64,000 bases of DNA from Pelagihabitans pacificus. Its GTDB lineage: Bacteria; Bacteroidota; Bacteroidia; Flavobacteriales; Flavobacteriaceae. The stretch covers positions 372,001 through 436,000 of the forward strand of contig NZ_VIKU02000002.1 in assembly GCF_009371985.2 (NCBI RefSeq). The letters run 5' to 3'. This document shows positions 1 to 64,000 of this stretch, in pieces (within the stretch, counting starts at the first letter, position 1; each line of letters starts with the position of its first letter). A model generated the notes under the pieces. The model was not told where the DNA came from. It saw nothing but the letters and a program-made list of their open reading frames with translations, and searched no databases. The translations under genes and the position numbers were made by a program.

Positions 1-599
1 TCTATGGCATTCGGTGCCAGGCGTTGGTTTCGGTATTCCATCTCGGTAACGTGATGTGCCGATGCCAAGGCGGCCTCCACTTCTGCCCGATCGTTGCCGA
101 TACACCAATCAAAAGCTGCATTATCTGGCCATTCATCGTGAACAAGGGGAGCGCCGGAATCCATCGCTTTTTGTGGGTCGGTCACCGCAGGAAGGGGCTC
201 ATAATCGACCTCGACCATTTCGGCCGCATCACGCGCCTGTTCCAAGGTTTCGGCGATTACAATGGCTACCGCTTCCCCCAAATGTCTTATTTTGTCTTTT
301 GCCAATAGTGGATGCTTCGGCTCCCGCATGGTTTCCCCATTTTTAAAATTGACCTGCCAACCACATGGCACACCGTATTCCCCACAGCCGTCTTCCGCCG
401 TATATATGGCCACTACACCTGCCATATTTCTTGCATTGGTCGTATCGATCCGTACAATCTTCGCGTGGGCATACGGACTTCGCACAAATGCCGACTGTGT
501 CATTTTAGGTAATTTGATATCATCGGTGTAGCGCCCGGCACCTTTCAGAAATCGAGCATCTTCACGTCTTTTGATTGGTTTTCCTATAAATGTTCCCAT
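1..599 (-). CDS. Xanthine dehydrogenase/CO dehydrogenase-type molybdopterin subunit, N-terminal part (cut by window edge)
   Basis: About 199 codons are visible from an ATG at 597-599; the frame is open to the left edge, so the C-terminal three quarters are missing. The translated start (MGTFIGKPIKRREDARFLKG) and the later stretch HPLLAKDKIRHLGEAVA are typical of the alpha/beta-hammerhead domain of the large subunits of molybdenum hydroxylases (CoxL/XdhA/aldehyde oxidoreductase type). The last visible part, around RNQRLAPNAI, enters the molybdopterin-binding region. The gene begins three bases after the stop of the 2Fe-2S subunit, so the two are co-transcribed and presumably form the holoenzyme. 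Active-site loops that separate CO dehydrogenase from xanthine, aldehyde or isoquinoline oxidoreductases lie outside the window, so the substrate cannot be named. Confidence 0.85.
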   Translation of the reverse strand, partial: MGTFIGKPIKRREDARFLKGAGRYTDDIKLPKMTQSAFVRSPYAHAKIVRIDTTNARNMAGVVAIYTAEDGCGEYGVPCGWQVNFKNGETMREPKHPLLAKDKIRHLGEAVAIVIAETLEQARDAAEMVEVDYEPLPAVTDPQKAMDSGAPLVHDEWPDNAAFDWCIGNDRAEVEAALASAHHVTEMEYRNQRLAPNAI

Positions 600-602
600 A
601 CT

Positions 603-1067
603 CTATGCTTTCATTTGTTCAGCTGCATGCTGAATCGATTTAACGATGTTGTGATATCCGGTACAACGGCAAAAATTTCCCTCGAGGCCATGCCGGATTT
701 CCTCCTCGGTCGGATTTGGGTTGTTCTTCAAAATATCGGCGGCGGTCATCACCATGCCTGGAGTACAGAACCCACATTGCAACCCGTGGTGTTCCCGAAA
801 GGCTTCCTGTATAGGATGCATTTGGTCTCCCTGAGCCATTCCCTCAATAGTCGTTACCTCACTGCCATCGGCCTGTACGGCCAATACGGTACATGATTTC
901 ACCGCCTGGCCATCCAATGTTACCGTGCAGGCCCCACATCCACTGGTATCACAACCAATATGGGTTCCCGTAAGATCTAAATGCTCCCTGAGGAAATGCG
1001 ATAGACTGATCCTAGGTTCGATATCATGGGTCACCAATTTCCCATTTATCGTAATAGAGATATTCAT
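603..1067 (-). CDS. 2Fe-2S subunit of a molybdenum hydroxylase (CoxS/XdhC-like small subunit)
   Basis: This 154-residue protein has the two-cluster layout of molybdenum hydroxylase small subunits. The N-terminal plant-type ferredoxin fold carries Cys39, Cys44, Cys47 and Cys59 (CDTSGCGAC). The C-terminal helical domain carries the second cluster in QCGFCTPGM and NFCRCTGY. It passes electrons from the molybdopterin centre of the next gene to an acceptor. No separate FAD subunit is visible between the genes; it may lie beyond the left edge or be absent, as in the isoquinoline-oxidoreductase subgroup that uses cytochromes. There is no Tat or Sec signal at its N-terminus. Confidence 0.92.
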
Positions 1068-1318
1068 ATGCTATGTTTTAATTTATTCCCTTTTTAATCT
1101 TGTACCCAACGAGTCTAGACATCTCTTCCGTTGCTGACAAAAGAGCCCTACTTATTGACTATAAATCGAAAGGTTCGTTTGGGTTTCGGAGCAGGGTACC
1201 TATCCCCGAAAAGTTCTTGAAGATAAAGATTAAGATGGATATTTTACAAAATTTTGGGGAAAAATTTGCCTACTATTTAACAAGAGTATCAAAAATGTTC
1301 ATAGTCCTCAAAAAACAC

Positions 1319-2509
1319 TTAAACAAGTGAAGTGTTTCGCAATTTTCGTTTTTGACGAAATTGGTACAGCACCTGTTTCAGGCTTTCCAAATTATGGGCC
1401 GAAGCCAATACATCGATATAGGGCAAGGCTGTTTTCATCCCTAAGGCGTCAGGAGAAAAATCAGGACTCCCCGCCAACGGATTCAACCAAAAGACTTTTT
1501 TTGATTTTTTATAAATGGCTTGCATCGCCTCTTTTAGCACTTCCGGCGCTCCCGTGTCCCAACCATCGCTAAGAATGAGCACCAGGGTCTTTTTGTCCAA
1601 CATCCCATAACCGTATTCATTGGTAAAATCATAAAGACAGCTTCCTATAGTCGTACCACCGGACCATTGGGGCACACGATCCGAAATCATATCAAAAGCC
1701 TTTTCGAACTCGTTATTATCGAGTAACTCGCTTACCCGATGCAATGCGGTACTGAAAACAAAGGTCTCGATTTTGTCGTAGGCATTTTGAAAAGCATAAA
1801 TAAGATGAACGAAAAAGCGGCTATACAGGTCCATTGATCGACTTACATCGCATAGCAGTACCAGTTTTAACTTCTTTTCCTTTTGCTGACTAAATACAAA
1901 ATGTTGTAGTTCGCCCCCATGCCTCATGTTGCACCGCATCGTACGGCGGAGGTCGAGCTGTCGGTGCTTTTTGGAATATTTTTTAAGACGGCTTTTTTGA
2001 TGGGCCATTCTGCGTGCCATTTTTTGAAGCAATCGCATCATCAACTGCATTTCCTCTTTGCTGAGGTCTACGAAATCTTTTTTTGCCAATACCTCGATAT
2101 CGCTAAACGAGGCCACTTGCTTTTCTTCCTCGGTCGGGTTCAGATTCAACCAATCTTTTAACGATTCGAATCGAGCTTCTTTTTCCCGGCGTCCGGATTG
2201 TTGATTTTTTGGTTCCTGAACCTGCTTAATCTTGGAATCGCCGGCCTTGGAAAGTTGTTTCCAGAATTCGAGGTAAAGCTCGTCGAACAAGGATTGTTGG
2301 TATTGATTTTTGGTCAGTACCGCCTTTAAGGCCTTTTGAAAATAACGTTCGTTGCCGATAGGCAAATGGGTGAGGGCAAGCAATGCATCGGATTCCTCGC
2401 TAGCCCCTACTGGAAATCCCTTTCCCCTCAAAAACCGGCATAGAAGCACGATGTTTCCCGAAAGGGTCGTTTGTATTTCGATTGGATTGGGTTGCATTGC
2501 TTCTTTCAA
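1319..2509 (-). CDS. VWA-domain protein of the CoxE family
   Basis: A 396-residue protein with a C-terminal von Willebrand A domain. The metal-ion-dependent adhesion motif is visible as DVSRSM (DxSxS), with a later conserved Asp in LSDGWDTG. The N-terminal half is helical and charged, as in CoxE-like proteins. These act with MoxR-type AAA ATPases in maturation of molybdenum hydroxylases, including insertion of the sulfur or copper ligand in CO dehydrogenases. Its start abuts the stop of the MoxR gene, so the two are translationally coupled, and the 2Fe-2S and molybdopterin genes follow on the same strand after about 250 bases. A role as maturation chaperone of that enzyme is an inference from this context. 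Confidence 0.85.
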   Translation of the reverse strand: MKEAMQPNPIEIQTTLSGNIVLLCRFLRGKGFPVGASEESDALLALTHLPIGNERYFQKALKAVLTKNQYQQSLFDELYLEFWKQLSKAGDSKIKQVQEPKNQQSGRREKEARFESLKDWLNLNPTEEEKQVASFSDIEVLAKKDFVDLSKEEMQLMMRLLQKMARRMAHQKSRLKKYSKKHRQLDLRRTMRCNMRHGGELQHFVFSQQKEKKLKLVLLCDVSRSMDLYSRFFVHLIYAFQNAYDKIETFVFSTALHRVSELLDNNEFEKAFDMISDRVPQWSGGTTIGSCLYDFTNEYGYGMLDKKTLVLILSDGWDTGAPEVLKEAMQAIYKKSKKVFWLNPLAGSPDFSPDALGMKTALPYIDVLASAHNLESLKQVLYQFRQKRKLRNTSLV

Positions 2510-3403
2510 TTACCCAATTCTAGAGGTTACCCCTGTTTTATCCAGCAATTCCGAAAGTGCATCCTGGGTATGCCTTAGGTCTTGCCAATCTTTGAGCACT
2601 ACCCCAAGTGTATCTTCTACCAATTGCTTATCGAGATGCGTCAAATGTAGGCTGGCAAGGGCCCGTGCCCAATCGATCGTTTCCGAAATACCCGGGGTTT
2701 TTTCCAATTTCATTTGCCGTAATTCTTTCATAAAAGCACAGATTTCCCGGCCTAACTTTATATCCACCTCTGGTACTCTTGTCTGTACTATTGCCAATTC
2801 CTTTTCAAAACTGGGGTAATCGATCCATAGATAGAGGCACCTTCTACGCAATGCTTCGGACAGTTCCCTGGTTCTGTTGCCGGTTAATATGATCTGGGGT
2901 TTACTGGTTGCTTTTATTGTTCCTATTTCTGGAATGCTTACCTGCCAGTCGCTCAGTACTTCCAACAAAAAACTTTCGAATTCCTCGTCGGCCCGATCGA
3001 CTTCATCGATTAACAATACCGCATTCTTTGGATGGGTAATCGCCTGCAACACGGGTCTTTTGAGAAGGAACTTATCCGAAAAGATGGTTTCCTCCAACGC
3101 TTTAAGGTCCTGCACCCTTTGTTCTTGCATTTTTAGGTAGAGTAGTTGATGCTGATAGTTCCATTCGTATAGGGCATGGGTACTATCCAACCCCTCATAA
3201 CACTGTAACCTTATCAAGTCGGTATCAAGTGCTTTCGCCATCACCTTGGAAATCTCGGTTTTTCCCACCCCGGCGGGACCTTCTATAAGCAGGGGTTTTT
3301 CCAATTTCATGGCCAGGAAGATCGACATAGCTATGGTATCATCACCGATATAGCCTTGTTCTTGGAGCATTTTTTGAATTTGTTGTAACTCAGGGGTCTT
3401 CAT
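2510..3403 (-). CDS. MoxR-family AAA+ ATPase (CoxD-like)
   Basis: A 297-residue AAA+ protein of the MoxR group, close to the family's usual 280-330 residues. Walker A is GPAGVGKTE near residue 41 and Walker B is LLIDEVDRAD near residue 130, followed by a sensor-like TGNRTRELSEALRRR segment with an arginine finger candidate. MoxR ATPases work with VWA-domain partners as metal-centre insertion or remodelling chaperones; the VWA partner is the next gene, with no intergenic space. With the 2Fe-2S and molybdopterin subunits downstream this reproduces the coxD-coxE plus coxS-coxL association. It is cytoplasmic. Confidence 0.92.
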   Translation of the reverse strand: MKTPELQQIQKMLQEQGYIGDDTIAMSIFLAMKLEKPLLIEGPAGVGKTEISKVMAKALDTDLIRLQCYEGLDSTHALYEWNYQHQLLYLKMQEQRVQDLKALEETIFSDKFLLKRPVLQAITHPKNAVLLIDEVDRADEEFESFLLEVLSDWQVSIPEIGTIKATSKPQIILTGNRTRELSEALRRRCLYLWIDYPSFEKELAIVQTRVPEVDIKLGREICAFMKELRQMKLEKTPGISETIDWARALASLHLTHLDKQLVEDTLGVVLKDWQDLRHTQDALSELLDKTGVTSRIG

Positions 3404-3612
3404 TTTTCAATCGGATATGGCGTAGAAGTTAAAGTTAACAATAAAAACTTCAATCCAAAGCGCAGCACCCAGTGTACGTATTTGATGCATTGAATCACCG
3501 TCCCACGAGTGTACTATGAATAATTTCCTGCTAATACTAAAAGATATAAGAAGGCACAAGGCTTGCCCAAAGTTCTTTGTAACCTTCCATACGAACTAGC
3601 ATTGGCCCAACA

Positions 3613-5769
3613 TTAAAGATTATCCAATTGATTGCTATTCTTATCCTGACTGATGGTCCAAAAGAAACCAACAAAAACAAAAGTGTCTGCCGTAGGTCTG
3701 ATGGTGCGTCTTTCAAAAAAGTTGTTCGCATTCGGAGAATCTGCATATTGGTAGCCGTTCACGTTGCAAAAACCGGTCACATTGCTCACCGAGAAATACA
3801 GGATTTTCTGTTGTGAAATAAGATAGGCCCAATTGACACTTAAGTTGTTAAAAGGTTTCGTCTTTTCTGCGAGAAATTCGGGTGTATTGGGGTTGTCATA
3901 GGGTCTTCCGGAAGCGAAGTTGTAGGATATACCTACTTGGGACCGCCAGTCGGTAATAAAGTATTTGGTCACCAATGAAAAGTTATGGCGAGGTGCAAAA
4001 TTTGGAGTGGCCCTTTCCCGAAAATTTTGAAAGTCCCGCTCGGTATCGAGGTAGGAATAGGATAGCCAGTAGTCCAAATTTTTGACGCTTTTATTATCCC
4101 TCCAAAAGAGGTCGATTCCTGTGGCATAACCGGTACCCAAATTGTTGAAGTCCGAATCGAATTGGGCCTGTTCGGTATCGAACTTTACCAGCTTGTCGTA
4201 CTCTTTATAATAGGCCTCGGCCCGAAAGGTTTGTTTGTCTCCCAAGAATTGGTAATTGAGGATATAGTGGGAAGTTTTCTCGGGATCCAAGGAGGCATCA
4301 AATTTGGAATACTCGGTCAAAGGGTTCTGATAGAAGTCTCCATAGGCCACTGAAAATTGCCCCTTATCACTGCTTTTAAAGGCGAGCGATACCCGTGGAG
4401 CCAAGTTAAAATCGGCAAGTAGTTGCGAATATTCGGCCCTAGCACCCAATTTAACGGCGAACTTGTTACTGAAGAAAATATCGGTCTCGGTGAAGGCGGC
4501 GCTTAAGTTGTCCTTGGCGGCCGTGTCTGCGGTAAAACCTTGGGACGAGGTAAAGGTATCGTCATAATCCGTGATGAAATGCTCGGCCCCAAAGCTTAGT
4601 CGAAAACGATTGCTAAAGTTTTTTCCAACTTTTAGTTTTAAGTGTGACGCGACTTCAGTGGTGTTGATAATATCTTCCGTGAGTTTAATATCGTTCTTGT
4701 CCGAGGATACACTTGCCCCCGCAGTGATCATCCAATCATTTTCAAAGAAATATTTATAGGATGAATTCACGTAAAGGTTGTTATTCCTTAGCCGAAAGTT
4801 CACAAAATCGTCAAAGTTGATGTCCTCCTGTTCAATATCCAAATTAGCATAGTTAAAGCCGGTATAGAATTTAAAAATGCTTTTTTCCTTTTTACTACGA
4901 AAAACAGCCTCCCCGGAAATAGACTCGTACGGTTTGTTCCAAAGGGCCCCTTGGTCATTGGGAATCAATTTCTGATAAGGCGCCAGGTTGATGTAGGAGG
5001 TATTGATGCTCAGCGATTCGCCACCCCAAATCTCGGTATGGCCAACCCCACCCCCGACCGACATCAAGGATATATCGGTTTTTTCCTGATCAGGCATATC
5101 GGTGGTATTCAATAACAGTACACTAGACAGGGCTTGCCCATATTCCGCCGAGTAACCACCGGTACTAAACGTAATACCCTTAAAGAGAAATGGGGAAAAC
5201 CTTCCTCGTGTAGGGATATTATTTGCCGTGGCGTTGAAGGGTTGAAATACACGCAAACCATCGATGAATACCTGTGTTTCCCCAGCGGATCCTCCCCGCA
5301 CGAAGAGGCGTCCGTCTTCATTGACCGTGGTGGTTCCCGGCAATGTCTGAAGGGCTGCAACAAAGTCACCCGCCGCCCCAGCCGTCGTGACGATGTCCAA
5401 AGGCTTTAAGACGGAGGCTTTCGAATTGTCACCCGCCTCAAAAGTCCCTGCTGTGAGTGTTACACCGGTCAATTCATTAATCGCTTCGGTCAGTTCAATT
5501 TTCAAATCTTTCAAATAGGATACATCACCGGCTTGCATAAATGTCTCATAGGCCATCATTGAAACAATGAGATTTTGGGTTCCCGTCTCGGTGGTTTCAA
5601 AAGAGAATTTTCCGGTATCATCGGTCGATGCCCCGTCATAGGTTCCCTCTAAATATACATTGGCCCCGCCAATGGGAAATTTACCATCGGAGACTGTGCC
5701 CGAGATGATAACTTGGGAAAAAGTACTATAACTATAAAAAAAGGTAAGGACCACTAAAAATTTACGCAT
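3613..5769 (-). CDS. TonB-dependent receptor with carboxypeptidase-like N-terminal domain
   Basis: A 718-residue outer-membrane receptor with a Sec signal peptide of about 18 residues (cleavage after TFS). A carboxypeptidase-D regulatory-like domain of about 80 residues follows, then a plug (around AAGDFVAALQTLPGT and VRGGSAGETQVFIDG) and a 22-strand-type barrel. It is shorter than SusC proteins (about 1000 residues) and has no SusD partner, so it resembles siderophore, metal or small-ligand receptors. The barrel does not end with the usual terminal aromatic residue: after the strand VFVGFFWTISQ come about ten polar residues. It precedes the cox-like cluster on the same strand but is 209 bases away, so a functional link is uncertain. 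Substrate unknown. Confidence 0.88.
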   Translation of the reverse strand: MRKFLVVLTFFYSYSTFSQVIISGTVSDGKFPIGGANVYLEGTYDGASTDDTGKFSFETTETGTQNLIVSMMAYETFMQAGDVSYLKDLKIELTEAINELTGVTLTAGTFEAGDNSKASVLKPLDIVTTAGAAGDFVAALQTLPGTTTVNEDGRLFVRGGSAGETQVFIDGLRVFQPFNATANNIPTRGRFSPFLFKGITFSTGGYSAEYGQALSSVLLLNTTDMPDQEKTDISLMSVGGGVGHTEIWGGESLSINTSYINLAPYQKLIPNDQGALWNKPYESISGEAVFRSKKEKSIFKFYTGFNYANLDIEQEDINFDDFVNFRLRNNNLYVNSSYKYFFENDWMITAGASVSSDKNDIKLTEDIINTTEVASHLKLKVGKNFSNRFRLSFGAEHFITDYDDTFTSSQGFTADTAAKDNLSAAFTETDIFFSNKFAVKLGARAEYSQLLADFNLAPRVSLAFKSSDKGQFSVAYGDFYQNPLTEYSKFDASLDPEKTSHYILNYQFLGDKQTFRAEAYYKEYDKLVKFDTEQAQFDSDFNNLGTGYATGIDLFWRDNKSVKNLDYWLSYSYLDTERDFQNFRERATPNFAPRHNFSLVTKYFITDWRSQVGISYNFASGRPYDNPNTPEFLAEKTKPFNNLSVNWAYLISQQKILYFSVSNVTGFCNVNGYQYADSPNANNFFERRTIRPTADTFVFVGFFWTISQDKNSNQLDNL

Positions 5770-5981
5770 GACAATTCATTTATGTAGTGCCACAAAGGTC
5801 AAATGAACGTAACAACCGTACCAATCATATTGACCGAACCGTCGATATCAAGGAGTGAAATGAAAATAAAAAACAACGGTACGATTCAGTCCCCAAAATC
5901 TACAATTCGGTAGTATCGATTTTAAATTGAAGCCCTGCCATTGCATCTTTGGGGCATCATTAACAATCAAAATTTTTAAAA

Positions 5982-6404
5982 ATGAAAAAATTAGGAATCT
6001 TAGCAGTAGCATTTTTATTCTTGAGCCTTACCTCTAGCGCTCAGGAAGAAACAGGCAATACGATTACAGTAATCGTCGAAAATGTACTTTCGGATGGGGG
6101 TACTATTTTAGCGGGACTTCATACCGAAGACACCTTCATGAAGAATGGCGGTATTGCTAATGCCAGCTCGCCCGCAAAAGCAGGCGAGGTCGTACTAACT
6201 TTTGAAAATGTACAACCAGGTACGTACGCGATCATGGTTATGCACGATGCCAATGACAACATGCGAATGGATATGGAAGTAAATGGCATGCCCAAGGAAA
6301 GCTATGGCATGAGCGGTAATGCAATGACAATGGGACCACCAACCTTTGCCGATGCTAAATTCGAATTAACCGATGAAGATCAAGAGTTCAGGATTCGGTT
6401 TTAA
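5982..6404 (+). CDS. DUF2141 secreted protein
   Basis: A 140-residue exported protein with a signal peptide (MKKLGILAVAFLFLSLTSSA) and one immunoglobulin-like DUF2141 domain. The family hallmark is visible as FENVQPGTYAIMVMHDANDN followed by a MPKESYG segment. Family members are small periplasmic or outer-membrane-associated proteins common in Bacteroidota; no biochemical role is established. It is transcribed divergently from the orphan TonB receptor across a 212-base gap, so shared regulation is possible. A strong hairpin follows its stop codon, so it is probably monocistronic. Confidence 0.85.
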   Translation: MKKLGILAVAFLFLSLTSSAQEETGNTITVIVENVLSDGGTILAGLHTEDTFMKNGGIANASSPAKAGEVVLTFENVQPGTYAIMVMHDANDNMRMDMEVNGMPKESYGMSGNAMTMGPPTFADAKFELTDEDQEFRIRF

Positions 6405-6418
6405 GACCAAAGTCGGCC

Positions 6419-6477
6419 CCCTAATACCATAAAAAAATATGTAAACCCGTGGCCAGCCATGGGTTTTGCTATTAGGG
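6419..6477. terminator. Nested hairpin between convergent DUF2141 and dps genes
   Basis: The inner stem of ten pairs (6443-6452 with 6457-6466, one G-T pair, CCAG loop) is followed by a T run on the plus strand and a T-rich stretch on the minus strand. A perfect outer stem (CCCTAATA at 6419-6426 with TATTAGGG at 6470-6477) encloses it. It sits between two converging genes and fits a bidirectional intrinsic terminator. Confidence 0.75.
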
Positions 6478-6516
6478 TACTTTTGTTTACAAGGACTTCC
6501 ATTGAGGGAATAGCTT

Positions 6517-6996
6517 TTAAATCTCCTCCGCCAGCCAAGCTTTCATCATCCAGACTGTCTTTTCCTGTTCAGTTATAAAATCACTCATCATACTATTGGT
6601 GCCTTCATCATCGGCTTCATCGGAGGCATCGAGAATACGCCTTTCGATAATCAATAATTCTTTGAGGGAATCGACGATCAGCCGAATAGCCTCTTCATCC
6701 TTGGTGACATTTTTTCCTACCGGTACTTTGGAGTGCGCGATATAATCTTCAAAAGTATGCTGCGGTACGCCTCCTAATGTGAGAATTCGTTCCGCAACCA
6801 TATCTACTTTGATATTCGCATCATCGTACAATTCTTCAAATTTGACATGAAGGTCAAAGAATCTTTTTCCCCTGATATTCCAATGAATTCCGCGCAGGTT
6901 TTGGTAGTAACGTTGAAAATTGGCCAATAATGTATTGAGATCTCCGCTCAACAATTTCGATTTTTCGGCATCAAGGCCGATACTATTTAATTTCAT
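6517..6996 (-). CDS. dps: Dps-family DNA-binding/ferritin-like protein
   Basis: A 159-residue four-helix ferritin-like protein of the usual Dps length. The intersubunit ferroxidase ligands are visible: His in GIHWNIRG, then His, Asp and Glu spaced through FFDLHVKFEELYDD and VDMVAERI. Dps dodecamers oxidise ferrous iron with hydrogen peroxide, store the iron and protect DNA. The N-terminus is short and only weakly basic, so DNA binding is not assured. The gene is divergent from an OxyR-type regulator with only about 100 bases between them, which strongly suggests peroxide-dependent control of dps by its neighbour. Confidence 0.93.
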   Translation of the reverse strand: MKLNSIGLDAEKSKLLSGDLNTLLANFQRYYQNLRGIHWNIRGKRFFDLHVKFEELYDDANIKVDMVAERILTLGGVPQHTFEDYIAHSKVPVGKNVTKDEEAIRLIVDSLKELLIIERRILDASDEADDEGTNSMMSDFITEQEKTVWMMKAWLAEEI

Positions 6997-7099
6997 GGTA
7001 CACCCTTTATTTAATTATATAAAGTTATTAAATATAGAATGAATTTTGGATAGATTTTATTGATAGTTTTTATAATTTTATAGGGCAAAATTATGTGCA

Positions 7100-8041
7100 A
7101 TGACTATCACTCAATTACAATATGTGCTCGCCGTGGCGGAACATCAAAATTTCACTTTGGCGGCCCAAAAAAGCTTCGTCACCCAACCTACGTTGAGCAT
7201 GCAGGTCCAGAAATTGGAAGACGAACTCGATATCTTGATATTCGACCGCAGCAAAAAACCGATTGCGGTCACAGAGGTGGGTAAGAAAATTATTGCGCAG
7301 GCTAAAAACATAGTCAATGAGGCGGAACGCATCAAGGATATCGTAGATCAGGAGAAAGGGTTTATAGGAGGTGATTTCACCTTGGGAATTATCCCGACCG
7401 TGATGCCCACTTTGTTGCCGATGTTCCTTAAAACATTTATCAATAAGTATCCAAAGGTAAACCTCATCATCAAAGAACAGAATACGGAACAAATGATCCG
7501 TAATATTCAAGACGGTCATTTAGACGCTGCTATCGCCGCCACTCCGTTGGAAATCGAATTCATCAAAGAGCGTCCTTTGTATTACGAACCTTTCGTTGGC
7601 TACGTACCCAAAGACCATCGGCTCGGAAATGCCGACAAGTTGAGTCCTGAAGATCTTGAAATCAACGATGTTCTGTTGCTCCAGGACGGCCATTGTTTTC
7701 GCGACGGGGTCATCAACCTCTGTCAGGCACCCAAAAACTTCAAGGAAGATCATTTTCAGCTACAAAGCGGTAGCTTTGAAACCATGGTAAACCTGGCCGA
7801 TGAAGGTCTTGGCATGACCCTTCTGCCCTATTTGAATACACTGGAGTTGGATACTGAAAAAAGCAAAAATCTCAGACACTTCAACGAACCCAGTCCAGCG
7901 AGGGAAGTAAGCCTTATCTATCATAAGAACGAACTGAAAATTCAGATTATCAATGCGTTAAGGGAAGTAATTTCCGGGGTAGTAAGGGGAGCAATTGCCT
8001 TTCAGGATGTGAAAATAATCAGTCCTTTGAATAAAAAATAA
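7100..8041 (+). CDS. oxyR: OxyR-type LysR regulator (hydrogen peroxide sensor)
   Basis: A 313-residue LysR-family protein. The winged helix-turn-helix covers residues 1-60 (LQYVLAVAEHQNFTLAA, TQPTLSMQVQKLE), and the effector domain follows. The peroxide-sensing signature is present: two cysteines nine residues apart in DGHCFRDGVINLC, matching Cys199 and Cys208 of Escherichia coli OxyR. This supports a redox switch rather than a small-molecule effector. It is divergent from dps across an AT-rich region containing three ATAG tetramers, which may be part of an OxyR site. A palindromic hairpin follows the stop codon. Confidence 0.92.
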   Translation: MTITQLQYVLAVAEHQNFTLAAQKSFVTQPTLSMQVQKLEDELDILIFDRSKKPIAVTEVGKKIIAQAKNIVNEAERIKDIVDQEKGFIGGDFTLGIIPTVMPTLLPMFLKTFINKYPKVNLIIKEQNTEQMIRNIQDGHLDAAIAATPLEIEFIKERPLYYEPFVGYVPKDHRLGNADKLSPEDLEINDVLLLQDGHCFRDGVINLCQAPKNFKEDHFQLQSGSFETMVNLADEGLGMTLLPYLNTLELDTEKSKNLRHFNEPSPAREVSLIYHKNELKIQIINALREVISGVVRGAIAFQDVKIISPLNKK

Positions 8042-8067
8042 AAGCCCCGCTAACTTGCGGGGCCTTT
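8042..8067. terminator. GC-rich hairpin between oxyR and the small gene at 8070
   Basis: The stem GCCCCGC (8044-8050) pairs with GCGGGGC (8057-8063) around a six-base loop, with short A and T runs on its two sides. It starts immediately after the oxyR stop codon and ends next to the stop of the opposing small gene, so it probably terminates both. Confidence 0.75.
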
Positions 8068-8069
8068 GA

Positions 8070-8267
8070 TTATGCTTTCAAATAAATTAAACTTTCCTGT
8101 AATTCCGGTTTGTCGGTCAAGAACTGTTTCAACCAGCGTTTTAGTTCTTCAAGTTCTTCCGGTAACAATCGCTCAATTGCTTTTTTTACCTCTTTACAAA
8201 ACAATTTCGTGTCAAAACTAACTTTTTGGAGAACGGTTTTAGTGTACTCCAGCATAGCTCTAGCCAT
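8070..8267 (-). CDS. Conserved small hypothetical protein, 65 residues
   Basis: A 65-residue, largely helical, charged protein starting MARAMLEYTKTVL and ending in a C-terminal helix around KPELQESLIYL. It has no signal peptide or membrane segment, so it should be cytoplasmic. It is believable as a gene because it is flanked by a terminator, does not overlap another gene, and has an amphipathic pattern (KKAIERLLPEELEELKRWL) rather than a shadow-frame composition. Similar short proteins occur in Flavobacteriaceae, but I know of no function for them. Confidence 0.7.
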   Translation of the reverse strand: MARAMLEYTKTVLQKVSFDTKLFCKEVKKAIERLLPEELEELKRWLKQFLTDKPELQESLIYLKA

Positions 8268-8415
8268 ATATCAAAATGTTTAATTGGGTTGTTGTCTACC
8301 AAGGTAACAAAAAAATGAATTTTTTATTGCCGCACACTAGTTAAAAAATGTCTAATTTCGTGTTAAACACAATAAAAATGGGCTTTGCCAAGCGTCAATA
8401 AATTCTTACCAAAAC

Positions 8416-9687
8416 ATGAAAAACACACTTTGCTGTTTTGTCGCCGTGCTACTTTTAGCGAGCTGTGCTTCAACAAAAAACCGAAAAATACGAAAAGAAA
8501 TTGGCAGGGAACTAAACGATAGGCTTTTAGATAATCAGTTTACGGGTTTCTTGGTGATGGATGCCACCACAAAAGACACTATCTTTTGTAAAAACCACTT
8601 GAAATACTTTACCCCGGCGAGCAATACCAAAATTTTTACGCTCTACACTTCCCTTCAAGTGCTTCCGGAAAAAGTACCCGCTTTGAAGTATCTGGTACAA
8701 GGAGATACACTATTCATACAGGGTACCGGGGACCCTACTTTGCTCCACCCCCATTTCCAGGATAGTACTGCCATCGACTTTTTAAAGAATTATGAACATA
8801 TCGCACTATACCTCAATAACTTCAATACCGCAAAATTCGGGGCTGGTTGGGCATGGGACGATTATCCGTATTACTATCAGGTCGAACGAAGCGGATTTCC
8901 CCTTTATGGAAATGTAGTTACCGTTTTTGGAAAGGATTCTATCCAGGCAATACCTGCCTATTTCAAGAACAACATTGTTGCTATGGAATACCCGATCAAT
9001 CGGGAAGCAGACCGCAATCTGTTCTACTATGCCGCCGACCGAACAGATACCCTCACGGTGCCTTTCAGAGTAGATAGTTCGCTAACCCGTGTACTGTTGG
9101 AAACAGTTTTGAAAAAGAAGGTGCAAATCATCAATGAATTTCCTGAAGGGGATAAGGAACTCCTTTTCAGTGTCATTTCCGACTCGGTCAATAAAAGAAT
9201 GATGGTCGAAAGTGACAATTTTTTAGCCGAGCAGCTGCTGATCTTAGCCGCTTCGAGCCTGTCGGACACCTTGGATGGGTTTAGGGCGCAGGAATACATT
9301 CTGGAAAACCAGCTCTCCGACCTCCAACATCCACCCAGATGGGTCGATGGTTCGGGGCTTTCGCGTTACAACCTATTCACTCCCCAATCGATGGTACATG
9401 TGCTTCAAAAGTTATTTGATGAACTTCCGAGAGATCGTTTGTTTACCCTATTCCCTGCCGGAGGTGTCTCGGGCACACTGGAAGACTGGTATACGGGGGA
9501 TGACCAACCCTATATCTATGCTAAGTCCGGTAGTTTGGGAAACAATTACTGCCTCAGTGGTTACCTGATAACCCATACAGGGAAGACCTTGATTTTTAGT
9601 TTTATGAACAACCATTTTTTGCGACCTTCCAGTGAAATAAAAAAAAGAATGGAAGCTATTCTCGAGTTGCTTCGGGATACGTACTGA
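8416..9687 (+). CDS. D-alanyl-D-alanine carboxypeptidase/endopeptidase (PBP4/DacB-like) lipoprotein
   Basis: A 423-residue penicillin-binding protein of the S13 (PBP4) type. It has a lipoprotein signal (LLLASC, Cys17). The three active-site motifs are in order: SxxK as SNTK in TPASNTKIF near residue 70, SxN as SDN in VESDNFLAEQ near residue 265, and KTG as KSG in YAKSGSLG near residue 370. It would trim or cleave D-Ala-containing peptide cross-links in the periplasm, tethered to a membrane. The SxxK-SxN spacing is somewhat short compared with E. coli DacB, so the inserted domain II is reduced. Its last 32 bases overlap the convergent msrA gene. Confidence 0.88.
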   Translation: MKNTLCCFVAVLLLASCASTKNRKIRKEIGRELNDRLLDNQFTGFLVMDATTKDTIFCKNHLKYFTPASNTKIFTLYTSLQVLPEKVPALKYLVQGDTLFIQGTGDPTLLHPHFQDSTAIDFLKNYEHIALYLNNFNTAKFGAGWAWDDYPYYYQVERSGFPLYGNVVTVFGKDSIQAIPAYFKNNIVAMEYPINREADRNLFYYAADRTDTLTVPFRVDSSLTRVLLETVLKKKVQIINEFPEGDKELLFSVISDSVNKRMMVESDNFLAEQLLILAASSLSDTLDGFRAQEYILENQLSDLQHPPRWVDGSGLSRYNLFTPQSMVHVLQKLFDELPRDRLFTLFPAGGVSGTLEDWYTGDDQPYIYAKSGSLGNNYCLSGYLITHTGKTLIFSFMNNHFLRPSSEIKKRMEAILELLRDTY

Positions 9688-10189
9688 ACCGGTGTTCTCC
9701 CCATGCTACATTTTTTGAAAATTTTCGCTGGAGCAACTCCAATTTAGGATGGATGTATCTCTTGCAAAAAGGTTTGTTCGGATTGGAGTAGTAATAAGCA
9801 TGAAATTGTTCGTCAGAGGGCCTAAACCTCTTGAAAGGTAGTATTTCAGTAATCAATTTTCGCTTGAATTCCCCTTGTAGCTCTTCCCACATGGTGTTCA
9901 ATACTTGTTCATCCTCCGATTCGATGGTATAAACAGCGGAACGATATTTTGTGCGCATCGAGTGATTCGCCGTACTCTCATGGGTATGTAAATGGATTAA
10001 TACTAACTCTTTAAGGGATATTTCATCCGGGTCGTAAGAGACAATTACCGCTTCGGAAAACGTATCGTATTTTCCATTGGAAGCCACAAAACCTGGTTTC
10101 ACGTTTTCTACTCCTTTAAGTGAGTGAAAAACCGCTTCTGTACACCAATGGCATCCCCCGCCAAACGCTATGTTACGAATATCCGCCAT
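9656..10189 (-). CDS. msrA: Peptide methionine sulfoxide reductase A (variant active-site motif)
   Basis: A 177-residue MsrA-fold protein. The catalytic Cys lies in GGGCHWCTEAVF near residue 13; most family members have GCFWC, so His replaces Phe. YDPDEISL and the tail HSMRTKYRSAVY match the conserved YDP and QYRS regions, but the usual HDPT/N segment reads HTHESTANH. It should reduce methionine-S-sulfoxide with thioredoxin; a thioredoxin reductase is encoded later in the window. There is no signal peptide, so it is cytoplasmic. The substitutions around the substrate pocket make the specificity less certain. Its 3' end overlaps dacB tail to tail. Confidence 0.85.
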   Translation of the reverse strand: MADIRNIAFGGGCHWCTEAVFHSLKGVENVKPGFVASNGKYDTFSEAVIVSYDPDEISLKELVLIHLHTHESTANHSMRTKYRSAVYTIESEDEQVLNTMWEELQGEFKRKLITEILPFKRFRPSDEQFHAYYYSNPNKPFCKRYIHPKLELLQRKFSKNVAWGEHRFSTYPEATRE

Positions 10190-10335
10190 ACTTTATACGT
10201 CGTCAAGAGCGTACAAAAATTACCATGAAACCTCTATTTTGAAATGATACAACGAACATAACCGCTAGTACGGGCGGGCCATCATCCGGAAACCGTTTTC
10301 AAAAGGTGCTTTGATGGGGTGGAAACTATGGAACA

Positions 10336-10947
10336 CTAATCCAATAAGCCACTGATAAGGGCATATTGTAGCAACATCATGGTTTTGGCATCCTTGATTT
10401 CCCCTGACCGCATCATACCCAATGCACCATCAAATGAGACTTCCAAGACCTCGATATTCTCGGTCTCGTGTTCGGCCCCGCCTCCTTCACCAACTTTCAT
10501 TCGGTCTTCATAGGCCCCGATAAAAAGATATAGGATTTCGGTAACCGATCCGGGTGACATATAGGTTTCATACACTTTTTGAACATCGTGGATCTGGTAA
10601 CCGGTCTCTTCTTCCACTTCTTTCCGGATACAGTCCTCTGGGTGGTCGCCATCCAAAAGTCCCGCGCAGACCTCTATCATCATCCCGTCTTCATTTCCGT
10701 TTACGTAGGTGGGCATTCTGAATTGACGGGTCAACACCACGGTGCGTTTTTTCTTATTGTACAATAAAATGGCCGCCCCATTTCCCCGGTCATAGGCTTC
10801 CCGTTGCTGCGTTTCCCAGGTACCATCCTCTTTCCGGTACTCAAAAGTAAATTTGTTGAGGGTGTACCAGTTGTCTGAGAGCAACTCTTTTCGAATGTTT
10901 CTGATACGGGAATTTTTCAAAAGGACTTCTTTTAAGTTGGAATTCAA
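10336..10947 (-). CDS. NudK-like Nudix hydrolase (GDP-mannose/ADP-sugar pyrophosphatase type)
   Basis: A 203-residue Nudix protein. The Nudix box is clear near residue 105 (AGLLDGD, then IRKEVEEETGY), with the metal-binding REUxEEx core as KEVEEET. The length and N-terminal dimerisation strands (NWYTLNKFTFEY) match the NudK subgroup, which cleaves GDP-mannose and related nucleotide sugars to NMP and sugar phosphate. It is cytoplasmic. It stands alone between msrA and the dehydrogenase pair, with 146 bases on the msrA side and 61 on the other, and no obvious operon partner. Confidence 0.85.
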   Translation of the reverse strand: MNSNLKEVLLKNSRIRNIRKELLSDNWYTLNKFTFEYRKEDGTWETQQREAYDRGNGAAILLYNKKKRTVVLTRQFRMPTYVNGNEDGMMIEVCAGLLDGDHPEDCIRKEVEEETGYQIHDVQKVYETYMSPGSVTEILYLFIGAYEDRMKVGEGGGAEHETENIEVLEVSFDGALGMMRSGEIKDAKTMMLLQYALISGLLD

Positions 10948-11008
10948 TCAAACCTACGTGGGTAGATAACTGTTCTTGCAATAGGCTTGCATCAAGTATT
11001 GCCCATCC

Positions 11009-11602
11009 CTATAGGCTCCATCGATTCCCGACCTCGGAAACAGGTTTGCATCCCTCATACGTACCAGGAACAGGATCATAGCTAAGTACATTCTCCCCAA
11101 TTTCCTCAGAAGTAAAATAGGCCCAGATCGCCATGGATTTCATGGATCTATAAAAACCGATCGGCTCTTGTTCACCTACGGTTGTGCCCCAAACACCGGG
11201 ATTGAACTTTCCTGATGACTTTTCCGCCGCTTCTAGAACGGCTACCCTATCGGTTTCGTCCAAGTCGAAAAAAAACGTTCCAAAATCTTGCTTGCAATTA
11301 GCATTAAAAGTGGCTATTTCGGATCGCATGGCTTGTTGTGCTTCTTCAACGTAGGTCATCGCGATTACTTTGTCTATAAACAAATCTACTTTGACATCCA
11401 AAGCTCCTGGAGTATCCGTACGCGGTAAAATCACATCGACCAAAGCCGCTATTGTTTTGGCTTCGTTCTCGTCGAAGAACATCGGCTGCCAATCCAATCG
11501 GGATTCCTGCTTACATGATTGGAATATCGAAAGGAAAGAAGGTGCTACCATCGCAGCTCCTGCCAATAAACCCGTTTTTTTCAATGCTTTTCTTCGATCC
11601 AT
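11009..11602 (-). CDS. Gluconate 2-dehydrogenase subunit 3-like protein with Tat signal
   Basis: A 197-residue small subunit of a GMC-type dehydrogenase. The N-terminus is a twin-arginine signal (MDRRKALKKTGLLAGAAMVA) with a Cys-containing end (FQSC), so it may be both Tat-exported and lipidated. The rest matches the gluconate 2-dehydrogenase subunit 3 family (AALVDVILPRTDTPGALD). In this family the small subunit carries the signal and takes the FAD subunit across the membrane. The GMC gene ends five bases upstream on the same strand, so the two form a transcription and export unit. No dedicated cytochrome subunit is visible nearby. Confidence 0.87.
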   Translation of the reverse strand: MDRRKALKKTGLLAGAAMVAPSFLSIFQSCKQESRLDWQPMFFDENEAKTIAALVDVILPRTDTPGALDVKVDLFIDKVIAMTYVEEAQQAMRSEIATFNANCKQDFGTFFFDLDETDRVAVLEAAEKSSGKFNPGVWGTTVGEQEPIGFYRSMKSMAIWAYFTSEEIGENVLSYDPVPGTYEGCKPVSEVGNRWSL

Positions 11603-11606
11603 CGAT

Positions 11607-13307
11607 TTAAATGTTAAGTTTGTTCAATTCAGAAACCGCGTGATGGGCCGCCCTGGCGGTAATGGCCATATAGGTCAATGAGGGATTAACACAGGAGGAC
11701 GAGGTCATACAAGCCCCATCGGTCACAAAAACGTTTTTTGCGGCATGCACTTGGTTAAAGCCGTTCAATACGGAAGTCTTGGGATCCCGGCCCATTCTAG
11801 CCGTACCCATTTCGTGCACACCATTACCCATTTCGTGTTCGTTGTCAAAACCTAGTACATCTCTTAATCCCGCTTTTTCCAACATCTCCACGGCGTCTTC
11901 CTGAATCTGTTTGTTCAACGCTTTTTCGTTCTCCTTGAATTCGGCATCAATCGATAAGGTGGGCTGCCCCCATTTGTCGAGTACTTCAGTGTTCAGGGTT
12001 ACTTTGTTTTCGTGGTAAGGTAAACATTCCGCAAAGCCGGTAATAAAGAATTCCCAAGGCCCCGGTTTCAGGATACCGTCTTTAAAGTCGGCCCCAAACT
12101 CCTCGCTATTGGCAGGATTTCCGCCCCGATATCCTCCGCCTTGATAACCGAATCCGCGTAGAAATTTATCCGATTTCGTTTTTTCGTCAATATTCCAATA
12201 TCTAGGAATATATATGCCGTTGGGTCTTCTTCCCTTATAATATTTATCATCAAATCCTTCCACCTTTCCTATGGCACCTACCCTATAAGTGTGATCCATT
12301 AAATTACGTCCCAATTCGCCACTGTCGTTTCCTAATCCGTTTTCGAATCTTTTGGAAGTAGAGTTTAACAGAATCTGGGTGGTACCCAAGGCCGATGCAT
12401 TGCAGAAGATTATTTTGGCCGAATAGACGATATCCTCATTCGTTTCCGCATCGATGATTCTTACTCCTGTAGCCTTTCCCTTTACATCGTCGTATACAAT
12501 AGACTGCACAATGGAATGCGGTCGGATGGTCAAATTACCAGTAGCATTCGCTGCGGGGAGGGTCACGGAATTACTGCTAAAATAGGCTCCAAAAGGGCAT
12601 CCGCGGCTACATCGATTCCTATTCTGACATTGACCTCTACCATTATGGGGAACGGTTAAGTGCGCACACCGTCCGATAATCATATTTCTACCTGGAAAAT
12701 CCTTTTCGATTCGGGTTTTTACGTGTTTTTCGACACAATTGAGCTCCATTGGCGGCAGAAAATGACTATCGGGCAATTGAGGTAAACCCAAAGGTTCCCC
12801 ACTGATACCGGCAAATTTCTCTACATAGGTATACCAGGGCTCGATATCTTTATACCGAATAGGCCAATCAACACCATGACCATCTTTGGCATTCGCTTCA
12901 AAATCCAAATCACTCCATCGATACGTTTGTTTGCCCCACAATAAAGATCTGCCTCCCATTTGGTGACCTCGTAGCCAAAGGAACGGTTTTACCTCTGTGT
13001 AGGGATTCGCCTCGTCATCGGCCCAAAAATGTTCGGTATCGGTACCAATCCATCCAGAACGTATAGCTTTATAATGTTTCCTTTTTTGCTCAGGGGTAAG
13101 TCCGCCCCTCAGTTCGGAATCCCATGGATCTAGATTCATGGTGGGATAATCTACTACGTGTTCCACGATCCTTCCACGTTCCAGAACCAAGGTTTTAAGT
13201 CCTTTCTCGCAGAGTTCCTTTGCGGCCCATCCCCCACTGATACCTGAACCTATGACAATCGCGTCATAGGTCATCTCTTTTTTTGCATCTATATTATAAT
13301 TGGCCAT
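11607..13307 (-). CDS. GMC-family FAD-dependent oxidoreductase, large subunit
   Basis: A 566-residue GMC flavoprotein when started at the ATG at 13305-13307 (MANYNIDAKKEM). An upstream in-frame ATG would add 41 hydrophobic residues, but the chosen start lies about 40 bases after a good -7 box and puts the Rossmann motif near the N-terminus. The FAD motif is GSGISGGWAA with ERG at the end of the second strand. The C-terminal active-site block reads EMGTARMG then CVNPSLTYMA. There is a CSRGCPFGAYF cysteine stretch mid-protein. It lacks its own signal and is probably exported with the downstream Tat partner. It probably oxidises a sugar or polyol in the periplasm; the substrate is unknown. Confidence 0.88.
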   Translation of the reverse strand: MANYNIDAKKEMTYDAIVIGSGISGGWAAKELCEKGLKTLVLERGRIVEHVVDYPTMNLDPWDSELRGGLTPEQKRKHYKAIRSGWIGTDTEHFWADDEANPYTEVKPFLWLRGHQMGGRSLLWGKQTYRWSDLDFEANAKDGHGVDWPIRYKDIEPWYTYVEKFAGISGEPLGLPQLPDSHFLPPMELNCVEKHVKTRIEKDFPGRNMIIGRCAHLTVPHNGRGQCQNRNRCSRGCPFGAYFSSNSVTLPAANATGNLTIRPHSIVQSIVYDDVKGKATGVRIIDAETNEDIVYSAKIIFCNASALGTTQILLNSTSKRFENGLGNDSGELGRNLMDHTYRVGAIGKVEGFDDKYYKGRRPNGIYIPRYWNIDEKTKSDKFLRGFGYQGGGYRGGNPANSEEFGADFKDGILKPGPWEFFITGFAECLPYHENKVTLNTEVLDKWGQPTLSIDAEFKENEKALNKQIQEDAVEMLEKAGLRDVLGFDNEHEMGNGVHEMGTARMGRDPKTSVLNGFNQVHAAKNVFVTDGACMTSSSCVNPSLTYMAITARAAHHAVSELNKLNI

Positions 13308-13354
13308 GTACGGTGCTATTTGCGGTTGAAGATAAGAATTAAAGATCGAGATCA

Positions 13355-13362
13355 CAAAGATA
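13355..13362 (-). promoter_or_regulatory. -7 promoter box for the GMC dehydrogenase genes
   Basis: Read on the minus strand the sequence is TATCTTTG, an exact match to the Bacteroidota -7 consensus TAnnTTTG. It lies about 48 bases upstream of the chosen ATG. A T-rich stretch about 20 bases further upstream could serve as the weak -33 element. This supports the shorter start of the oxidoreductase. Confidence 0.5.
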
Positions 13363-13479
13363 TTGGTTTGTCGAAATAGTAAAAATGGAACTATCTTTAG
13401 TAAAAAGTAAACCAATAACCAGTTCTTCAATCATTGAACATGTTTTAAAAAAATACCTATTCATCTTAACCAAATAAAA

Positions 13480-15054
13480 TTGAAAAAAACCAACATTTTC
13501 ATTGTAATACTAGCACTCCTAACTTTAAGTTGCCATCAAAAAACTACGAAGCAGAAAACCGAAAAAAAACTTCCGAGAATTGCCATTGCCGGACTCGGTA
13601 TTGAGTCGAGCACCTTCTCTCCTGCCCAAACACATGAAGAGGCTTTTCATGCCCGTATCGGAGATTCGATTTTTGGGCGCTATCCTTTTTTTGCAGAAGG
13701 CACCGATGTTCGTAAAAGGGCCGAATGGATACCTACGTTATTGGGTAAATCCTTACCAGGTGGCATCGTCACTCGGGAGGCTTATGAATCCTTGGTCGAA
13801 AAAACCTTGAAAATGCTAGAAGAGAACGGTCCGTATGACGGCCTCTTTTTCGATATCCATGGGGCTATGAGCGTGGTTGGGCTCGATGACCCGGAAGGTG
13901 ACCTGATCAAACGTATTCGCGAAGTAATCGGCACCGAGGTATTGGTTTCCACCTCTATGGATTTGCACGGGAACGTTTCGGAACGTTTGGCACAGCATTC
14001 CGATTTGATTACCTGCTACCGAATGGCACCGCATGAAGATGCGCTGGAATCGAAGGCACGGGCTATCACGAACATGTTAGATCGTTTGGAAAACGGCCAG
14101 GGCAAACCAGCCTACAAGGCATGGATTCCCGTACCCATCCTTTTGCCGGGGGAAAAGACAAGCACCCGAATCGAGCCTGGTAAGAGTCTTTATGCCAAAA
14201 TACCTTCCATAGAAGCCCAGGAAGGAGTTACTGATGCCGCTATCTGGATCGGTTATGCTTGGGCCGATGAACCTCGTAACCATGCCGTAGTAATGGTTAC
14301 GGGCGACAACAAAGAGGAAGTTACAACAGGCGCCGAACAGTTGGCCAACGCCTTTTGGAACGTTCGAAATGAATTCGAATTCGTAGCACCCGTAGCGACT
14401 TTGGAGGAGAGCCTCAAAAAAGCGCTCGCTAGCAACAAACAACCTTTTATCATCAGTGATATGGGCGATAATCCTACTGCAGGTGGTGCGGGCGATGTTA
14501 CATGGACACTGCGGGAACTCTTGGGGCGACCGGAGTTCAAAAGCAATGAGGGCCCTTCGCTTATCTATGCTTCCATTCCCGGTCCAGAATTGATAGAGGA
14601 AGCGTTGAAAGTTGGTGCTGGCGGAAAGGTTTGCGCTGTGGTCGGAGCGGCCGTTGATGATCGCTTTGCGCCTCCGCTGCAACTTACCGGCACAATTATG
14701 GCTATTAAAGAAGGAGACCGTGACGCAGAAGTGGAGGTCGTGGTAAAAATCGGAAGTGCGAACGTTATTGTCACCAAAAAACGGAAACCCTACCACCAAG
14801 AAAATGATTTTACCGATCTGGGGCTAAATCCTCGCCAAACAGATATCGTAGTGGTAAAAATCGGCTATCTGGTGCCGGAACTTTACGAGATGCGGGGTGA
14901 TTGGATTATGGCTTTAACACCCGGTGGTGTCGACCAAGACTTGGAACGTCTCGGGTACCAACGCATCAAACGCCCCATGTTTCCGTTGGACAAAGACATG
15001 GAAGACCCGGATTTGACAGCGCGCTTGATTCCTGCTTCCGATGCTTTGAAGTAA
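13480..15054 (+). CDS. MlrC-like M81-family metallopeptidase, lipoprotein, TTG start
   Basis: A 524-residue protein of the M81/MlrC family. MlrC homologues hydrolyse small linear peptides in microcystin-degrading sphingomonads. Elsewhere the family's substrates are unknown. The characteristic N-terminal metal-binding pieces are visible: AGLGIESSTFSP, FFDIHGAM with Asp-His, and STSMDLHGN with Asp-x-His. SDMGDNPTAGGAGD forms the second domain's conserved loop. A lipoprotein signal (LLTLSC, Cys18) places it in the periplasm or on a membrane surface. No ATG occurs between the upstream stop (TGA at 13435) and the signal peptide, so TTG at 13480 is the start. It converges on the DUF2461 gene with three bases between stops. 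Confidence 0.87.
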   Translation: MKKTNIFIVILALLTLSCHQKTTKQKTEKKLPRIAIAGLGIESSTFSPAQTHEEAFHARIGDSIFGRYPFFAEGTDVRKRAEWIPTLLGKSLPGGIVTREAYESLVEKTLKMLEENGPYDGLFFDIHGAMSVVGLDDPEGDLIKRIREVIGTEVLVSTSMDLHGNVSERLAQHSDLITCYRMAPHEDALESKARAITNMLDRLENGQGKPAYKAWIPVPILLPGEKTSTRIEPGKSLYAKIPSIEAQEGVTDAAIWIGYAWADEPRNHAVVMVTGDNKEEVTTGAEQLANAFWNVRNEFEFVAPVATLEESLKKALASNKQPFIISDMGDNPTAGGAGDVTWTLRELLGRPEFKSNEGPSLIYASIPGPELIEEALKVGAGGKVCAVVGAAVDDRFAPPLQLTGTIMAIKEGDRDAEVEVVVKIGSANVIVTKKRKPYHQENDFTDLGLNPRQTDIVVVKIGYLVPELYEMRGDWIMALTPGGVDQDLERLGYQRIKRPMFPLDKDMEDPDLTARLIPASDALK

Positions 15055-15057
15055 GAG

Positions 15058-15750
15058 TTAAACGGTCAACGCGTTGCTCAAATACCTGCGGAACGGAAGC
15101 ATTTCCCGATATACCCTGATGAGTTTTTTGTCAAAATCGTCTTGTAGCACCTCTTTAGTGGAAAACGCCACAGCGACCGCGAAGGTCTTATTGCGCAACA
15201 AGTCGATATGTGGATGGTCGTTTGAAAAACCCTTAGGGGCCTTTACCAATTTTTCGTCCTCATAAAGACCCCCGAACGTTTTTTTGAAAGAAGGTTTGTC
15301 GATGATCTTTTTAAGTTTCTCCCCATCGTAGTCGATGGCATCCCTAAGACTTCGCAAGGTTTTAGGGTCGGGTCGCCACAGTCCACCAGCGAATAACGAA
15401 CGTTCGATTCCTATTTCAACGTAGAAATCCCCCGTACCGGGACGTTTGTCCAATCCCGCCCCGAAATGGTCCTTGTAAACAGGTTTGTGGGGATGAAACA
15501 TCAAATTGTTGTTGATGCGATTGATGCCCTTTTTGCCCGGCGTATCGTAATAATCGTCATCGATGGTCGCGAGCTGGTCGTTCATTCTATCCAACCATTC
15601 GATGAAATCGTTCCGGACCTCCTTATACCACTTTCGGTGGGTGTCCATCCAATCCTTATTGTTGTTCTTCTGTAGTTCTTTCAGGAAGTTGACGAGGTTG
15701 TGGAAATCCTTTGGTAGCTGATAGACTTTAAATGGTTCGATCAAATTCAA
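15058..15750 (-). CDS. DUF2461 (TIGR02453) protein
   Basis: A 230-residue cytoplasmic protein of the DUF2461 family. It has the typical openings LVNFLKELQKNNNKDWMDTH and INRINNNLMFHPHKPVYKDH, followed by the conserved GTGDFYVEIG strand. No enzyme activity is established for this widespread family. It lies 31 bases downstream of the AIM24-like gene on the same strand and may be co-transcribed with it. Confidence 0.87.
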   Translation of the reverse strand: MNLIEPFKVYQLPKDFHNLVNFLKELQKNNNKDWMDTHRKWYKEVRNDFIEWLDRMNDQLATIDDDYYDTPGKKGINRINNNLMFHPHKPVYKDHFGAGLDKRPGTGDFYVEIGIERSLFAGGLWRPDPKTLRSLRDAIDYDGEKLKKIIDKPSFKKTFGGLYEDEKLVKAPKGFSNDHPHIDLLRNKTFAVAVAFSTKEVLQDDFDKKLIRVYREMLPFRRYLSNALTV

Positions 15751-15781
15751 CTAAGAAGGAAGTGACCAACGGGTGGATGTA

Positions 15782-16579
15782 CTAAAACTGATTATCCCCA
15801 CCAACGATATCGCCCAAGGTTCCTAAGATGCTTCCTTCCCCCTTATCCTTTCCACCTCTGGGAAGGGCGGCCAACACCCTGCCCGCCAAGCGACTAAAGG
15901 GCAGTGATTGAACGTACACGATTCCTGGTCCTCGCAGCGTGGCGAAGAACAATCCCTCCCCCCCGAAGACGGTATTTTTGATACCGCCCACAAACTCGAT
16001 GTCATAATCTACATTTTGGGTAAAGCCTACGATACATCCGGTATCTACTTTGAGCATCTCGCCCATGGCAAGTTCTTTTTTTGCCAAGGTGCCACCGGCA
16101 TGCACAAATGCCATACCGTCACCTTCCAACTTTTGCATGATAAAGCCCTCGCCCCCAAAGAGCCCTCGGCCCAGTTTCTTGGAAAATTCGATACCGACCG
16201 ATACCCCTTTGGCCGCACAAAGGAATGCATCTTTCTGGCAGATAAACTTCCCTTGTTTTTCCGATAAGTCGATAGGCACTATTTTACCTGGATAGGGTGA
16301 AGCAAAGCTCACTTTCTTTTTTCCGTGGCCTTCGTTTAGAAAAGCGGTCATGAAAAGGCTTTCCCCCGTAAGAATGCGCTTTCCTGCAGAGAAAATTTTG
16401 CCTAAAACGCCTTTCTCCTGATTGGAACCATCCCCAAAAATGGTATCCATCTTGATGTCATTGTCCATCATCATAAAACTTCCAGCTTCGGCAACGACTG
16501 CCTCCTGGGGATCCAGTTCGATTTCAACGTATTGCATTTCTTCTCCGTAAATCTGGTAATCTATTTCGTGCGCGTTCAT
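15782..16579 (-). CDS. AIM24/TIGR00266-family protein
   Basis: A 265-residue protein of the TIGR00266/AIM24 family, built of glycine-rich beta strands in a double-psi-barrel-like trimer fold. The typical segments are [32 protein letters not shown] and [14 protein letters not shown]. The mitochondrial homologue AIM24 affects inner-membrane organisation; bacterial members have no settled function. There is no signal peptide. It is the first gene of a probable pair with the DUF2461 gene. Confidence 0.88.
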
Positions 16580-16776
16580 TGTTTTATTTTTTCATTACTG
16601 GGTTAAAAGATTATTGTGGTAATCGAAATTATTGTGTTCTTGACCAATTGGTATCAATCTTGCCTTAAAAGTTACGGGTGACCCGGATAATTCTGTAACT
16701 TCAAACTTTTCGCCAAGTCTTCAAGACTATTAACACTTCGACAAGATTGTACTCCGTCCTCGATAGCTTATACTAA

Positions 16777-17238
16777 TTAATCCTTAATCTTCACTGTCCA
16801 TTCAAAGTGGAAGGTCGAGACCACTACATCCTGTTCATTGACTCCAACAGACTTCATCCAAAAGGTTTGCCCCTCACCGGTGGCGATGGTTTTGTCCAAA
16901 GCCTCCTTGATCAGGTGACCATCTTCACAAGTAAACGTAATCTTACCCGTAGCTTTTTTTGAGAAATTGGCTTTGTTATTGGCGACCAGCATCGATATTC
17001 TTCTTCCCGTTTCCCTGATTTGCAAGGTGACCATCGCCCCAGTAGCGAACTCCGCGGCCATCCCCTGGACGGCCCAAAACATCGATTTAAACGGATTTTG
17101 ATTGAACCAGCGATGCCGAACCGTTACGATTGCCTTCCGGTCATCAATATATTTAAGACGAATCCCGCACCACCAGGCCGAAGGTAGTTTAAAAAAAGTG
17201 AAAGCGTTGAACTTGCCGGTAGATACTGCCATTGGCAT
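16777..17238 (-). CDS. DUF4442 hot-dog-fold protein (putative thioesterase-like)
   Basis: A 153-residue protein matching DUF4442, which has the hot-dog fold of acyl-CoA thioesterases. The middle reads HRWFNQNPFKSMFWAVQGMAAEF, where the conserved Asn and the Gly-Met-Ala-Ala-Glu helix correspond to the family's core. Thioesterase activity is plausible but unproven. An alternative ATG two codons later is equally acceptable. It is divergent from the PadR/PspC operon, with 126 bases between the start codons that include that operon's promoter. Confidence 0.8.
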   Translation of the reverse strand: MPMAVSTGKFNAFTFFKLPSAWWCGIRLKYIDDRKAIVTVRHRWFNQNPFKSMFWAVQGMAAEFATGAMVTLQIRETGRRISMLVANNKANFSKKATGKITFTCEDGHLIKEALDKTIATGEGQTFWMKSVGVNEQDVVVSTFHFEWTVKIKD

Positions 17239-17303
17239 CTATTTTGCCCTAAAAGTATTGAAAATAGTTCAATCTTTAATTGTTAATTATTTGTTAAATA
17301 TTA

Positions 17304-17324
17304 GTACTATGTGTTGCATAGTAC
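17304..17324. promoter_or_regulatory. Perfect 8-bp inverted repeat overlapping the -33 region (candidate PadR operator)
   Basis: GTACTATG at 17304-17311 is the exact reverse complement of CATAGTAC at 17317-17324, with a five-base spacer. PadR-type regulators commonly bind ATGT-n-ACAT-like palindromes, and the centre here reads ATGTGTTGCAT. It overlaps the likely -33 element of the operon containing padR, so repression by steric blocking is an inference that fits the layout. Confidence 0.55.
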
Positions 17325-17345
17325 CTGTGTTTAGATATATATTTG
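17313..17345 (+). promoter_or_regulatory. Promoter of the DUF4870-padR-pspC-GIN operon
   Basis: TATATTTG at 17338-17345 matches the -7 consensus TAnnTTTG exactly. GTTG at 17313-17316 is a -33 candidate with 21 bases between. The predicted start of transcription near 17352 would leave a leader of about 13 bases before the ATG at 17365. Confidence 0.65.
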
Positions 17346-17364
17346 TATAAGAAAATAACATGCC

Positions 17365-17847
17365 ATGACTAATACCTTATCAAAACACGAACGAAACTTA
17401 TCGGCCCTGATCCATGCGTCGACTTTTTCAAAGTTCTTTATTCCTTTCGGGAACTTTATCATTCCCTTGGTATTATGGACTGCGAACAAGAAAGAATATG
17501 AATTTGTTGATTATAACGGCAAACAAGCACTGAATTTCCAAATTAGCCTACTGCTCTACTCCATTGTATTGGGTATTGTCAGTATTCCTTTTTTCATCGG
17601 TTTCTTTCCCGATATTTTCGATTTCGGTTTTGTTGGCCTAGATCGCCTGAACAATTTCAACAACCTCAACATTCATTTCGACAGTGATGATTTTCGGTTT
17701 GGGAGATGGTTGGTACCTCTCGGTATCACGGGATTGATACAGGGCGCCTTGATCGTGGTCAATATCGTATATACCATTCTCGCTGTTATCAGAACCAATG
17801 AAGGACAAACATTTAAATATCCGATCACTATCAATTTTATAAAATAA
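17365..17847 (+). CDS. DUF4870 membrane protein
   Basis: A 160-residue protein with about three transmembrane segments (around residues 22-37, 55-80 and 115-145). The family signature FVDYNGKQALNFQISLLLY is near residue 47. DUF4870 proteins are small inner-membrane proteins of unknown role, often next to PspC and PadR genes in Flavobacteriia. It is the first gene after the operon promoter. An ATG five bases upstream is out of frame and not used. Confidence 0.88.
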   Translation: MTNTLSKHERNLSALIHASTFSKFFIPFGNFIIPLVLWTANKKEYEFVDYNGKQALNFQISLLLYSIVLGIVSIPFFIGFFPDIFDFGFVGLDRLNNFNNLNIHFDSDDFRFGRWLVPLGITGLIQGALIVVNIVYTILAVIRTNEGQTFKYPITINFIK

Positions 17848-17896
17848 TAGAACAATTCAAAAAATAAAGGAAGGTACTCATCACACCGGATCAAAG

Positions 17897-17940
17897 AGTT
17901 TATTCATCAACCATCAACGAGTATGAAGTTTATTCATCAA
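17897..17940. repeat. 14-bp direct repeat, 30-bp period, upstream of padR
   Basis: AGTTTATTCATCAA occurs at 17897-17910 and again, identically, at 17927-17940. The 30-base period is close to three helical turns, so both copies face the same side of the DNA. It sits between the DUF4870 stop and the likely padR start and could be an internal regulatory site or the mark of a small duplication. Confidence 0.6.
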
Positions 17941-18037
17941 TCAAAAAACGAACCGTTAACCCATGCAGACGACCACTTCAAAAGAGTTTAAAAAACAGCC
18001 GAAGGCGTCGGGACTGCTTAAAAAGCAAAAAGAAATT

Positions 18038-18367
18038 ATGAATGTAGAAAACACAAAGGCGCAAATGCGTAAAGGGGTTCTAGAGTATTGCATTCTTTCC
18101 ATATTGAATGGCAAGGATAAATATGCCTCCGAAATCCTCGAGACCTTAAAAGACGCCAAGATGCTGGTAGTGGAAGGTACTATTTATCCGCTACTTACCA
18201 GATTGAAAAATGCAGGGCTACTCAACTATCGTTGGGAAGAGTCTACCAGTGGACCGCCCCGAAAATATTATACCTTGACCGAGACCGGAAAAATGTTTCT
18301 CAAAGAGCTCGATACTACTTGGGACGAATTGAGAAGTGCAACAAACCTGGTCACCAAAAGCAAGTAA
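18038..18367 (+). CDS. PadR-family transcriptional regulator
   Basis: A 109-residue winged-helix PadR protein when started at the ATG at 18038 (MNVENTKAQMRKGV). An upstream ATG at 17963 would add 25 basic residues not typical of the family. The domain reads LEYCILSILN, YASEILETLKDAKM, VEGTIYPLLTRLKNAGLLNY and the wing GPPRKYYTLTETG. There is little C-terminal extension, so it is the short PadR-s2 type that dimerises through one helix. It is in an operon with membrane and surface proteins and probably autoregulates through the palindrome at the operon promoter. Confidence 0.9.
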   Translation: MNVENTKAQMRKGVLEYCILSILNGKDKYASEILETLKDAKMLVVEGTIYPLLTRLKNAGLLNYRWEESTSGPPRKYYTLTETGKMFLKELDTTWDELRSATNLVTKSK

Positions 18368-18417
18368 CCATTAACAACTACACACTGAAGATAGCATAGT
18401 GTAAAAACAATCAAAAA

Positions 18418-20271
18418 ATGAACAAGACAGTAAATATAAATCTCGCCAATATCCTTTTTCATATCGATGAGGATGCGTACAATAAAATGAGGCGTTATCT
18501 GGAGGCCGTAAGACGTTCCTTTGCCAACACCCCGGGAAGCGATGAAATACTCGCTGATATTGAAGCCCGAATCGCGGAGCTTTTCCATGAAAAATTGGAA
18601 AACGAGCGCCAGGTAATTACCCAAAAAGAGGTAGACGAGGTAATCGCCATTATGGGGCAGCCAGAGGATTACATGGTCGACGAGGACATCTTCGAGGATG
18701 AGCCGCGATCATCGGCTTCCCAGGAACGAAAAAGAGTTAAGAAGCTCTATCGCGACACCGAACAGAAATACGTGGCCGGGGTCTCCTCGGGACTGGCCCA
18801 TTATCTAGGCATCGATCCTATCTGGGTGCGGCTGTTGTGGATTGTACTTACGCTCGGCTCCGGAGGCGGTTTTATTCTCCTATACGGCCTGCTATGGATC
18901 CTGATTCCGGAGGCGGCCACTACCGCCCAAAAGTTGGATATGCGCGGTGAGGCGGTTAACATCAGCAATATCGAGCGAAAAGTAAAGGAAGGCTTTGATG
19001 ATGTTGCCGAAAAAATTAAAAGTGTCGATTATGACAAGGTCGGCAGCAGGGTAAAGGACGGAGGCAAAACTTTTTTCGATACCCTGGGTGATATCATCAT
19101 GTTCTTGTTTAAAGTAATTGGAAAGTTTGTTGGAATTCTTTTGATTATCATCGGTGCGGCCGTCATCATAGGTATGTTCGTCGGTATGTTGACCGTAGGT
19201 ACCTTGGACTGGATTCACCTTCCCGGTCTCGATGGATTTGTAAACAACGTAACCGATACACCCGTATGGCTACTATCGCTCCTGTTTTTCTTTGTCATTG
19301 GGATACCCTTCTTTTTCCTACTGTATTTAGGACTCAAGATCCTGGTAACCAACTTGAAATCGATTGGGAACATTGCCAAATTCACCTTACTGGGTCTATG
19401 GCTGATCTCACTCATCTCCCTGATTGTCATCGGGGTACGGGAAGCCGCTTCCCATGCTTTCGACGGTGCGGTCAAAACGAGTAACGAACTCTACATGGAC
19501 ACCGTAAACGACACCCTCAACATTCAGCTTGCGACCTCCGAACTGTGGGATAACAGGGTTCACATGCGAATGGACGACAGTGTAATGACCTATGATGACG
19601 ACGGACAACCGGTGCTACTGTCCGACGATGTACGCTTTCGTATCCGCAAGTCCAAAGATTCCATAGCACGCATTGAAGTACGAAAGGAAGCGAACGGTCC
19701 TTCGATTGCCGAAGCCAAAGGCACGGCCGAAAAAATTGACTATGCGTACAAAGTGCAGGGCAATACGCTGGTAATGAACGATTTTTTGACTACCCTGGGG
19801 GATAGTAAGTTTAAAGACCAGCAAGTGAGGGTAAATTTGTTACTCCCCGCGGGTGCCCACATGAAATTCGGTTCTACGGGCGATGGTCGTAATTGGAGAA
19901 TGCGGGCCGACACCGATAAAGCTACCGATGGCCTGGGAGGATATCTTTGGAAGATGGGCGAGGACGGGGAACTAAAATGCCAAGACTGTCCGGAAAATAT
20001 CGATTCTTGGGACGAAGGGAAGGGGGAAGATGGAAGAATCATCATTAATGAAGACGGTATCGATATTAATTTTCAAGACGAAGATGGAGAGTCGTTCAAA
20101 ATGAAAATCGATGAGGATGGTGTGAACATCAAAGCCAAAGACAAGGACGGTAACGATATCGACAAGGTTATCATTAATGAAGACGAGGTAGATATCGATG
20201 TTGACGATAACAGGGATACCCTGCAAATGAAAATTGACAAGGATGGCGTTCGAATCAGGACGGGCGATTGA
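18418..20271 (+). CDS. PspC-domain membrane protein with acidic repeat tail
   Basis: A 617-residue protein. Residues 1-90 form a helical N-terminal domain ending in a GQPEDYM motif (a permuted-papain-like ATPase-inhibitor-type segment common in these proteins). Residues 105-165 are the PspC domain (GVSSGLAHYLGIDPIWVR and a hydrophobic helix). Further membrane segments lie around residues 220-350. The C-terminal 200 residues are soluble, with a DUF2807-like beta region and then four degenerate acidic repeats (NEDGIDINF, DEDGVNIKA, NEDEVDIDV, DKDGVRIRT). In enterobacteria PspC senses envelope stress. Here the neighbours PadR and a head-GIN lipoprotein suggest an envelope-homeostasis module, which is an inference. 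Confidence 0.9.
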   Translation: MNKTVNINLANILFHIDEDAYNKMRRYLEAVRRSFANTPGSDEILADIEARIAELFHEKLENERQVITQKEVDEVIAIMGQPEDYMVDEDIFEDEPRSSASQERKRVKKLYRDTEQKYVAGVSSGLAHYLGIDPIWVRLLWIVLTLGSGGGFILLYGLLWILIPEAATTAQKLDMRGEAVNISNIERKVKEGFDDVAEKIKSVDYDKVGSRVKDGGKTFFDTLGDIIMFLFKVIGKFVGILLIIIGAAVIIGMFVGMLTVGTLDWIHLPGLDGFVNNVTDTPVWLLSLLFFFVIGIPFFFLLYLGLKILVTNLKSIGNIAKFTLLGLWLISLISLIVIGVREAASHAFDGAVKTSNELYMDTVNDTLNIQLATSELWDNRVHMRMDDSVMTYDDDGQPVLLSDDVRFRIRKSKDSIARIEVRKEANGPSIAEAKGTAEKIDYAYKVQGNTLVMNDFLTTLGDSKFKDQQVRVNLLLPAGAHMKFGSTGDGRNWRMRADTDKATDGLGGYLWKMGEDGELKCQDCPENIDSWDEGKGEDGRIIINEDGIDINFQDEDGESFKMKIDEDGVNIKAKDKDGNDIDKVIINEDEVDIDVDDNRDTLQMKIDKDGVRIRTGD

Positions 20272-20429
20272 CACCTTACAGTTCATCCATAGGATTTGAC
20301 AACTCGGTCCCGTGAATTGGAAAAGAAAGATTTAAATACGCAATTTTACATTAATCAATAACAACAACAGTAATCAATGGTTGCGCTTACTTCAGGAGAC
20401 CGAAACAGGTGCGACATAAAACAACGATC

Positions 20430-21170
20430 ATGACAACACTAGTAAAAATTACCATCGCATTAGTACTCACCCTTTTCCTCTCATCGTGCGGTTTTGACAT
20501 TCGCATCGATGGCGACAGCTGGGGAAGCGGAAAGAAAGGTAACGGCGTCGTTACCACCCAAACACGAAGCGTCACCGAGGATTTCACCGAAATTACGGCT
20601 TCGGAAGGCCTTATGGTATATGTAACCCAGGCCAAAGACTTTAAAATCGAAGTGGAGGCCGACGAGAATATCATTGATCTTATCGGTACCGATATCAACG
20701 ACGGACGATTGAAGATACACGCCATCAAGAACATAGGGCGGGCTACCAAAAACGTTTATGTGTCGCTTCCCGATGTGACCGCTATCAAAGCTACCAGTGG
20801 CGCACATCTGGAAACCAAAAACACTATCAAAGGAAATCGATTGGAGATCGATGGCAATAGCGGTGCCCTATTGACCTTGGAACTCGATGCCGATGATGTG
20901 GAAATCGATGCGAGTAGCGGAGCCAACCTTTCTATTTCAGGTACGACCGAAGAGGCAGATTTCGATGTAAGCAGCGGGGGTAACGTGAATGCTCGGGAAC
21001 TGGAGTCTAAAATATGTACCGCAGAAGCTAGCAGCGGGGGTAACCTTCGAATCCACGTTACCGAGTCTTTGGTGGCGAACGCCAGTAGCGGGGGAAATAT
21101 CTCGTACTCCGGAGATGCCTCCTTTGAAGGTAAAAAGAATTTTTCAGGAAGCATCGTACATAAGGATTAG
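20430..21170 (+). CDS. Head-GIN domain (DUF2807) lipoprotein
   Basis: A 246-residue lipoprotein (LFLSSC, Cys18) started at the ATG at 20430; an in-frame GTG at 20409 is less likely. The mature protein is a DUF2807/head-GIN right-handed beta-helix. Its coils are visible as repeating turns SGAHLE, SGALLT, SSGANLS, SSGGNVN, SSGGNLR and SSGGNIS about every 16-20 residues. The family is predicted to be surface-exposed and possibly adhesive in Bacteroidota. It is the last gene of the PadR/PspC operon, followed by a strong terminator. Confidence 0.9.
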   Translation: MTTLVKITIALVLTLFLSSCGFDIRIDGDSWGSGKKGNGVVTTQTRSVTEDFTEITASEGLMVYVTQAKDFKIEVEADENIIDLIGTDINDGRLKIHAIKNIGRATKNVYVSLPDVTAIKATSGAHLETKNTIKGNRLEIDGNSGALLTLELDADDVEIDASSGANLSISGTTEEADFDVSSGGNVNARELESKICTAEASSGGNLRIHVTESLVANASSGGNISYSGDASFEGKKNFSGSIVHKD

Positions 21171-21196
21171 TATTTAAAACAAACCTGAACACCAAC

Positions 21197-21240
21197 AAGA
21201 CCCTTGATTCCATAAGACCGGAATCCAGGGTCTTTATTTT
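21197..21240 (+). terminator. Intrinsic terminator after the head-GIN gene
   Basis: A 15-base arm at 21197-21211 pairs with 21220-21234 (one mismatch, eight-base loop) and is followed by TATTTT. It closes the DUF4870-padR-pspC-GIN operon. Confidence 0.85.
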
Positions 21241-21285
21241 AGCCGTCCCGATTGTTTGTCTATATTAGTACAAACCTTATCGACA

Positions 21286-22302
21286 ATGCGAGTACTCCTC
21301 AAAAAGTATGTGCTTCCTCTTAAACATACCTTCAGCATTTCACGCGAATCGCACGATTTTCAGGACACCCTGATAGTTGGTCTTTCGTTGGATGGACGAA
21401 CGGGTTATGGCGAGTCGACTTCCAATACCTATTACAATAGCACTGTGGAAAGCATGATGGCCGAAATAAAGGCCATTCGAGATGAGTTGGAAGCATTTGA
21501 GTTCACGACCCCGGAAGTGTTCCATTCCTTTTTGGTCAGTAAGGGATTGACCAACTTTACCATTTGTGCCTTGGACCTGGCGGCACACGATCTATATGGA
21601 AAACTGTTAGGGAAACCGTTGTATGAACTTTGGGGGACCAACCTAGACTATTATCCTATTACCAATTACACCATTGGCATTGATACCATTGAAAAAATGG
21701 TCGCAAAAATGAAGGAAACTCCCTGGCCTATCTACAAAATAAAATTAGGCACGAACAATGACGTTTCCATCGTGAGGTCCTTACGCGAACACACCGATGC
21801 GGTTTTCAGGATCGATGCCAATGGTGCTTGGTCGGCCCATGAGACCATTCGCAATGCCCCAATATTAAAAGACCTTGGAGTGGAGTTTTTGGAACAGCCC
21901 TTAAAGGCCGATGATTGGGAGGGCATGGAACGGGTGGCCCATCATTGCGTGCTGCCGGTAATCGCCGATGAAAGTTGTATCGTGGAAGGAGATGTTGAAA
22001 ATTGTGGATTACACTTTAACGGCATAAACATTAAACTCGTCAAATGTGGCGGGCTTACCCCGGCATTGCGTATGATTAAAAAGGCCAGGGAACTGGGGCT
22101 GAAGGTGATGGTAGGCTGTATGACCGAATCTACGGTAGGTATCTCGGCCATTGCACAGCTTTTGCCCCAGTTGGATTATGTGGATATGGATGGACCGTTG
22201 CTCCTGAAAGAAGACATTGCCGACGGGATACAAATAGTGGAGAATGGCAAACTTGTTTTCCCGACCGCGGGCGGGAGCGGCATAACCCTACGACAATGGT
22301 AG
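21286..22302 (+). CDS. Dipeptide epimerase (L-Ala-D/L-Glu epimerase type, enolase superfamily)
   Basis: A 338-residue enolase-superfamily enzyme started at ATG 21286 (a TTG ten codons upstream is less likely). The muconate-lactonising subgroup residues are visible: KIKLG (Kx K pair) near residue 152, metal ligands in RIDANGAW, LEQPL and IADES, and the second catalytic Lys in NIKLVKCGG. The DGP near the C-terminus (DMDGPLL) is typical of dipeptide epimerases, which convert L-Ala-D-Glu from murein into L-Ala-L-Glu. The exact dipeptide specificity is not certain. It overlaps the next gene by seven bases, so the two are translationally coupled. Confidence 0.87.
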   Translation: MRVLLKKYVLPLKHTFSISRESHDFQDTLIVGLSLDGRTGYGESTSNTYYNSTVESMMAEIKAIRDELEAFEFTTPEVFHSFLVSKGLTNFTICALDLAAHDLYGKLLGKPLYELWGTNLDYYPITNYTIGIDTIEKMVAKMKETPWPIYKIKLGTNNDVSIVRSLREHTDAVFRIDANGAWSAHETIRNAPILKDLGVEFLEQPLKADDWEGMERVAHHCVLPVIADESCIVEGDVENCGLHFNGINIKLVKCGGLTPALRMIKKARELGLKVMVGCMTESTVGISAIAQLLPQLDYVDMDGPLLLKEDIADGIQIVENGKLVFPTAGGSGITLRQW

Positions 22303-23345
22303 CTTATATCGATTCATTTCCGGGAAGGGAGCTTTTGCTCAATAATAAAAAATACCTGTACTTTGGTGGTACCGCCTACCTCGGACTTCAAACCGATCCG
22401 GCGTTTCAAAAGCTATTCATACAAAATATAAACACCTATGGTACCAGCTATGGGGCCTCCCGTAAGTCAAATATCCAAATCACCATTTTTGAGGAAGTGG
22501 AGGCCTATTTGTCCCAACTGGTAGGTAGCGAAGCATGTAGTACCCTATCCTCCGGATATCTGGCGGGACAATTTGTGGTACAGCAACTGAGCACCCGTGA
22601 TTATCGACTCTTCTACGCCCCCAATACGCATTCTGCACTTTTTGCCTCCAAAACCAAGTGCTACACGACTTTTGCTACCTTGAATATTGCCCTACGGGAA
22701 CATTTGTCCACAAAAAGCACCCAAATTCCAGTGGTTTTTCTGGACTCCATCGATTTTTCCGGTAGTAATTATCCCGGTTTTGAAGCACTGAAATCCTTGC
22801 CCTTGGACCAGATCGTACTCGTAGTCGATGACTCCCATGGCATTGGCATAGTTGGAGATTCAGGAGCTGGTGTATTCAGAATGGTAGAAGCGCTTCGACC
22901 CAGGGAACTTATCGTCTGTTGTTCATTGGGCAAGGGATTCAGCGTTCAGGCCGGAGCAGTTTTTGCCAAGGCCAAGAGAATAAGGCAACTTACCGACTCC
23001 GATTTCTTCGGGGGAGCGAGTCCCGCCTCCCCGGCCTCGATGGCCACCTTACTTCAAGCGGAATCGATTTATTTAGAAAAGAGGCGCAAGCTTCACGACA
23101 ATATCGAAGTGTTTCTTAAACAGCTCAAAAACCCGGATTTTTTTCTTCAAATGCCCAGTCATCCTGCCTTCAGCTATACTGGTGACCCCTTAACCGATTA
23201 CCTTAGGGTGCATCACATAATCGTAACAAGTTTTGCCTACCCGAGTGAGGCTGCCACGGTAATGAATAGAATTATTCTAAGCGCCGCCCATACCAAGGAC
23301 GATATTGATAGGTTGGCGGAGGCCATTAATTCTTTTAGGGAATAG
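22296..23345 (+). CDS. PLP-dependent alpha-oxoamine synthase-like/aminotransferase class I/II enzyme
   Basis: A 349-residue fold-type I PLP enzyme resembling 8-amino-7-oxononanoate synthase and 2-amino-3-ketobutyrate ligase, but about 40 residues shorter. Visible features are YGTSYGASRKSN, the cofactor Asp-x-x-His in VDDSHGIGIVG, and the PLP lysine in CCSLGKGFS. The usual acyl-CoA-binding features are weak, so it may act as an aminotransferase or aldolase rather than a biotin enzyme. No other biotin genes are nearby. Overlap with the dipeptide epimerase suggests a role in handling murein-derived peptides or amino acids, which is inference. Confidence 0.75.
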   Translation: MVAYIDSFPGRELLLNNKKYLYFGGTAYLGLQTDPAFQKLFIQNINTYGTSYGASRKSNIQITIFEEVEAYLSQLVGSEACSTLSSGYLAGQFVVQQLSTRDYRLFYAPNTHSALFASKTKCYTTFATLNIALREHLSTKSTQIPVVFLDSIDFSGSNYPGFEALKSLPLDQIVLVVDDSHGIGIVGDSGAGVFRMVEALRPRELIVCCSLGKGFSVQAGAVFAKAKRIRQLTDSDFFGGASPASPASMATLLQAESIYLEKRRKLHDNIEVFLKQLKNPDFFLQMPSHPAFSYTGDPLTDYLRVHHIIVTSFAYPSEAATVMNRIILSAAHTKDDIDRLAEAINSFRE

Positions 23346-23472
23346 CACCTAAGAAACTTAGTGCGTCTTAAGTATTATATTGTTAAATTTTCTTAATATT
23401 TTTTAGGAATATGATAAATATAGTTCGTATCTTTTATGTGTTTACCGAGGTACTAATTTAAATACTACGAAT

Positions 23473-23919
23473 ATGAAAAAAATAGCAGGATTGGTTTTGC
23501 TGATGTTGGTAATCGTATCTACAACTGCGCTCACATCCTCGAAACCACAAACGGAAAATTCCCTGGAAGGCACTTGGGAACTTATCAATCGTTTTAACTA
23601 CGACGAACAAGGGGTTTCCGACACCATCCCCAACACCAATGGCTATCGCCAGGTTAAGATATACAGTAAAGGCAAGGTCATGTGGACACGTTATTCCCCC
23701 GACGATCCCGCGGAATGGTTCGGTTTTGGATCATATACCAACACCCAAAACGAGTTGGAAGAACGCCTGGAATACGGTTCGGATGCCATGATGAAAGTCA
23801 TTGATACCGTGCAAGTCTTTAAATTTGAGCTCGTACTTGACAAAGATACCTATAGTCAAATAACATTGGATGACGAGGGGCACCGTACCTTCTCGGAAAA
23901 CTATAGGAGAATCGATTAA
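23473..23919 (+). CDS. Small exported lipocalin-like (DUF4488-type) protein
   Basis: A 148-residue protein with a Sec signal peptide (MKKIAGLVLLMLVIVSTTALT). The mature part opens with SLEGTWELI, the usual first strand of lipocalin-like or DUF4488 domains, and continues with alternating strands (QVKIYSKGKVMWTRY, FKFELVLDKDTYSQI). It is probably periplasmic; the ligand and role are unknown. It is separated from the PLP gene by about 130 AT-rich bases and followed by a strong bidirectional terminator, so it is likely monocistronic. Confidence 0.72.
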   Translation: MKKIAGLVLLMLVIVSTTALTSSKPQTENSLEGTWELINRFNYDEQGVSDTIPNTNGYRQVKIYSKGKVMWTRYSPDDPAEWFGFGSYTNTQNELEERLEYGSDAMMKVIDTVQVFKFELVLDKDTYSQITLDDEGHRTFSENYRRID

Positions 23920-23941
23920 GTTACGATTAATTCCCATCAAA

Positions 23942-23976
23942 AAGGGTCGTCGTCATATGACGGCGACCCTTTTTTA
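23942..23976. terminator. Bidirectional terminator between the lipocalin-like gene and trxB
   Basis: A near-perfect palindrome (23942-23956 with 23957-23971, one G-T pair) is flanked by an A run on the left and T6 on the right, so it can terminate both converging genes. Confidence 0.9.
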
Positions 23977-23995
23977 CAGTTTTCTTCTATTGGTT

Positions 23996-24961
23996 TTAAG
24001 CCACTTCTTCCGGGGTTTCAACGGTCGCCAAATACCGTTCGGCGTCCAAAGCCGCCATACAACCCGTACCTGCGGCGGTAACCGCTTGCCGGTATTCTTT
24101 GTCCTGTGAATCTCCGGAGGCGAAAACACCCGGTTTATTGGTTTTTGTGGATTTTCCCTTGGTAATTAAATATCCGGTCTCGTCCATATCTAATTGGCCC
24201 TTAAAAATATCGGTATTCGGCTTATGCCCAATGGCGATAAAAAGGCCGGTTATAGCAATCTCCTCTTTTTCACCGGTCTGGTTGTTGACCATCCGGAGGC
24301 CTTCTACCACTTGGTCTCCCAGTACCTCGTCGACCTCGGTATTATATCGTATCTCGATATTCTTCAGGCTATTCACCCTATGCTGCATGGCCTTGGAAGC
24401 ACGCATATGGTCTTTTCGCACCAACATAGTCACCTTATTGCAAATATTGGCCAAATAGGAGGCTTCCTCGGCAGCTGTATCCCCACCACCCACGATGGCA
24501 ACGTCTTGGCCTTTGTAGAAAAATCCGTCACAGACGGCACAGGCAGAAACACCACCCCCGCGTAAACGTTGCTCGCTGGGAATGTTCAGGTACTTCGCCG
24601 AAGCACCGGTTGCAATAATAATAGTTTCCGCTTCTACCTTTTTATCGTTGTCCACGGTAACAAGGTGAATACCGCCTACCTCATCACTCAGCTCAACGGC
24701 GGTAACCATACCAATACGAACTTCGGTTCCAAAACGTTCTGCCTGCTGTTGAAGTTGCACCATCATGGTGGGCCCATCGATTCCCTCAGGGTACCCCGGA
24801 AAATTATCAACTTCAGTAGTAGTGGTTAATTGGCCCCCTGGTTCCATTCCAGTATATACCACGGGTTTTAAATCTGCCCTAGCAGCATATATGGCAGCAG
24901 TATACCCCGCTGGACCAGATCCTATAATCAATGTTTTTATTCTCTCTATTTGCGCTGACAT
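23996..24961 (-). CDS. trxB: Thioredoxin reductase
   Basis: A 321-residue low-molecular-weight thioredoxin reductase. FAD motif GSGPAGYTAA is near residue 14, the redox-active pair CAVC in SACAVCDGFF is near residue 139, the NADPH motif VGGGDTAAEEA follows, and the C-terminal FAD contact is ASGDSQDKEYRQAVTAAG. The start at 24961 (MSAQIERIKT) is chosen because the longer reading frame adds 59 residues unlike the family and because a -7 box lies about 22 bases upstream. It reduces thioredoxin with NADPH in the cytoplasm and would support MsrA. Confidence 0.95.
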   Translation of the reverse strand: MSAQIERIKTLIIGSGPAGYTAAIYAARADLKPVVYTGMEPGGQLTTTTEVDNFPGYPEGIDGPTMMVQLQQQAERFGTEVRIGMVTAVELSDEVGGIHLVTVDNDKKVEAETIIIATGASAKYLNIPSEQRLRGGGVSACAVCDGFFYKGQDVAIVGGGDTAAEEASYLANICNKVTMLVRKDHMRASKAMQHRVNSLKNIEIRYNTEVDEVLGDQVVEGLRMVNNQTGEKEEIAITGLFIAIGHKPNTDIFKGQLDMDETGYLITKGKSTKTNKPGVFASGDSQDKEYRQAVTAAGTGCMAALDAERYLATVETPEEVA

Positions 24962-24982
24962 AGTTTGCTTGAGTTTATATGA

Positions 24983-24990
24983 CAAAAGTA
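24983..24990 (-). promoter_or_regulatory. -7 promoter box for trxB
   Basis: On the minus strand this reads TACTTTTG, an exact TAnnTTTG match 22 bases from the trxB ATG. No convincing -33 TTTG sits at the usual distance, so the call rests on one box and position. Confidence 0.45.
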
Positions 24991-25292
24991 GTTTTTTTAC
25001 AAAAAAACTTACTTTTTTATTATTAAAAGTTATCCGAGTGCATCCTTGCAAAAAACTTTTAAACAAGGATACTTTCGCGTTAAGTGAACAATGTAGTCCA
25101 ACTTGGTCCCAAATACGTTCAATTTCCGTGAAATTCATTGTTAATCTACGCTAAAATCAAGTAATCTCATCGACCAAAGAATCTCCCTCAAATTATTTCC
25201 GTCATTTCTTTTTATGAAAGAATCGTATGTGTAATTGATAAAAAACATTACAAAGGCTGACAGACATCATTTTTTTTTATTCAAATCCTCTG

Positions 25293-25300
25293 TAATTTTG
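25293..25300 (+). promoter_or_regulatory. -7 promoter box for the LytTR response regulator
   Basis: TAATTTTG matches TAnnTTTG exactly, with a T8 run about 13-22 bases upstream as a weak -33 region. It predicts a transcript with a leader of roughly 20 bases before the GTG at 25326. Confidence 0.5.
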
Positions 25301-25325
25301 GAATCGTTTTTAAAAAGCACTAATA

Positions 25326-26024
25326 GTGAACAAAGTACTCAAGACCGTAGTCATCGATGATTCGGGCATGCAGCTCAAGGTAATATCCAAATTAGTGAAT
25401 AATCATCCCAATCTAACATTGGAAGCCGTTTATGAAAACGGTGTAGCCGCAAGGGAGGGACTGCAAAAAAAGGAGATCGACCTTATCCTACTTGATATCG
25501 AAATGCCAGTCATTGACGGTTTTGATTTTTTGGATACTTTGGAACATAGGCCTCAAATCATTATTATTTCGGGCAAATCGGACTACGCCTTAAGGGCTTT
25601 TGATTACGATGTTACCGATTACCTTCACAAACCCATACTTCTTCAGCGATTCAACACCGCAATACAAAGAGCGCTGGCCAACCATCTTCACTCCGTGGGG
25701 GAAGGCACTCCCCAAGATTTCATTTTCGTTAATAGCAATCTTCAAAAAAGAAAGGTTGTGATCGACCAAATTAAGTGGATAGAAGCCTTAGGGGACTATG
25801 TAAAGATCATTACGTCCAATGGTAAAATATTGGTGCTCACGACCATGAAGGCATTCTTGGAACGGTTACCCAATCCCAAGTTCATTAGAATACATAAGTC
25901 CTATGCGGTAAATGTGGAAAAAATCGACAAATTCTCGAGCACCTATGTAGAAATCGGGGATGAAAAAATCCCAATGAGCCGCCTCAGAAAATCAGAGCTG
26001 GAAAAAGCGCTCGCCGAAATCTGA
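25326..26024 (+). CDS. LytTR-family response regulator, GTG start
   Basis: A 232-residue response regulator. Residues 5-118 are a receiver domain with acidic pocket Asp-Asp in VIDDSG, phospho-acceptor Asp in LLDIEMPVIDG near residue 57, and Lys in LHKPI. Residues 130-232 are a LytTR DNA-binding domain (IKWIEALGDYVKI, FIRIHKSYAVN). The start is forced: an in-frame TAA at 25311 lies just upstream and no ATG precedes the receiver domain, so GTG at 25326 is used. No histidine kinase is adjacent; in Bacteroidota such regulators usually pair with LytS-type kinases encoded elsewhere. Convergent with galK. Confidence 0.92.
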   Translation: MNKVLKTVVIDDSGMQLKVISKLVNNHPNLTLEAVYENGVAAREGLQKKEIDLILLDIEMPVIDGFDFLDTLEHRPQIIIISGKSDYALRAFDYDVTDYLHKPILLQRFNTAIQRALANHLHSVGEGTPQDFIFVNSNLQKRKVVIDQIKWIEALGDYVKIITSNGKILVLTTMKAFLERLPNPKFIRIHKSYAVNVEKIDKFSSTYVEIGDEKIPMSRLRKSELEKALAEI

Positions 26025-26046
26025 CCATCTTCTTCATAAACCCGAT

Positions 26047-27183
26047 TTATTTTGAGAAAAACGAGGTAGTTCCTTTACTGGGATACACCTCAAATGCCTC
26101 GAGTTCGATATCAAACTTCTCTAGATACCTTAAGGAAGCCTCTTTTACAAAATCCGACACGGCTTCTTGATGAACGATATTCAAGGTACATCCACCAAAG
26201 CCACCGCCCGTTTGGCGTGCGCCGAGTACGGCAGGGTTCGTTTTTGCAAATTCTACCAGAAAATCGGATTCGGAACAACTCACTTCATACAAGGTGCTGA
26301 TACCTTCATGTGCTTCATACAGGAGTTGGCCTACTAATCCCAATCCATGGTTTTCCAAGGCTTTTGCCGTTTGCAACACCCGTTCATTTTCCGCAATGAT
26401 AAAAGAACAACGCTTCAATACCGTATGACTTAACTTATCGCTGCACTCGTCTAACATATTCTTGCTAACATCCCGCAAGGAACGTACCTCTGGAAAATAA
26501 TTTTGAATGACAGCTACGCCTTGCTCGCACTCATGTTTTCGTACATTGTACTCACTAGAGGCGAGGTTGTGGGATACTTTGGTATTCAGGAGCACCATTT
26601 TATAGGGATGCAACTGTATCGGGATCATTCTATGCTCGAGCGACCTGCAATCCAACAAAATCACATGACCGGCTTCGCTCATCACGGAAGCAAACTGATC
26701 CATTATACCACACTCGGTACCTACATAGGTACGTTCGGCAATTTGGGAAAGTTGCACAATATCCCTTTTTGTCAGTCCAAGATGAAACAACTCATTTAGG
26801 CCAAAAGCCAAACCGCATTCCAGCGCCGCCGAGGAGCTCAACCCGGAACCCGAAGGCAAATTACTTTGAATAGTACAATCAAAACCCTGAAGCTTATCGG
26901 TTCGCTTCAAAATCTCATGAAGAACACCCAAAATATAATTTTCCCATTCGGTCTCACTTTTCGAAATCCTGTCAAGATTTAACTTGAATCCGGTCTTGAA
27001 ACCAGTACTATATATATTGCATTCCCGATCGGATGCATTCTTTTGGAATTTGAATACAATTTTCCTTTCGATGGCAGTGGGCAACACATAGCCCATATTA
27101 TAATCGGTATGTTCTCCGATCAGGTTGATTCTACCTGGCGATGCTACTACCAATTCCGGATTGAACGTTTCTAAAAACCGCAT
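26047..27183 (-). CDS. galK: Galactokinase
   Basis: A 378-residue GHMP kinase. The galactokinase signature GRINLIGEHTDY is at residues 17-28, and the ATP-binding GHMP motif LPSGSGLSSSAALE is near residue 108. The third motif GARQTGGGFGGC is near residue 325. It phosphorylates galactose to galactose 1-phosphate in the Leloir pathway. It lies 10 bases after the FGE-like gene and is the last gene of the Gfo/Idh-sulfatase-FGE operon, suggesting that galactose is released from a sulfated glycan. galT and galE are not in the window. Confidence 0.95.
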   Translation of the reverse strand: MRFLETFNPELVVASPGRINLIGEHTDYNMGYVLPTAIERKIVFKFQKNASDRECNIYSTGFKTGFKLNLDRISKSETEWENYILGVLHEILKRTDKLQGFDCTIQSNLPSGSGLSSSAALECGLAFGLNELFHLGLTKRDIVQLSQIAERTYVGTECGIMDQFASVMSEAGHVILLDCRSLEHRMIPIQLHPYKMVLLNTKVSHNLASSEYNVRKHECEQGVAVIQNYFPEVRSLRDVSKNMLDECSDKLSHTVLKRCSFIIAENERVLQTAKALENHGLGLVGQLLYEAHEGISTLYEVSCSESDFLVEFAKTNPAVLGARQTGGGFGGCTLNIVHQEAVSDFVKEASLRYLEKFDIELEAFEVYPSKGTTSFFSK

Positions 27184-27193
27184 GAACTTCAGC

Positions 27194-28333
27194 TTACCCT
27201 TTTTCGTTTCGTATCATTTCAACGGTTGCCACTGTCCTAAAACCCAAATGTTCCTGGGCGGAATCGAGACTCGTTCCCATCCTGGCCGATATCCGATAGC
27301 TTGCACAATACGAATCGCTGCATAGAAAAGAACCCCCTTTGATGACTCGTTCACGCGCATAGGGATCCCTGGCATTATATGGGGTCGAAGCCCCCTGTGG
27401 ATTCACCAAAACCTTCCCGCTAGCAGCAGTCTCGGCATAATAATTACTGTTGTACCAATCACTCGTCCATTCCCAGACATTCCCTGCTATGTCATAGAGC
27501 CCAAAGTCATTGGGACGATACGACTTAACGACTGCCCTACGTTCATACCCGTCCTCTCCGGTGTTCGTCACAGGAAATTCACCTTCCCAAGTATTGGCCA
27601 TTTCTGGGAGGATGCTTGCATCCTTTCCCCAGAAAAAGGGGGCATCGTGGTTATTTCCCCTTGCCGCACGTTCCCATTCGGCCTCTGTGGGTAATCTTCG
27701 TCCGGCCCATTCACAGTAGGCCACCGCGTCTTCATAGGAAATATGGACCACCGGTTCGTTGTCCTTGCCAATAATATTGCTGCCCGGACCGTTGGGGTGT
27801 TTCCAATTGGCCCCTATCGTCCATTGCCACCATTGTGAGAAATCGTAAAGGTTGGAAACCGAGGACTTTGTTTTCTTGAACGTGAGTGAACCGGGTCGCA
27901 TAATACTATCAGGAGGTTTCGGCGTACCTGCGGGCAGCTGCTTTTTCATTTCCTCCCAATCAATTTCCCGCTCTGCGACCGTAGTATAGTCGGTGGCATC
28001 GACGAATGCTTTGAACTGGGCATTGGTTACTTCGGTAATATCCATGAAAAATCCGTCGACAATGACTTTGTGCGCCGGTTTTTCATGGTCCATTGCCATC
28101 TTATCTCCTGGTACCGCCCCTTTTATAACCTCCCCTCCTGGAATCCAGACCATGCCCTCGGGAGCTTTTATATCCTTTGGGGGAGCAATAAGAATGTCAG
28201 GTTTTGACGCTTGGGGTGTATTTTTTTGGGAGACGGTATCCGGGATTTCAGACTTCGTCACCGTCTTGTCCCTACACCCGACCACCGAGAAAAAGACAAA
28301 CAATATCGTACATAAAAAAAGGGTTCGACACAT
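27194..28333 (-). CDS. Formylglycine-generating-enzyme (SUMF1)-family lipoprotein
   Basis: A 379-residue FGE-sulfatase-domain protein. A lipoprotein signal (FSVVGC, Cys20) is followed by a linker and the domain from about residue 58 (MVWIPGGEVIKG). Both catalytic cysteines of true FGEs appear present in GGSFLCSDSYCASYR near residue 340, and NVWEWTSDWY is the conserved core. FGEs oxidise the sulfatase Cys to formylglycine using O2 and copper. A sulfatase with the Cys motif is the previous gene. The lipid anchor would place maturation in the periplasm, unlike the cytoplasmic bacterial FGEs best known. It could alternatively be a non-maturase member of the fold. Confidence 0.87.
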   Translation of the reverse strand: MCRTLFLCTILFVFFSVVGCRDKTVTKSEIPDTVSQKNTPQASKPDILIAPPKDIKAPEGMVWIPGGEVIKGAVPGDKMAMDHEKPAHKVIVDGFFMDITEVTNAQFKAFVDATDYTTVAEREIDWEEMKKQLPAGTPKPPDSIMRPGSLTFKKTKSSVSNLYDFSQWWQWTIGANWKHPNGPGSNIIGKDNEPVVHISYEDAVAYCEWAGRRLPTEAEWERAARGNNHDAPFFWGKDASILPEMANTWEGEFPVTNTGEDGYERRAVVKSYRPNDFGLYDIAGNVWEWTSDWYNSNYYAETAASGKVLVNPQGASTPYNARDPYARERVIKGGSFLCSDSYCASYRISARMGTSLDSAQEHLGFRTVATVEMIRNEKG

Positions 28334-28365
28334 AGTTCTAAAACAATTGAACCTTAAATTTAATC

Positions 28366-29967
28366 CTATTTTTTGGTTAATAAACCATCGTCTATCAAAG
28401 GAATTTGAAAATGATTCAATTCGGGAGCGTTGCGTTGCAATTGAAATATTTCCGCGGCCTTTTCCAGTATCCGGGGATGTTCTGCTGCCAGGTTCACCTG
28501 CTCGGTAGGGTCGTTGTCAAGATTGTATAGTTCAAGTGTAGGTTCGTCTTGATTCATCAAGTTCTGTCTCACCAATTTCCAATCGCCCATTCTCAAGGCT
28601 ACCTGTCCCCCATAACTGGGAAACTCCCAGTATAGGAATTCGTGTTGCCGTTGCCCTTCCTCGGAGAGGAATGTGGGCAAAAGGCTAATGCCATCGGTGT
28701 CCTCAGGGATTTCGTATCCGGTAAGTTCAGCGAAGGTCGCGAGCATATCGTAATGCGCCGAAACATGGTCGCTCTTGCTTCCGGCCTTTATACGTGCGGG
28801 CCATGAAGCAATCATCGGAACGCGTATACCCCCTTCGTACAAAAAACCTTTTCCCCGACCATACCCCCCCGTGAAAGGCCTGGCGCTCTCAAAAAATTCC
28901 GGATCGGCACCACCGGCATAGCTCGGTCCGTTGTCCGAGGTAAAAACGATGAGTGTATTCTCATAGATTCCTGCTTCTTTCAATTGTTTGACCAACTTGC
29001 CGATGTTCTCATCGAGGTAGGAGACCATGGCAGCATAGGCCGCATGTGGGTTTTTATGTGGAAAATATCTGTTATTATCCCCATTCGCCAAATAGGGCGT
29101 CTCTTTCCCAAACTTCGCTACATAGTAATCGACCCATCGTTCCGGAGCTTGTAATGCAACGTGTGGAATTGGTGTTGCCCAATATAGAAAAAAAGGTCGG
29201 TCGTTATTCTCGGCAATAAAACCGGTGATTTCATCGAACATTAAATCCGGACTGTAATCCCTTCCGTTAAAATCGGCATAACTATCGGGGTTTGCAGGGT
29301 CTTTTCCTTCAGGGAAAGCAGTATGTGGGGCTATCGTATCGTTCCTCAAATGCACCCGTTCCCTATTTCGATATAGGTGTAGCGGATAATAGGTGTGTGC
29401 CTGTCGCTGGCAATTATATCCATAGAAGAAATCAAAGCCCATTTCATTAGGAATCGATCTCGTATGCGGCGCACCGAGCCCCCATTTGCCCACCAAAGCT
29501 GTCGTATAACCTACCCCTTTTAATCTATCCGCCAGGGTGATGGTCCCCTCCGGCATCGGACCTTGGCCCTCCAAGGTCGAATCTTTTGCCATGGCACGGT
29601 AGTTCCATACGTCGCCCCGTTCTTTCCACTCACTATTACCGCGAATATACGCATGACCGGCATGCTTCCCTGTGAGAAACATGTAACGGGCGGGGGCACA
29701 GACCGGTGCGCTGCTGTAATGTTGTGTGAAGAGCATCCCGCTTGCAGCCAAAGCATCAATATTGGGGGTTTCTATTTTTTCCTGACCATATACGCCCACT
29801 TCCCCATACCCCAAATCATCGGCTAAAATGAAAATAATATTTGGAGGGGAAGCAACAACCGTCTTTTGTAATGAAGGGGACTGTTCCTTACAGGAAAAAA
29901 ACAATGTCCCTACCAACAGCAGGGACATGCGTTTTCGATGAGTAAAAAGCCAATTGATTCTTTTCAC
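28366..29967 (-). CDS. Sulfatase (family S1, formylglycine type), lipoprotein
   Basis: A 533-residue type I sulfatase. A lipoprotein signal (LFFSC, Cys26) precedes the alkaline-phosphatase-like fold. Metal ligands Asp50-Asp51 lie in ILADDLGYGE. Cys90 in CAPAR, followed by TGKHAGH, is the CxPxR motif converted to formylglycine. TSDNGPSYAGG carries the second Asp-Asn metal pair. It removes sulfate esters from a glycan or oligosaccharide, probably in the periplasm or at the surface. The start codon overlaps the stop of the Gfo/Idh gene (ATGA), and the FGE-like maturase follows after 32 bases. The S1 subfamily, and so the carbohydrate, cannot be fixed by eye. Confidence 0.93.
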   Translation of the reverse strand: MKRINWLFTHRKRMSLLLVGTLFFSCKEQSPSLQKTVVASPPNIIFILADDLGYGEVGVYGQEKIETPNIDALAASGMLFTQHYSSAPVCAPARYMFLTGKHAGHAYIRGNSEWKERGDVWNYRAMAKDSTLEGQGPMPEGTITLADRLKGVGYTTALVGKWGLGAPHTRSIPNEMGFDFFYGYNCQRQAHTYYPLHLYRNRERVHLRNDTIAPHTAFPEGKDPANPDSYADFNGRDYSPDLMFDEITGFIAENNDRPFFLYWATPIPHVALQAPERWVDYYVAKFGKETPYLANGDNNRYFPHKNPHAAYAAMVSYLDENIGKLVKQLKEAGIYENTLIVFTSDNGPSYAGGADPEFFESARPFTGGYGRGKGFLYEGGIRVPMIASWPARIKAGSKSDHVSAHYDMLATFAELTGYEIPEDTDGISLLPTFLSEEGQRQHEFLYWEFPSYGGQVALRMGDWKLVRQNLMNQDEPTLELYNLDNDPTEQVNLAAEHPRILEKAAEIFQLQRNAPELNHFQIPLIDDGLLTKK

Positions 29968-31313
29968 ATCACATTAGTTTTCCCGGGTGTCGGTATTTCA
30001 TACCATCCGTCGGCGTTGGGTTGAACAGGTGCCGGCGAGTCCCAGGTGAGGGCATCCGGAACCAGTTTTAATTCCGATTGCATCGCCTCTTCCCATTGTA
30101 TTACTTTTCCGGAATAGGTTGCCATTCTTCCCATAATAGCGGTCATGGTACTTTTCGCTCCATTCTCGGCATCGGCCAATACTCCCCCGTTGCGTATGGA
30201 TTCGAAGAGTTTTATATGCTCTACCTCATACGGATTCGGATCGTCTTTGCCCCTATGCTCAAAAAGCGTTTCGCCACTCCAGTCCTTCATGGTTGTATTA
30301 TCGCCTTCGGTAGAAACGGTTCCCTTGGTTCCTTGGAAAAATTCGGACACCCTGCTCATGGTTTCAGGCTGATGACGGCATTGGCTTGCGATTACGGCGC
30401 CGCTTGGATACGTAAACTCCACAAAATGATGGTCAAATATTTCCCCGTGATCTTTTCCGGTTCGCACTTGTCTACCGCCCATCCCTTGTGCCGAGATAGG
30501 GTATTCACCAATGAACCAATTGGCTACATCGATATTGTGAATATGTTGTTCCAAAATGTGATCACCACACAACCAGTTGAAATAGTACCAATTACGCATT
30601 TGATATTCAAGCTCGCTCTGTTCGGGCTTGCGTTCACGAACCCAAACCCCGCCACTGTTCCAATATACTTGACCCGATACAATTTTTCCGATTTTGTCTT
30701 GTTTCAATTGATCAATGGCCGCTAGATAGTTGTCCTGATAATGTCTTTGAAGCCCAACTACCACATTCAATTTATCCTCCTTGGCCTTTTTTGCAGCGGC
30801 CAATACCCTGCGAACCCCGGGTACATCGGTCGCTACGGGTTTTTCCATAAAAACATGTTTCCCATTGTTGATGGCATACTCAAAATGAGCGGGGCGGAAA
30901 CCCGGTGGGGTGGCCAAAATAACCACATCGGCCAGATCCATTGCTTTTTCGGCAGCATCAAAACCTACGAATTGATTTTTTTCCTTGACCTTTACCTTTT
31001 TGCTCTCCCCCATTTCTTTGGAAATATTCATCAAGCTGCTTTTCAATCGGTCCTCGAAAGCATCTGCCATAGCTACCAGTTGCACATTATCATCGGCATT
31101 TAATGCTTGAATGGCCGCCCCGGTTCCACGGCCTCCACAGCCCACCAAGGCTATTTTTAACTTTTTATCGTTGAACACATTGTACATGGCGTTCATCTTC
31201 AGATTGGGCAGCAACATCGTACCCCCGGTAAACAGAGCGGTGTTTTTTACAAAATTCCTTCTGGAGTTTTTTCCTGTATTGGCGGAAGTGACGATTTTTC
31301 CTTTGCTTTTCAT
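29964..31313 (-). CDS. Gfo/Idh/MocA-family oxidoreductase with Tat signal
   Basis: A 449-residue protein with a twin-arginine signal (NSRRNFVKNTALFTGG). A Rossmann NAD(P)-binding domain begins IALVGCGGRGTGAA near residue 55, and the EKPV motif (VFMEKPVATD) near residue 155 is the family hallmark. Exported members of this family keep the nucleotide cofactor tightly bound, as in the glycosidases of family GH109, so this could be a redox-based glycosidase or epimerase. It is the first gene of the operon with sulfatase, FGE-like protein and galactokinase, so it likely acts on the same galactose-containing substrate. Confidence 0.88.
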   Translation of the reverse strand: MKSKGKIVTSANTGKNSRRNFVKNTALFTGGTMLLPNLKMNAMYNVFNDKKLKIALVGCGGRGTGAAIQALNADDNVQLVAMADAFEDRLKSSLMNISKEMGESKKVKVKEKNQFVGFDAAEKAMDLADVVILATPPGFRPAHFEYAINNGKHVFMEKPVATDVPGVRRVLAAAKKAKEDKLNVVVGLQRHYQDNYLAAIDQLKQDKIGKIVSGQVYWNSGGVWVRERKPEQSELEYQMRNWYYFNWLCGDHILEQHIHNIDVANWFIGEYPISAQGMGGRQVRTGKDHGEIFDHHFVEFTYPSGAVIASQCRHQPETMSRVSEFFQGTKGTVSTEGDNTTMKDWSGETLFEHRGKDDPNPYEVEHIKLFESIRNGGVLADAENGAKSTMTAIMGRMATYSGKVIQWEEAMQSELKLVPDALTWDSPAPVQPNADGWYEIPTPGKTNVM

Positions 31314-31555
31314 ACGTTTAAATGTTTTTAATTATCTGAAAAAAGTTCATTAAAAAATTGAGAACGTACGTAACCGCTACGCTCTCGCATTAAAAATTTT
31401 AGCCATCGCCTTTTGCGAAGTAATTTTCAAAATTTCTTAATGCTCGTTTCATCTGTTTGGATTTTTCCGTTTCGATAGTCTTTCAAGATAAAACATTATT
31501 TGCAATCCGGCAATCCCGGCTTCCTTTGTTTCTTTCCGCAAAACCTTTATAAAAT

Positions 31556-31587
31556 TAAAACTTCCTAAGGGATGCCCGGGAGTTTTA
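31556..31587 (-). terminator. Probable terminator downstream of xylA
   Basis: TAAAACTTCC at 31556-31565 pairs with GGGAGTTTTA at 31578-31587 (one T-G pair, 12-base loop). On the minus strand the hairpin is followed by an AT-rich ATTTTAT stretch. It lies 26 bases after the xylA stop. The rest of the 299-base gap up to the Gfo/Idh gene shows nothing recognisable. Confidence 0.5.
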
Positions 31588-31612
31588 CATACGTGTTATA
31601 TACTTAAGACCT

Positions 31613-32938
31613 TTAGATATATTGGTTGATGATATTCTCAAATAGTTCTTGCTTCCCGCTTCGCAACGCAAGTTCTCCGTTGGCAACGGCAATCTCATAC
31701 AGATCTTTCAATTCGAGCTTTCCATCCTCAAAATCCTTTCCTTTTCCGACATCAAAGGAGGCATAGCGTTTTTTGCGCAGTTCGGTATACGGAGAAGCGG
31801 TAATGACCCTGTCTGCAGCAATCAAAGCCCTGGCAAAGGTGTCTGCGCCTCCGATGTGGGCATGAAAGACATCATCCATGTCCGTAGAGTTTCTTCTGAT
31901 CTTGGCATCAAAATTAATTCCTCCGCCTTGCAGACCGCCAGCCTCAAGAAAAACCAACATTGCCTCGGTCAATTCCAGGACATTGTTGGGAAACTGGTCG
32001 GTGTCCCATCCGTTTTGGTAATCTCCCCTATTCGCGTCCATACTCCCCAACATACCCGCCTTGGCAGCTACGGCGAGTTCGTGTTGAAAGGTGTGCTGCG
32101 CCAAAGTGGCATGGTTTACCTCGATATTCATTTTAAAGTCTTTTTCCAAGCCGTATTCCTTGAGGAAACCAATGGCCGTGGCACAGTCGAAGTCGTACTG
32201 GTGTTTCATCGGTTCCATAGGTTTGGGTTCAATAAAAAAGGTTCCGGTAAAACCCTGCCCCCGTGCATAGTCCCTGGCCATGGCCAGGAATCTACCCATA
32301 TGGTCGAGCTCGCGACCCATATCGGTATTCAGGAGCGACATATAACCTTCCCGACCTCCCCAGAAGACATAATTTTCTCCATCCAGGGCCATAGTAGCAT
32401 CCAAAGCGAGCTTTATTTGGGCACCCGCACGGGCTACCACGTCAAAATCGGGATTGGTGGCCGCTCCGTTCATGTACCTTGGATTGGAGAAACAATTGGC
32501 CGTTCCCCAAAGTAATTTTATCCCCGATTCCGCCTTCTTTTGTTTGATGTAATCGGTAATCGTTGCCAATCTCTTTTCCGATTCTGCAAAAGTGTCGGCT
32601 TCCTGAATCAAGTCGAAATCGTGGAAACAGAAATAATCAAACCCCATCTTGCTTATGAACTCGAAAGCTGCATCTGCCTTATCCTTCGCGGCCTGCACCG
32701 GATCGGCAGCTTGATCCCAGGGGAAGTTCTGTGTTCCAGGCCCAAAGGGATCCGCTCCCTGACCACAGAACGTATGCCAATAGGCCACAGCAAACTTAAA
32801 ATGATCTCTCATTGTCTTACCCGCTATCACCTGTTCGGGATTATAGTATTTAAATGCCAAAGGATTATCAGACTCCTTGCCCTCATACCTTATTTCCCCG
32901 ATACCCTTAAAATATTCTTTGTCTCCTAGTATAACCAT
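31613..32938 (-). CDS. xylA: Xylose isomerase
   Basis: A 441-residue class II xylose isomerase of normal length. Recognisable blocks are the catalytic His region [21 protein letters not shown], the metal-binding Glu in [14 protein letters not shown], and [17 protein letters not shown]. It converts D-xylose to D-xylulose in the cytoplasm. xylB lies immediately upstream with a 25-base gap, so the order is xylB-xylA. No xylosidase or xylanase is in the window, so the xylose source is not shown. Confidence 0.97.
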
Positions 32939-32963
32939 GATAATAGTATTTGTTGCTAATTGA

Positions 32964-34457
32964 TTAACGATTATTGATTACGATTTCCAATTCCTGTTTC
33001 CATCTATGGTAGGCGTCGATGTATTCGGCCTTGTTCTCCAAGGGTGTAAAGGTACCCACATGGTCGTTGTCCATAACGTAGGCTCCGAACTTCCGGTAAT
33101 CTCCCCCATGCAGTCCGGCCGCCCTTGCAGCACCAATGGCCCCGGTAGTGTTATAAAGTTCTATTTCGTGGCCTACTAATGTGGCCACCGTGTTGGCAAA
33201 TATCCCCGAGCGGAACAGATTGTCGTTCCCTACCCTCATAACGTTCACGATAATGCCGTCCGATCGCATAATGTCCATACCATATACAAAGGAAAAAGCG
33301 ATTCCCTCCAGAGCAGCCCTGCATACATGTGCCTTGGTATGATTGTTTAGATTAATGTTCAACAGTCGTGATCCGACTTCCCGGTTGTTCAACATTCGCT
33401 CCGCACCGTTTCCGAATGGAAGCATTACCACCCCATCGGAACCTACCGGTATTTTGGCAGCCAAATCGTTCATCTCTTCATAGGAAGTTACCGAAAGGTT
33501 ATTGAGCAACCAGCGATATTGAATGCCGGCTCCATTAATACACAATAGTTTGCCGATTCTCGGGGAAGACCCCTTACTATAATTCACATGGGCGAAATTG
33601 TTTACCCGGGCACTTTCCTTTACAGACAAACTATCGGTTACGGCGTAGACCACACCGGAAGTACCTCCGGTGGCGGCCACTTCACCCGGTCGAAACACAT
33701 TCAATGAAAGGGCATTGTTGGGTTGGTCACCGGCCCGATAGTATACAGGGGTCCCTTCTGCCAGTCCACTTTCCGCAGCACCTTTTTCATTCACCAGGGC
33801 TTGTATACCAAAAGTATCCACAATCTCCGGAACCATGGAATTATCGATACCATAGTGATCCAATAAGATTTGAGACACCTCCCCTTCCTTAAAATCCCAA
33901 AGAATGCCCTCGGAAAGTCCGGAAATGGTTGTGTTGATGCTCCCCGACATTCTGAATGAAATATAGTCCCCAGGGAGCATAAACTTATCTATCTTGTCAT
34001 AAATCCCAGGCTCGTTTTCCTTGACCCACTTTAATTTGGAGGCCGTAAAATTAGCCGGGGAGTTCAAAAGGTGTGCATTACAGGTTTGCTCCCCAATGTC
34101 GGCAAATGCGTTGTTCCCGATTTCGACAGCCCTACTATCGCACCAAATAATCGACGGACGTAATACCTCCCCGTTTTTATCGACCACCACGAGCCCATGC
34201 ATTTGATAGGATATTCCGATTCCGGTAATTTGGGATGCAGAAACGCCACATTCCTGTTTCAATTTCCTAATTGCGAGGCAAACATGTTGCCACCAATCGT
34301 TCGGATCCTGTTCGGCCCAGCCGTTTCGCAGGGCCAGCATGCCCATTTCTGTCTCCGGCTGTTGCACAAGGCCGATACTTTTCCCTGAGGCGATTTCTAC
34401 CAAAGCCGCCTTAATAGAACTACTCCCGATATCCAATCCCAAATAATACATACACAT
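32964..34457 (-). CDS. xylB: Xylulokinase
   Basis: A 497-residue FGGY carbohydrate kinase. [13 protein letters not shown] at the N-terminus is the ATP phosphate-binding strand, [12 protein letters not shown] carries the Gln-Met-His substrate contact of xylulokinases, and IIWCDSRA and the GGTSGVVYA loop complete the fold. It phosphorylates D-xylulose to xylulose 5-phosphate. ATG codons at 34457 and 34451 are both possible starts. It is the first gene of the xylBA unit; upstream is a 479-base non-coding gap with no promoter I can name. Confidence 0.95.
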
Positions 34458-34936
34458 TTAAAGGTAGGGTGCCCATAGAAAGCGGAAACTCGTTTATCCC
34501 TTTTTGGTGCTATTCTATTTTATGTTCGAGAAAACGAAATAATTTTATGTCCACGCCAACCACTATAGGCTTTCGTATCCAAAAAACAGCACACTGTGAC
34601 AGGAATGGAAGTATCCGCCTCCTTAAAAACACTTTTAAGTGCCCTAAATATATAAAAAGGCTTTCGTACTTCGGCTATGAATAAAGAAGCTGACGAAATT
34701 TACGTATTCTTTAGCAAAATAGAATAAGGGGGAAATCTATTTAAAATATATGCCCATCTGTTTGCACACCTACATCGGATTTAGGACTTAAAGACGTAAG
34801 ACATATGACGAAATATTATCGAAGTAGCAACTCCTTGCATAGAAATTCATAGAATCCAAATAAGTCTTACTTCGAATGTCCGCCCGTCCCATATCGTGTT
34901 TTAAGATCAGGTCTTGTTGCGGACAGACATTAATAA
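34458..34936. other. Non-coding gap between xylB and the TonB receptor
   Basis: 479 AT-rich bases with no supportable gene. It must contain the xylBA promoter and the 3' end of the receptor transcript. A seven-base inverted repeat (TGTCCGC at 34877-34883 with GCGGACA at 34919-34925, 35-base loop) lies just after the receptor stop and may be a weak terminator. I see no TAnnTTTG match in the expected place for xylB. Confidence 0.5.
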
Positions 34937-37768
34937 CTAAAACCGATAGTTCAGCTTTAGTACGACCGCCCTCGGAAGCACCGGTACTACCACAAAACTA
35001 GCGTTGGGATTGGACTGTACAAACTCGGTAGTGACCCCGTTCGCATTTGCCCCAAAACTGTTCGCACCAAAGAAATTGGCCAGGCCGGCCGAATTCAAGA
35101 GGTTGGTGCCGAGAATACTTGCATCGATATTTTCATTGATGGCATATCCAAGGCCGGCATTGAAAATGCTATAGGAAGGAAGTTGAAATGCATTCGCGAC
35201 GTTTCCTTCCCGTTCGCCCATGAACTGCCATCTAAGAAATCCGTTGAACCTTTCCTTTTCATATTCAGTACCCAAATTAAACATGATATTTGGATTGAAT
35301 GGAAGCTCGTTATCCGAGAAGTCGGTTATCGAGTCATCGGAAATATCCACTGTTCCCGCTGCATCATAGATGGTCCATTGTGTCGCTACCGCATTTTGGA
35401 GCGTTCCGTTGAACGTTAGACCGAGGTCGGGAGTGACGGCGTAGGCACTCTCCCACTCCAGCCCGATGGTTCTTGAATCATTGAACTGCACGGGTGTGTA
35501 AAAAATACTGCCACTTTCCTCGTCGAACTCGAAGTTAGTGGTGGCGATATCCCTTAACTGGCTCCAAAAAGCGGTGGTGGTAAAAGAGAATTGATTACCT
35601 CCCCACTTCACACCGAGCTCTGCTTGATTTATTTTTTGGATTTCAGCAGCTTGATTTATGGGTACATTTTCGAAGTTATTAAAGTAGTAATTCAGTTCCG
35701 GTGCTTTGTTTCCTCGGGAAAATCGAAAAAAAACGGCAACATTTTGTTTAAAAGTGTAGTTGAGCCCTGCAGAATAGGACAGGTAGTCATAGGTAAAATC
35801 GAAGGAATCCCGTTCACCCGACGCAACGCGGAGGAAATTATCAAATGCGGTGGTAACATCGCCATCGACCCCACCTTCATCTGGCAGATTAATCCATCGA
35901 TCCTTACTTCCGTCATGTCCTATGGACTCGTAACGCAGTCCGGCATCGAGATATAGGTTTTCCTGTATTTTCCATCGATCATTTACAAAAGCGGCTATTT
36001 GGCTTACATCTGCCCTTGCATTAATAAAAAAAAGTCCACCATAACTACTTAAACCATTGGCATCGGTAAATTCAATTACTGGCTGCCCCGGGTTTTCCAA
36101 AGTAACGGAAAGCATTCGTGGATCGGGTTCATAGGTGACAAAACCAAAGCTCCCTTGGGTGAACATCGAGGTATCGGAAAAACCGTAGGCAGCACCTAGG
36201 GTCAAGTCGTGATTCTCCATATTTTTTGAGAGGCTCACTTCCCCAATGAGCTCGTCGGCCGCATTGTCTTTATACCAAGCGGCCGTACCCATGACGGCAT
36301 CGTTTGGGAGTCGCCCATCGGTCAGATATTCGAAACTAGGTGATCCTCCCTGAAAGGCCGCCAAGGTACCTGTGTTATCGACCCGGGCCAATTCGGTACC
36401 GGTTCGGGCGTCCCGGAACACTACCTGACCAAAACCATCGAATCCTCCCCCTAGGAAATAGGACGTGGGATCTGCCAGGCTTACAAAATTATTACTGATA
36501 GAAGTTTGCCAATTAGCACGTTTACGGGAATATTTTGTATTGAAACGAAGTATCCAATCCTTACCCAGCTCTTGAAATAAATCGACACCAAAGGCCCGGT
36601 CTTGGGCGTGTACTCCTTGGGAAGGATCAAAACCATTGGTCGCGCCTTCGTCCAGTCTTCCCGGATCGGGAATATTGGATTCAAAACCCGGCATCATCAA
36701 TGCCGTTGTATTGAAATCCTGCCCAAAAGCAGCTTTTGGATCGTCCCAATCGGTAGCGGCCACCCCGGTATAGCGATTTGTAAAATCATCCAATATTTTG
36801 CCGTAAAACTTAAGATATCCACCACTGGTCCTTTTAATGATGTTCATTTTTAATTGCCCCCCTTTGCTAAAGGTAAAATCTGTATTGCGTGCTCCCTCAT
36901 CGTTTCGGTAGTGTCCTCCGAGATTGAAAAACCAGTTATTCCCCAATGGGCCACCCAAGGTCCCGTCTATCCGGGTCAATGGATTATTTTCGCCTTGGAG
37001 TCCTCCCTGTAACGAAATCTCTCCACCGAATTGATCTTTAGGGCCTTGGGAAATGAAGTTGAATATACCCCCTGGGGCGTTCAAGGCCGTGATAGAGGCA
37101 CTTCCCCCACGTATGGCCTCCACTTTCTCGGTAGTAAGATCCATGCGATGGAATAATTCCGGAGTGTAATAGGAATGTTGTATGAGACTTACCGGAAGGC
37201 CGTCTTCCTGTAACGATACATAGTACCAACCTATATCGTCCTCTGCCGAAGCGGAAATCCCACGTGCATATACCCTGGTGAACACCTCCCCGGCGGATGG
37301 ATCTGTAAAGACGCCGGGGATCGCTTGCAAAATATCCGCGGTACCTCTGGGTACCAAGCGTTGCAAGGCCTCTTTCTCGAGGGTAGTTATCGCCGTACTC
37401 GACTCTAATTGAATTCGCGGATCAAAAACACCCGTAACCACCACGTTTTGTAGGTTGAGCGGGTCGTCTTCCAAGGTCGGGGACAACGTTATATCCTGGG
37501 AATTAATGGTCAGCGATTCACGATAGGTCTTCGCCCCTACATAGGTGATTACCAAAGTGTATTCCCCGGCATCGACGTTGGGAATGTTAAAAGCTCCCTT
37601 GGCATCCGTCACGGCAAAACGTTGTACCGGCTCCAATACAACGGTTGCACCCACCATCGGTTCGCCATGGCTATCATTTACCTCACCGCTAATGGTTACT
37701 TGACCCGACAAGGACGAAAATATGAATGTAAAAAAGACAATTAAAAGAAAGGAAAGCGTTCTGTTCAT
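34937..37768 (-). CDS. TonB-dependent receptor, carbohydrate-type, without SusD partner
   Basis: A 943-residue receptor started at the ATG at 37768 (MNRTLSFLLIVFF); a longer start eight codons upstream would lie on the -7 box. Order: signal peptide (cleavage after LSG), carboxypeptidase-like domain residues 22-100, plug domain (LQRLVPRGTADILQAIPGV, VEAIRGGSASI), and a beta-barrel ending in the classical terminal Phe (VVLKLNYRF). It imports a ligand across the outer membrane with TonB energy. It is divergent from an MFS permease and upstream of xylBA, so a sugar or sugar-acid ligand is likely, though no SusD-like lipoprotein follows. Confidence 0.93.
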   Translation of the reverse strand: MNRTLSFLLIVFFTFIFSSLSGQVTISGEVNDSHGEPMVGATVVLEPVQRFAVTDAKGAFNIPNVDAGEYTLVITYVGAKTYRESLTINSQDITLSPTLEDDPLNLQNVVVTGVFDPRIQLESSTAITTLEKEALQRLVPRGTADILQAIPGVFTDPSAGEVFTRVYARGISASAEDDIGWYYVSLQEDGLPVSLIQHSYYTPELFHRMDLTTEKVEAIRGGSASITALNAPGGIFNFISQGPKDQFGGEISLQGGLQGENNPLTRIDGTLGGPLGNNWFFNLGGHYRNDEGARNTDFTFSKGGQLKMNIIKRTSGGYLKFYGKILDDFTNRYTGVAATDWDDPKAAFGQDFNTTALMMPGFESNIPDPGRLDEGATNGFDPSQGVHAQDRAFGVDLFQELGKDWILRFNTKYSRKRANWQTSISNNFVSLADPTSYFLGGGFDGFGQVVFRDARTGTELARVDNTGTLAAFQGGSPSFEYLTDGRLPNDAVMGTAAWYKDNAADELIGEVSLSKNMENHDLTLGAAYGFSDTSMFTQGSFGFVTYEPDPRMLSVTLENPGQPVIEFTDANGLSSYGGLFFINARADVSQIAAFVNDRWKIQENLYLDAGLRYESIGHDGSKDRWINLPDEGGVDGDVTTAFDNFLRVASGERDSFDFTYDYLSYSAGLNYTFKQNVAVFFRFSRGNKAPELNYYFNNFENVPINQAAEIQKINQAELGVKWGGNQFSFTTTAFWSQLRDIATTNFEFDEESGSIFYTPVQFNDSRTIGLEWESAYAVTPDLGLTFNGTLQNAVATQWTIYDAAGTVDISDDSITDFSDNELPFNPNIMFNLGTEYEKERFNGFLRWQFMGEREGNVANAFQLPSYSIFNAGLGYAINENIDASILGTNLLNSAGLANFFGANSFGANANGVTTEFVQSNPNASFVVVPVLPRAVVLKLNYRF

Positions 37769-37789
37769 ATTAGCTAAGATTGAGGTGTG

Positions 37790-37797
37790 CAAATATA
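37790..37797 (-). promoter_or_regulatory. -7 promoter box for the TonB receptor at 34937-37768
   Basis: On the minus strand this reads TATATTTG, an exact TAnnTTTG match 22 bases before the ATG at 37768. The -33 element is not evident. Confidence 0.5.
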
Positions 37798-37959
37798 GTC
37801 TTCATATTCATAACGTACTATTGGTTTTGTTTTTCAGTCGGTAAATTGTGACATTTTTTTTGCCGAGGCCGTTAAAATCTCAAAATCCCATCGATTTTTT
37901 TATGGATAAAATAATTTTAAACTATCTTTTCACTCGGATTGATACCAAATTCAACCTTT

Positions 37960-37976
37960 CTGAAAACTATTTTCAG
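37960..37976. promoter_or_regulatory. Perfect 7-bp inverted repeat upstream of the MFS permease
   Basis: CTGAAAA (37960-37966), three bases, then TTTTCAG (37970-37976), an exact palindrome 35 bases before the permease ATG, inside the divergent receptor/permease intergenic region. It could be an operator for a repressor encoded elsewhere. Confidence 0.4.
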
Positions 37977-38011
37977 GGAATAAATTCATAAACAACCAAA
38001 CGTTTTAATTT

Positions 38012-39280
38012 ATGGACAATACAGGAAATTCGACATCAGTGAACGCCAACAGACTTTTCTACGGAAGTTGTTTTGCGTTAATTACCACAGCCTTATCATT
38101 TAGCATTCGTGCGGGCATCTTACCGCAACTCGGAGAGGAATTAAGTCTTACCGCCGAACAGCTGGGTTACATCAATTCGATGTGGTTTTTAGGTTTCCCC
38201 ATTTCGATGGTTATCGGGGGTCTTATCTATCACAAAGTAGGTGGCAAAATAATTATGCAGTTCGCTTTTTTTGCCCATGCCATCGGGATTATCATGACCA
38301 TCTATTCGGGCAGTTATATTGGTCTATTGATTTCCACCTTGCTTATCGGACTGGGTAACGGCTGTACCGAAGCTGCTTGTAACCCTATGATAGCCGATGC
38401 TTATCAAGGGAATAGGATGAGTAAGATGATGAACCGTTTTCACATGTGGTTCCCCGGCGGCATCGTCATCGGAAGTTTGGTCTCTAAGTTTATGACCGAT
38501 GCCGGTTTTGGTTGGGAAACGCAGATATGGGTCATCTTAATACCTGCCTTGATCTATGCCTATTTGTTCTTTGGTCAAAGTTGGCCCAAGGCAAAGGTGC
38601 AGGAAGCGGCCACCCTTGCCGGAAACCTAAAGGCAATGGTATCCCCATTGTTTCTTTTCATGATTATTTGCATGGCGCTTACCGCTATCACTGAATTTGG
38701 GCCTCAACAGTGGGTAGGTCTCATTTTGGCCAAAAGTGGGGCACAACCCATGTTGGTGCTTGCGTTAGTAACGGGTCTGATGGCGGTTGCCCGTTATTTT
38801 GGTGGGGATATGGTACATAAATTCGACCAGACGGGAGTGCTTCTTGGTTCCGCTATCTTAGCGACGATAGGTGTTTATTTATTTAGTACCCAGACAGGCG
38901 GGATGGCCTATGTTGCCGCCATATTCTTTGCGCTTGGGGTCGCCTACTTCTGGCCGAACATGATTGGTTTCATAGCCGATAAAATTCCAAAAAGTGGTGC
39001 TTTGGGCATGTCTATCATCGGGGCGGTAGGAATGTTTTCCACTTCTATCTTCCAACCGATCATCGGGGGATGGATCGATTCCGATAAAGCAGCGGCCGCA
39101 GCGGCCGGACTCACTGGTGACGAGCTTGAATTGGTGGCCGGACAAGCAACGTTGGGCACCATGGTTTCCTTCCCTGCCATACTCATTGTACTCTTTACTA
39201 TTCTATTGTTTTGGGTTCGTAGTAGAAATGCGAATTCGAAAGCGCAGGCACAGACCCAGGAACCGGCCACTTCGCTTTAA
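38012..39280 (+). CDS. MFS permease, probably sugar or sugar-acid
   Basis: A 422-residue major facilitator protein with 12 predicted membrane segments and no signal peptide. It belongs to the part of the superfamily that includes fucose and hexuronate permeases (SIRAGILPQLGEELSLTAEQLGYINS at the first loop, here cited in part: LPQLGEELSLTAEQLG; NGCTEAACNPMIAD in TM4). The C-terminal tail is hydrophilic (NSKAQAQTQ). Divergent from the TonB receptor and convergent with uxaB, it may bring galacturonate or a related monomer into the cell. That substrate is inferred from the neighbours only. Confidence 0.85.
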   Translation: MDNTGNSTSVNANRLFYGSCFALITTALSFSIRAGILPQLGEELSLTAEQLGYINSMWFLGFPISMVIGGLIYHKVGGKIIMQFAFFAHAIGIIMTIYSGSYIGLLISTLLIGLGNGCTEAACNPMIADAYQGNRMSKMMNRFHMWFPGGIVIGSLVSKFMTDAGFGWETQIWVILIPALIYAYLFFGQSWPKAKVQEAATLAGNLKAMVSPLFLFMIICMALTAITEFGPQQWVGLILAKSGAQPMLVLALVTGLMAVARYFGGDMVHKFDQTGVLLGSAILATIGVYLFSTQTGGMAYVAAIFFALGVAYFWPNMIGFIADKIPKSGALGMSIIGAVGMFSTSIFQPIIGGWIDSDKAAAAAAGLTGDELELVAGQATLGTMVSFPAILIVLFTILLFWVRSRNANSKAQAQTQEPATSL

Positions 39281-39341
39281 TTTCGCTAACCTATTTCGTT
39301 GGATTTCGATTTGTCTTCCAAGAAATAGGGTTTGAAGGGAT

Positions 39342-39373
39342 AAAGGGGTTGAAAATCATTTCAACCCTTTTTT
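39342..39373. terminator. Bidirectional terminator between MFS permease and uxaB
   Basis: AAAGGGGTTGAAA pairs with TTTCAACCCTTT around a short loop and is followed by T residues on the plus strand. On the minus strand it is also followed by AT-rich sequence. It sits between the two converging stops (39280 and 39380). Confidence 0.85.
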
Positions 39374-39379
39374 ACTACC

Positions 39380-40837
39380 CTAGAAGTTGTCCAAGGACAT
39401 TAATGTCTTATGAACGGCTTCTTGTTCGATAGCCGCACCGTATCGCGTAACTCGTTCCGCCAACCCTTCAAAAGCGGTCATATCGGTTCCCCAAAGTGAC
39501 TTGTTCGACAAAATAGCGACTATCAGCGCTTTCATAGACGACTCCTTACCTTCATATTTCGCCCATTGTTCGGCGAAGAATTGGATACTTTCCGACTCGT
39601 CGCGCAACTCAATTATTGACCCTTTGAATTCCCCTTTATAATATCGTATCAATGCGGCAAGCACGAATACGATACGTTCCGGGAGTTCCTGGTACCTGTC
39701 ATAAAAATCTTTCAAGGTAGGCAACAACCGCGTCCGGAACTTGGAAATGCTATTTAGGGCAATACTTTCCAGACGATGTTTTACAAACGGATTTTCAAAT
39801 CGATTCAAAACATCGGCAATAAAAAGTTGCTTCCGGTCGTCAGGTAAGTCAAGGGTGGGTGCTACTTCCTCCTGCAACAGGGATTTCACAAAATGGCTCA
39901 TTGCCTCATCCGCCATACAATCCTTTACGGTCCGCATTCCCAACATAAAGCCCACAGGCACCATTGCCGTATGGGCTCCGTTTAGTATTCGGACCTTCAT
40001 TTCCCGATAGGGAGCCAATTCCTCAACAAAGAAAACGTTCAGCGCGGTTTGGGAAAAGGGAAGCTCTTTTTGAGCCACCTCGGGACCTTGAATTACCCAA
40101 CTGTGGTAGTACTCCCCGGCCACCATCAATTCATCTTTATATCCTAGTTTGTTTTGGAAGTGTTTTTCCCTATCTGTTGGATAACCGGACACGATACGAT
40201 CTACCAAGGTGTTACAAAAATAGTTGTTGGTCTTTATCCAATTGTCAAACGCATCCCCTAGCCCCCAATGCTCCGAATACTGCAGTATGGTTTCCTGTAA
40301 GACAAACCCGTTATCGACTATTAGCTCACAGGGCAGTATGATGCACCCCTTAGAAGTATCGGCAGCGAAATGCTGGAAACGACGGTACAACCAAACGGTC
40401 AATTTGGCCGGAAATTCCTTTGGTGGACTGTCCGCTAAGCGGTCCTCGGTATTGAATCGGATACCTGCCTCCGTGGTATTGGAAACCACAAAACGGATAT
40501 CGGACTGCTGTGCCAATTCCAAATAGCGCTCCCATTCCGTGTACGGATTGATGATGCCCTGCACGCAGTCTATCTGTTTTATTTCGGTAAACGATTCGCC
40601 GCTCGATATGCCATCCAAAATCACTGTAAATAGTCCGTCCTGCGACTTTAGGAGTTGATAATCCCCATGTTCGGTAGGTTTTACGACCACTACACCTCCT
40701 TTAAAATCAGTGAGGTCGTTTAAGGTCTGTACCATCCAATCGACAAAGCCACGGAGAAAGTTACCACCACCAAACTGCATCACTTTTATAGGTAGTATTT
40801 TGTCACTGTCTGTATTGGCCCTATCGAGTTTTTTCAT
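39380..40837 (-). CDS. uxaB: Tagaturonate reductase (altronate oxidoreductase)
   Basis: A 485-residue polyol-specific long-chain dehydrogenase of the mannitol dehydrogenase family, as expected for UxaB. The N-terminal cofactor motif is QFGGGNFLRGFVDW, and the catalytic region RILNGAHTAMVPVGFM carries the Lys/Asn/His-type block of the family. It reduces tagaturonate to altronate with NADH. The ATG at 40837 is preferred over one ten codons upstream because it follows the uxaA stop by five bases. It is the second gene of a uxaA-uxaB pair. uxaC, kdgK and kdgA are not in the window. Confidence 0.93.
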   Translation of the reverse strand: MKKLDRANTDSDKILPIKVMQFGGGNFLRGFVDWMVQTLNDLTDFKGGVVVVKPTEHGDYQLLKSQDGLFTVILDGISSGESFTEIKQIDCVQGIINPYTEWERYLELAQQSDIRFVVSNTTEAGIRFNTEDRLADSPPKEFPAKLTVWLYRRFQHFAADTSKGCIILPCELIVDNGFVLQETILQYSEHWGLGDAFDNWIKTNNYFCNTLVDRIVSGYPTDREKHFQNKLGYKDELMVAGEYYHSWVIQGPEVAQKELPFSQTALNVFFVEELAPYREMKVRILNGAHTAMVPVGFMLGMRTVKDCMADEAMSHFVKSLLQEEVAPTLDLPDDRKQLFIADVLNRFENPFVKHRLESIALNSISKFRTRLLPTLKDFYDRYQELPERIVFVLAALIRYYKGEFKGSIIELRDESESIQFFAEQWAKYEGKESSMKALIVAILSNKSLWGTDMTAFEGLAERVTRYGAAIEQEAVHKTLMSLDNF

Positions 40838-40842
40838 TCGTA

Positions 40843-42495
40843 CTAGAGTGAAATGCCCCGTTTCCAAGGTATAAAATCATCCTGACCCAATCGCACAGCG
40901 GCAGGGATACTTTTACCACTGGCCACTTGAATGATATATTCCAATAGATCGGCGGCCTTTTCTTCCACCGAAGCGGAACCTGTTATAATGTCCCCGGTGT
41001 TGAAATCGATGATATCGGCCATGCGCCGGCTAAGGTCGTTGTTGCTGGAAATCTTTATCACCGGTGCCAAAGGGTTTCCGGTAGGTGTTCCGAGTCCCGT
41101 GGTGAAGCAAATAATGGTAGCGCCCGAACCGGCGAGGCCTGTAGTGCTCTCCACATCATTTCCGGGGGTACAGAGTAGGTTCAATCCTTTTTTGGAAACC
41201 GGTTCTGCATAATCCAACACGTCGGTAATAGGACTTGTGCCTCCTTTTTTAGCCGCTCCCGCCGACTTCATGGCATCGGTTATAAGGCCGTCTTTAATGT
41301 TTCCCGGTGAGGGATTGTTGTCAAAACCAGCGCCCACTGCCAATGCACGATTCGAATACGATTGCATCAAGTTAGCGAATTTTTCCGCATCGGTGTCCGT
41401 TTCGCAGCGATTGATCAATTCCTGTTCAACTCCGTTCAATTCCGGGAATTCGGAAAGCATGGCGGTTCCTCCCAGCGCAATGAGTAAATCGGCCGTGGCT
41501 CCCAAAACCGGGTTGGCGGAGATACCTGAAAACCCATCCGATCCCCCGCATTCCAGTCCCAACACCAAGTGGCTTAAAGCGGCGGGGCGGCGTGCTACCT
41601 TATCGGCTTCGATCAAACCCAAAAAGGTTTTTTTGACAGCTTCCTCTATAAAATGTCGTTCGTTTTTACTTTTTTGCTGTTCCAGTACGTGTAGGGGCTT
41701 GGAAAAATGAGGGTCTCTTTCGGTGATGGCCTCCTCCAACATCTTGTATTGGGCATTCTGGCATCCCAAGCTTAAAATAGTGGCACCCGCCGTATTCGGG
41801 TGGGTGATGTAACCTGCCAAAAGGCTGCATAGTGTTTTCGAATCCTGCCGGGTGCCCCCACAACCGCCGTCGTGGTTCAGGAATTTAATGCCGTCGACAT
41901 TGGGGAAGATTCTTTTTTGTTTAATGTCCTCCGGGGTCCTGATGATATCGGTAGATAGAATATCCTCCGTGGACGCTCCTGTCTTATACGAATTGACCAG
42001 GCTTTCGGTATCGACCATAAAATCGGTGGTGGTATGATAGCCTAGGGATTTCAACAATGCGGATTTCAATACCTCTATGTTTCGGTTTTCACAAAAAACC
42101 AAGGGGATTACCAACCAGTGATTAGCGGTGCCTACCCTTCCGTTGGCCCTGTGGTAGCCCTCAAAAGTGCGGTCTTTCCAGAAAGTTACATCGGGGGCTT
42201 TCCAAGACGGTTTGTCCGCTCCGATTTGGTATTCCGAGGCGGCATGCGTTGTATTCAGGGTACTAAGGGATTCCCCTTGGGCTATCGGCCGGGTAGCCTT
42301 GCCCACCAAAACGCCATACATTACGATTTCATCGCCTTTCGAAAAGGGTCGTATGGCAAACTTATGTTTGGCCTTTATGTTCTGTATCAAGGGAAAATCG
42401 AGCGTGCCATAATGTATGTGGGCACCTTTTGGCAAATCGACCAAAGCGACCAGTACATTATCCTTTGGATGTATTTGTAGAAATGGTGTCGGCAT
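40843..42495 (-). CDS. uxaA: Altronate dehydratase
   Basis: A 550-residue protein with the SAF domain (residues 1-90) and the long UxaA/GarD dehydratase domain. Recognisable blocks are RANGRVGTANHWLVIPLVFC, FLNHDGGCGGTRQD, LSLGCQNAQY, LECGGSDGFSGISANP and FTTGLGTPTGNP. It dehydrates D-altronate to 2-keto-3-deoxygluconate using iron. With uxaB it forms the middle part of galacturonate catabolism, pointing to pectin-like or galacturonate-containing substrates. A near-consensus -7 box (minus TACCTTTA at 42524-42531) lies about 30 bases upstream. Confidence 0.95.
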   Translation of the reverse strand: MPTPFLQIHPKDNVLVALVDLPKGAHIHYGTLDFPLIQNIKAKHKFAIRPFSKGDEIVMYGVLVGKATRPIAQGESLSTLNTTHAASEYQIGADKPSWKAPDVTFWKDRTFEGYHRANGRVGTANHWLVIPLVFCENRNIEVLKSALLKSLGYHTTTDFMVDTESLVNSYKTGASTEDILSTDIIRTPEDIKQKRIFPNVDGIKFLNHDGGCGGTRQDSKTLCSLLAGYITHPNTAGATILSLGCQNAQYKMLEEAITERDPHFSKPLHVLEQQKSKNERHFIEEAVKKTFLGLIEADKVARRPAALSHLVLGLECGGSDGFSGISANPVLGATADLLIALGGTAMLSEFPELNGVEQELINRCETDTDAEKFANLMQSYSNRALAVGAGFDNNPSPGNIKDGLITDAMKSAGAAKKGGTSPITDVLDYAEPVSKKGLNLLCTPGNDVESTTGLAGSGATIICFTTGLGTPTGNPLAPVIKISSNNDLSRRMADIIDFNTGDIITGSASVEEKAADLLEYIIQVASGKSIPAAVRLGQDDFIPWKRGISL

Positions 42496-42814
42496 GCATC
42501 GTATCCTTTCGAATGTCCAAGCTTAAAGGTATACAATATTGTTCTTTCAGGCTATCGAAACCTTTTACCTGCGCGATTCCATAATTGGACATCGGATTTC
42601 GGGTTCCGGAAATCGACGACCTTGGCTTTGGATTCCACCCATATTCTTGTAACCATACACTGCTACTATTTCAGCAGCTCAATTGCAACCTTCTGGTCAT
42701 CCGGAACAGCGTGTTGGGGTTATCATGACAGCGTTTCTAAGAAAGGAGGCGTTTATGCGTATAGGATGTACGAAATTCGAAGCGTTATGGAACGGCTTGC
42801 TATTTACTGGCCGA
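42496..42814. other. Non-coding gap between the uxa genes and the glucan locus
   Basis: 319 bases with short open frames on both strands but nothing I recognise. It should hold the uxaA promoter and the 3' end of the glucan operon. A clear terminator hairpin after the GH17 stop is not visible. A short minus-strand frame ending DDQKVAIELLK before a stop might be a gene remnant, but it cannot be supported. Confidence 0.4.
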
Positions 42815-43723
42815 TCAAAACTTCAATTTTTCATTTTTATCCCAAAGGCCCCAATAAGCCCCGACATCGCCTTCCGCTCCTACTTTCCAAGATTCATCGA
42901 AGGATGAAAAATAGAACATTTCAATATTCTCTTTTGCAGCCCATACCTGGCTATTGATAAAGTATTTCATGGCATTTTCCGCAGAAGGAATCGCTCCTTT
43001 CAACCGTTCACCCTGACTTGGCCAACCGGTTTCCGTGATGATTACTTTTTTACCCCTTGCGGCATCCGTGGCCTGCCCAAACATCTGTTGCATATGGTTC
43101 AAGGAATATTCTATTGGACATCCCTCCCAGTAGGGATAGCAATTGGAAAGTATCACATCACAGGCTTCCGTTATTTTCGGATGATTGGTAAACTCGTAAT
43201 AGGCATCTACATATCCTACGGGAATATTCGGTATCGCTTCCTTTACCCTTTGCATGTAGGCAAGTAATTGCTCCTCGTTCAACTCTCCCCTGTATAATAC
43301 TTCATTGCCAACCGCAGCAATATCCACACAACCTTCCCTGCCCAATGCTATCAAGGCTTGCAGTTCCGTTTCATTGGTCTCCATATCATCACTTAGCCAA
43401 GCGCCCACCAAGGTTTTAAGTCCATGTCGATGTGCAATTTTAGGGATGTGCTCGTTTCCTTCAATACAGGAAAAGGAACGTACCCATTTGGTGTAAGGCT
43501 TTAAAATCCGCATTCTTCTTGCTACCTGCCCTTCAGTGATGATATCCCCTGGCTGTTGCCCATCTTCATACATGCTAAAACAAATCCCGTGCATTCCGCC
43601 TTGAAGTGTTTCCAACCAAAGTGCCCTTAATTCGTCTTCTGGAATTTTGTTAAAATCCACACCCGCGTGTCTTTCATAATTGTGTTTCGCGAGTGAAAAA
43701 TGATGACCTTCTCTATATGACAT
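42815..43723 (-). CDS. GH17 glycoside hydrolase without signal peptide (cytoplasmic)
   Basis: A 302-residue GH17 TIM barrel. The acid/base Glu is in AVGNEVLYRG near residue 140 and the nucleophile Glu in IITETGWPSQG near residue 234. GH17 enzymes act on beta-1,3-glucans as hydrolases or transglycosylases. The protein begins directly with the catalytic domain (MSYREGHHFSLAKHN), with no signal or lipobox, so it should be cytoplasmic, unlike the second GH17 in this locus. It lies 26 bases after the GPH transporter gene. It may shorten or rearrange imported beta-1,3-oligosaccharides before or after the phosphorylase. Confidence 0.92.
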   Translation of the reverse strand: MSYREGHHFSLAKHNYERHAGVDFNKIPEDELRALWLETLQGGMHGICFSMYEDGQQPGDIITEGQVARRMRILKPYTKWVRSFSCIEGNEHIPKIAHRHGLKTLVGAWLSDDMETNETELQALIALGREGCVDIAAVGNEVLYRGELNEEQLLAYMQRVKEAIPNIPVGYVDAYYEFTNHPKITEACDVILSNCYPYWEGCPIEYSLNHMQQMFGQATDAARGKKVIITETGWPSQGERLKGAIPSAENAMKYFINSQVWAAKENIEMFYFSSFDESWKVGAEGDVGAYWGLWDKNEKLKF

Positions 43724-43749
43724 TATATTTTATCTATTTAATACCTTTG

Positions 43750-45315
43750 TTATAATTCTCCCCTACGCTTTACCAACTCTGCCTTGATTTCCTTAGCTCT
43801 TTGTTCTGACAAGCTATACTTCCACATCACCCATACGGCGAGTGCCGCGGTAAGCGATGGAACTACGATATCGGCAATTCTCAGCCTGTTCATGGTTTCC
43901 ACGGTTTGTTCGGTAATATTAGGGTCGAACCCCACAATCTTCAAAATCAATCCCCCTAAAACAAGGGCAATCGACTGACCTATTTTAACCATCAACCAAT
44001 AAATCGCCCCAAAAGTACCTTCTTTTCTGGGCATACCATTTTCCAATTCGTCCAAATCACATACATCGGCGGTCATAGACATCATTAAAGTGAACAGCCC
44101 GCCCATACCGAAAGCGAATAGCGGAATAGGCACGAAAATAAGCCAAGGAATATCATTCCCGGGATCGATAGAGAACCAAGACATTCCTATACTATCAAGA
44201 ATTGGGTTCAACCATTCAAAAAGAGAACCGATCGCCGAGGTCAATCCTTTCCCCAAACCTGTTTCGTTAAACTGGCGATTGAGTTCTTTATCAAAGCCCC
44301 ACCACTTTAAAAGATACCCTACTATTGAAAGGATCGTAGAAATAATAAAGGCTTTTTTCTTACCGAATTTATCCGACATTTTTGAAATTATCGGGATTAC
44401 CAAAAACGCCGTTATCATTGCATTTATGGTGTTGAACCACGCCGGCCATGTACCGGCAATTTCATAACTGCCGTTATACATATAAAATACAATGATGAAA
44501 ACGCCGAATGCGGCCACCAATTGAAATCCATTAAAGACTAAAAACGTGGCACCACACAGTTTCATAAAGGGTTTGTTTTTGGAAACCTGTACAATCCCGG
44601 CTAGCAAATCTTTCATGTTCGCGGCAAGCGTTTTGAAATTTATTTCTTTTCGATTCTCCATATGAGAGGCATCGATACCTTTGCAAAACATTGCCGGCAG
44701 GATTCCAAAAACAATACACATCACTCCGACAATAAGGGCCATCGTACGTACCCCTTCCGTTTGTGTATTAAACGTTTCCGAGTCTGGAATGATTACATAC
44801 AACCATGGCACGATCATCCATGCAATTTGACCCATCGTATTGGAAAAAGCCATCAATCGGGTACGCTCGTTGTAATCTGAGGTCATTTCATAGCCAAGGC
44901 CGACCAATGGTGTTGCGAACATCGTATTACCAATAAGGAATAGTAATTGAAGAATCATTACATGCCAAATGATATAGGACTGAGACGCATTATCATCGAT
45001 TTGCCACATTAAAAAGAAAAGAATACCGCTTATAATTGCACCGACAAAAATATAGGGTCTCCTCCGGCCCCATTTCGATTTGGTATTATCCGAAATGAAA
45101 CCCATTATCGGATCCGTTATCGAGTCAAATATCCTTGGCAGCCCCCCTAAGAGTCCAGCCCATAAGGGATCTACACCCCAAGCTGTTAGCAAAAAGAACT
45201 GAATAAAGACACCCAAGGTTCCAGGCAATATATTCAGTATAAAATGGCCTGCCCCAAAGGCGGACTTTTGCCCTACAGGGACTTTGTCTTTTGAAAGTGT
45301 TTTTACTTGACCCAT
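43750..45315 (-). CDS. GPH-type (MelB-like) glycoside:cation symporter
   Basis: A 521-residue MFS-fold transporter of the glycoside-pentoside-hexuronide family with 12 membrane segments. Signature pieces are FDSITDPIMGFISDNTKSKW and GRRRPYIF in the first cytoplasmic loop, and DVCDLDELENGMPRKEGTF near residue 430, typical of GPH members. It carries oligosaccharides or glycosides with Na+ or H+ into the cytoplasm. Flanked by GH30 upstream and cytoplasmic GH17 downstream, it most likely imports beta-glucan oligosaccharides. A loop insertion around residues 335-380 is somewhat longer than usual. Confidence 0.9.
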   Translation of the reverse strand: MGQVKTLSKDKVPVGQKSAFGAGHFILNILPGTLGVFIQFFLLTAWGVDPLWAGLLGGLPRIFDSITDPIMGFISDNTKSKWGRRRPYIFVGAIISGILFFLMWQIDDNASQSYIIWHVMILQLLFLIGNTMFATPLVGLGYEMTSDYNERTRLMAFSNTMGQIAWMIVPWLYVIIPDSETFNTQTEGVRTMALIVGVMCIVFGILPAMFCKGIDASHMENRKEINFKTLAANMKDLLAGIVQVSKNKPFMKLCGATFLVFNGFQLVAAFGVFIIVFYMYNGSYEIAGTWPAWFNTINAMITAFLVIPIISKMSDKFGKKKAFIISTILSIVGYLLKWWGFDKELNRQFNETGLGKGLTSAIGSLFEWLNPILDSIGMSWFSIDPGNDIPWLIFVPIPLFAFGMGGLFTLMMSMTADVCDLDELENGMPRKEGTFGAIYWLMVKIGQSIALVLGGLILKIVGFDPNITEQTVETMNRLRIADIVVPSLTAALAVWVMWKYSLSEQRAKEIKAELVKRRGEL

Positions 45316-45365
45316 ATTTCTTCGTTTAGTCGGTGGTATTCCACATTACGGTAGTTTCGTTGGTT

Positions 45366-46850
45366 CTATTTGATTATTATGGTTTGAATGGCCTGGGCAT
45401 TTATTGCAATAACTACATTGCTTTCTCCAAGGGTTAAGCGTACGCTTTTCCCAACGTTTCCTTCATTAAAAAGAATTACCGCTATGGAACCGTCCAAATT
45501 TTCAGCCACCGTAACCAATAAGTTGGAATCTGAACTTTCAAACCCGATACGTTTTGCCCCTGGTCTGATAAATCTACTGAAATGACTTAAAACGTAGTAA
45601 ATGGGGGTGAAATAGACCTCGTCATTATTTGGATCTACTATTACCGGGGCAACGCACCAATTTTTAAACCAGTTGGGTCCGCCTTGCTTGTCCAACACCA
45701 TATTCCAATCGATCCAACCGTCTACCCAATTGTTCAAGCATCCGATAATATCCCTTGCGTAGCGATTCACCGGAGCATATTTTGGGTGTAGGTGCCTATC
45801 TTCCTCCGGGGCCCAATCCCAACCCCAATCGGTCGCCTCTTTTTTCCAATACCAGGCATCCTCTTTCCATTTGGGAATTTCGGCATCTACACAGGCTTCG
45901 GTCTGTATCAAATGTTTATCCGGTGCTTTATCGTGCGCATATTGCAGGGCATCCGGAAATACTTCATACGTACTTGCGTACCAATGTATTGCAGTGCCGT
46001 CATAGTACTTTGAGGTTTCCTCATTGGCATACATTGCATCGACCCACTCCTTCAGATGTTCCCGGTTTTGGTCATAGCCCAATATTTTTACATCGTGCCC
46101 GTTGGCTTCAAGGGTGGGCCCTAAGTCATTTTGGACAAAATCGGTCATTTCCTCTGCAGTGAAATGCATGCTCTCCCAGTTGTTGTCGTTCCCCAAGGGC
46201 TCATTTTCAACGGTAAACCCCCAGATACCTATGCCTTGTTCTTTATAGGCATCCAAATACTTGGAAAAGAATTGGGCCCAGGTAGCCCTATATTCCGGCA
46301 GAAGCTTCCCACCCCTCCAGTCGTTGTTATCCTTCATCCATGGTGGTGCGGTCCACGGCGATGATATGATCTTAAAGCCATCTTTGGATAGTGCCATTGC
46401 ATCCTTGATCATGGGGATAATATCGTCTTTATCTTCCTCAATCGAGAAGTTTTTTAGCTCGATGTCTCCTTCAACTGGCGCATAGGAATAATTGCTCAGC
46501 GAAAAGTCACACGAGTTCATATGGGTGCGGGTCAATGAATATCGTGCCCCACTTTCCCCAAAATAAGCTTCTAAAATCCCGGTTCGATTTGCTTTGCCCA
46601 TCTGGTTCAGTAATGAGGCCGAAGCTTCGGTAAAAGAACCACCAAATCCGGTAATCGTCTGAAATTTTTCTTCCGGAATTATTTTGACATCAACCGCCTC
46701 GACCGCTGTTGAAAACTCCGTAAGCCGGGTCAACTTATTTCCATTTGCCGAACTTTCAAAGACCTCGACTTGCAGGGGTTCCGGTTTTTCATCGCAACTA
46801 AGCATGAGAAAAGTGATTAGGATATATATGCCATACTTAAACACTTTCAT
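45366..46850 (-). CDS. GH30 lipoprotein (probable beta-1,6-glucosidase/glucanase)
   Basis: A 494-residue GH30 enzyme started at ATG 46850 (MKVFKYGIYILITFLMLSC), giving a lipoprotein signal with Cys19. The catalytic residues are Glu in TVENEPLG (acid/base) and Glu in LIQTEACVD (nucleophile); ITGFGGSFTEASA and SSPWTAPPWMK are family hallmarks. A side beta-domain forms the C-terminus. In marine laminarin loci GH30 proteins remove beta-1,6-linked glucose branches, which would leave linear chains for GH17. The subfamily is judged by overall likeness, so beta-1,6-glucanase or beta-glucosidase activity is not separated here. Confidence 0.92.
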   Translation of the reverse strand: MKVFKYGIYILITFLMLSCDEKPEPLQVEVFESSANGNKLTRLTEFSTAVEAVDVKIIPEEKFQTITGFGGSFTEASASLLNQMGKANRTGILEAYFGESGARYSLTRTHMNSCDFSLSNYSYAPVEGDIELKNFSIEEDKDDIIPMIKDAMALSKDGFKIISSPWTAPPWMKDNNDWRGGKLLPEYRATWAQFFSKYLDAYKEQGIGIWGFTVENEPLGNDNNWESMHFTAEEMTDFVQNDLGPTLEANGHDVKILGYDQNREHLKEWVDAMYANEETSKYYDGTAIHWYASTYEVFPDALQYAHDKAPDKHLIQTEACVDAEIPKWKEDAWYWKKEATDWGWDWAPEEDRHLHPKYAPVNRYARDIIGCLNNWVDGWIDWNMVLDKQGGPNWFKNWCVAPVIVDPNNDEVYFTPIYYVLSHFSRFIRPGAKRIGFESSDSNLLVTVAENLDGSIAVILFNEGNVGKSVRLTLGESNVVIAINAQAIQTIIIK

Positions 46851-46872
46851 AGGTAAAGGTTTAGGACACTTA

Positions 46873-48177
46873 TTATTGATGTGCCGCAATTTCGTTCGCG
46901 GTCGGAGGCACCGATACTGTTTTCATCAATTCCCCTTTATCCCCATCGTACGTTTTGGTGATTGGGTTTCCGTTTCTTGTCAAGCCTTCAAAAATCCCCT
47001 TATCGACCAAATCCCAAATAGCATATTTTGCCTGGCCGTTTATCGTAAACAGTCCAAAGTGATTTTCAGACCCCTTGGCGTTTTGGGCATCTTTCCAAGG
47101 CTCGTTAAAGGCTTCGAAATAGAAACACGATATACCCGATTCATTGGTCCAATCCCTCATGAGTCGGTGATACAAGCCTTCCTTATACTCGTCGGTCGCC
47201 TTTGAACCGGTAGGGCCGTAATGGCCGTTTGAAACCGTGGCCCAGCCTGTTTCACCGATATGAATGGGTTTGGAAATTCCAAGACTTTTTAGGTAGTTGG
47301 ATACGCTATCATATTGTGATTTTGCAAATTCCAATGCCCGCACCATGGCCGCATCGATTTTTTCGATATCCGATAGTGCCTCCTGATCTTCAGGAACACC
47401 CCAAAATGCTGGATTGTAGTGTGTGTTATGATAGGGATAGGTATGCATCGAAATATAGTCGACGGCCCGCACCAGTTTTTCCAGATCCCCGGTGTGATAG
47501 CTTGCATCTCCCCCACCCCAGGACGAAAAGTCATCCGAGCTCGTTATCCATAAATCCTTTGGTAATGTTCCCGCCCTCTTTAGGTCCTGTAAGTGATTTA
47601 CCCATTTCAGAATGACACTCGGCTGTACATAATAGCTTGTAGCCCAGGTGACCATGGCCTCATTACCTACCGCGATTATTTTAACGATATCGGGATACAG
47701 TTTTGCCAATCTGACGGCTTCCTCGATCTCCACCGCATTCCTTACACTTTCCTGATGATGATCGGGTTCTTGATCGGTCCATGCATTTTTACAGTCGATC
47801 CATGCACCGAGCATCACATACATTTCGAAACCCGGGTCTTCTTTCTTCAATTCGCTGATCGCTTGTAAGACATTCGAGGCATGAGGCAAATGAACCTTGT
47901 AAGTACGTATAATTTTTACGCCCATTGCCGCCAAGATTTTCATATCTTCCTTAAGCTCGTCCAGAGTAGGCTCAATGTCATGGTCTACATGTCGATACCC
48001 GCCATAGGACATGGCCAAATACGCCGGGTTTCCTAGAATATCCTTGGCACTTACACTTGATTCCTTTGTCACTTTTTCCGTTTTGTTTTCTGTTTCCGAA
48101 TTGTTTTTGCATGAGAACACCAATGCTATGAGCAGCATAATGGTGATCATCGTAGTACTTTTTTTTCGATTCTTCAT
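46873..48177 (-). CDS. GH17 lipoprotein
   Basis: A 434-residue GH17 enzyme with lipoprotein signal (LIALVFSC), started at ATG 48177 (MKNRKKSTTM), which follows GAGG. Acid/base Glu lies in IIAVGNEAMVTW and nucleophile Glu in IHIGETGWATV. It is about 130 residues longer than the cytoplasmic GH17 of this locus, mostly from the signal, a low-complexity Thr/Glu/Lys linker and loop insertions. It would hydrolyse linear beta-1,3-glucan in the periplasm or at the cell surface. It follows the phosphorylase gene by about 15 bases. Confidence 0.92.
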   Translation of the reverse strand: MKNRKKSTTMITIMLLIALVFSCKNNSETENKTEKVTKESSVSAKDILGNPAYLAMSYGGYRHVDHDIEPTLDELKEDMKILAAMGVKIIRTYKVHLPHASNVLQAISELKKEDPGFEMYVMLGAWIDCKNAWTDQEPDHHQESVRNAVEIEEAVRLAKLYPDIVKIIAVGNEAMVTWATSYYVQPSVILKWVNHLQDLKRAGTLPKDLWITSSDDFSSWGGGDASYHTGDLEKLVRAVDYISMHTYPYHNTHYNPAFWGVPEDQEALSDIEKIDAAMVRALEFAKSQYDSVSNYLKSLGISKPIHIGETGWATVSNGHYGPTGSKATDEYKEGLYHRLMRDWTNESGISCFYFEAFNEPWKDAQNAKGSENHFGLFTINGQAKYAIWDLVDKGIFEGLTRNGNPITKTYDGDKGELMKTVSVPPTANEIAAHQ

Positions 48178-48192
48178 ACCTCTATCCACTTT

Positions 48193-51100
48193 TCATTTCT
48201 CCATTGACACAATGATACTTTCCACCTCTCCCGTTCTTCCAAATATCCTGTTGCTGGTTTTCGAGTCAAGTTGATGACCAATGGTTTCCATCGATGAACC
48301 ATCGGCCATGAGCACTTTCAAACCTGTAGCCTCGGATAATTTATAGACCATGGGTACTTGGCAATAGGTGAAGCCAAGGGAATCTTTTTCCAATTCCATA
48401 TTCTTCACTTCGCCACCGACCGATATGTAGGTGAAGGTTGAAGCGTTTTTTAAAAATTCCTCTTTTCGCAACAACCGTGGGTCGAAGGTTAACCTTCCTT
48501 CTTTCACAAAAACACCCAACTCCCCGAACCTACTTAGAATGTCTTCTTTCACTTGGCCTGTCATACCCGGTTGCTGAGCGCCTTTGCCTGCTGGCGTGTG
48601 GGAATACGGGTCCGTTGGAAAAGCACCGTACAATTCCGGGGACTTATGTACCCCAATGCCTTCATTGATTTCGTAATAATGCGCTAACAACTTCCCTATG
48701 GTTTCCTCACTTTCTTTTTTTTCAATGGCTCTTAAGCAGGTTTCCTGAACGGCCAGTAATAGCTTTGAGACCATGTGCCAGTAAATAGAGCCAAGACCCT
48801 CATAACCGAAGAAGGTTCCAGACCGCCCCGTGAACGACTTATGGTCGAAAACCTCTTCAAAAATATCCAATAAAAGCTGCCTATCTTTAGTAATCCATTC
48901 GTCATATTCATTCGGTAACTGCGACAAGGCTTTTTTTAAGCTTTCGGCATTGTTGAAAGAACCGTTGAAATGATAGTCGCCATTGATATCTTTCTCAATT
49001 ATCTGTGAATTATCATCATTCAAAAGCTGTTGTACCAAGGTTGATTTTTCTATTTCTTCAGATGGGATGTTGTTCTTTTCGGTAAAACGAGGCAATTCCT
49101 TATTCGGATACAGGATGTAGCTATATTGATCGGGTCTAAACAGCGTACTATTCTTAAGCGCATCCAATACGCTCAAGGACGCTTTTGCCGAGAGATAGCC
49201 GGCACTTAAAACGGCTACCTGACCCTCGAGCATTTCCGACAGGTAAGAAATAGATACCTCCGTATTGTTTTTAACGGTCATCAAATTGTAGGCATGGTAT
49301 AGATTATCTTCGCGTTTGTTGGCCTCAATACTATGCTCAAGGTATGTAAGGCAAACCTGAACAAACTGCAATATGTCCCCCCTTGTTATTTTCTCCTTCT
49401 TGGAAGCAAAACCATTTTCATAAATGGTCTTTCTGTATTGGCTACCTGCATTCCCCAATCCGTCCATCACTGTTTTCCTGTCCGAGTCCGAAACTTTATT
49501 GGAAAGAATGGGTAGGTTGACGAGAAGTGTATCCCGTACCCCATTAAAGAATGCGATCAGTTCTTTTGAGATTGGATATTCTTCTTCCGACGTATGTTGA
49601 ACCAAGCCTTCGAAAAACTTTAAAAATCTTCTCAGGTAGTAAAGGGTCACCATGGAAACACCGTTACCCACCAGCGCATTATTGGCATCGTTCCATTCCG
49701 GTCGCTGCGTATTCATCCAAATACCTGCTTCAGGGATAAAATTGGATACTTTTGCCAATACCGTAGCCAACAGTTTTTCCAGTAGGTTGACCTGATAGAT
49801 GGATTGGTCCGCACCCTTTAACAAGGCCGCATCGGCTCCTTTCCGCTCCCGGTCCCTGTTGATTTCAGCATCCAATTCGGCATCAAAGACAATGGTGTCC
49901 TTCGGGTTTTTGAGTACATCGGCATAGTCCTTTATCTTATAGGGTACATTGGCGTATACGAACATGTCTTGGTTAAAATAGGCAGCCAGTTTGTTCGGGT
50001 AATGGTTTTCAATGAATTCCAGAAATTTCAAAAGATAAATAATCTGATGATCGCCCCAATACCCGATGTATGACCAGGGGTCGTCCGGTTCGATAGCCTC
50101 CCAGTCGAAGCCGTCTTTCGTGACCCTGTACGGGTTGTAACCATCAAAGGTTGTGGCATTGAGAAACTTATGGATCATACTCTCGATAAACGCCGGATAG
50201 GAATGCGCCAACGCCTCCCAATTTTGAAAAATATCGCGCCAGTTTCCCTCATAGTCCAATACTTTTTTACCATCATCCGTCTCCGTGTTGATTGAGAATT
50301 TATTCCACGGACGGCTTGGATCACCGTGCCTTCTACTAAATTTCAACGGCATGTACTCCAAAGCCAGTCTTTTGAAATTGCTGTTATGCTCGTTATCGGC
50401 CAGCTGTTTCAAGTAATTAAGCCCAAACTCCTCCGGAAGTTTTTCCAACGCTATCCTCTTTTCTTGGTATACTTCCTTATTCGCGTTTTGAATATACTGT
50501 ACAAAATCAGCCTTCTCAATGGTATAGTTGTTATCAAAAATACCACCCCGCATGATGTTGAAGAGCGTGTTTGAAAAGTGACGGGTATTCCTCAATTTAT
50601 CAGCCGTCAATTGCATGGCATCTGCCCCTGCGTTTAACGCCAAGAGGTTCTTTGATCCTTTTTCAATGTCTTCTAGAACGATTTGGGACAGGTTTTTCCT
50701 GTTCTTTATTTTGTCGGTAATCTTTGCAATAGCCCCCCGAGACTGATTTACCTCCGCCACGATCATCCAATGCCTTTCATCCCCGGATTTCAAGGAGATA
50801 TCGGCACAAACAAAATAGGCTCCCTTTTCGGCCTTTACAGCCGTCTCTTGTCGGAGTTGGTGCCCTTTTCTGAATGCATCCAATTGTAGGGAAGAAACCA
50901 AATAGGTCGCATTATTGATTCCAGTGGACCAGACCGTGGTCGCTTTTAAGGCTTCACTGGGTTCGGCCCGATCCACAATGATTGCGCTTAGGGCATAAAC
51001 ACCGAGGCCATACTCGGCTTCCAACTCATTTTTTTTGTACGCATCCACCAAGTTGCTACTATTGTTTTGCAAAGCGGAATTGACACCATAAGGCATAATG

Positions 51101-51648
51101 TTCTGAATGCCATCCAAAACTGTTATTTCAATCGCCTCATCGCGATTATTCCCAATAGTCGCCCTTTTAACAAAACCAAATTGACTACTTGAATTCCAAT
51201 GGTATCGAAAAGTGAGTCCCAAATCATCATTGACCTCCTCAAAAACAATTTTATTACCGTAACTATTTTTATAAAGATTTCTGTGGATAGTATAAATACC
51301 TGAATACCTATTGGAAAAAGGTTCCCATAGATGCGTTTTACCATCCAGATGAAGCTGGAATATGGTTTTACTTCCCGTTATATCGGCAGATTCGGTGATT
51401 TTATCATCGGTATAATATGGAAACAACGCCGATTCGGAATTTTTTCTTCCAGCGGATAATCCACCATTGCTCGATATAAACATCCAGTGATTGGAATCAC
51501 TTACAATGCTCATAAAGAACGGACGCATGGCATCGTAGTTCGAAATTTTATAATAAACTTCGTTTTCAAAGACTACTTGTTTCCCGTTTACCGCGTCTGC
51601 ATCATAAACCGCCTTTTGATTTCCTATAAAAATTGAATTTGTGCCCAT
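48193..51648 (-). CDS. Beta-1,3-glucan phosphorylase, GH149/GH161 type
   Basis: A 1151-residue cytoplasmic protein (no signal peptide) resembling large inverting phosphorylases related to GH94. The N-terminal beta-sandwich (VYYKISNYDAMRPFFM, WMFISSNGGLSAGRKN) is followed by an (alpha/alpha)6 barrel with GNWRDIFQNWEALAH, where Asp is the probable general acid, and WSYIGYWGDHQIIYLL. C-terminal blocks include NDANNALVGNGVSMVTLYY and SHTPAGKGAQQPGMTGQVKED. GH149 and GH161 members phosphorolyse beta-1,3-oligoglucans to glucose 1-phosphate; length and the GH17/GH30/GH16 context favour this role and GH149 slightly over GH161. Confidence 0.85.
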   Translation of the reverse strand: MGTNSIFIGNQKAVYDADAVNGKQVVFENEVYYKISNYDAMRPFFMSIVSDSNHWMFISSNGGLSAGRKNSESALFPYYTDDKITESADITGSKTIFQLHLDGKTHLWEPFSNRYSGIYTIHRNLYKNSYGNKIVFEEVNDDLGLTFRYHWNSSSQFGFVKRATIGNNRDEAIEITVLDGIQNIMPYGVNSALQNNSSNLVDAYKKNELEAEYGLGVYALSAIIVDRAEPSEALKATTVWSTGINNATYLVSSLQLDAFRKGHQLRQETAVKAEKGAYFVCADISLKSGDERHWMIVAEVNQSRGAIAKITDKIKNRKNLSQIVLEDIEKGSKNLLALNAGADAMQLTADKLRNTRHFSNTLFNIMRGGIFDNNYTIEKADFVQYIQNANKEVYQEKRIALEKLPEEFGLNYLKQLADNEHNSNFKRLALEYMPLKFSRRHGDPSRPWNKFSINTETDDGKKVLDYEGNWRDIFQNWEALAHSYPAFIESMIHKFLNATTFDGYNPYRVTKDGFDWEAIEPDDPWSYIGYWGDHQIIYLLKFLEFIENHYPNKLAAYFNQDMFVYANVPYKIKDYADVLKNPKDTIVFDAELDAEINRDRERKGADAALLKGADQSIYQVNLLEKLLATVLAKVSNFIPEAGIWMNTQRPEWNDANNALVGNGVSMVTLYYLRRFLKFFEGLVQHTSEEEYPISKELIAFFNGVRDTLLVNLPILSNKVSDSDRKTVMDGLGNAGSQYRKTIYENGFASKKEKITRGDILQFVQVCLTYLEHSIEANKREDNLYHAYNLMTVKNNTEVSISYLSEMLEGQVAVLSAGYLSAKASLSVLDALKNSTLFRPDQYSYILYPNKELPRFTEKNNIPSEEIEKSTLVQQLLNDDNSQIIEKDINGDYHFNGSFNNAESLKKALSQLPNEYDEWITKDRQLLLDIFEEVFDHKSFTGRSGTFFGYEGLGSIYWHMVSKLLLAVQETCLRAIEKKESEETIGKLLAHYYEINEGIGVHKSPELYGAFPTDPYSHTPAGKGAQQPGMTGQVKEDILSRFGELGVFVKEGRLTFDPRLLRKEEFLKNASTFTYISVGGEVKNMELEKDSLGFTYCQVPMVYKLSEATGLKVLMADGSSMETIGHQLDSKTSNRIFGRTGEVESIIVSMEK

Positions 51649-51721
51649 CCTTTTTTTTCTAACAACCGCTATCCAATGAATTCCAAACGATTTCTGTTCT
51701 ATTTGAATTACTAATCCTGTT

Positions 51722-53263
51722 TTATTTTCTAATCAACAATTCCTCCACTTCCTCCAAGGTTTTTCCTTTGGTCTCAACCACGTACTTATAAACAAAGAGA
51801 ATCGCACAAAGGGAAAGTAGGGCATAGATCCCAAAAGTAATCGTAGGACCCAGATTTGATAGTTCCCAAGGGAAAACCTGGGTGACCGAAAAACTTATCA
51901 GCGAGTTAAAAAAACCAACCACGGATATTGCGATTCCCTTTATCTTACTGGGAAAAATCTCGGAAATTAGGGTCCACATCACAGGACCCAGGGAAATCGC
52001 AAAAGAGGCTACGTACAACAGAATGGCAACGAGCACCAAGGTAGCATTTATCCGTATAAAGTTGGTAATCCGGTTTCGCTTAAAGTCTAAAAACTGATTC
52101 GCAGTCAACTTTGATTCCACTTCTTTAAACAGCGCTGCCTGTCCTTCAAATGATCTACCATCCAAATCGGATAGGGCCATCCTCATTTCTTGGTCGTCAA
52201 TTTTACCCAGTGTCTCCCCGCTAAAACTGTAGGAAGCGTTGTTAAAAGCGACAGCTGCCATTACCAAGGCAATGGTCATACATGTGGTGCCTATCAATAA
52301 CAGGGGTTTTCTTCCCAACTTATCGATCAACCAAATGGCAACCAAGGTAAACACCAAATTGGTCAACCCTACAACAATTGCCTGAAGAAAAGAGGAATCG
52401 GTCGTGCCACCGGCTTGTTCAAAAATGGTCGGGGCATAATAGAAAATGGCGTTGATTCCTGTAATCTGTTGAAAGAACGCGATCCCAAAAGCAATGATCA
52501 TTATGGTCGTATACTTGTTTTGAAACAAATCGGAAAGCGTTCCTTTCTTCTCCTTCTTTGCGATTCCCCGTTGTATTTCCGAAATGGTTATTTCGGCATA
52601 TTCCTCACCACCGATCTTCTGTAGGATTTTGCGGGCCAATTGAACCTTGTTCAGTTTTTGAATGAGCCATCTAGGACTTCTTGGTACCGTAAAGAGCGCC
52701 AGGAAATAAATCAAGGCGGGGATGGCTTCCACGCCTAACATCCACCGCCAGCTTTCCCCCTCCAAATTGACCAAAAAGTAATTGGAAAAGTAGGCAACCG
52801 AAATGCCGATAACGATATTCAATTGATTGAAGGAAACCAAACTTCCTCGAAGTTTGGGTGGGGCTATCTCCGCAATGTACACGGGCGCTATCAAGATAGC
52901 ACCACCTATGCCGATACCGCCTATGATCCTCGCCGTGATAAATTCAATATACCCGGTGGCCAAAGCCGACCAAGTTGCCGATATCGTAAAAAGGGCCGCC
53001 ACAACGATCAATACTTTTTTTCTGCCAAATTTATCCGCTAACGGGCCCGCCATCAGATTTCCCGCCATTGCGCCAAAAATCACACACCCTACCGAAAAGC
53101 CCAACATCCATTCGGTCATTTCAAAATATACGGTTATTCCTTTAACGGCTCCTGAGATGACGGCACTGTCGAAGCCCAAAAGGAATCCCCCCAACGCAAC
53201 GATCAGGCTGATCAACACCGTGTAGGATTTGTTCATTTTGATTACGTCGTCGGTTGTTTCCAT
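51722..53263 (-). CDS. Sugar-porter MFS transporter (XylE/GLUT type)
   Basis: A 513-residue sugar porter when started at ATG 53263 (METTDDVIKMNKSYTV), which follows an AGGA-like site; the longer frame adds 36 atypical residues. Family motifs are present: GPLADKFGRKK after TM2, PRSPRWLI after TM6, QQITGINAIFYYAPTIFEQAG in TM7, LIDKLGRKPLL after TM8, and VVETKGKTLEE at the end. A hydrophilic insertion of about 60 residues lies between TM9 and TM10. It probably takes up glucose released outside the inner membrane by GH30 and other enzymes, complementing the GPH transporter. It is in the middle of the glucan operon. Confidence 0.92.
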   Translation of the reverse strand: METTDDVIKMNKSYTVLISLIVALGGFLLGFDSAVISGAVKGITVYFEMTEWMLGFSVGCVIFGAMAGNLMAGPLADKFGRKKVLIVVAALFTISATWSALATGYIEFITARIIGGIGIGGAILIAPVYIAEIAPPKLRGSLVSFNQLNIVIGISVAYFSNYFLVNLEGESWRWMLGVEAIPALIYFLALFTVPRSPRWLIQKLNKVQLARKILQKIGGEEYAEITISEIQRGIAKKEKKGTLSDLFQNKYTTIMIIAFGIAFFQQITGINAIFYYAPTIFEQAGGTTDSSFLQAIVVGLTNLVFTLVAIWLIDKLGRKPLLLIGTTCMTIALVMAAVAFNNASYSFSGETLGKIDDQEMRMALSDLDGRSFEGQAALFKEVESKLTANQFLDFKRNRITNFIRINATLVLVAILLYVASFAISLGPVMWTLISEIFPSKIKGIAISVVGFFNSLISFSVTQVFPWELSNLGPTITFGIYALLSLCAILFVYKYVVETKGKTLEEVEELLIRK

Positions 53264-53407
53264 TTCCTGTTTTTTGAATTGCCCAAAATATAGGTCAACC
53301 AATACATTGATTGCCTTTGCTTTAAAAGTAAGGCTAAACTTTGGAAAAAAGCTAGCAACCGGACACTCCAAGCCAGCCTTTTTCCAGTATTGTTGTGTAC
53401 TACCCGA

Positions 53408-55825
53408 CTATTCCAGGATTAAATCATCCAAATAATATGTGCCTCCGGAAGTGATAGGGCTATCCGTCTGGTCATTATCCGGTTTTATAACCAATTGGCT
53501 GTATGACGTCGGTGAGGCAGGTAGGTTTATGAACGTAAATTCAACCTCTGTCCACTCATTGGCATTTGGAATGGTTACAAAAACCGGGGCTGGATTTCCG
53601 ATGCTACCATCGTTCGGATTGGCAAGCAGCTCAAACCTAAAAACCACGTTGGCTTTTGTGGAATACACTTTGACTTTGAATGTATCGGTCGTGGTTAAAT
53701 CAAAATTTGATGGAAATACATTTTGAATTCCTGCAAAGAAATCCGAGCCCGTAGGCTTGTCTACCTGCAAAACAAAATCAGAGGTGTTGATACCGGTCTG
53801 GAACGGATTCGCGACCAGTTCCGAGGTAATCCCCGCTCCAAAATTCTGGGAAGAAAGGAACGTTTCACAGCCTTCGAAATCTAATGGAAGCGCTGTAGCC
53901 GCTATTTCGGTATCGGTACATCCACCACTACCCCCACCGCTACTGGCCGTGTAGAAAAACACATTGTCCACAAAGATGTTCGCCTCTAGCCCATCACCCA
54001 GAACGTCGAAGATGATCTGGTTGATCGTCGGGTCGTCGGGCAACGGCCCTTCACTACCGAGTGAGGGTACCAAATCGGCAAGCGCCACATCGATGCTATT
54101 CCATTGGCCACCTGTCAAGTTCACCTCTACGTCCTCCCTGGAAACAGGGTCGGTAAAGGAAATGAGACCGGCCCTGAACGAAACATCCTCGGCCACCCAA
54201 ATGTCCATACTGAAGTGGGTCCTTCCGTCAAAACCTGTATCATTCTGTAGCCCCACGAAATTGGTGTTGGCATAGCTCCATACGTCATCACCGGCCACCT
54301 GGATCTCCGAGAACGTGGCCCCGCCATCGTTGCCAAATGCCCTGGGGTTGGTCCCCGATGCGTCGGTGTAAGCATTACTGAACACCGAAGTCACGTTCGC
54401 CGCATCCTGGGTCGGTGCTGGTGCCGCCATGGTCGGTTCGGTGGGCATTCCACCACCATCGGCGGTATAGAAAAACACATTGTCCACAAAGATGTTCGCC
54501 TCTACCCCATCACCCAGAACGTCGAAGATGATCTGGTTGATCGTCGGGTCGTCGGGCAACGGCCCTTCACTGCCGAGTGAGGGTACCAAATCGGCAAGCG
54601 CCACATCGATGCTATTCCATTGACCACCTGTCAAGTTCACCTCTACGTCCTCCCTGGAAACGGGGTCGGTAAAGGAAATGAGACCGGCCCTGAACGAAAC
54701 ATCCTCGGCCACCCAAATGTCCATACTGAAGTGGGTCCTTCCGTCAAAACCTGTATCATTCTGTAGCCCCACGAAATTGGTGTTGGCATAGCTCCATACA
54801 TCATCACCGGCCACCTGGATCTCCGAGAACGTGGCCCCGCCATCGTTGCCAAATGCCCTGGGGTTGGTCCCCGATGCGTCGGTGTAAGCATTACTGAACA
54901 CCGAAGTCACGTTCGCCGCATCCTGGGTCGGTGCTGGTGCCGCCATGGTCGGTTCGGTGGGCATTCCACCACCATCGCCGGCGTTTTGAACAATATTATC
55001 CACTAAGAAAGTACCCTCAACCCCAGGATCAGCATTAAACCCAATAAATAATATCATTTGACCATATTGACCATCCGGAACCAAAGGCTGCCCATTTTGG
55101 GAATCACCATCAATGAAACTAGCTACTGCATCGACGGCAAAGTCAAAACTTAAGGTTTCCCAGCCAGAACCGGTATGCGTTGTCAAAACTTCTACATCCC
55201 TAGCTCCGCCCTCACCGTTTTCAAACTTGACCAAAACAGCGATTTGTTCAGAAGAAAACAACTCCAACTGAATCGTCTTATTTTCACCGCCAAAGTCTAC
55301 TGCCGTTCCCAAAGGGAATTGCACATTTTGGAATTGACCGCCACCGGCTATCATTTGTCCAACATTGGTGGTGTTTCCATTGCCCGTTTCGGGGTTTGTT
55401 ACTATCGAGAAGCCGATATTGTCCCCTACAATGGCATCATAACCAACATTGGTGCCGTCAAAAACAATGGGCAATGCTATTGGCGCCAGAGGTTCCGGGA
55501 TACTGATGGTAATTTCATCCTCAAAAGTATCCGAGGCCCCTGCTACGTTTGAAGCCTCCAACTTTACCGTGAAGGTACCACTGGCAAAAGTTTTGACGGG
55601 ATTGATTTCCGTAGAGGTATCGCCGTCACCAAAATCCCATTTATAGGAGCTTGCCTCTTCGGAGATGTTTATAAACGTAACCGTACCCGTGTCCCCGTTT
55701 TGAGTAAAGGTAAATCCGGCCACTACTTTCGGCAAATTCGCATCGTCGTCTTCATCGCAACCAAAAAAGGATACGGCCAAGGTGAATATGAAAACAAGCT
55801 TGGACTTTCTTATTAATTCTTTCAT
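53408..55825 (-). CDS. PKD- and CBM-like-domain surface lipoprotein with duplicated module
   Basis: An 805-residue lipoprotein (AVSFFGC, Cys23). A PKD domain spans about residues 32-110 (YKWDFGDGDTSTEINP), then a beta-sandwich module (112-285), two almost identical 172-residue modules (about 290-630), a Gly/Ser linker, and a C-terminal beta-sandwich (645-805). No catalytic motif is visible. In Bacteroidota glucan loci such multimodular lipoproteins are surface glycan-binding proteins, so it likely holds beta-glucan at the cell surface. The duplicated modules resemble the C-terminal module of the lipoprotein at 56728-58149. It lies 12 bases after the GH16 gene. Confidence 0.85.
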   Translation of the reverse strand: MKELIRKSKLVFIFTLAVSFFGCDEDDDANLPKVVAGFTFTQNGDTGTVTFINISEEASSYKWDFGDGDTSTEINPVKTFASGTFTVKLEASNVAGASDTFEDEITISIPEPLAPIALPIVFDGTNVGYDAIVGDNIGFSIVTNPETGNGNTTNVGQMIAGGGQFQNVQFPLGTAVDFGGENKTIQLELFSSEQIAVLVKFENGEGGARDVEVLTTHTGSGWETLSFDFAVDAVASFIDGDSQNGQPLVPDGQYGQMILFIGFNADPGVEGTFLVDNIVQNAGDGGGMPTEPTMAAPAPTQDAANVTSVFSNAYTDASGTNPRAFGNDGGATFSEIQVAGDDVWSYANTNFVGLQNDTGFDGRTHFSMDIWVAEDVSFRAGLISFTDPVSREDVEVNLTGGQWNSIDVALADLVPSLGSEGPLPDDPTINQIIFDVLGDGVEANIFVDNVFFYTADGGGMPTEPTMAAPAPTQDAANVTSVFSNAYTDASGTNPRAFGNDGGATFSEIQVAGDDVWSYANTNFVGLQNDTGFDGRTHFSMDIWVAEDVSFRAGLISFTDPVSREDVEVNLTGGQWNSIDVALADLVPSLGSEGPLPDDPTINQIIFDVLGDGLEANIFVDNVFFYTASSGGGSGGCTDTEIAATALPLDFEGCETFLSSQNFGAGITSELVANPFQTGINTSDFVLQVDKPTGSDFFAGIQNVFPSNFDLTTTDTFKVKVYSTKANVVFRFELLANPNDGSIGNPAPVFVTIPNANEWTEVEFTFINLPASPTSYSQLVIKPDNDQTDSPITSGGTYYLDDLILE
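53952..54977. repeat. Near-perfect 516-bp tandem duplication within the binding lipoprotein gene
   Basis: The segment 53952-54461 recurs at 54468-54977 with period 516 bases (172 codons). By direct reading I count five single-base differences, and only one changes an amino acid (Val versus Leu). The frame is kept, so the duplication doubles one binding module. The very low divergence implies a recent duplication or ongoing gene conversion. Confidence 0.95.
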
Positions 55826-55837
55826 AGTAATTCGTTT

Positions 55838-56713
55838 TTAGTTTGCGTTTGTGTTTTTATAGACCCTCACATAGTCTACCAACATGGTTTGTGGAAAAAT
55901 AGTTTCTTCGTTAGGGGAGCCGACAAAAGTGCCACCAACAGCTAGGTTCATAAGTATGTAGAAGGGTTTATTGAAGACCCATGTTCCTTCACCATTAGTT
56001 TCCTCGTCGACATCTTCAGGGGTAATTTGATTGTAAAGGATATCATCAACATAAAAATTGATGAAATCGGGACCCCATTCGATACCGAATATGTGGAAAC
56101 CGGTGTCAAACCGGTCATTTTCCAGTTTGTATTCCTTGGATATCGCATTTCCACCGGAATATCCGGGACCGTGTATGCTACCTATCAGAACGGTCGGGTC
56201 CTGCCCGCGATATTCCATGATATCGATTTCCCCTGCACCAGGCCATGGGTTTTCATCGATATCGGCCCCCAGCATCCAAAATGCGGGCCAAATGCCTTGC
56301 CCGTACGGCAAACGGATTCGCGCTTCAAAACGACCGTACCGTTGCTCGAACAAATCTTTGGTCAACAGTCTTGCCGACGTATAGCCCGAACCTTGAAAAT
56401 CTTCTTGTTTGGCAGTTATCAATAAATTCCCGTTCTGTACGGTCACATTCTCCGATCGGTCGGTGTAGTATTGTAGCTCCTGATTGCCCCAACCGTTTTC
56501 GCCGGTACCTATATCATAGGCCCATAGAGTGCTGTTGGGAGCACCATCGACATCAAACTCGTCTTGCATGGTCAGCTCGGTAAAGGTCGCCACGGTCTGG
56601 GTGTCCTCTGTTTCGCAGCCCGATGTAAGCCCAAGTGAGATTACTATTGCGCATTTTAGAGCAATAGATCGTATTGTTTTTATCTGTATATGTTTCATAA
56701 CCATTCTTTTCAA
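55838..56713 (-). CDS. GH16 endo-beta-1,3-glucanase (laminarinase) lipoprotein
   Basis: A 291-residue GH16 enzyme with lipoprotein signal (GLTSGC, Cys33). The catalytic block GEIDIMEYRG holds nucleophile Glu162, Asp164 and acid/base Glu167 in the ExDxxE form that includes a beta-bulge Met, as in laminarinases. WGNQELQYYT and GIWPAFWML are typical of the GH16_3 group. It would cut laminarin internally at the cell surface. A second ATG five codons later is possible. It sits between two binding lipoproteins with gaps of 12 and 14 bases, so all three are co-transcribed. Confidence 0.95.
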   Translation of the reverse strand: MKRMVMKHIQIKTIRSIALKCAIVISLGLTSGCETEDTQTVATFTELTMQDEFDVDGAPNSTLWAYDIGTGENGWGNQELQYYTDRSENVTVQNGNLLITAKQEDFQGSGYTSARLLTKDLFEQRYGRFEARIRLPYGQGIWPAFWMLGADIDENPWPGAGEIDIMEYRGQDPTVLIGSIHGPGYSGGNAISKEYKLENDRFDTGFHIFGIEWGPDFINFYVDDILYNQITPEDVDEETNGEGTWVFNKPFYILMNLAVGGTFVGSPNEETIFPQTMLVDYVRVYKNTNAN

Positions 56714-56727
56714 TTTTCAGGACTGCA

Positions 56728-58149
56728 CTATTCTGTATAGAAGTAAATGTTGTCAAATATGAAGTTCGGACCGCCTATTAATATGAGGGCTCCAAGATTG
56801 TTTCTCTGGGTAGCCAAATCTCCGTCAAGTGGTATATCAAAGGAAGTCCATTGGCCTACTGTTAGATTATTTAAAGTGAATCTAAGGTCCACATCATCCC
56901 CGATAGGGAATCCTGTATTTACATCCGTTTCAAGTTCTTGGTTGGCTCCGACATCCCTAATTTGAATTTCCACCTCAGTGCCAGCAGCCTGTGCATAAAC
57001 ATCAACATGTAGGAAAGTCCGTGCCGAGGCGTCTACCGTATTTTCAAATATAATTCCAGTAAAGTTATTGTTGGCATATGTCAGGACCGCATCACCGTTG
57101 GTCGTAGTAATCGACGTCTCTGTGGTCGATCCGCCAAAACCTGGTGAAAAATTGCTTTCCGTAACATTCGGATAAACATCACTAAATATAGAACTTACAT
57201 TGGCTGCAGGTCGTGTTGGTGTCGGGGCCGCTTGAAGGCCACCTATAGACGTTACTTCCAGAGATCCCTGTGCCCCCACATTTGCCAGTTGAGCCGTAAT
57301 AGTTGCCGTTCCTTCACCGATAACGGCAACTTCCCCCAACTCATTTACTTGAGCGACATCAACATCGGAAGAGGTAAACTTAAAATAGGAAGGTGCAGCA
57401 ATCACCGTTTGGTTGATTCCAGATTCCAAATTAAAGGTTTGCGTAAGACCTCCCAAAATCAGATTGGAACCCGTAAAGGCTTGCTCTGTAACGTCTTGGC
57501 CGTTAAAAATGGCCGGACGGGGTTGTGCTATCGTCCCCAGCTTTTCAAACTTTACTTCATCTAACCAAAAGGTATATCCGAACCCAAATGTTAAATTAGT
57601 TCCCGCTGAAAACCAAAGCATTCCCCTTTCTTCAATGAGTTTTGAGGGGTCGGGAATGGGAATAACATATTTTACCCAGTTGGTACTCAGGGCGACATTC
57701 GTCCTCGTTACTTGAAATTTGTTTTCCACGAAGTCCTGCCCAAAACCAATTTCCCCGATAATTACACCTTGGGAAGCTTTTGCATAAAACGTCAGTGCAT
57801 CGAATTGTGTCAAATCCCTTCCCGACCCATCTATTCTAAAGATGGCACCGGCAAAACTCCCTTCCGGATCATCGGCGTTGGGGACATCAATCCGGATAGA
57901 GGCGTCACTTTCGAAACCAACCTGCTCATCGACCGAAAAAGCGGTGGCCTTCGCGTTCAGAAAAGGAAAATAAAAATCACTTCCCAAACCTACGGGCGCA
58001 TCGGTAAAAACCTCACCCGAGTTATTAAAAGTTGCAAACTCCACATCCTCCGAAAACTCCCTTTCACAACTGAAAAAAACAGTAATACCGAAAGCCAGAA
58101 GAAGTACAAATCGTACGTTACTATATTTGAAATTTTTCATCTTTTCCAT
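56728..58149 (-). CDS. Surface glycan-binding lipoprotein with Big-type and CBM-like domains
   Basis: A 473-residue lipoprotein (TVFFSC) started at ATG 58149 or, three codons later, 58140. The N-terminal beta-sandwich (about residues 50-220) is followed by a bacterial Ig-like Big_2 domain (SSDVDVAQVNELGEVAVIGE) and a C-terminal module (PTRPAANVSSIFSDVYPN to FDNIYFYT). That last module resembles the duplicated modules of the 805-residue lipoprotein. No catalytic motif is seen. The likely role is capturing beta-glucan at the cell surface in the absence of a SusD. The gene follows the barrel-fusion gene by a few bases. Confidence 0.83.
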   Translation of the reverse strand: MEKMKNFKYSNVRFVLLLAFGITVFFSCEREFSEDVEFATFNNSGEVFTDAPVGLGSDFYFPFLNAKATAFSVDEQVGFESDASIRIDVPNADDPEGSFAGAIFRIDGSGRDLTQFDALTFYAKASQGVIIGEIGFGQDFVENKFQVTRTNVALSTNWVKYVIPIPDPSKLIEERGMLWFSAGTNLTFGFGYTFWLDEVKFEKLGTIAQPRPAIFNGQDVTEQAFTGSNLILGGLTQTFNLESGINQTVIAAPSYFKFTSSDVDVAQVNELGEVAVIGEGTATITAQLANVGAQGSLEVTSIGGLQAAPTPTRPAANVSSIFSDVYPNVTESNFSPGFGGSTTETSITTTNGDAVLTYANNNFTGIIFENTVDASARTFLHVDVYAQAAGTEVEIQIRDVGANQELETDVNTGFPIGDDVDLRFTLNNLTVGQWTSFDIPLDGDLATQRNNLGALILIGGPNFIFDNIYFYTE

Positions 58150-58153
58150 CTTT

Positions 58154-61100
58154 TTATTGCCCGATATTGATATGTACATATGTCATGATTTCCCACTCTT
58201 GCCCATTATCAAAGCCGACCGGGCTCAGAATAGGTTCGGGGGGAAATGTATTCGGTGGTACAGCGATTGGCGAATAACGAGGTGAGAACTCGTTTAGTGA
58301 TCGCCATGTACCGCGGATGCCTACTTGAGTACTGGGCAAAATGAACCAGTCAGGTTTACCAAGGGTGGTAGAAATATCCAACATCAATTGGACCGGGAAT
58401 GTTAAGTTAAAATCTCGATGGTAATCATAAGGTCCCCAATCATTAATTTTTTGGGTGTACTGTAATCTAAATTTTTTATAAATCATTCGAACGTCGCCAC
58501 CGAAACGCCTAATTAATCGCTCTGAATCTCCATTCCCCTGTCCATTTCCATAGTAGAAATTACCGATAATACCCAAATCCGGTCCAAGTTTAGAGACCAT
58601 TCTGGAGTGGACTTCCCATAAGTCTTCCGCGGGGGCCGAATTGGGAAAGGCGAAGAAGGTCCGATCGGCCTGAAACCCGATATGGGCGTCCATTGTGGTC
58701 GGGAGATGACGATAAACGAAGCCCAAATTCATGGCAAACTTTGCATCTTCGGAGCGGTCATTGTCCCATTCATACATCCAGGTGCCGGGAGTCGGGTCAT
58801 ATGTAATCAGCAGTTCACCGGCCGTGGTCTCCCTGTTCGCACGAACCGAGAAAGGATCGTCAATGATATTTCGTAGGCGTCCGGGCCCCTGAACATCATT
58901 GGGCATGGCGTCGACCAACGGTTTTTGCCACATAAAATTGGGGGCGATCTGGAAATTTCCGGCTGCAAAGGTAAATCCGGATAAAATATTTACTTGGTTA
59001 CCGCTTCCCGTATCCCTCAGCTTCCATCCGGTAAAGGTCAGTGTTTGATCGGCACCACCATTGGCAATAAGACCCATCGCGGCAGTTTGACCGTACCAAT
59101 TGAATTTACCACCTTCATAGGTAATCTTTAATTTACCTCCCCAGTTGTCGCTTGCTTGTATTCGATCTTCATATACCACGTAGTTGCCCGGGGTACCCCT
59201 AACATCCTGAAAGGTAATACCGTTCAATGGGCTCCCAGCCCAAATACCCCCTAGCTCTACGCCGAATTTACCAAACTCCCTTTCCACTGCTAGCGCGGCC
59301 CTTTCGGTAGGCCATGGGGGAATTACACCACTTCGTACCTGATTTGCGTCCAAAATGCGTCGGCCGTTGTCGTCCAACACTACTTCCGTTTCAAAATCCC
59401 TATGATAAATACCGGTTACATCAAATTTTCCAATATGTTTTTGGTACTTGAAAAGCATGGTAGGATTTGCTCCCCACCATAATTGGGGACCTATGGCCGC
59501 TTTTAAACCTTTTAGCACCCCTTTTCCATCGATCTCCGCCCCGAGTATCTCCCCATTGTAGATATCCAAGTTCGGACCGTAATTGGCCTCCGGATAGAAC
59601 CCAAAAAAGTCTCCCTCATAGCCCCAATGGTAATGGCCAGTTCTGTAAAACCCCCTTAAATCGAATTCTTTTGCCTTCCACTCAAACTCCGCTTGATATA
59701 CGGCAACCCTATTATTGTCGGCCAATACTACATCACCATCGGGAGAGGTTACCGTAATGGGTCTAGCCCTATTTTCGTAAAATATCTCGTTTATAGGGTT
59801 TTGGGCTACATTCCCTACCACGTTGAGATTCACCTCGGCTCGCATATTCGGTGCCGGGTTGCCCTCTACCCCGATAAAATAGGACTGCATATGATCAAAT
59901 CCCAATTGGTTCGGAAACGTCAGGGGATCATCAGGGTCGGCATTGTCCGGAGTTGTAATCAAGCTGCCGCCTGTACTGAAGGTCGCCAATTTCGCCTGTA
60001 GGTTGCTTATGCGCAGTAATTTGCTTTGTTCCCCCAACAGGGCGGCCCTGTCGCCCCTAGCCTTTAAAACCGCTTCCATGATTTCGATATTATCGAAATG
60101 GTTTTCTACAAAATCCAAGTCGACCCCTTCTTCATACGGATTCAATTGATGTGCTTCCTTTAATGCATAGTAGGCCGCACGCGGGTATAGATCGTACAAA
60201 CCCCTAGGATTGGTCGGCCCTTTGGCACAGATGCCGAACCACTCCTCGTTCATATTATTTGCCCCGGGAGCCGCCAGATCTATGGCGTATCCCCCGTTGG
60301 ACCATGAAGCATTGGTGTCGTGCACGTCGGCATTTTCCCTGTCGTCGAAACCAAACTTCCACCACCCATCACTAAACTGGAAAGTAAATCCACCTATAGA
60401 GTTCCCTACTTTCCCCAGGCCTGCCGCATTTTCATAAATTTCCTTCCAATTGCCTACCATATAATAAGCCTGGGCTTTTTGATCTTCTTTATTTTCGATC
60501 GCGTTGAAAGCATCCGCCCCAAACTCGGTGAACAGCACAGGTTTGTTCAATTTGTCCTTTACCACCTGGAACATATCACCAAAAGAAACACCTCTGTATG
60601 TATTGGTACCATAAATATCGATATCCGGGCATTCCTCTGCGACAATATCGATAAAAAGCACATCTCCGTTACATATGGCTACCGGATGCGAACCATCCAT
60701 CGCCTTCATCATTTTCGCAGCTTCGTTCATTAAACGATACATTGGACGACCACGACTTTCCCCTATGAATTCCTTTTCTTTTTCATCATCGGGAAAATCC
60801 TCGGTTTCCGCTCCTGCCCAGAATAATCCGTAGTTATTCTCGTTCCCCAGTAAATAAAGTAAGAGACCAGGTGTATCCTTATAGCCCTTCACCAACTCTT
60901 CCATTTCAGACATCAGGAATTCTTGGGTTTTAGGGTCGTCATAGATCGTTACAGGAGTCCATACACCATCTAATGTTAATCCATACCGCCCAAACGAATG
61001 ATTAAGCATGGTATAAATACCATAATTCTCATAGATATACTTGATCCATTTGGCAGGGACCCCAGTATATTGACGTATGACATTTACGTTCATGTTTTTT

Positions 61101-61354
61101 AAAAGCGACATCTCCGTATCGAGTCCGGCTTTGATCACATCGTCGGACTTCTTCCAGAATTCGGCATTGACCGTATTGGTTCCTATTGGAATGTAATCCC
61201 AATTCATGCCATTGATCATAAATTTCTCACCGTTTACGACCAATTGCGTTCCATTTTCATCCTGTAAAACCTCCACCTTGGCGGTTTGGGCAAAGGTGAA
61301 GGTAGTAAGGAAGAAAAAGGTTAGTTTGAGTAGTTTTTTCTGAAGTGCATTCAT
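58154..61354 (-). CDS. Clan GH-A glycosidase fused to a C-terminal beta-barrel-like domain
   Basis: A 1066-residue exported protein (signal peptide residues 1-22). Residues 30-400 form a TIM barrel like those of GH2, GH5 or GH72 (MINGMNWDYIPIG, NVIRQYTGVP), with acid/base Glu172 in LLGNENNYG and nucleophile Glu277 in LFTEFGADA. After a helical linker (about 425-465) the last 600 residues are rich in alternating Gly/aromatic strands (FDVTGIYHRDFETEV, FGVELGGIWAGS, FQIAPNFMWQKP, MTYVHINIGQ), resembling an outer-membrane porin barrel. It is the first gene of the glucan operon. It could be a membrane-embedded glucan hydrolase or transglycosylase, perhaps also a pore; the latter is inference. Confidence 0.78.
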   Translation of the reverse strand: MNALQKKLLKLTFFFLTTFTFAQTAKVEVLQDENGTQLVVNGEKFMINGMNWDYIPIGTNTVNAEFWKKSDDVIKAGLDTEMSLLKNMNVNVIRQYTGVPAKWIKYIYENYGIYTMLNHSFGRYGLTLDGVWTPVTIYDDPKTQEFLMSEMEELVKGYKDTPGLLLYLLGNENNYGLFWAGAETEDFPDDEKEKEFIGESRGRPMYRLMNEAAKMMKAMDGSHPVAICNGDVLFIDIVAEECPDIDIYGTNTYRGVSFGDMFQVVKDKLNKPVLFTEFGADAFNAIENKEDQKAQAYYMVGNWKEIYENAAGLGKVGNSIGGFTFQFSDGWWKFGFDDRENADVHDTNASWSNGGYAIDLAAPGANNMNEEWFGICAKGPTNPRGLYDLYPRAAYYALKEAHQLNPYEEGVDLDFVENHFDNIEIMEAVLKARGDRAALLGEQSKLLRISNLQAKLATFSTGGSLITTPDNADPDDPLTFPNQLGFDHMQSYFIGVEGNPAPNMRAEVNLNVVGNVAQNPINEIFYENRARPITVTSPDGDVVLADNNRVAVYQAEFEWKAKEFDLRGFYRTGHYHWGYEGDFFGFYPEANYGPNLDIYNGEILGAEIDGKGVLKGLKAAIGPQLWWGANPTMLFKYQKHIGKFDVTGIYHRDFETEVVLDDNGRRILDANQVRSGVIPPWPTERAALAVEREFGKFGVELGGIWAGSPLNGITFQDVRGTPGNYVVYEDRIQASDNWGGKLKITYEGGKFNWYGQTAAMGLIANGGADQTLTFTGWKLRDTGSGNQVNILSGFTFAAGNFQIAPNFMWQKPLVDAMPNDVQGPGRLRNIIDDPFSVRANRETTAGELLITYDPTPGTWMYEWDNDRSEDAKFAMNLGFVYRHLPTTMDAHIGFQADRTFFAFPNSAPAEDLWEVHSRMVSKLGPDLGIIGNFYYGNGQGNGDSERLIRRFGGDVRMIYKKFRLQYTQKINDWGPYDYHRDFNLTFPVQLMLDISTTLGKPDWFILPSTQVGIRGTWRSLNEFSPRYSPIAVPPNTFPPEPILSPVGFDNGQEWEIMTYVHINIGQ

Positions 61355-61570
61355 AGAGCTTTTTTTGATTCCTTAAACTTAGGGTCAAAAATTATGAATA
61401 CCATAAATTTTGCCACTACAAAAAATATACATGGCAAAAAATGAGTCGTATTTCTATTGATATCACAGATAGAGGTATCTCAAACGACTGCTATAGTGGA
61501 TGTTCTGTCTAATTGTTAAAAACGCGGTATTGTTCAACCAAAGCTCTTAAAAATCACTTTTGTATAGGTA

Positions 61571-61601
61571 ATGTTGAGGTATGGGGAAGTGATGTTGAGG
61601 T
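61571..61601. repeat. 10-bp direct repeat with 21-bp period upstream of the glucan operon
   Basis: ATGTTGAGGT occurs at 61571-61580 and 61592-61601. The flanking GT and following T are also shared. The 21-base period equals two helical turns. It lies between the regulator's stop codon and the first operon gene, about 220 bases before its ATG. Tandem direct repeats are plausible sites for a dimeric LuxR-type domain. Confidence 0.5.
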
Positions 61602-61624
61602 TGCAACTGAGAACGGTGAGTTCG

Positions 61625-64000
61625 TCACAACTTTAAAATGTAGCCTACTAAATTGTCTCCCTGCCGTAAATCCATTTTTTTGCGAAGTCTATAGCGCTTT
61701 ATTTCAACACTTCTCGGTGAAATATGTAGCAGTTGTGCTATCTCTTTTGAAGATAGGTTTAAACGCAAATATGCACACAATCGAAGGTCGTTGGGTGACA
61801 GATTCGGATGTAAGGCCTTAACTTTTTTTAAGAATTCGCTATCGGCATTGTTGAAAGCTTCCTGGAAAAGTTCCCAGTCGTCATTCCTGTTAAGACTCTT
61901 ATCTATGATTTTGATTACCGGCCTCACCATCTCTTTGTCCTCTATGGAATTCAGCTCATTTTTAATATTGGTAAGCAACTCATTTTTCTTGATAATGCTC
62001 ATGGTCGAAGCTGCCAATTCCTTACTCTTGCTTTTATTCTCTATTTCCAGTCGCTCGTTCTTGATTCTTATAATTTCCTTCTCGTTTTGAACTTGGGTCA
62101 ACTCCAACTCACGTTTGTTTTTTTCTATAAGTTTTTGACGTTGCTTCCTATAATACCGTTTGTAGGCGAAATGCATAAAGAATGAAAGCAGTACCATTCC
62201 CAATACATAAAGAGCGATCATCACGTTGGAGATGTACCAAGGTTTTGCTATCACAAAGGAATACGATGCCGTATTGTTCGACATTGTATTCCCAATTTTT
62301 GCCCTAAGGTCGAAGGTATATGCACCAAAAGGGAGGTTCTCATAAAACACCTCGGCCTTTTCCGACCAATTGCTCCATTCGTCGTACATTCCCTTTAGCC
62401 GAAATTGGTATTGTGTACTTAAATACTTGTTGTAGACCGGAGCGTAGAAGGAAAAGTTGAAATTGTTTTCATTGCTTGCAAAACTACCTTCCGTCATTTG
62501 GTCGAGTAGCGTTTCGTCGGTATTATCGCTGTTGGTAATACTGCCTATATAAACACCAAAATCCTTAGGTTTTATTTCATTGATATTGAATGTTAAATAC
62601 CCAGAGGTTTTTCCTACCAAATAGGTGCCGTCCTCATTTAGCTTAATAATACTTTCATAGCCTAGGATGTCGCCCCTCATTTCTTTTGTCAAGGGCACAT
62701 TTTTTATTTTCAAGGAATTGGTCAAGCCTATGGGTTCGAAAAAACTGATGTTCGATTTGTTGAAAATCCATAATTTTTTGTCCTCCTCATGGACTACTAG
62801 CTTCCCGGATTCATATTCTTCCTCTGTATACGCCCTACTTAAAAGACTGTCTGTCACAAACCTTTGGTCGTCCTCGTCGTAATGGAGAATACCGTTTTTA
62901 TAGGCATATAATAAGTTGCCATTGTATTTCACCAGTCCCGAATTGGAACCTTTTAGAAGCGTATCCTTCACCATATGTTTTACTCCGAAAAAGGAATCAT
63001 CCACCTCTATTTTAAACACCCCGTTATACTCATGGTTTACGAAGATTTGATTGCCCAACGTTTCAAAATACCTAGATGAATTGTTAAAACCACTGATCTT
63101 ATTTCGTAGCCTCCACGAATCACCCGATCTTACCAGTACATACAACCCATCATAGTTGCCCTGAAGTAACAGACCCGGCCTATTGGGCAGCTTACCCATA
63201 TTCCATGCCCCTTGAATACTTACTATTTTGGTGGCTTGGTCACCCTTAATTTCAAAAGTTCCGGAATTATGGCCACACAACAGTTTTCCATCAATTTCTT
63301 TCAAAAACCATACCTGTTCCTGGGTACCGTTGATAAACCTAAAACCATTGTTACCATTCAGTGGCTTATAAAATAATCCCTGATTTGTTCCGAGGTATAA
63401 ATTACCGTCGTACACCGCAGATGCATAAACACTGCCTAAAACTCCTTTGGTATCGTTGAACACCCGGTAGGGTGCTTTTAAATTCACATAACTGACGCCA
63501 TGATCAAGTCCCGTCCATATATTGCTATCAATATCCTCAAAAAGCGACAAAACCGTATTGTTGGACAAGCCAGTATCCTGATTGATCCGATACAATAATT
63601 CTCCGCGGTCACTTAAATAGAGTAAACCGTCGGATACAGACCCCAAAACAAAACTTTTATCCCTTAACTGGATTCCCGCATACAAACTAAGATTTGATAA
63701 AAAGGTATTTGGAAAGGCGTTCGACGGTACCAGCACATCATTTTCCAAGGTATAGAAACCATTATTTTTTGTGAGAATCAAGAGATCCTTCCCACTACCA
63801 AAAATGTTTATGACCTCATCATTTCTAACGATGTCATCCTCAAAAAGCAAAAAATCGCTGCCTGATTCCAGTTTAAATATCCCCTCTCCCATCCTTTGAA
63901 AATAGATGTTTTGATCGATTTCGAACATTTTCGTGATGGTACTTTCGGAATCAATCGTTTTCACCATTCCGTTGTTTACATTCCATATGTATATCCGTCT
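61625..64000 (-). CDS. Propeller/Y_Y_Y/LuxR-type transmembrane transcriptional regulator (cut by right edge)
   Basis: About 791 codons are visible and the frame is open to the window edge, so the N-terminus is missing. The periplasmic part has two-component-regulator propeller repeats (NIWTGLDHGVSYVN, LYLGTNQGLFYKP) and a Y_Y_Y domain (YQFRLKGMYDEWSNW, LPFGAYTFDLRAKIG). One membrane helix (ISNVMIALYVLGMVLLSFFM) is followed by a coiled coil rich in Lys/Glu and a C-terminal LuxR-type helix-turn-helix (LSSKEIAQLLHISPRSVEIKR). There is no kinase or receiver domain. Such SusR-like proteins sense oligosaccharides in the periplasm and activate the neighbouring locus directly. Confidence 0.92.
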   Translation of the reverse strand, partial: RRIYIWNVNNGMVKTIDSESTITKMFEIDQNIYFQRMGEGIFKLESGSDFLLFEDDIVRNDEVINIFGSGKDLLILTKNNGFYTLENDVLVPSNAFPNTFLSNLSLYAGIQLRDKSFVLGSVSDGLLYLSDRGELLYRINQDTGLSNNTVLSLFEDIDSNIWTGLDHGVSYVNLKAPYRVFNDTKGVLGSVYASAVYDGNLYLGTNQGLFYKPLNGNNGFRFINGTQEQVWFLKEIDGKLLCGHNSGTFEIKGDQATKIVSIQGAWNMGKLPNRPGLLLQGNYDGLYVLVRSGDSWRLRNKISGFNNSSRYFETLGNQIFVNHEYNGVFKIEVDDSFFGVKHMVKDTLLKGSNSGLVKYNGNLLYAYKNGILHYDEDDQRFVTDSLLSRAYTEEEYESGKLVVHEEDKKLWIFNKSNISFFEPIGLTNSLKIKNVPLTKEMRGDILGYESIIKLNEDGTYLVGKTSGYLTFNINEIKPKDFGVYIGSITNSDNTDETLLDQMTEGSFASNENNFNFSFYAPVYNKYLSTQYQFRLKGMYDEWSNWSEKAEVFYENLPFGAYTFDLRAKIGNTMSNNTASYSFVIAKPWYISNVMIALYVLGMVLLSFFMHFAYKRYYRKQRQKLIEKNKRELELTQVQNEKEIIRIKNERLEIENKSKSKELAASTMSIIKKNELLTNIKNELNSIEDKEMVRPVIKIIDKSLNRNDDWELFQEAFNNADSEFLKKVKALHPNLSPNDLRLCAYLRLNLSSKEIAQLLHISPRSVEIKRYRLRKKMDLRQGDNLVGYILKL

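Follow-up and report, generated by a model that had tools for sequence, protein, structure and literature searches.

A conserved glycosidase fused to a predicted outer-membrane beta-barrel in laminarin-type loci of Bacteroidota

Results

The window analysed here is a stretch of 64,000 nt from Pelagihabitans pacificus (contig NZ_VIKU02000002.1, positions 372,001 to 436,000), and all features described below lie on its minus strand. An earlier note on this DNA proposed that a glycosidase is joined to a membrane barrel at the head of a glucan locus. Indeed, a single open reading frame at exactly 58154..61354 encodes a 1066 aa protein with a signal peptide, a GH-A TIM barrel that has both expected glutamates, and a strand-rich C-terminal part, a predicted outer-membrane beta-barrel, whose listed structural matches are outer-membrane barrels. 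The predicted signal peptide (residues 1-22; 61289..61354) was recognised by eye as a hydrophobic run followed by FA-Q and has no lipobox; a loose lipobox pattern occurs in just two of 115 fused relatives. The TIM barrel and its trailing helices occupy residues 26-440 (60035..61279), and the predicted outer-membrane barrel occupies residues 447-1066 (58157..60016), about 620 residues that form 26 strands in the model. The sole Pfam match to the whole protein at E<=10 is Glyco_hydro_2_C (PF02836), over residues 36-286, whose score of 28.3 bits exceeds the cut-off of 21.

The genes that follow form a laminarin-type operon, in agreement with the glucan locus proposed earlier. They encode a lipoprotein with a Big_2-like domain (56728..58179, with the true start probably the ATG at 58140), a GH16 predicted to be an endo-beta-glucanase (55838..56713), a PKD-domain protein that likely binds glycan (53408..55825), an inner-membrane sugar porter of the MFS type (51722..53371), a GH149 beta-1,3-glucan phosphorylase (48193..51648; 1819.8 bits, cut-off 1150), a GH17 (46873..48189), a GH30 (45366..46889), an MFS_2 sugar transporter (43750..45315) and a second GH17 (42815..43723). 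By eye, the GH16, PKD-domain, first GH17 and GH30 proteins each have a lipobox-like Cys, and no signal peptide was seen in the second GH17 or in the first 60 residues of the GH149. The fused gene is preceded by a separate gene for a sensor-regulator (61625..63967) with a propeller repeat, a Y_Y_Y domain and a weak LuxR-type HTH match, which distantly resembles the BT3442 family. A scan upstream for promoters and terminators found none. Across 115 fused loci, GH16 is present in 108 and GH149 in 88.

The lipoprotein gene is a constant partner of the fused gene. A member of its family comes next in 112 of the 113 fused loci where a following gene is visible, and in none of 24 loci where the TIM domain stands alone; genes were labelled by their best blastp match to window genes, and since the two lipoprotein genes have similar domains, their labels may occasionally be exchanged. 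Matches to the partner mostly align over the full length. A loose lipobox pattern matches 90 of the 112 partners, in some at a Cys ahead of the real one; among the 22 that it missed, 19 have Cys-Glu/Asp/Asn-Arg in the first 50 residues, one is incomplete and two are unreadable there. In the window protein the Cys is followed by EREFSEDVE, an acidic stretch resembling a surface-export signal. The partner has no SusD match, and its carbohydrate-binding matches are weak.

The fusion recurs in other Bacteroidota, where the earlier note had suggested looking for it: full-length matches were found in 33 of 395 sampled genomes (its own genome included), and with 115 fused loci it is genuine rather than an artefact. 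Our locus set comprises these 115 and the 24 standalone loci, 59 of the 139 being hand-picked from match lists and hence not random. We left out a TIM-only gene on a 3,075-base contig (G332), a broken gene (G235), genes at contig ends (G627, G699, G686) and, among others, the fused G100, G163, G144, G318 and G066. The barrel as a separate gene was found in none of 296 genomes. Barrel matches occur in 31 of these, giving 32 rows, of which 28 fall within frames as long as a fused gene; the other four are a piece in the broken gene of G235, a piece on a second contig in G204, a remnant in G119 and, as the one weak match, a TonB-dependent receptor in G262 (E 2.2e-5). Viral contigs were matched by neither of two patterns. 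A tree of the TIM domain (76 rows: 52 fused, with L001-L080 represented by 16, and 24 standalone) requires nine changes between the fused and standalone states, at least seven of them forced by starred branches, and we therefore reject a single fusion event without later change. A barrel remnant lies behind the TIM gene in standalone locus L122 (the same place as L197), which makes it likely that a loss has occurred at least once.

The catalytic pair of the TIM domain is invariant. The signature of clan GH-A retaining hydrolases is present as N171-E172 after beta4 and E277 at beta7; Glu172, the predicted acid/base (GNENNY; codon 60839..60841), and Glu277, the predicted nucleophile (TEFG; codon 60524..60526), both of which the earlier note had picked out, are unchanged in every relative examined, whether fused (115 of 115) or standalone (24 of 24; 139/139 in all). 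Among solved structures, profile comparison places the GH158 endo-beta-1,3-glucanases nearest, followed by GH2 beta-galactosidases and GH157; the best match, the endo-laminarinase BuGH158 (E 2.3e-7), is distant, partial and in three pieces. Five GH158 entries head the VIA fold list for the TIM model (Z 26.4-27.7), although a GH2 glucuronidase (26.3) scores level with the GH158 entry 6pal (Z 26.4), and the GH158, GH2, GH5 and GH157 folds all lie within about 2 Z units. The N-terminal sugar-binding and sandwich domains of GH2 gave no Pfam match at E<=10, and the TIM domain directly follows the signal peptide. The C-terminal Ig-like domain of GH158, as in BuGH158, is also absent; fused forms have the barrel there, and TIM-only forms stop at about 450 aa. 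By profile and fold, a kinship with glucanases is predicted.

An AlphaFold2 model of the barrel region alone reached a pLDDT of 71.3 and a pTM of 0.69, with 26 strands counted on the DSSP string; the full-length model had a pTM of 0.46, and most of residues 439-555 had pLDDT below 50. Comparison of the barrel model with known structures, the check on porin-likeness envisaged in the earlier note, gave lists of outer-membrane barrels, among them OprD-type porins, AlgE, maltoporin, a sucrose porin, chitoporin and Wzi. All 50 Foldseek matches listed are bacterial outer-membrane barrels, including 4q35, which is titled merely 'membrane protein' and which we take to be LptD; their TM-scores on the query are low (0.24-0.36). 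With VIA-align 2, 48 of the 50 matches listed are bacterial outer-membrane barrels; VDAC1 and TOM, both mitochondrial, make up the remainder. BtuB tops the Foldseek list, and OprD-type porins top the VIA list, with BtuB, FrpB and PirA lower. The best VIA match has a Z of 15.4 (4.3 A, 251 residues), and the top VIA matches span residues 74-496 of the 642 in the model; those that span the model from end to end are pilus ushers, such as PapC (Z 14.6; 4.8 A, 373 residues), and TonB-dependent receptors. No plug domain or TonB-receptor signature was found in the fused protein (Pfam, E<=10), although the weak sequence match to the receptor in G262 means that the barrel may be related to TonB-dependent barrels.

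The faces of the strands, as taken from this moderate-confidence model, alternate more strongly (1.27) than in shuffles (0.72 +/- 0.10), of which 0 of 2000 were as high; TIM strands, used as a control, scored 0.64. The membrane barrel of the earlier note is supported, as a prediction, by the outer-membrane barrels among the matches listed and by the alternating faces; the 14-20 strands expected there are exceeded by the 26 in the model. The C-terminus, HINIGQ, lacks the terminal aromatic of a beta-signal, as had been noticed before; near relatives mostly end in HINIGK, with IDIRN, INI and similar ends also found, and the last strand is amphipathic.

Alternate turns of the model differ in length (mean 20.3 vs 4.2 residues; Mann-Whitney p 1.3e-4). 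Short turns on one side and long turns on the other, with strands as modelled, suggest that both barrel ends are periplasmic, and this pattern puts the TIM enzyme, provisionally, on the periplasmic side. The earlier note offered two roles for the enzyme; cutting of surface glucan by an anchored hydrolase is made less likely by this placement, and cleavage coupled to passage is favoured. The predicted topology may by itself be compatible with a barrel that secretes the enzyme, in which case the barrel would be mainly an anchor, as in autotransporters, and the hydrolase would be passed to the surface and cut beta-glucan outside. In the classical type V layout the enzyme is N-terminal and the barrel C-terminal, and the fused protein has this order, with helices ahead of the first barrel strand in the model. 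Type V translocator barrels, however, have 12-16 strands rather than the 26 predicted here, and the fused protein has no Pfam autotransporter match at E<=10; type V translocators are also missing from the VIA matches listed, an absence that excludes nothing. Moreover, in a comparison by eye, a corresponding helix ends two of three TIM-only proteins, which suggests that the helix belongs to the enzyme; the low-confidence stretch between it and strand 1 is just six or so residues long. The related enzyme BuGH158 is viewed as an endo-glucanase that supplies its products to a TonB-dependent transporter for import, which implies that BuGH158 acts outside (PMC7157763, in its account of this enzyme); in our locus, the GH16 could already serve as the surface endoglucanase. 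We consider surface display unlikely.

Conservation of the barrel bears on whether it does more than hold the enzyme. Conservation is stronger at positions facing the lumen than at those facing lipid (0.93 vs 1.30 bits, p 4e-5), and three loops are nearly invariant: loop 5, which is long (residues 573-601; 59552..59638; mean entropy 0.26 bits over 60 sequences; length 29 in 116/116 rows), loop 7, with WWGANP (residues 623-631; 59462..59488; 0.17 bits), and loop 23, WGPYDYHRDFNLT (residues 973-985; 58400..58438; 0.11 bits). Loop 5 is a candidate lumen constriction or sugar-binding loop. The two sides of the barrel showed no significant difference in how variable their loop lengths are (p 0.07), and the long loops have no excess of aromatics (0.115 vs 0.132). 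Were the barrel a glycan-binding or structural anchor like Wzi, which is among the structural matches, it would merely keep a periplasmic enzyme at the outer membrane without being a conduit. The 24 loci with the enzyme and no barrel fit such a role, since nine of their proteins have a lipobox by pattern and about six more by eye, suggesting that membrane anchoring matters and can be obtained in other ways. We nevertheless regard a simple anchor as decidedly improbable: it leaves unexplained the strong conservation of the lumen and the three loops, and it has no need of a constant partner lipoprotein gene.

Discussion

We think it somewhat probable that the predicted barrel and its lipoprotein form a SusC/D-like pair with a beta-1,3-glucan hydrolase at the periplasmic mouth, an uptake-and-cleavage unit for laminarin-type oligosaccharides. 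In such a unit, the surface GH16 would cut the polymer, the lipoproteins would hold glucan fragments, the barrel would let them through, and the tethered hydrolase would cut or trim them during entry; GH17, GH30, the MFS porters and cytoplasmic GH149 would complete the breakdown. The barrel would thus open as a pore, pass sugar and couple passage to cleavage, and it would do so independently of TonB, as we infer because no plug domain was found. The unit could instead export glucan or remodel glucan that the cell itself makes, in the manner of barrels for exopolysaccharide export that have a glycosidase in the periplasm. This role has AlgE among the structural matches in its favour, but the locus serves degradation (GH149 phosphorylase, GH17, GH30, MFS porters), a scan of window proteins found no synthase, and the corresponding Muricauda cluster is described as largely matching a laminarin-induced Formosa cluster (PMC13188888); we consider this role very improbable.

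More tentatively, these proteins could form an importer class of their own for glycans at the outer membrane, in which the barrel has no plug and does not depend on TonB, its own hydrolase closes the periplasmic mouth, a dedicated non-SusD lipoprotein serves the outer mouth, and cleavage pulls sugar in; such a class would mostly lack nearby SusC/D and be hidden as 'GH2 TIM barrel-domain protein', an idea that we hold as possible but doubtful. In Bacteroidota, SusC/D are usually credited with the uptake of laminarin. This glucan makes up a very large flow of carbon in the sea (PMC11345257). A conserved fusion with its own lipoprotein would be a second, testable uptake route, and could explain laminarin-type loci without SusC/D. 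The occurrence of the fusion and its partner in many marine Bacteroides relatives suggests that a means of taking up and cutting algal glucan has been overlooked. A widespread gene also bears a name drawn from less than half of its length.

The 'GH2 beta-glycosidase' of the Muricauda lutaonensis laminarin PUL, once called a GH2 beta-1,6-glucosidase in the same 2026 report, is very probably an ortholog of the fused gene in the same operon, and two of the strains listed there have contigs among our loci (L010, L017); the passages on this gene do not mention a barrel, 'outer membrane' occurs 0 times in the main text, and the lone 'SusC' is in a reference title (PMC13188888). A search of open-licence literature with narrow phrases, which is weak evidence, found no description of a glycosidase fused to an outer-membrane barrel.

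Among known enzymes, GH158 proteins (BuGH158, 6pal; GH158(Pro)) are the nearest solved relatives of the TIM domain and share the Asn-Glu and Glu catalytic positions as given in the structural account (PMC7157763), although identity is about 17-20% and the barrel stands where GH158 has its Ig-like domain. The arrangement of an outer-membrane barrel gene, here a predicted barrel, adjoining a lipoprotein gene within a glycan locus recalls the SusC/SusD 'pedal bin'. Strict replacement of SusC/D by the fusion is rejected as a rule, because SusD lies near about a quarter of fused loci: within the fetched flanks, it is present in 24 of 115, and in 23 of 99 once the 16 loci with less than 7 kb upstream are set aside; for standalone loci the figures are 5 of 24 and, without nine such short loci, 4 of 15, with no clear difference between the two kinds, as judged with home-made SusC and SusD profiles of one and two seeds that distant members may escape. 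Unlike SusC, the fused protein has no Pfam plug or TonB-receptor domain and its barrel bears a hydrolase; unlike SusD, the partner is Big_2-like. Lastly, the MFS-GH17 fusion FbGH17b of Formosa is likewise a transporter-fused hydrolase in a laminarin locus for which coupling of cleavage and uptake has been proposed; as described there, its transporter is a helical MFS protein (PMC6246565), whereas ours is a predicted outer-membrane barrel joined to another hydrolase family, and would be its outer-membrane counterpart.

An enzyme domain joined to a predicted outer-membrane barrel

The gene running from 61354 to 58154 on the minus strand encodes 1066 residues, beginning with a predicted signal peptide (residues 1-22) that lacks a lipobox. 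Its sole Pfam match is a GH2-type TIM barrel at residues 36-286, with nothing further at E ≤ 10; this agrees with the clan GH-A TIM barrel described in the earlier note, and the two catalytic glutamates named there (E172 and E277) are present in all 139 relatives examined. In the full-length AlphaFold2 model described below, the top structural matches of the TIM domain are GH158 endo-β-1,3-glucanases (Z 27.7, 3.1 Å over 283 residues), followed by GH2 glucuronidases (26.3), a GH5 mannanase (25.9) and a GH157 enzyme (25.9); because these scores are close, we do not name the family by fold alone. A profile built from ten TIM domains, from proteins with the C-terminal barrel (fused) and without it (standalone), gave the endo-laminarinase BuGH158 as its best match, split into three segments (E 2.3e-7); GH158(Pro), GH2 β-galactosidases and a GH157 enzyme came next. 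The acid/base and nucleophile positions agree with clan GH-A as given for BuGH158 in PMC7157763. Based on the fold and profile matches, these positions and the conservation of E172 and E277, the TIM domain is likely to be a retaining hydrolase active on β-1,3-glucan.

A full-length AlphaFold2 model (68 sequences) had a pLDDT of 69.7 and a pTM of 0.46. A barrel-only prediction from 81 sequences, the query and the 80 best loci of our relatives scan, gave a pLDDT of 71.3, a pTM of 0.69 and, by hand count, 26 strands; a C-terminal outer-membrane barrel is predicted, as had been proposed, with more strands than the 14-20 envisaged. The structure matches listed for this model are outer-membrane barrels, two VIA-align rows being mitochondrial barrels, and include AlgE, maltoporin, sucrose porin, chitoporin, Wzi, pilus ushers and TonB-dependent receptors. 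OprD-type porins are top in VIA-align (Z 15.4, covering model residues 74-496), and BtuB is first among the Foldseek matches listed; since Foldseek TM-scores are low (0.24-0.36), we assign the barrel to no specific family.

Across 116 aligned proteins, strand hydrophobicity alternation was 1.27, versus 0.72 ± 0.10 in shuffles (0 of 2000 as high) and 0.64 for the TIM strands. Mean turn length was 20.3 residues in the 13 odd turns versus 4.2 in the 12 even turns (p = 1.3e-4); even turn 18, with 20 residues, is long and conserved. Alternation and turn lengths follow the usual outer-membrane pattern, and the long odd and short even turns put both ends of the modelled barrel in the periplasm. Loop-length spread did not differ significantly between the two sides (p = 0.07), and aromatics were not enriched in the long loops. 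In a set of 60 sequences sharing less than 80% identity, positions facing the lumen vary less than those facing the lipid, and loops 5, 7 and 23 show almost no variation, making these loops candidates for filling the lumen. These strand, turn and loop tests are not independent of the model, because the strands were taken from it.

Gene neighbourhood

We compared 139 loci (115 fused, 24 standalone), comprising the 80 best relatives and 59 hand-picked from match lists, with neighbouring genes labelled by similarity to those of the window. The next gene encodes the partner lipoprotein (56728-58179, minus strand, in the window) in 112 of the 113 fused loci where a next gene is visible; L235 has another gene there, and L064 and L066 end too early. 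By the ORF starts chosen here, 81 of these 112 genes start 5-19 bases behind the fused gene. The lipoprotein is the next gene in none of the standalone loci, where GH149 is commonest (17/24). Its mature end is Cys-Glu-Arg-acidic in most cases, resembling known surface-export signals of Bacteroidota, and its profile matches Ig-like domains and, weakly, carbohydrate-binding modules. GH16 occurs in 108 and GH149 in 88 of the 115 fused loci, some of which end before the GH149 position. In three standalone loci (L208, L210 and L231), the TIM gene adjoins a reversed gene pair (~619 and 707-776 aa), with GH149 close by on the opposite side.

SusD is found in 24 of the 115 fused loci, upstream on the same strand in 23, and at least 13 loci have the order regulator, SusC, SusD, fused gene; its frequency does not differ between standalone and fused loci. 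Given these counts, the fused gene and lipoprotein are the constant part of the examined loci, and SusC/D is the optional part. GH149 clusters are described both with and without susCD in PMC5827456.

Elsewhere in the window, a PKD lipoprotein gene (53408-55825) contains a direct repeat in which 53934-54233 and 54450-54749 match at 97% across 300 nt (spacing 516), probably a recent internal duplication. A TonB-dependent receptor with a CarboxypepD-reg domain (34937-37792) has sugar-acid genes nearby, namely altronate dehydratase, a member of the mannitol dehydrogenase family and an FGGY kinase; the ten window proteins scanned there include no SusD family member.

Distribution and history of the fusion

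At least 589 relatives of the fused protein were confirmed in genome contigs, of which the best 80 (68-87% identity) were kept. Sixty-three of 395 Bacteroidota genomes match at E ≤ 0.001. The match is full-length in 33 (hand count of rows, own genome included; one with an internal stop, one cut at a contig end), so the search for the same fusion suggested in the earlier note does find it in other Bacteroidota. Full-length relatives are also present in a plasmid collection, in records from Bacteroides finegoldii and from Persicobacter. The B. finegoldii record, 'plasmid 29' (L250, NZ_OY725931.1), carries valine-tRNA ligase and rpsA and appears to be chromosomal DNA catalogued as a plasmid; it holds a version of the fused-gene operon, with no SusC/D annotated in the stretch seen, for which the gene table is incomplete.

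TIM-only relatives of ~450 aa also occur (24 examined), and a tree of 76 TIM domains implies nine changes between fused and unfused forms. The barrel was not found as its own gene among 296 genomes. Directly behind one standalone TIM gene (L122, the same place as L197) lies a barrel remnant (3411-3620, 35% over 71 residues), likely a case of barrel loss. More distant TIM proteins (21-27% identity) adjoin GH149/GH17 in L118 (6160-7149) and L121 (6613-7458); GH16 adjoins that of L120 (6689-7516) and is ~6 kb from that of L119 (6226-7131).

Discussion

We consider it somewhat more probable than its alternatives combined that barrel and partner lipoprotein form a laminarin uptake unit, with the predicted hydrolase at the periplasmic mouth. 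Surface GH16 and lipoproteins would prepare and hold laminarin fragments, the predicted barrel would pass them, the hydrolase would cleave them on entry, and GH17, GH30, MFS porters and GH149 would carry out later steps. The enzyme could instead be passed through the barrel, but the helix just before barrel strand 1 has a counterpart in two of three TIM-only proteins inspected, and it is separated from the barrel by only ~6 residues; we therefore favour an enzyme at the mouth. That linker lies in a low-confidence stretch of the model and one TIM-only protein lacks the helix, which slightly lowers our confidence in the uptake unit and slightly raises the chance, still small, that the barrel simply anchors the enzyme.

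Such operons are described in a paper on the laminarin PUL of Muricauda lutaonensis (PMC13188888), which names the gene a GH2 β-glycosidase; 'outer membrane' does not occur in its main text, and 'SusC' occurs once, in a reference title. Within the listings and text passages covered by our literature search, there was no hydrolase fused to an outer-membrane barrel, and we therefore regard the built-in enzyme as probably new. An outer-membrane barrel with a lipoprotein partner is a known arrangement in glycan loci; what the loci described here would add is an enzyme built into the predicted barrel itself.
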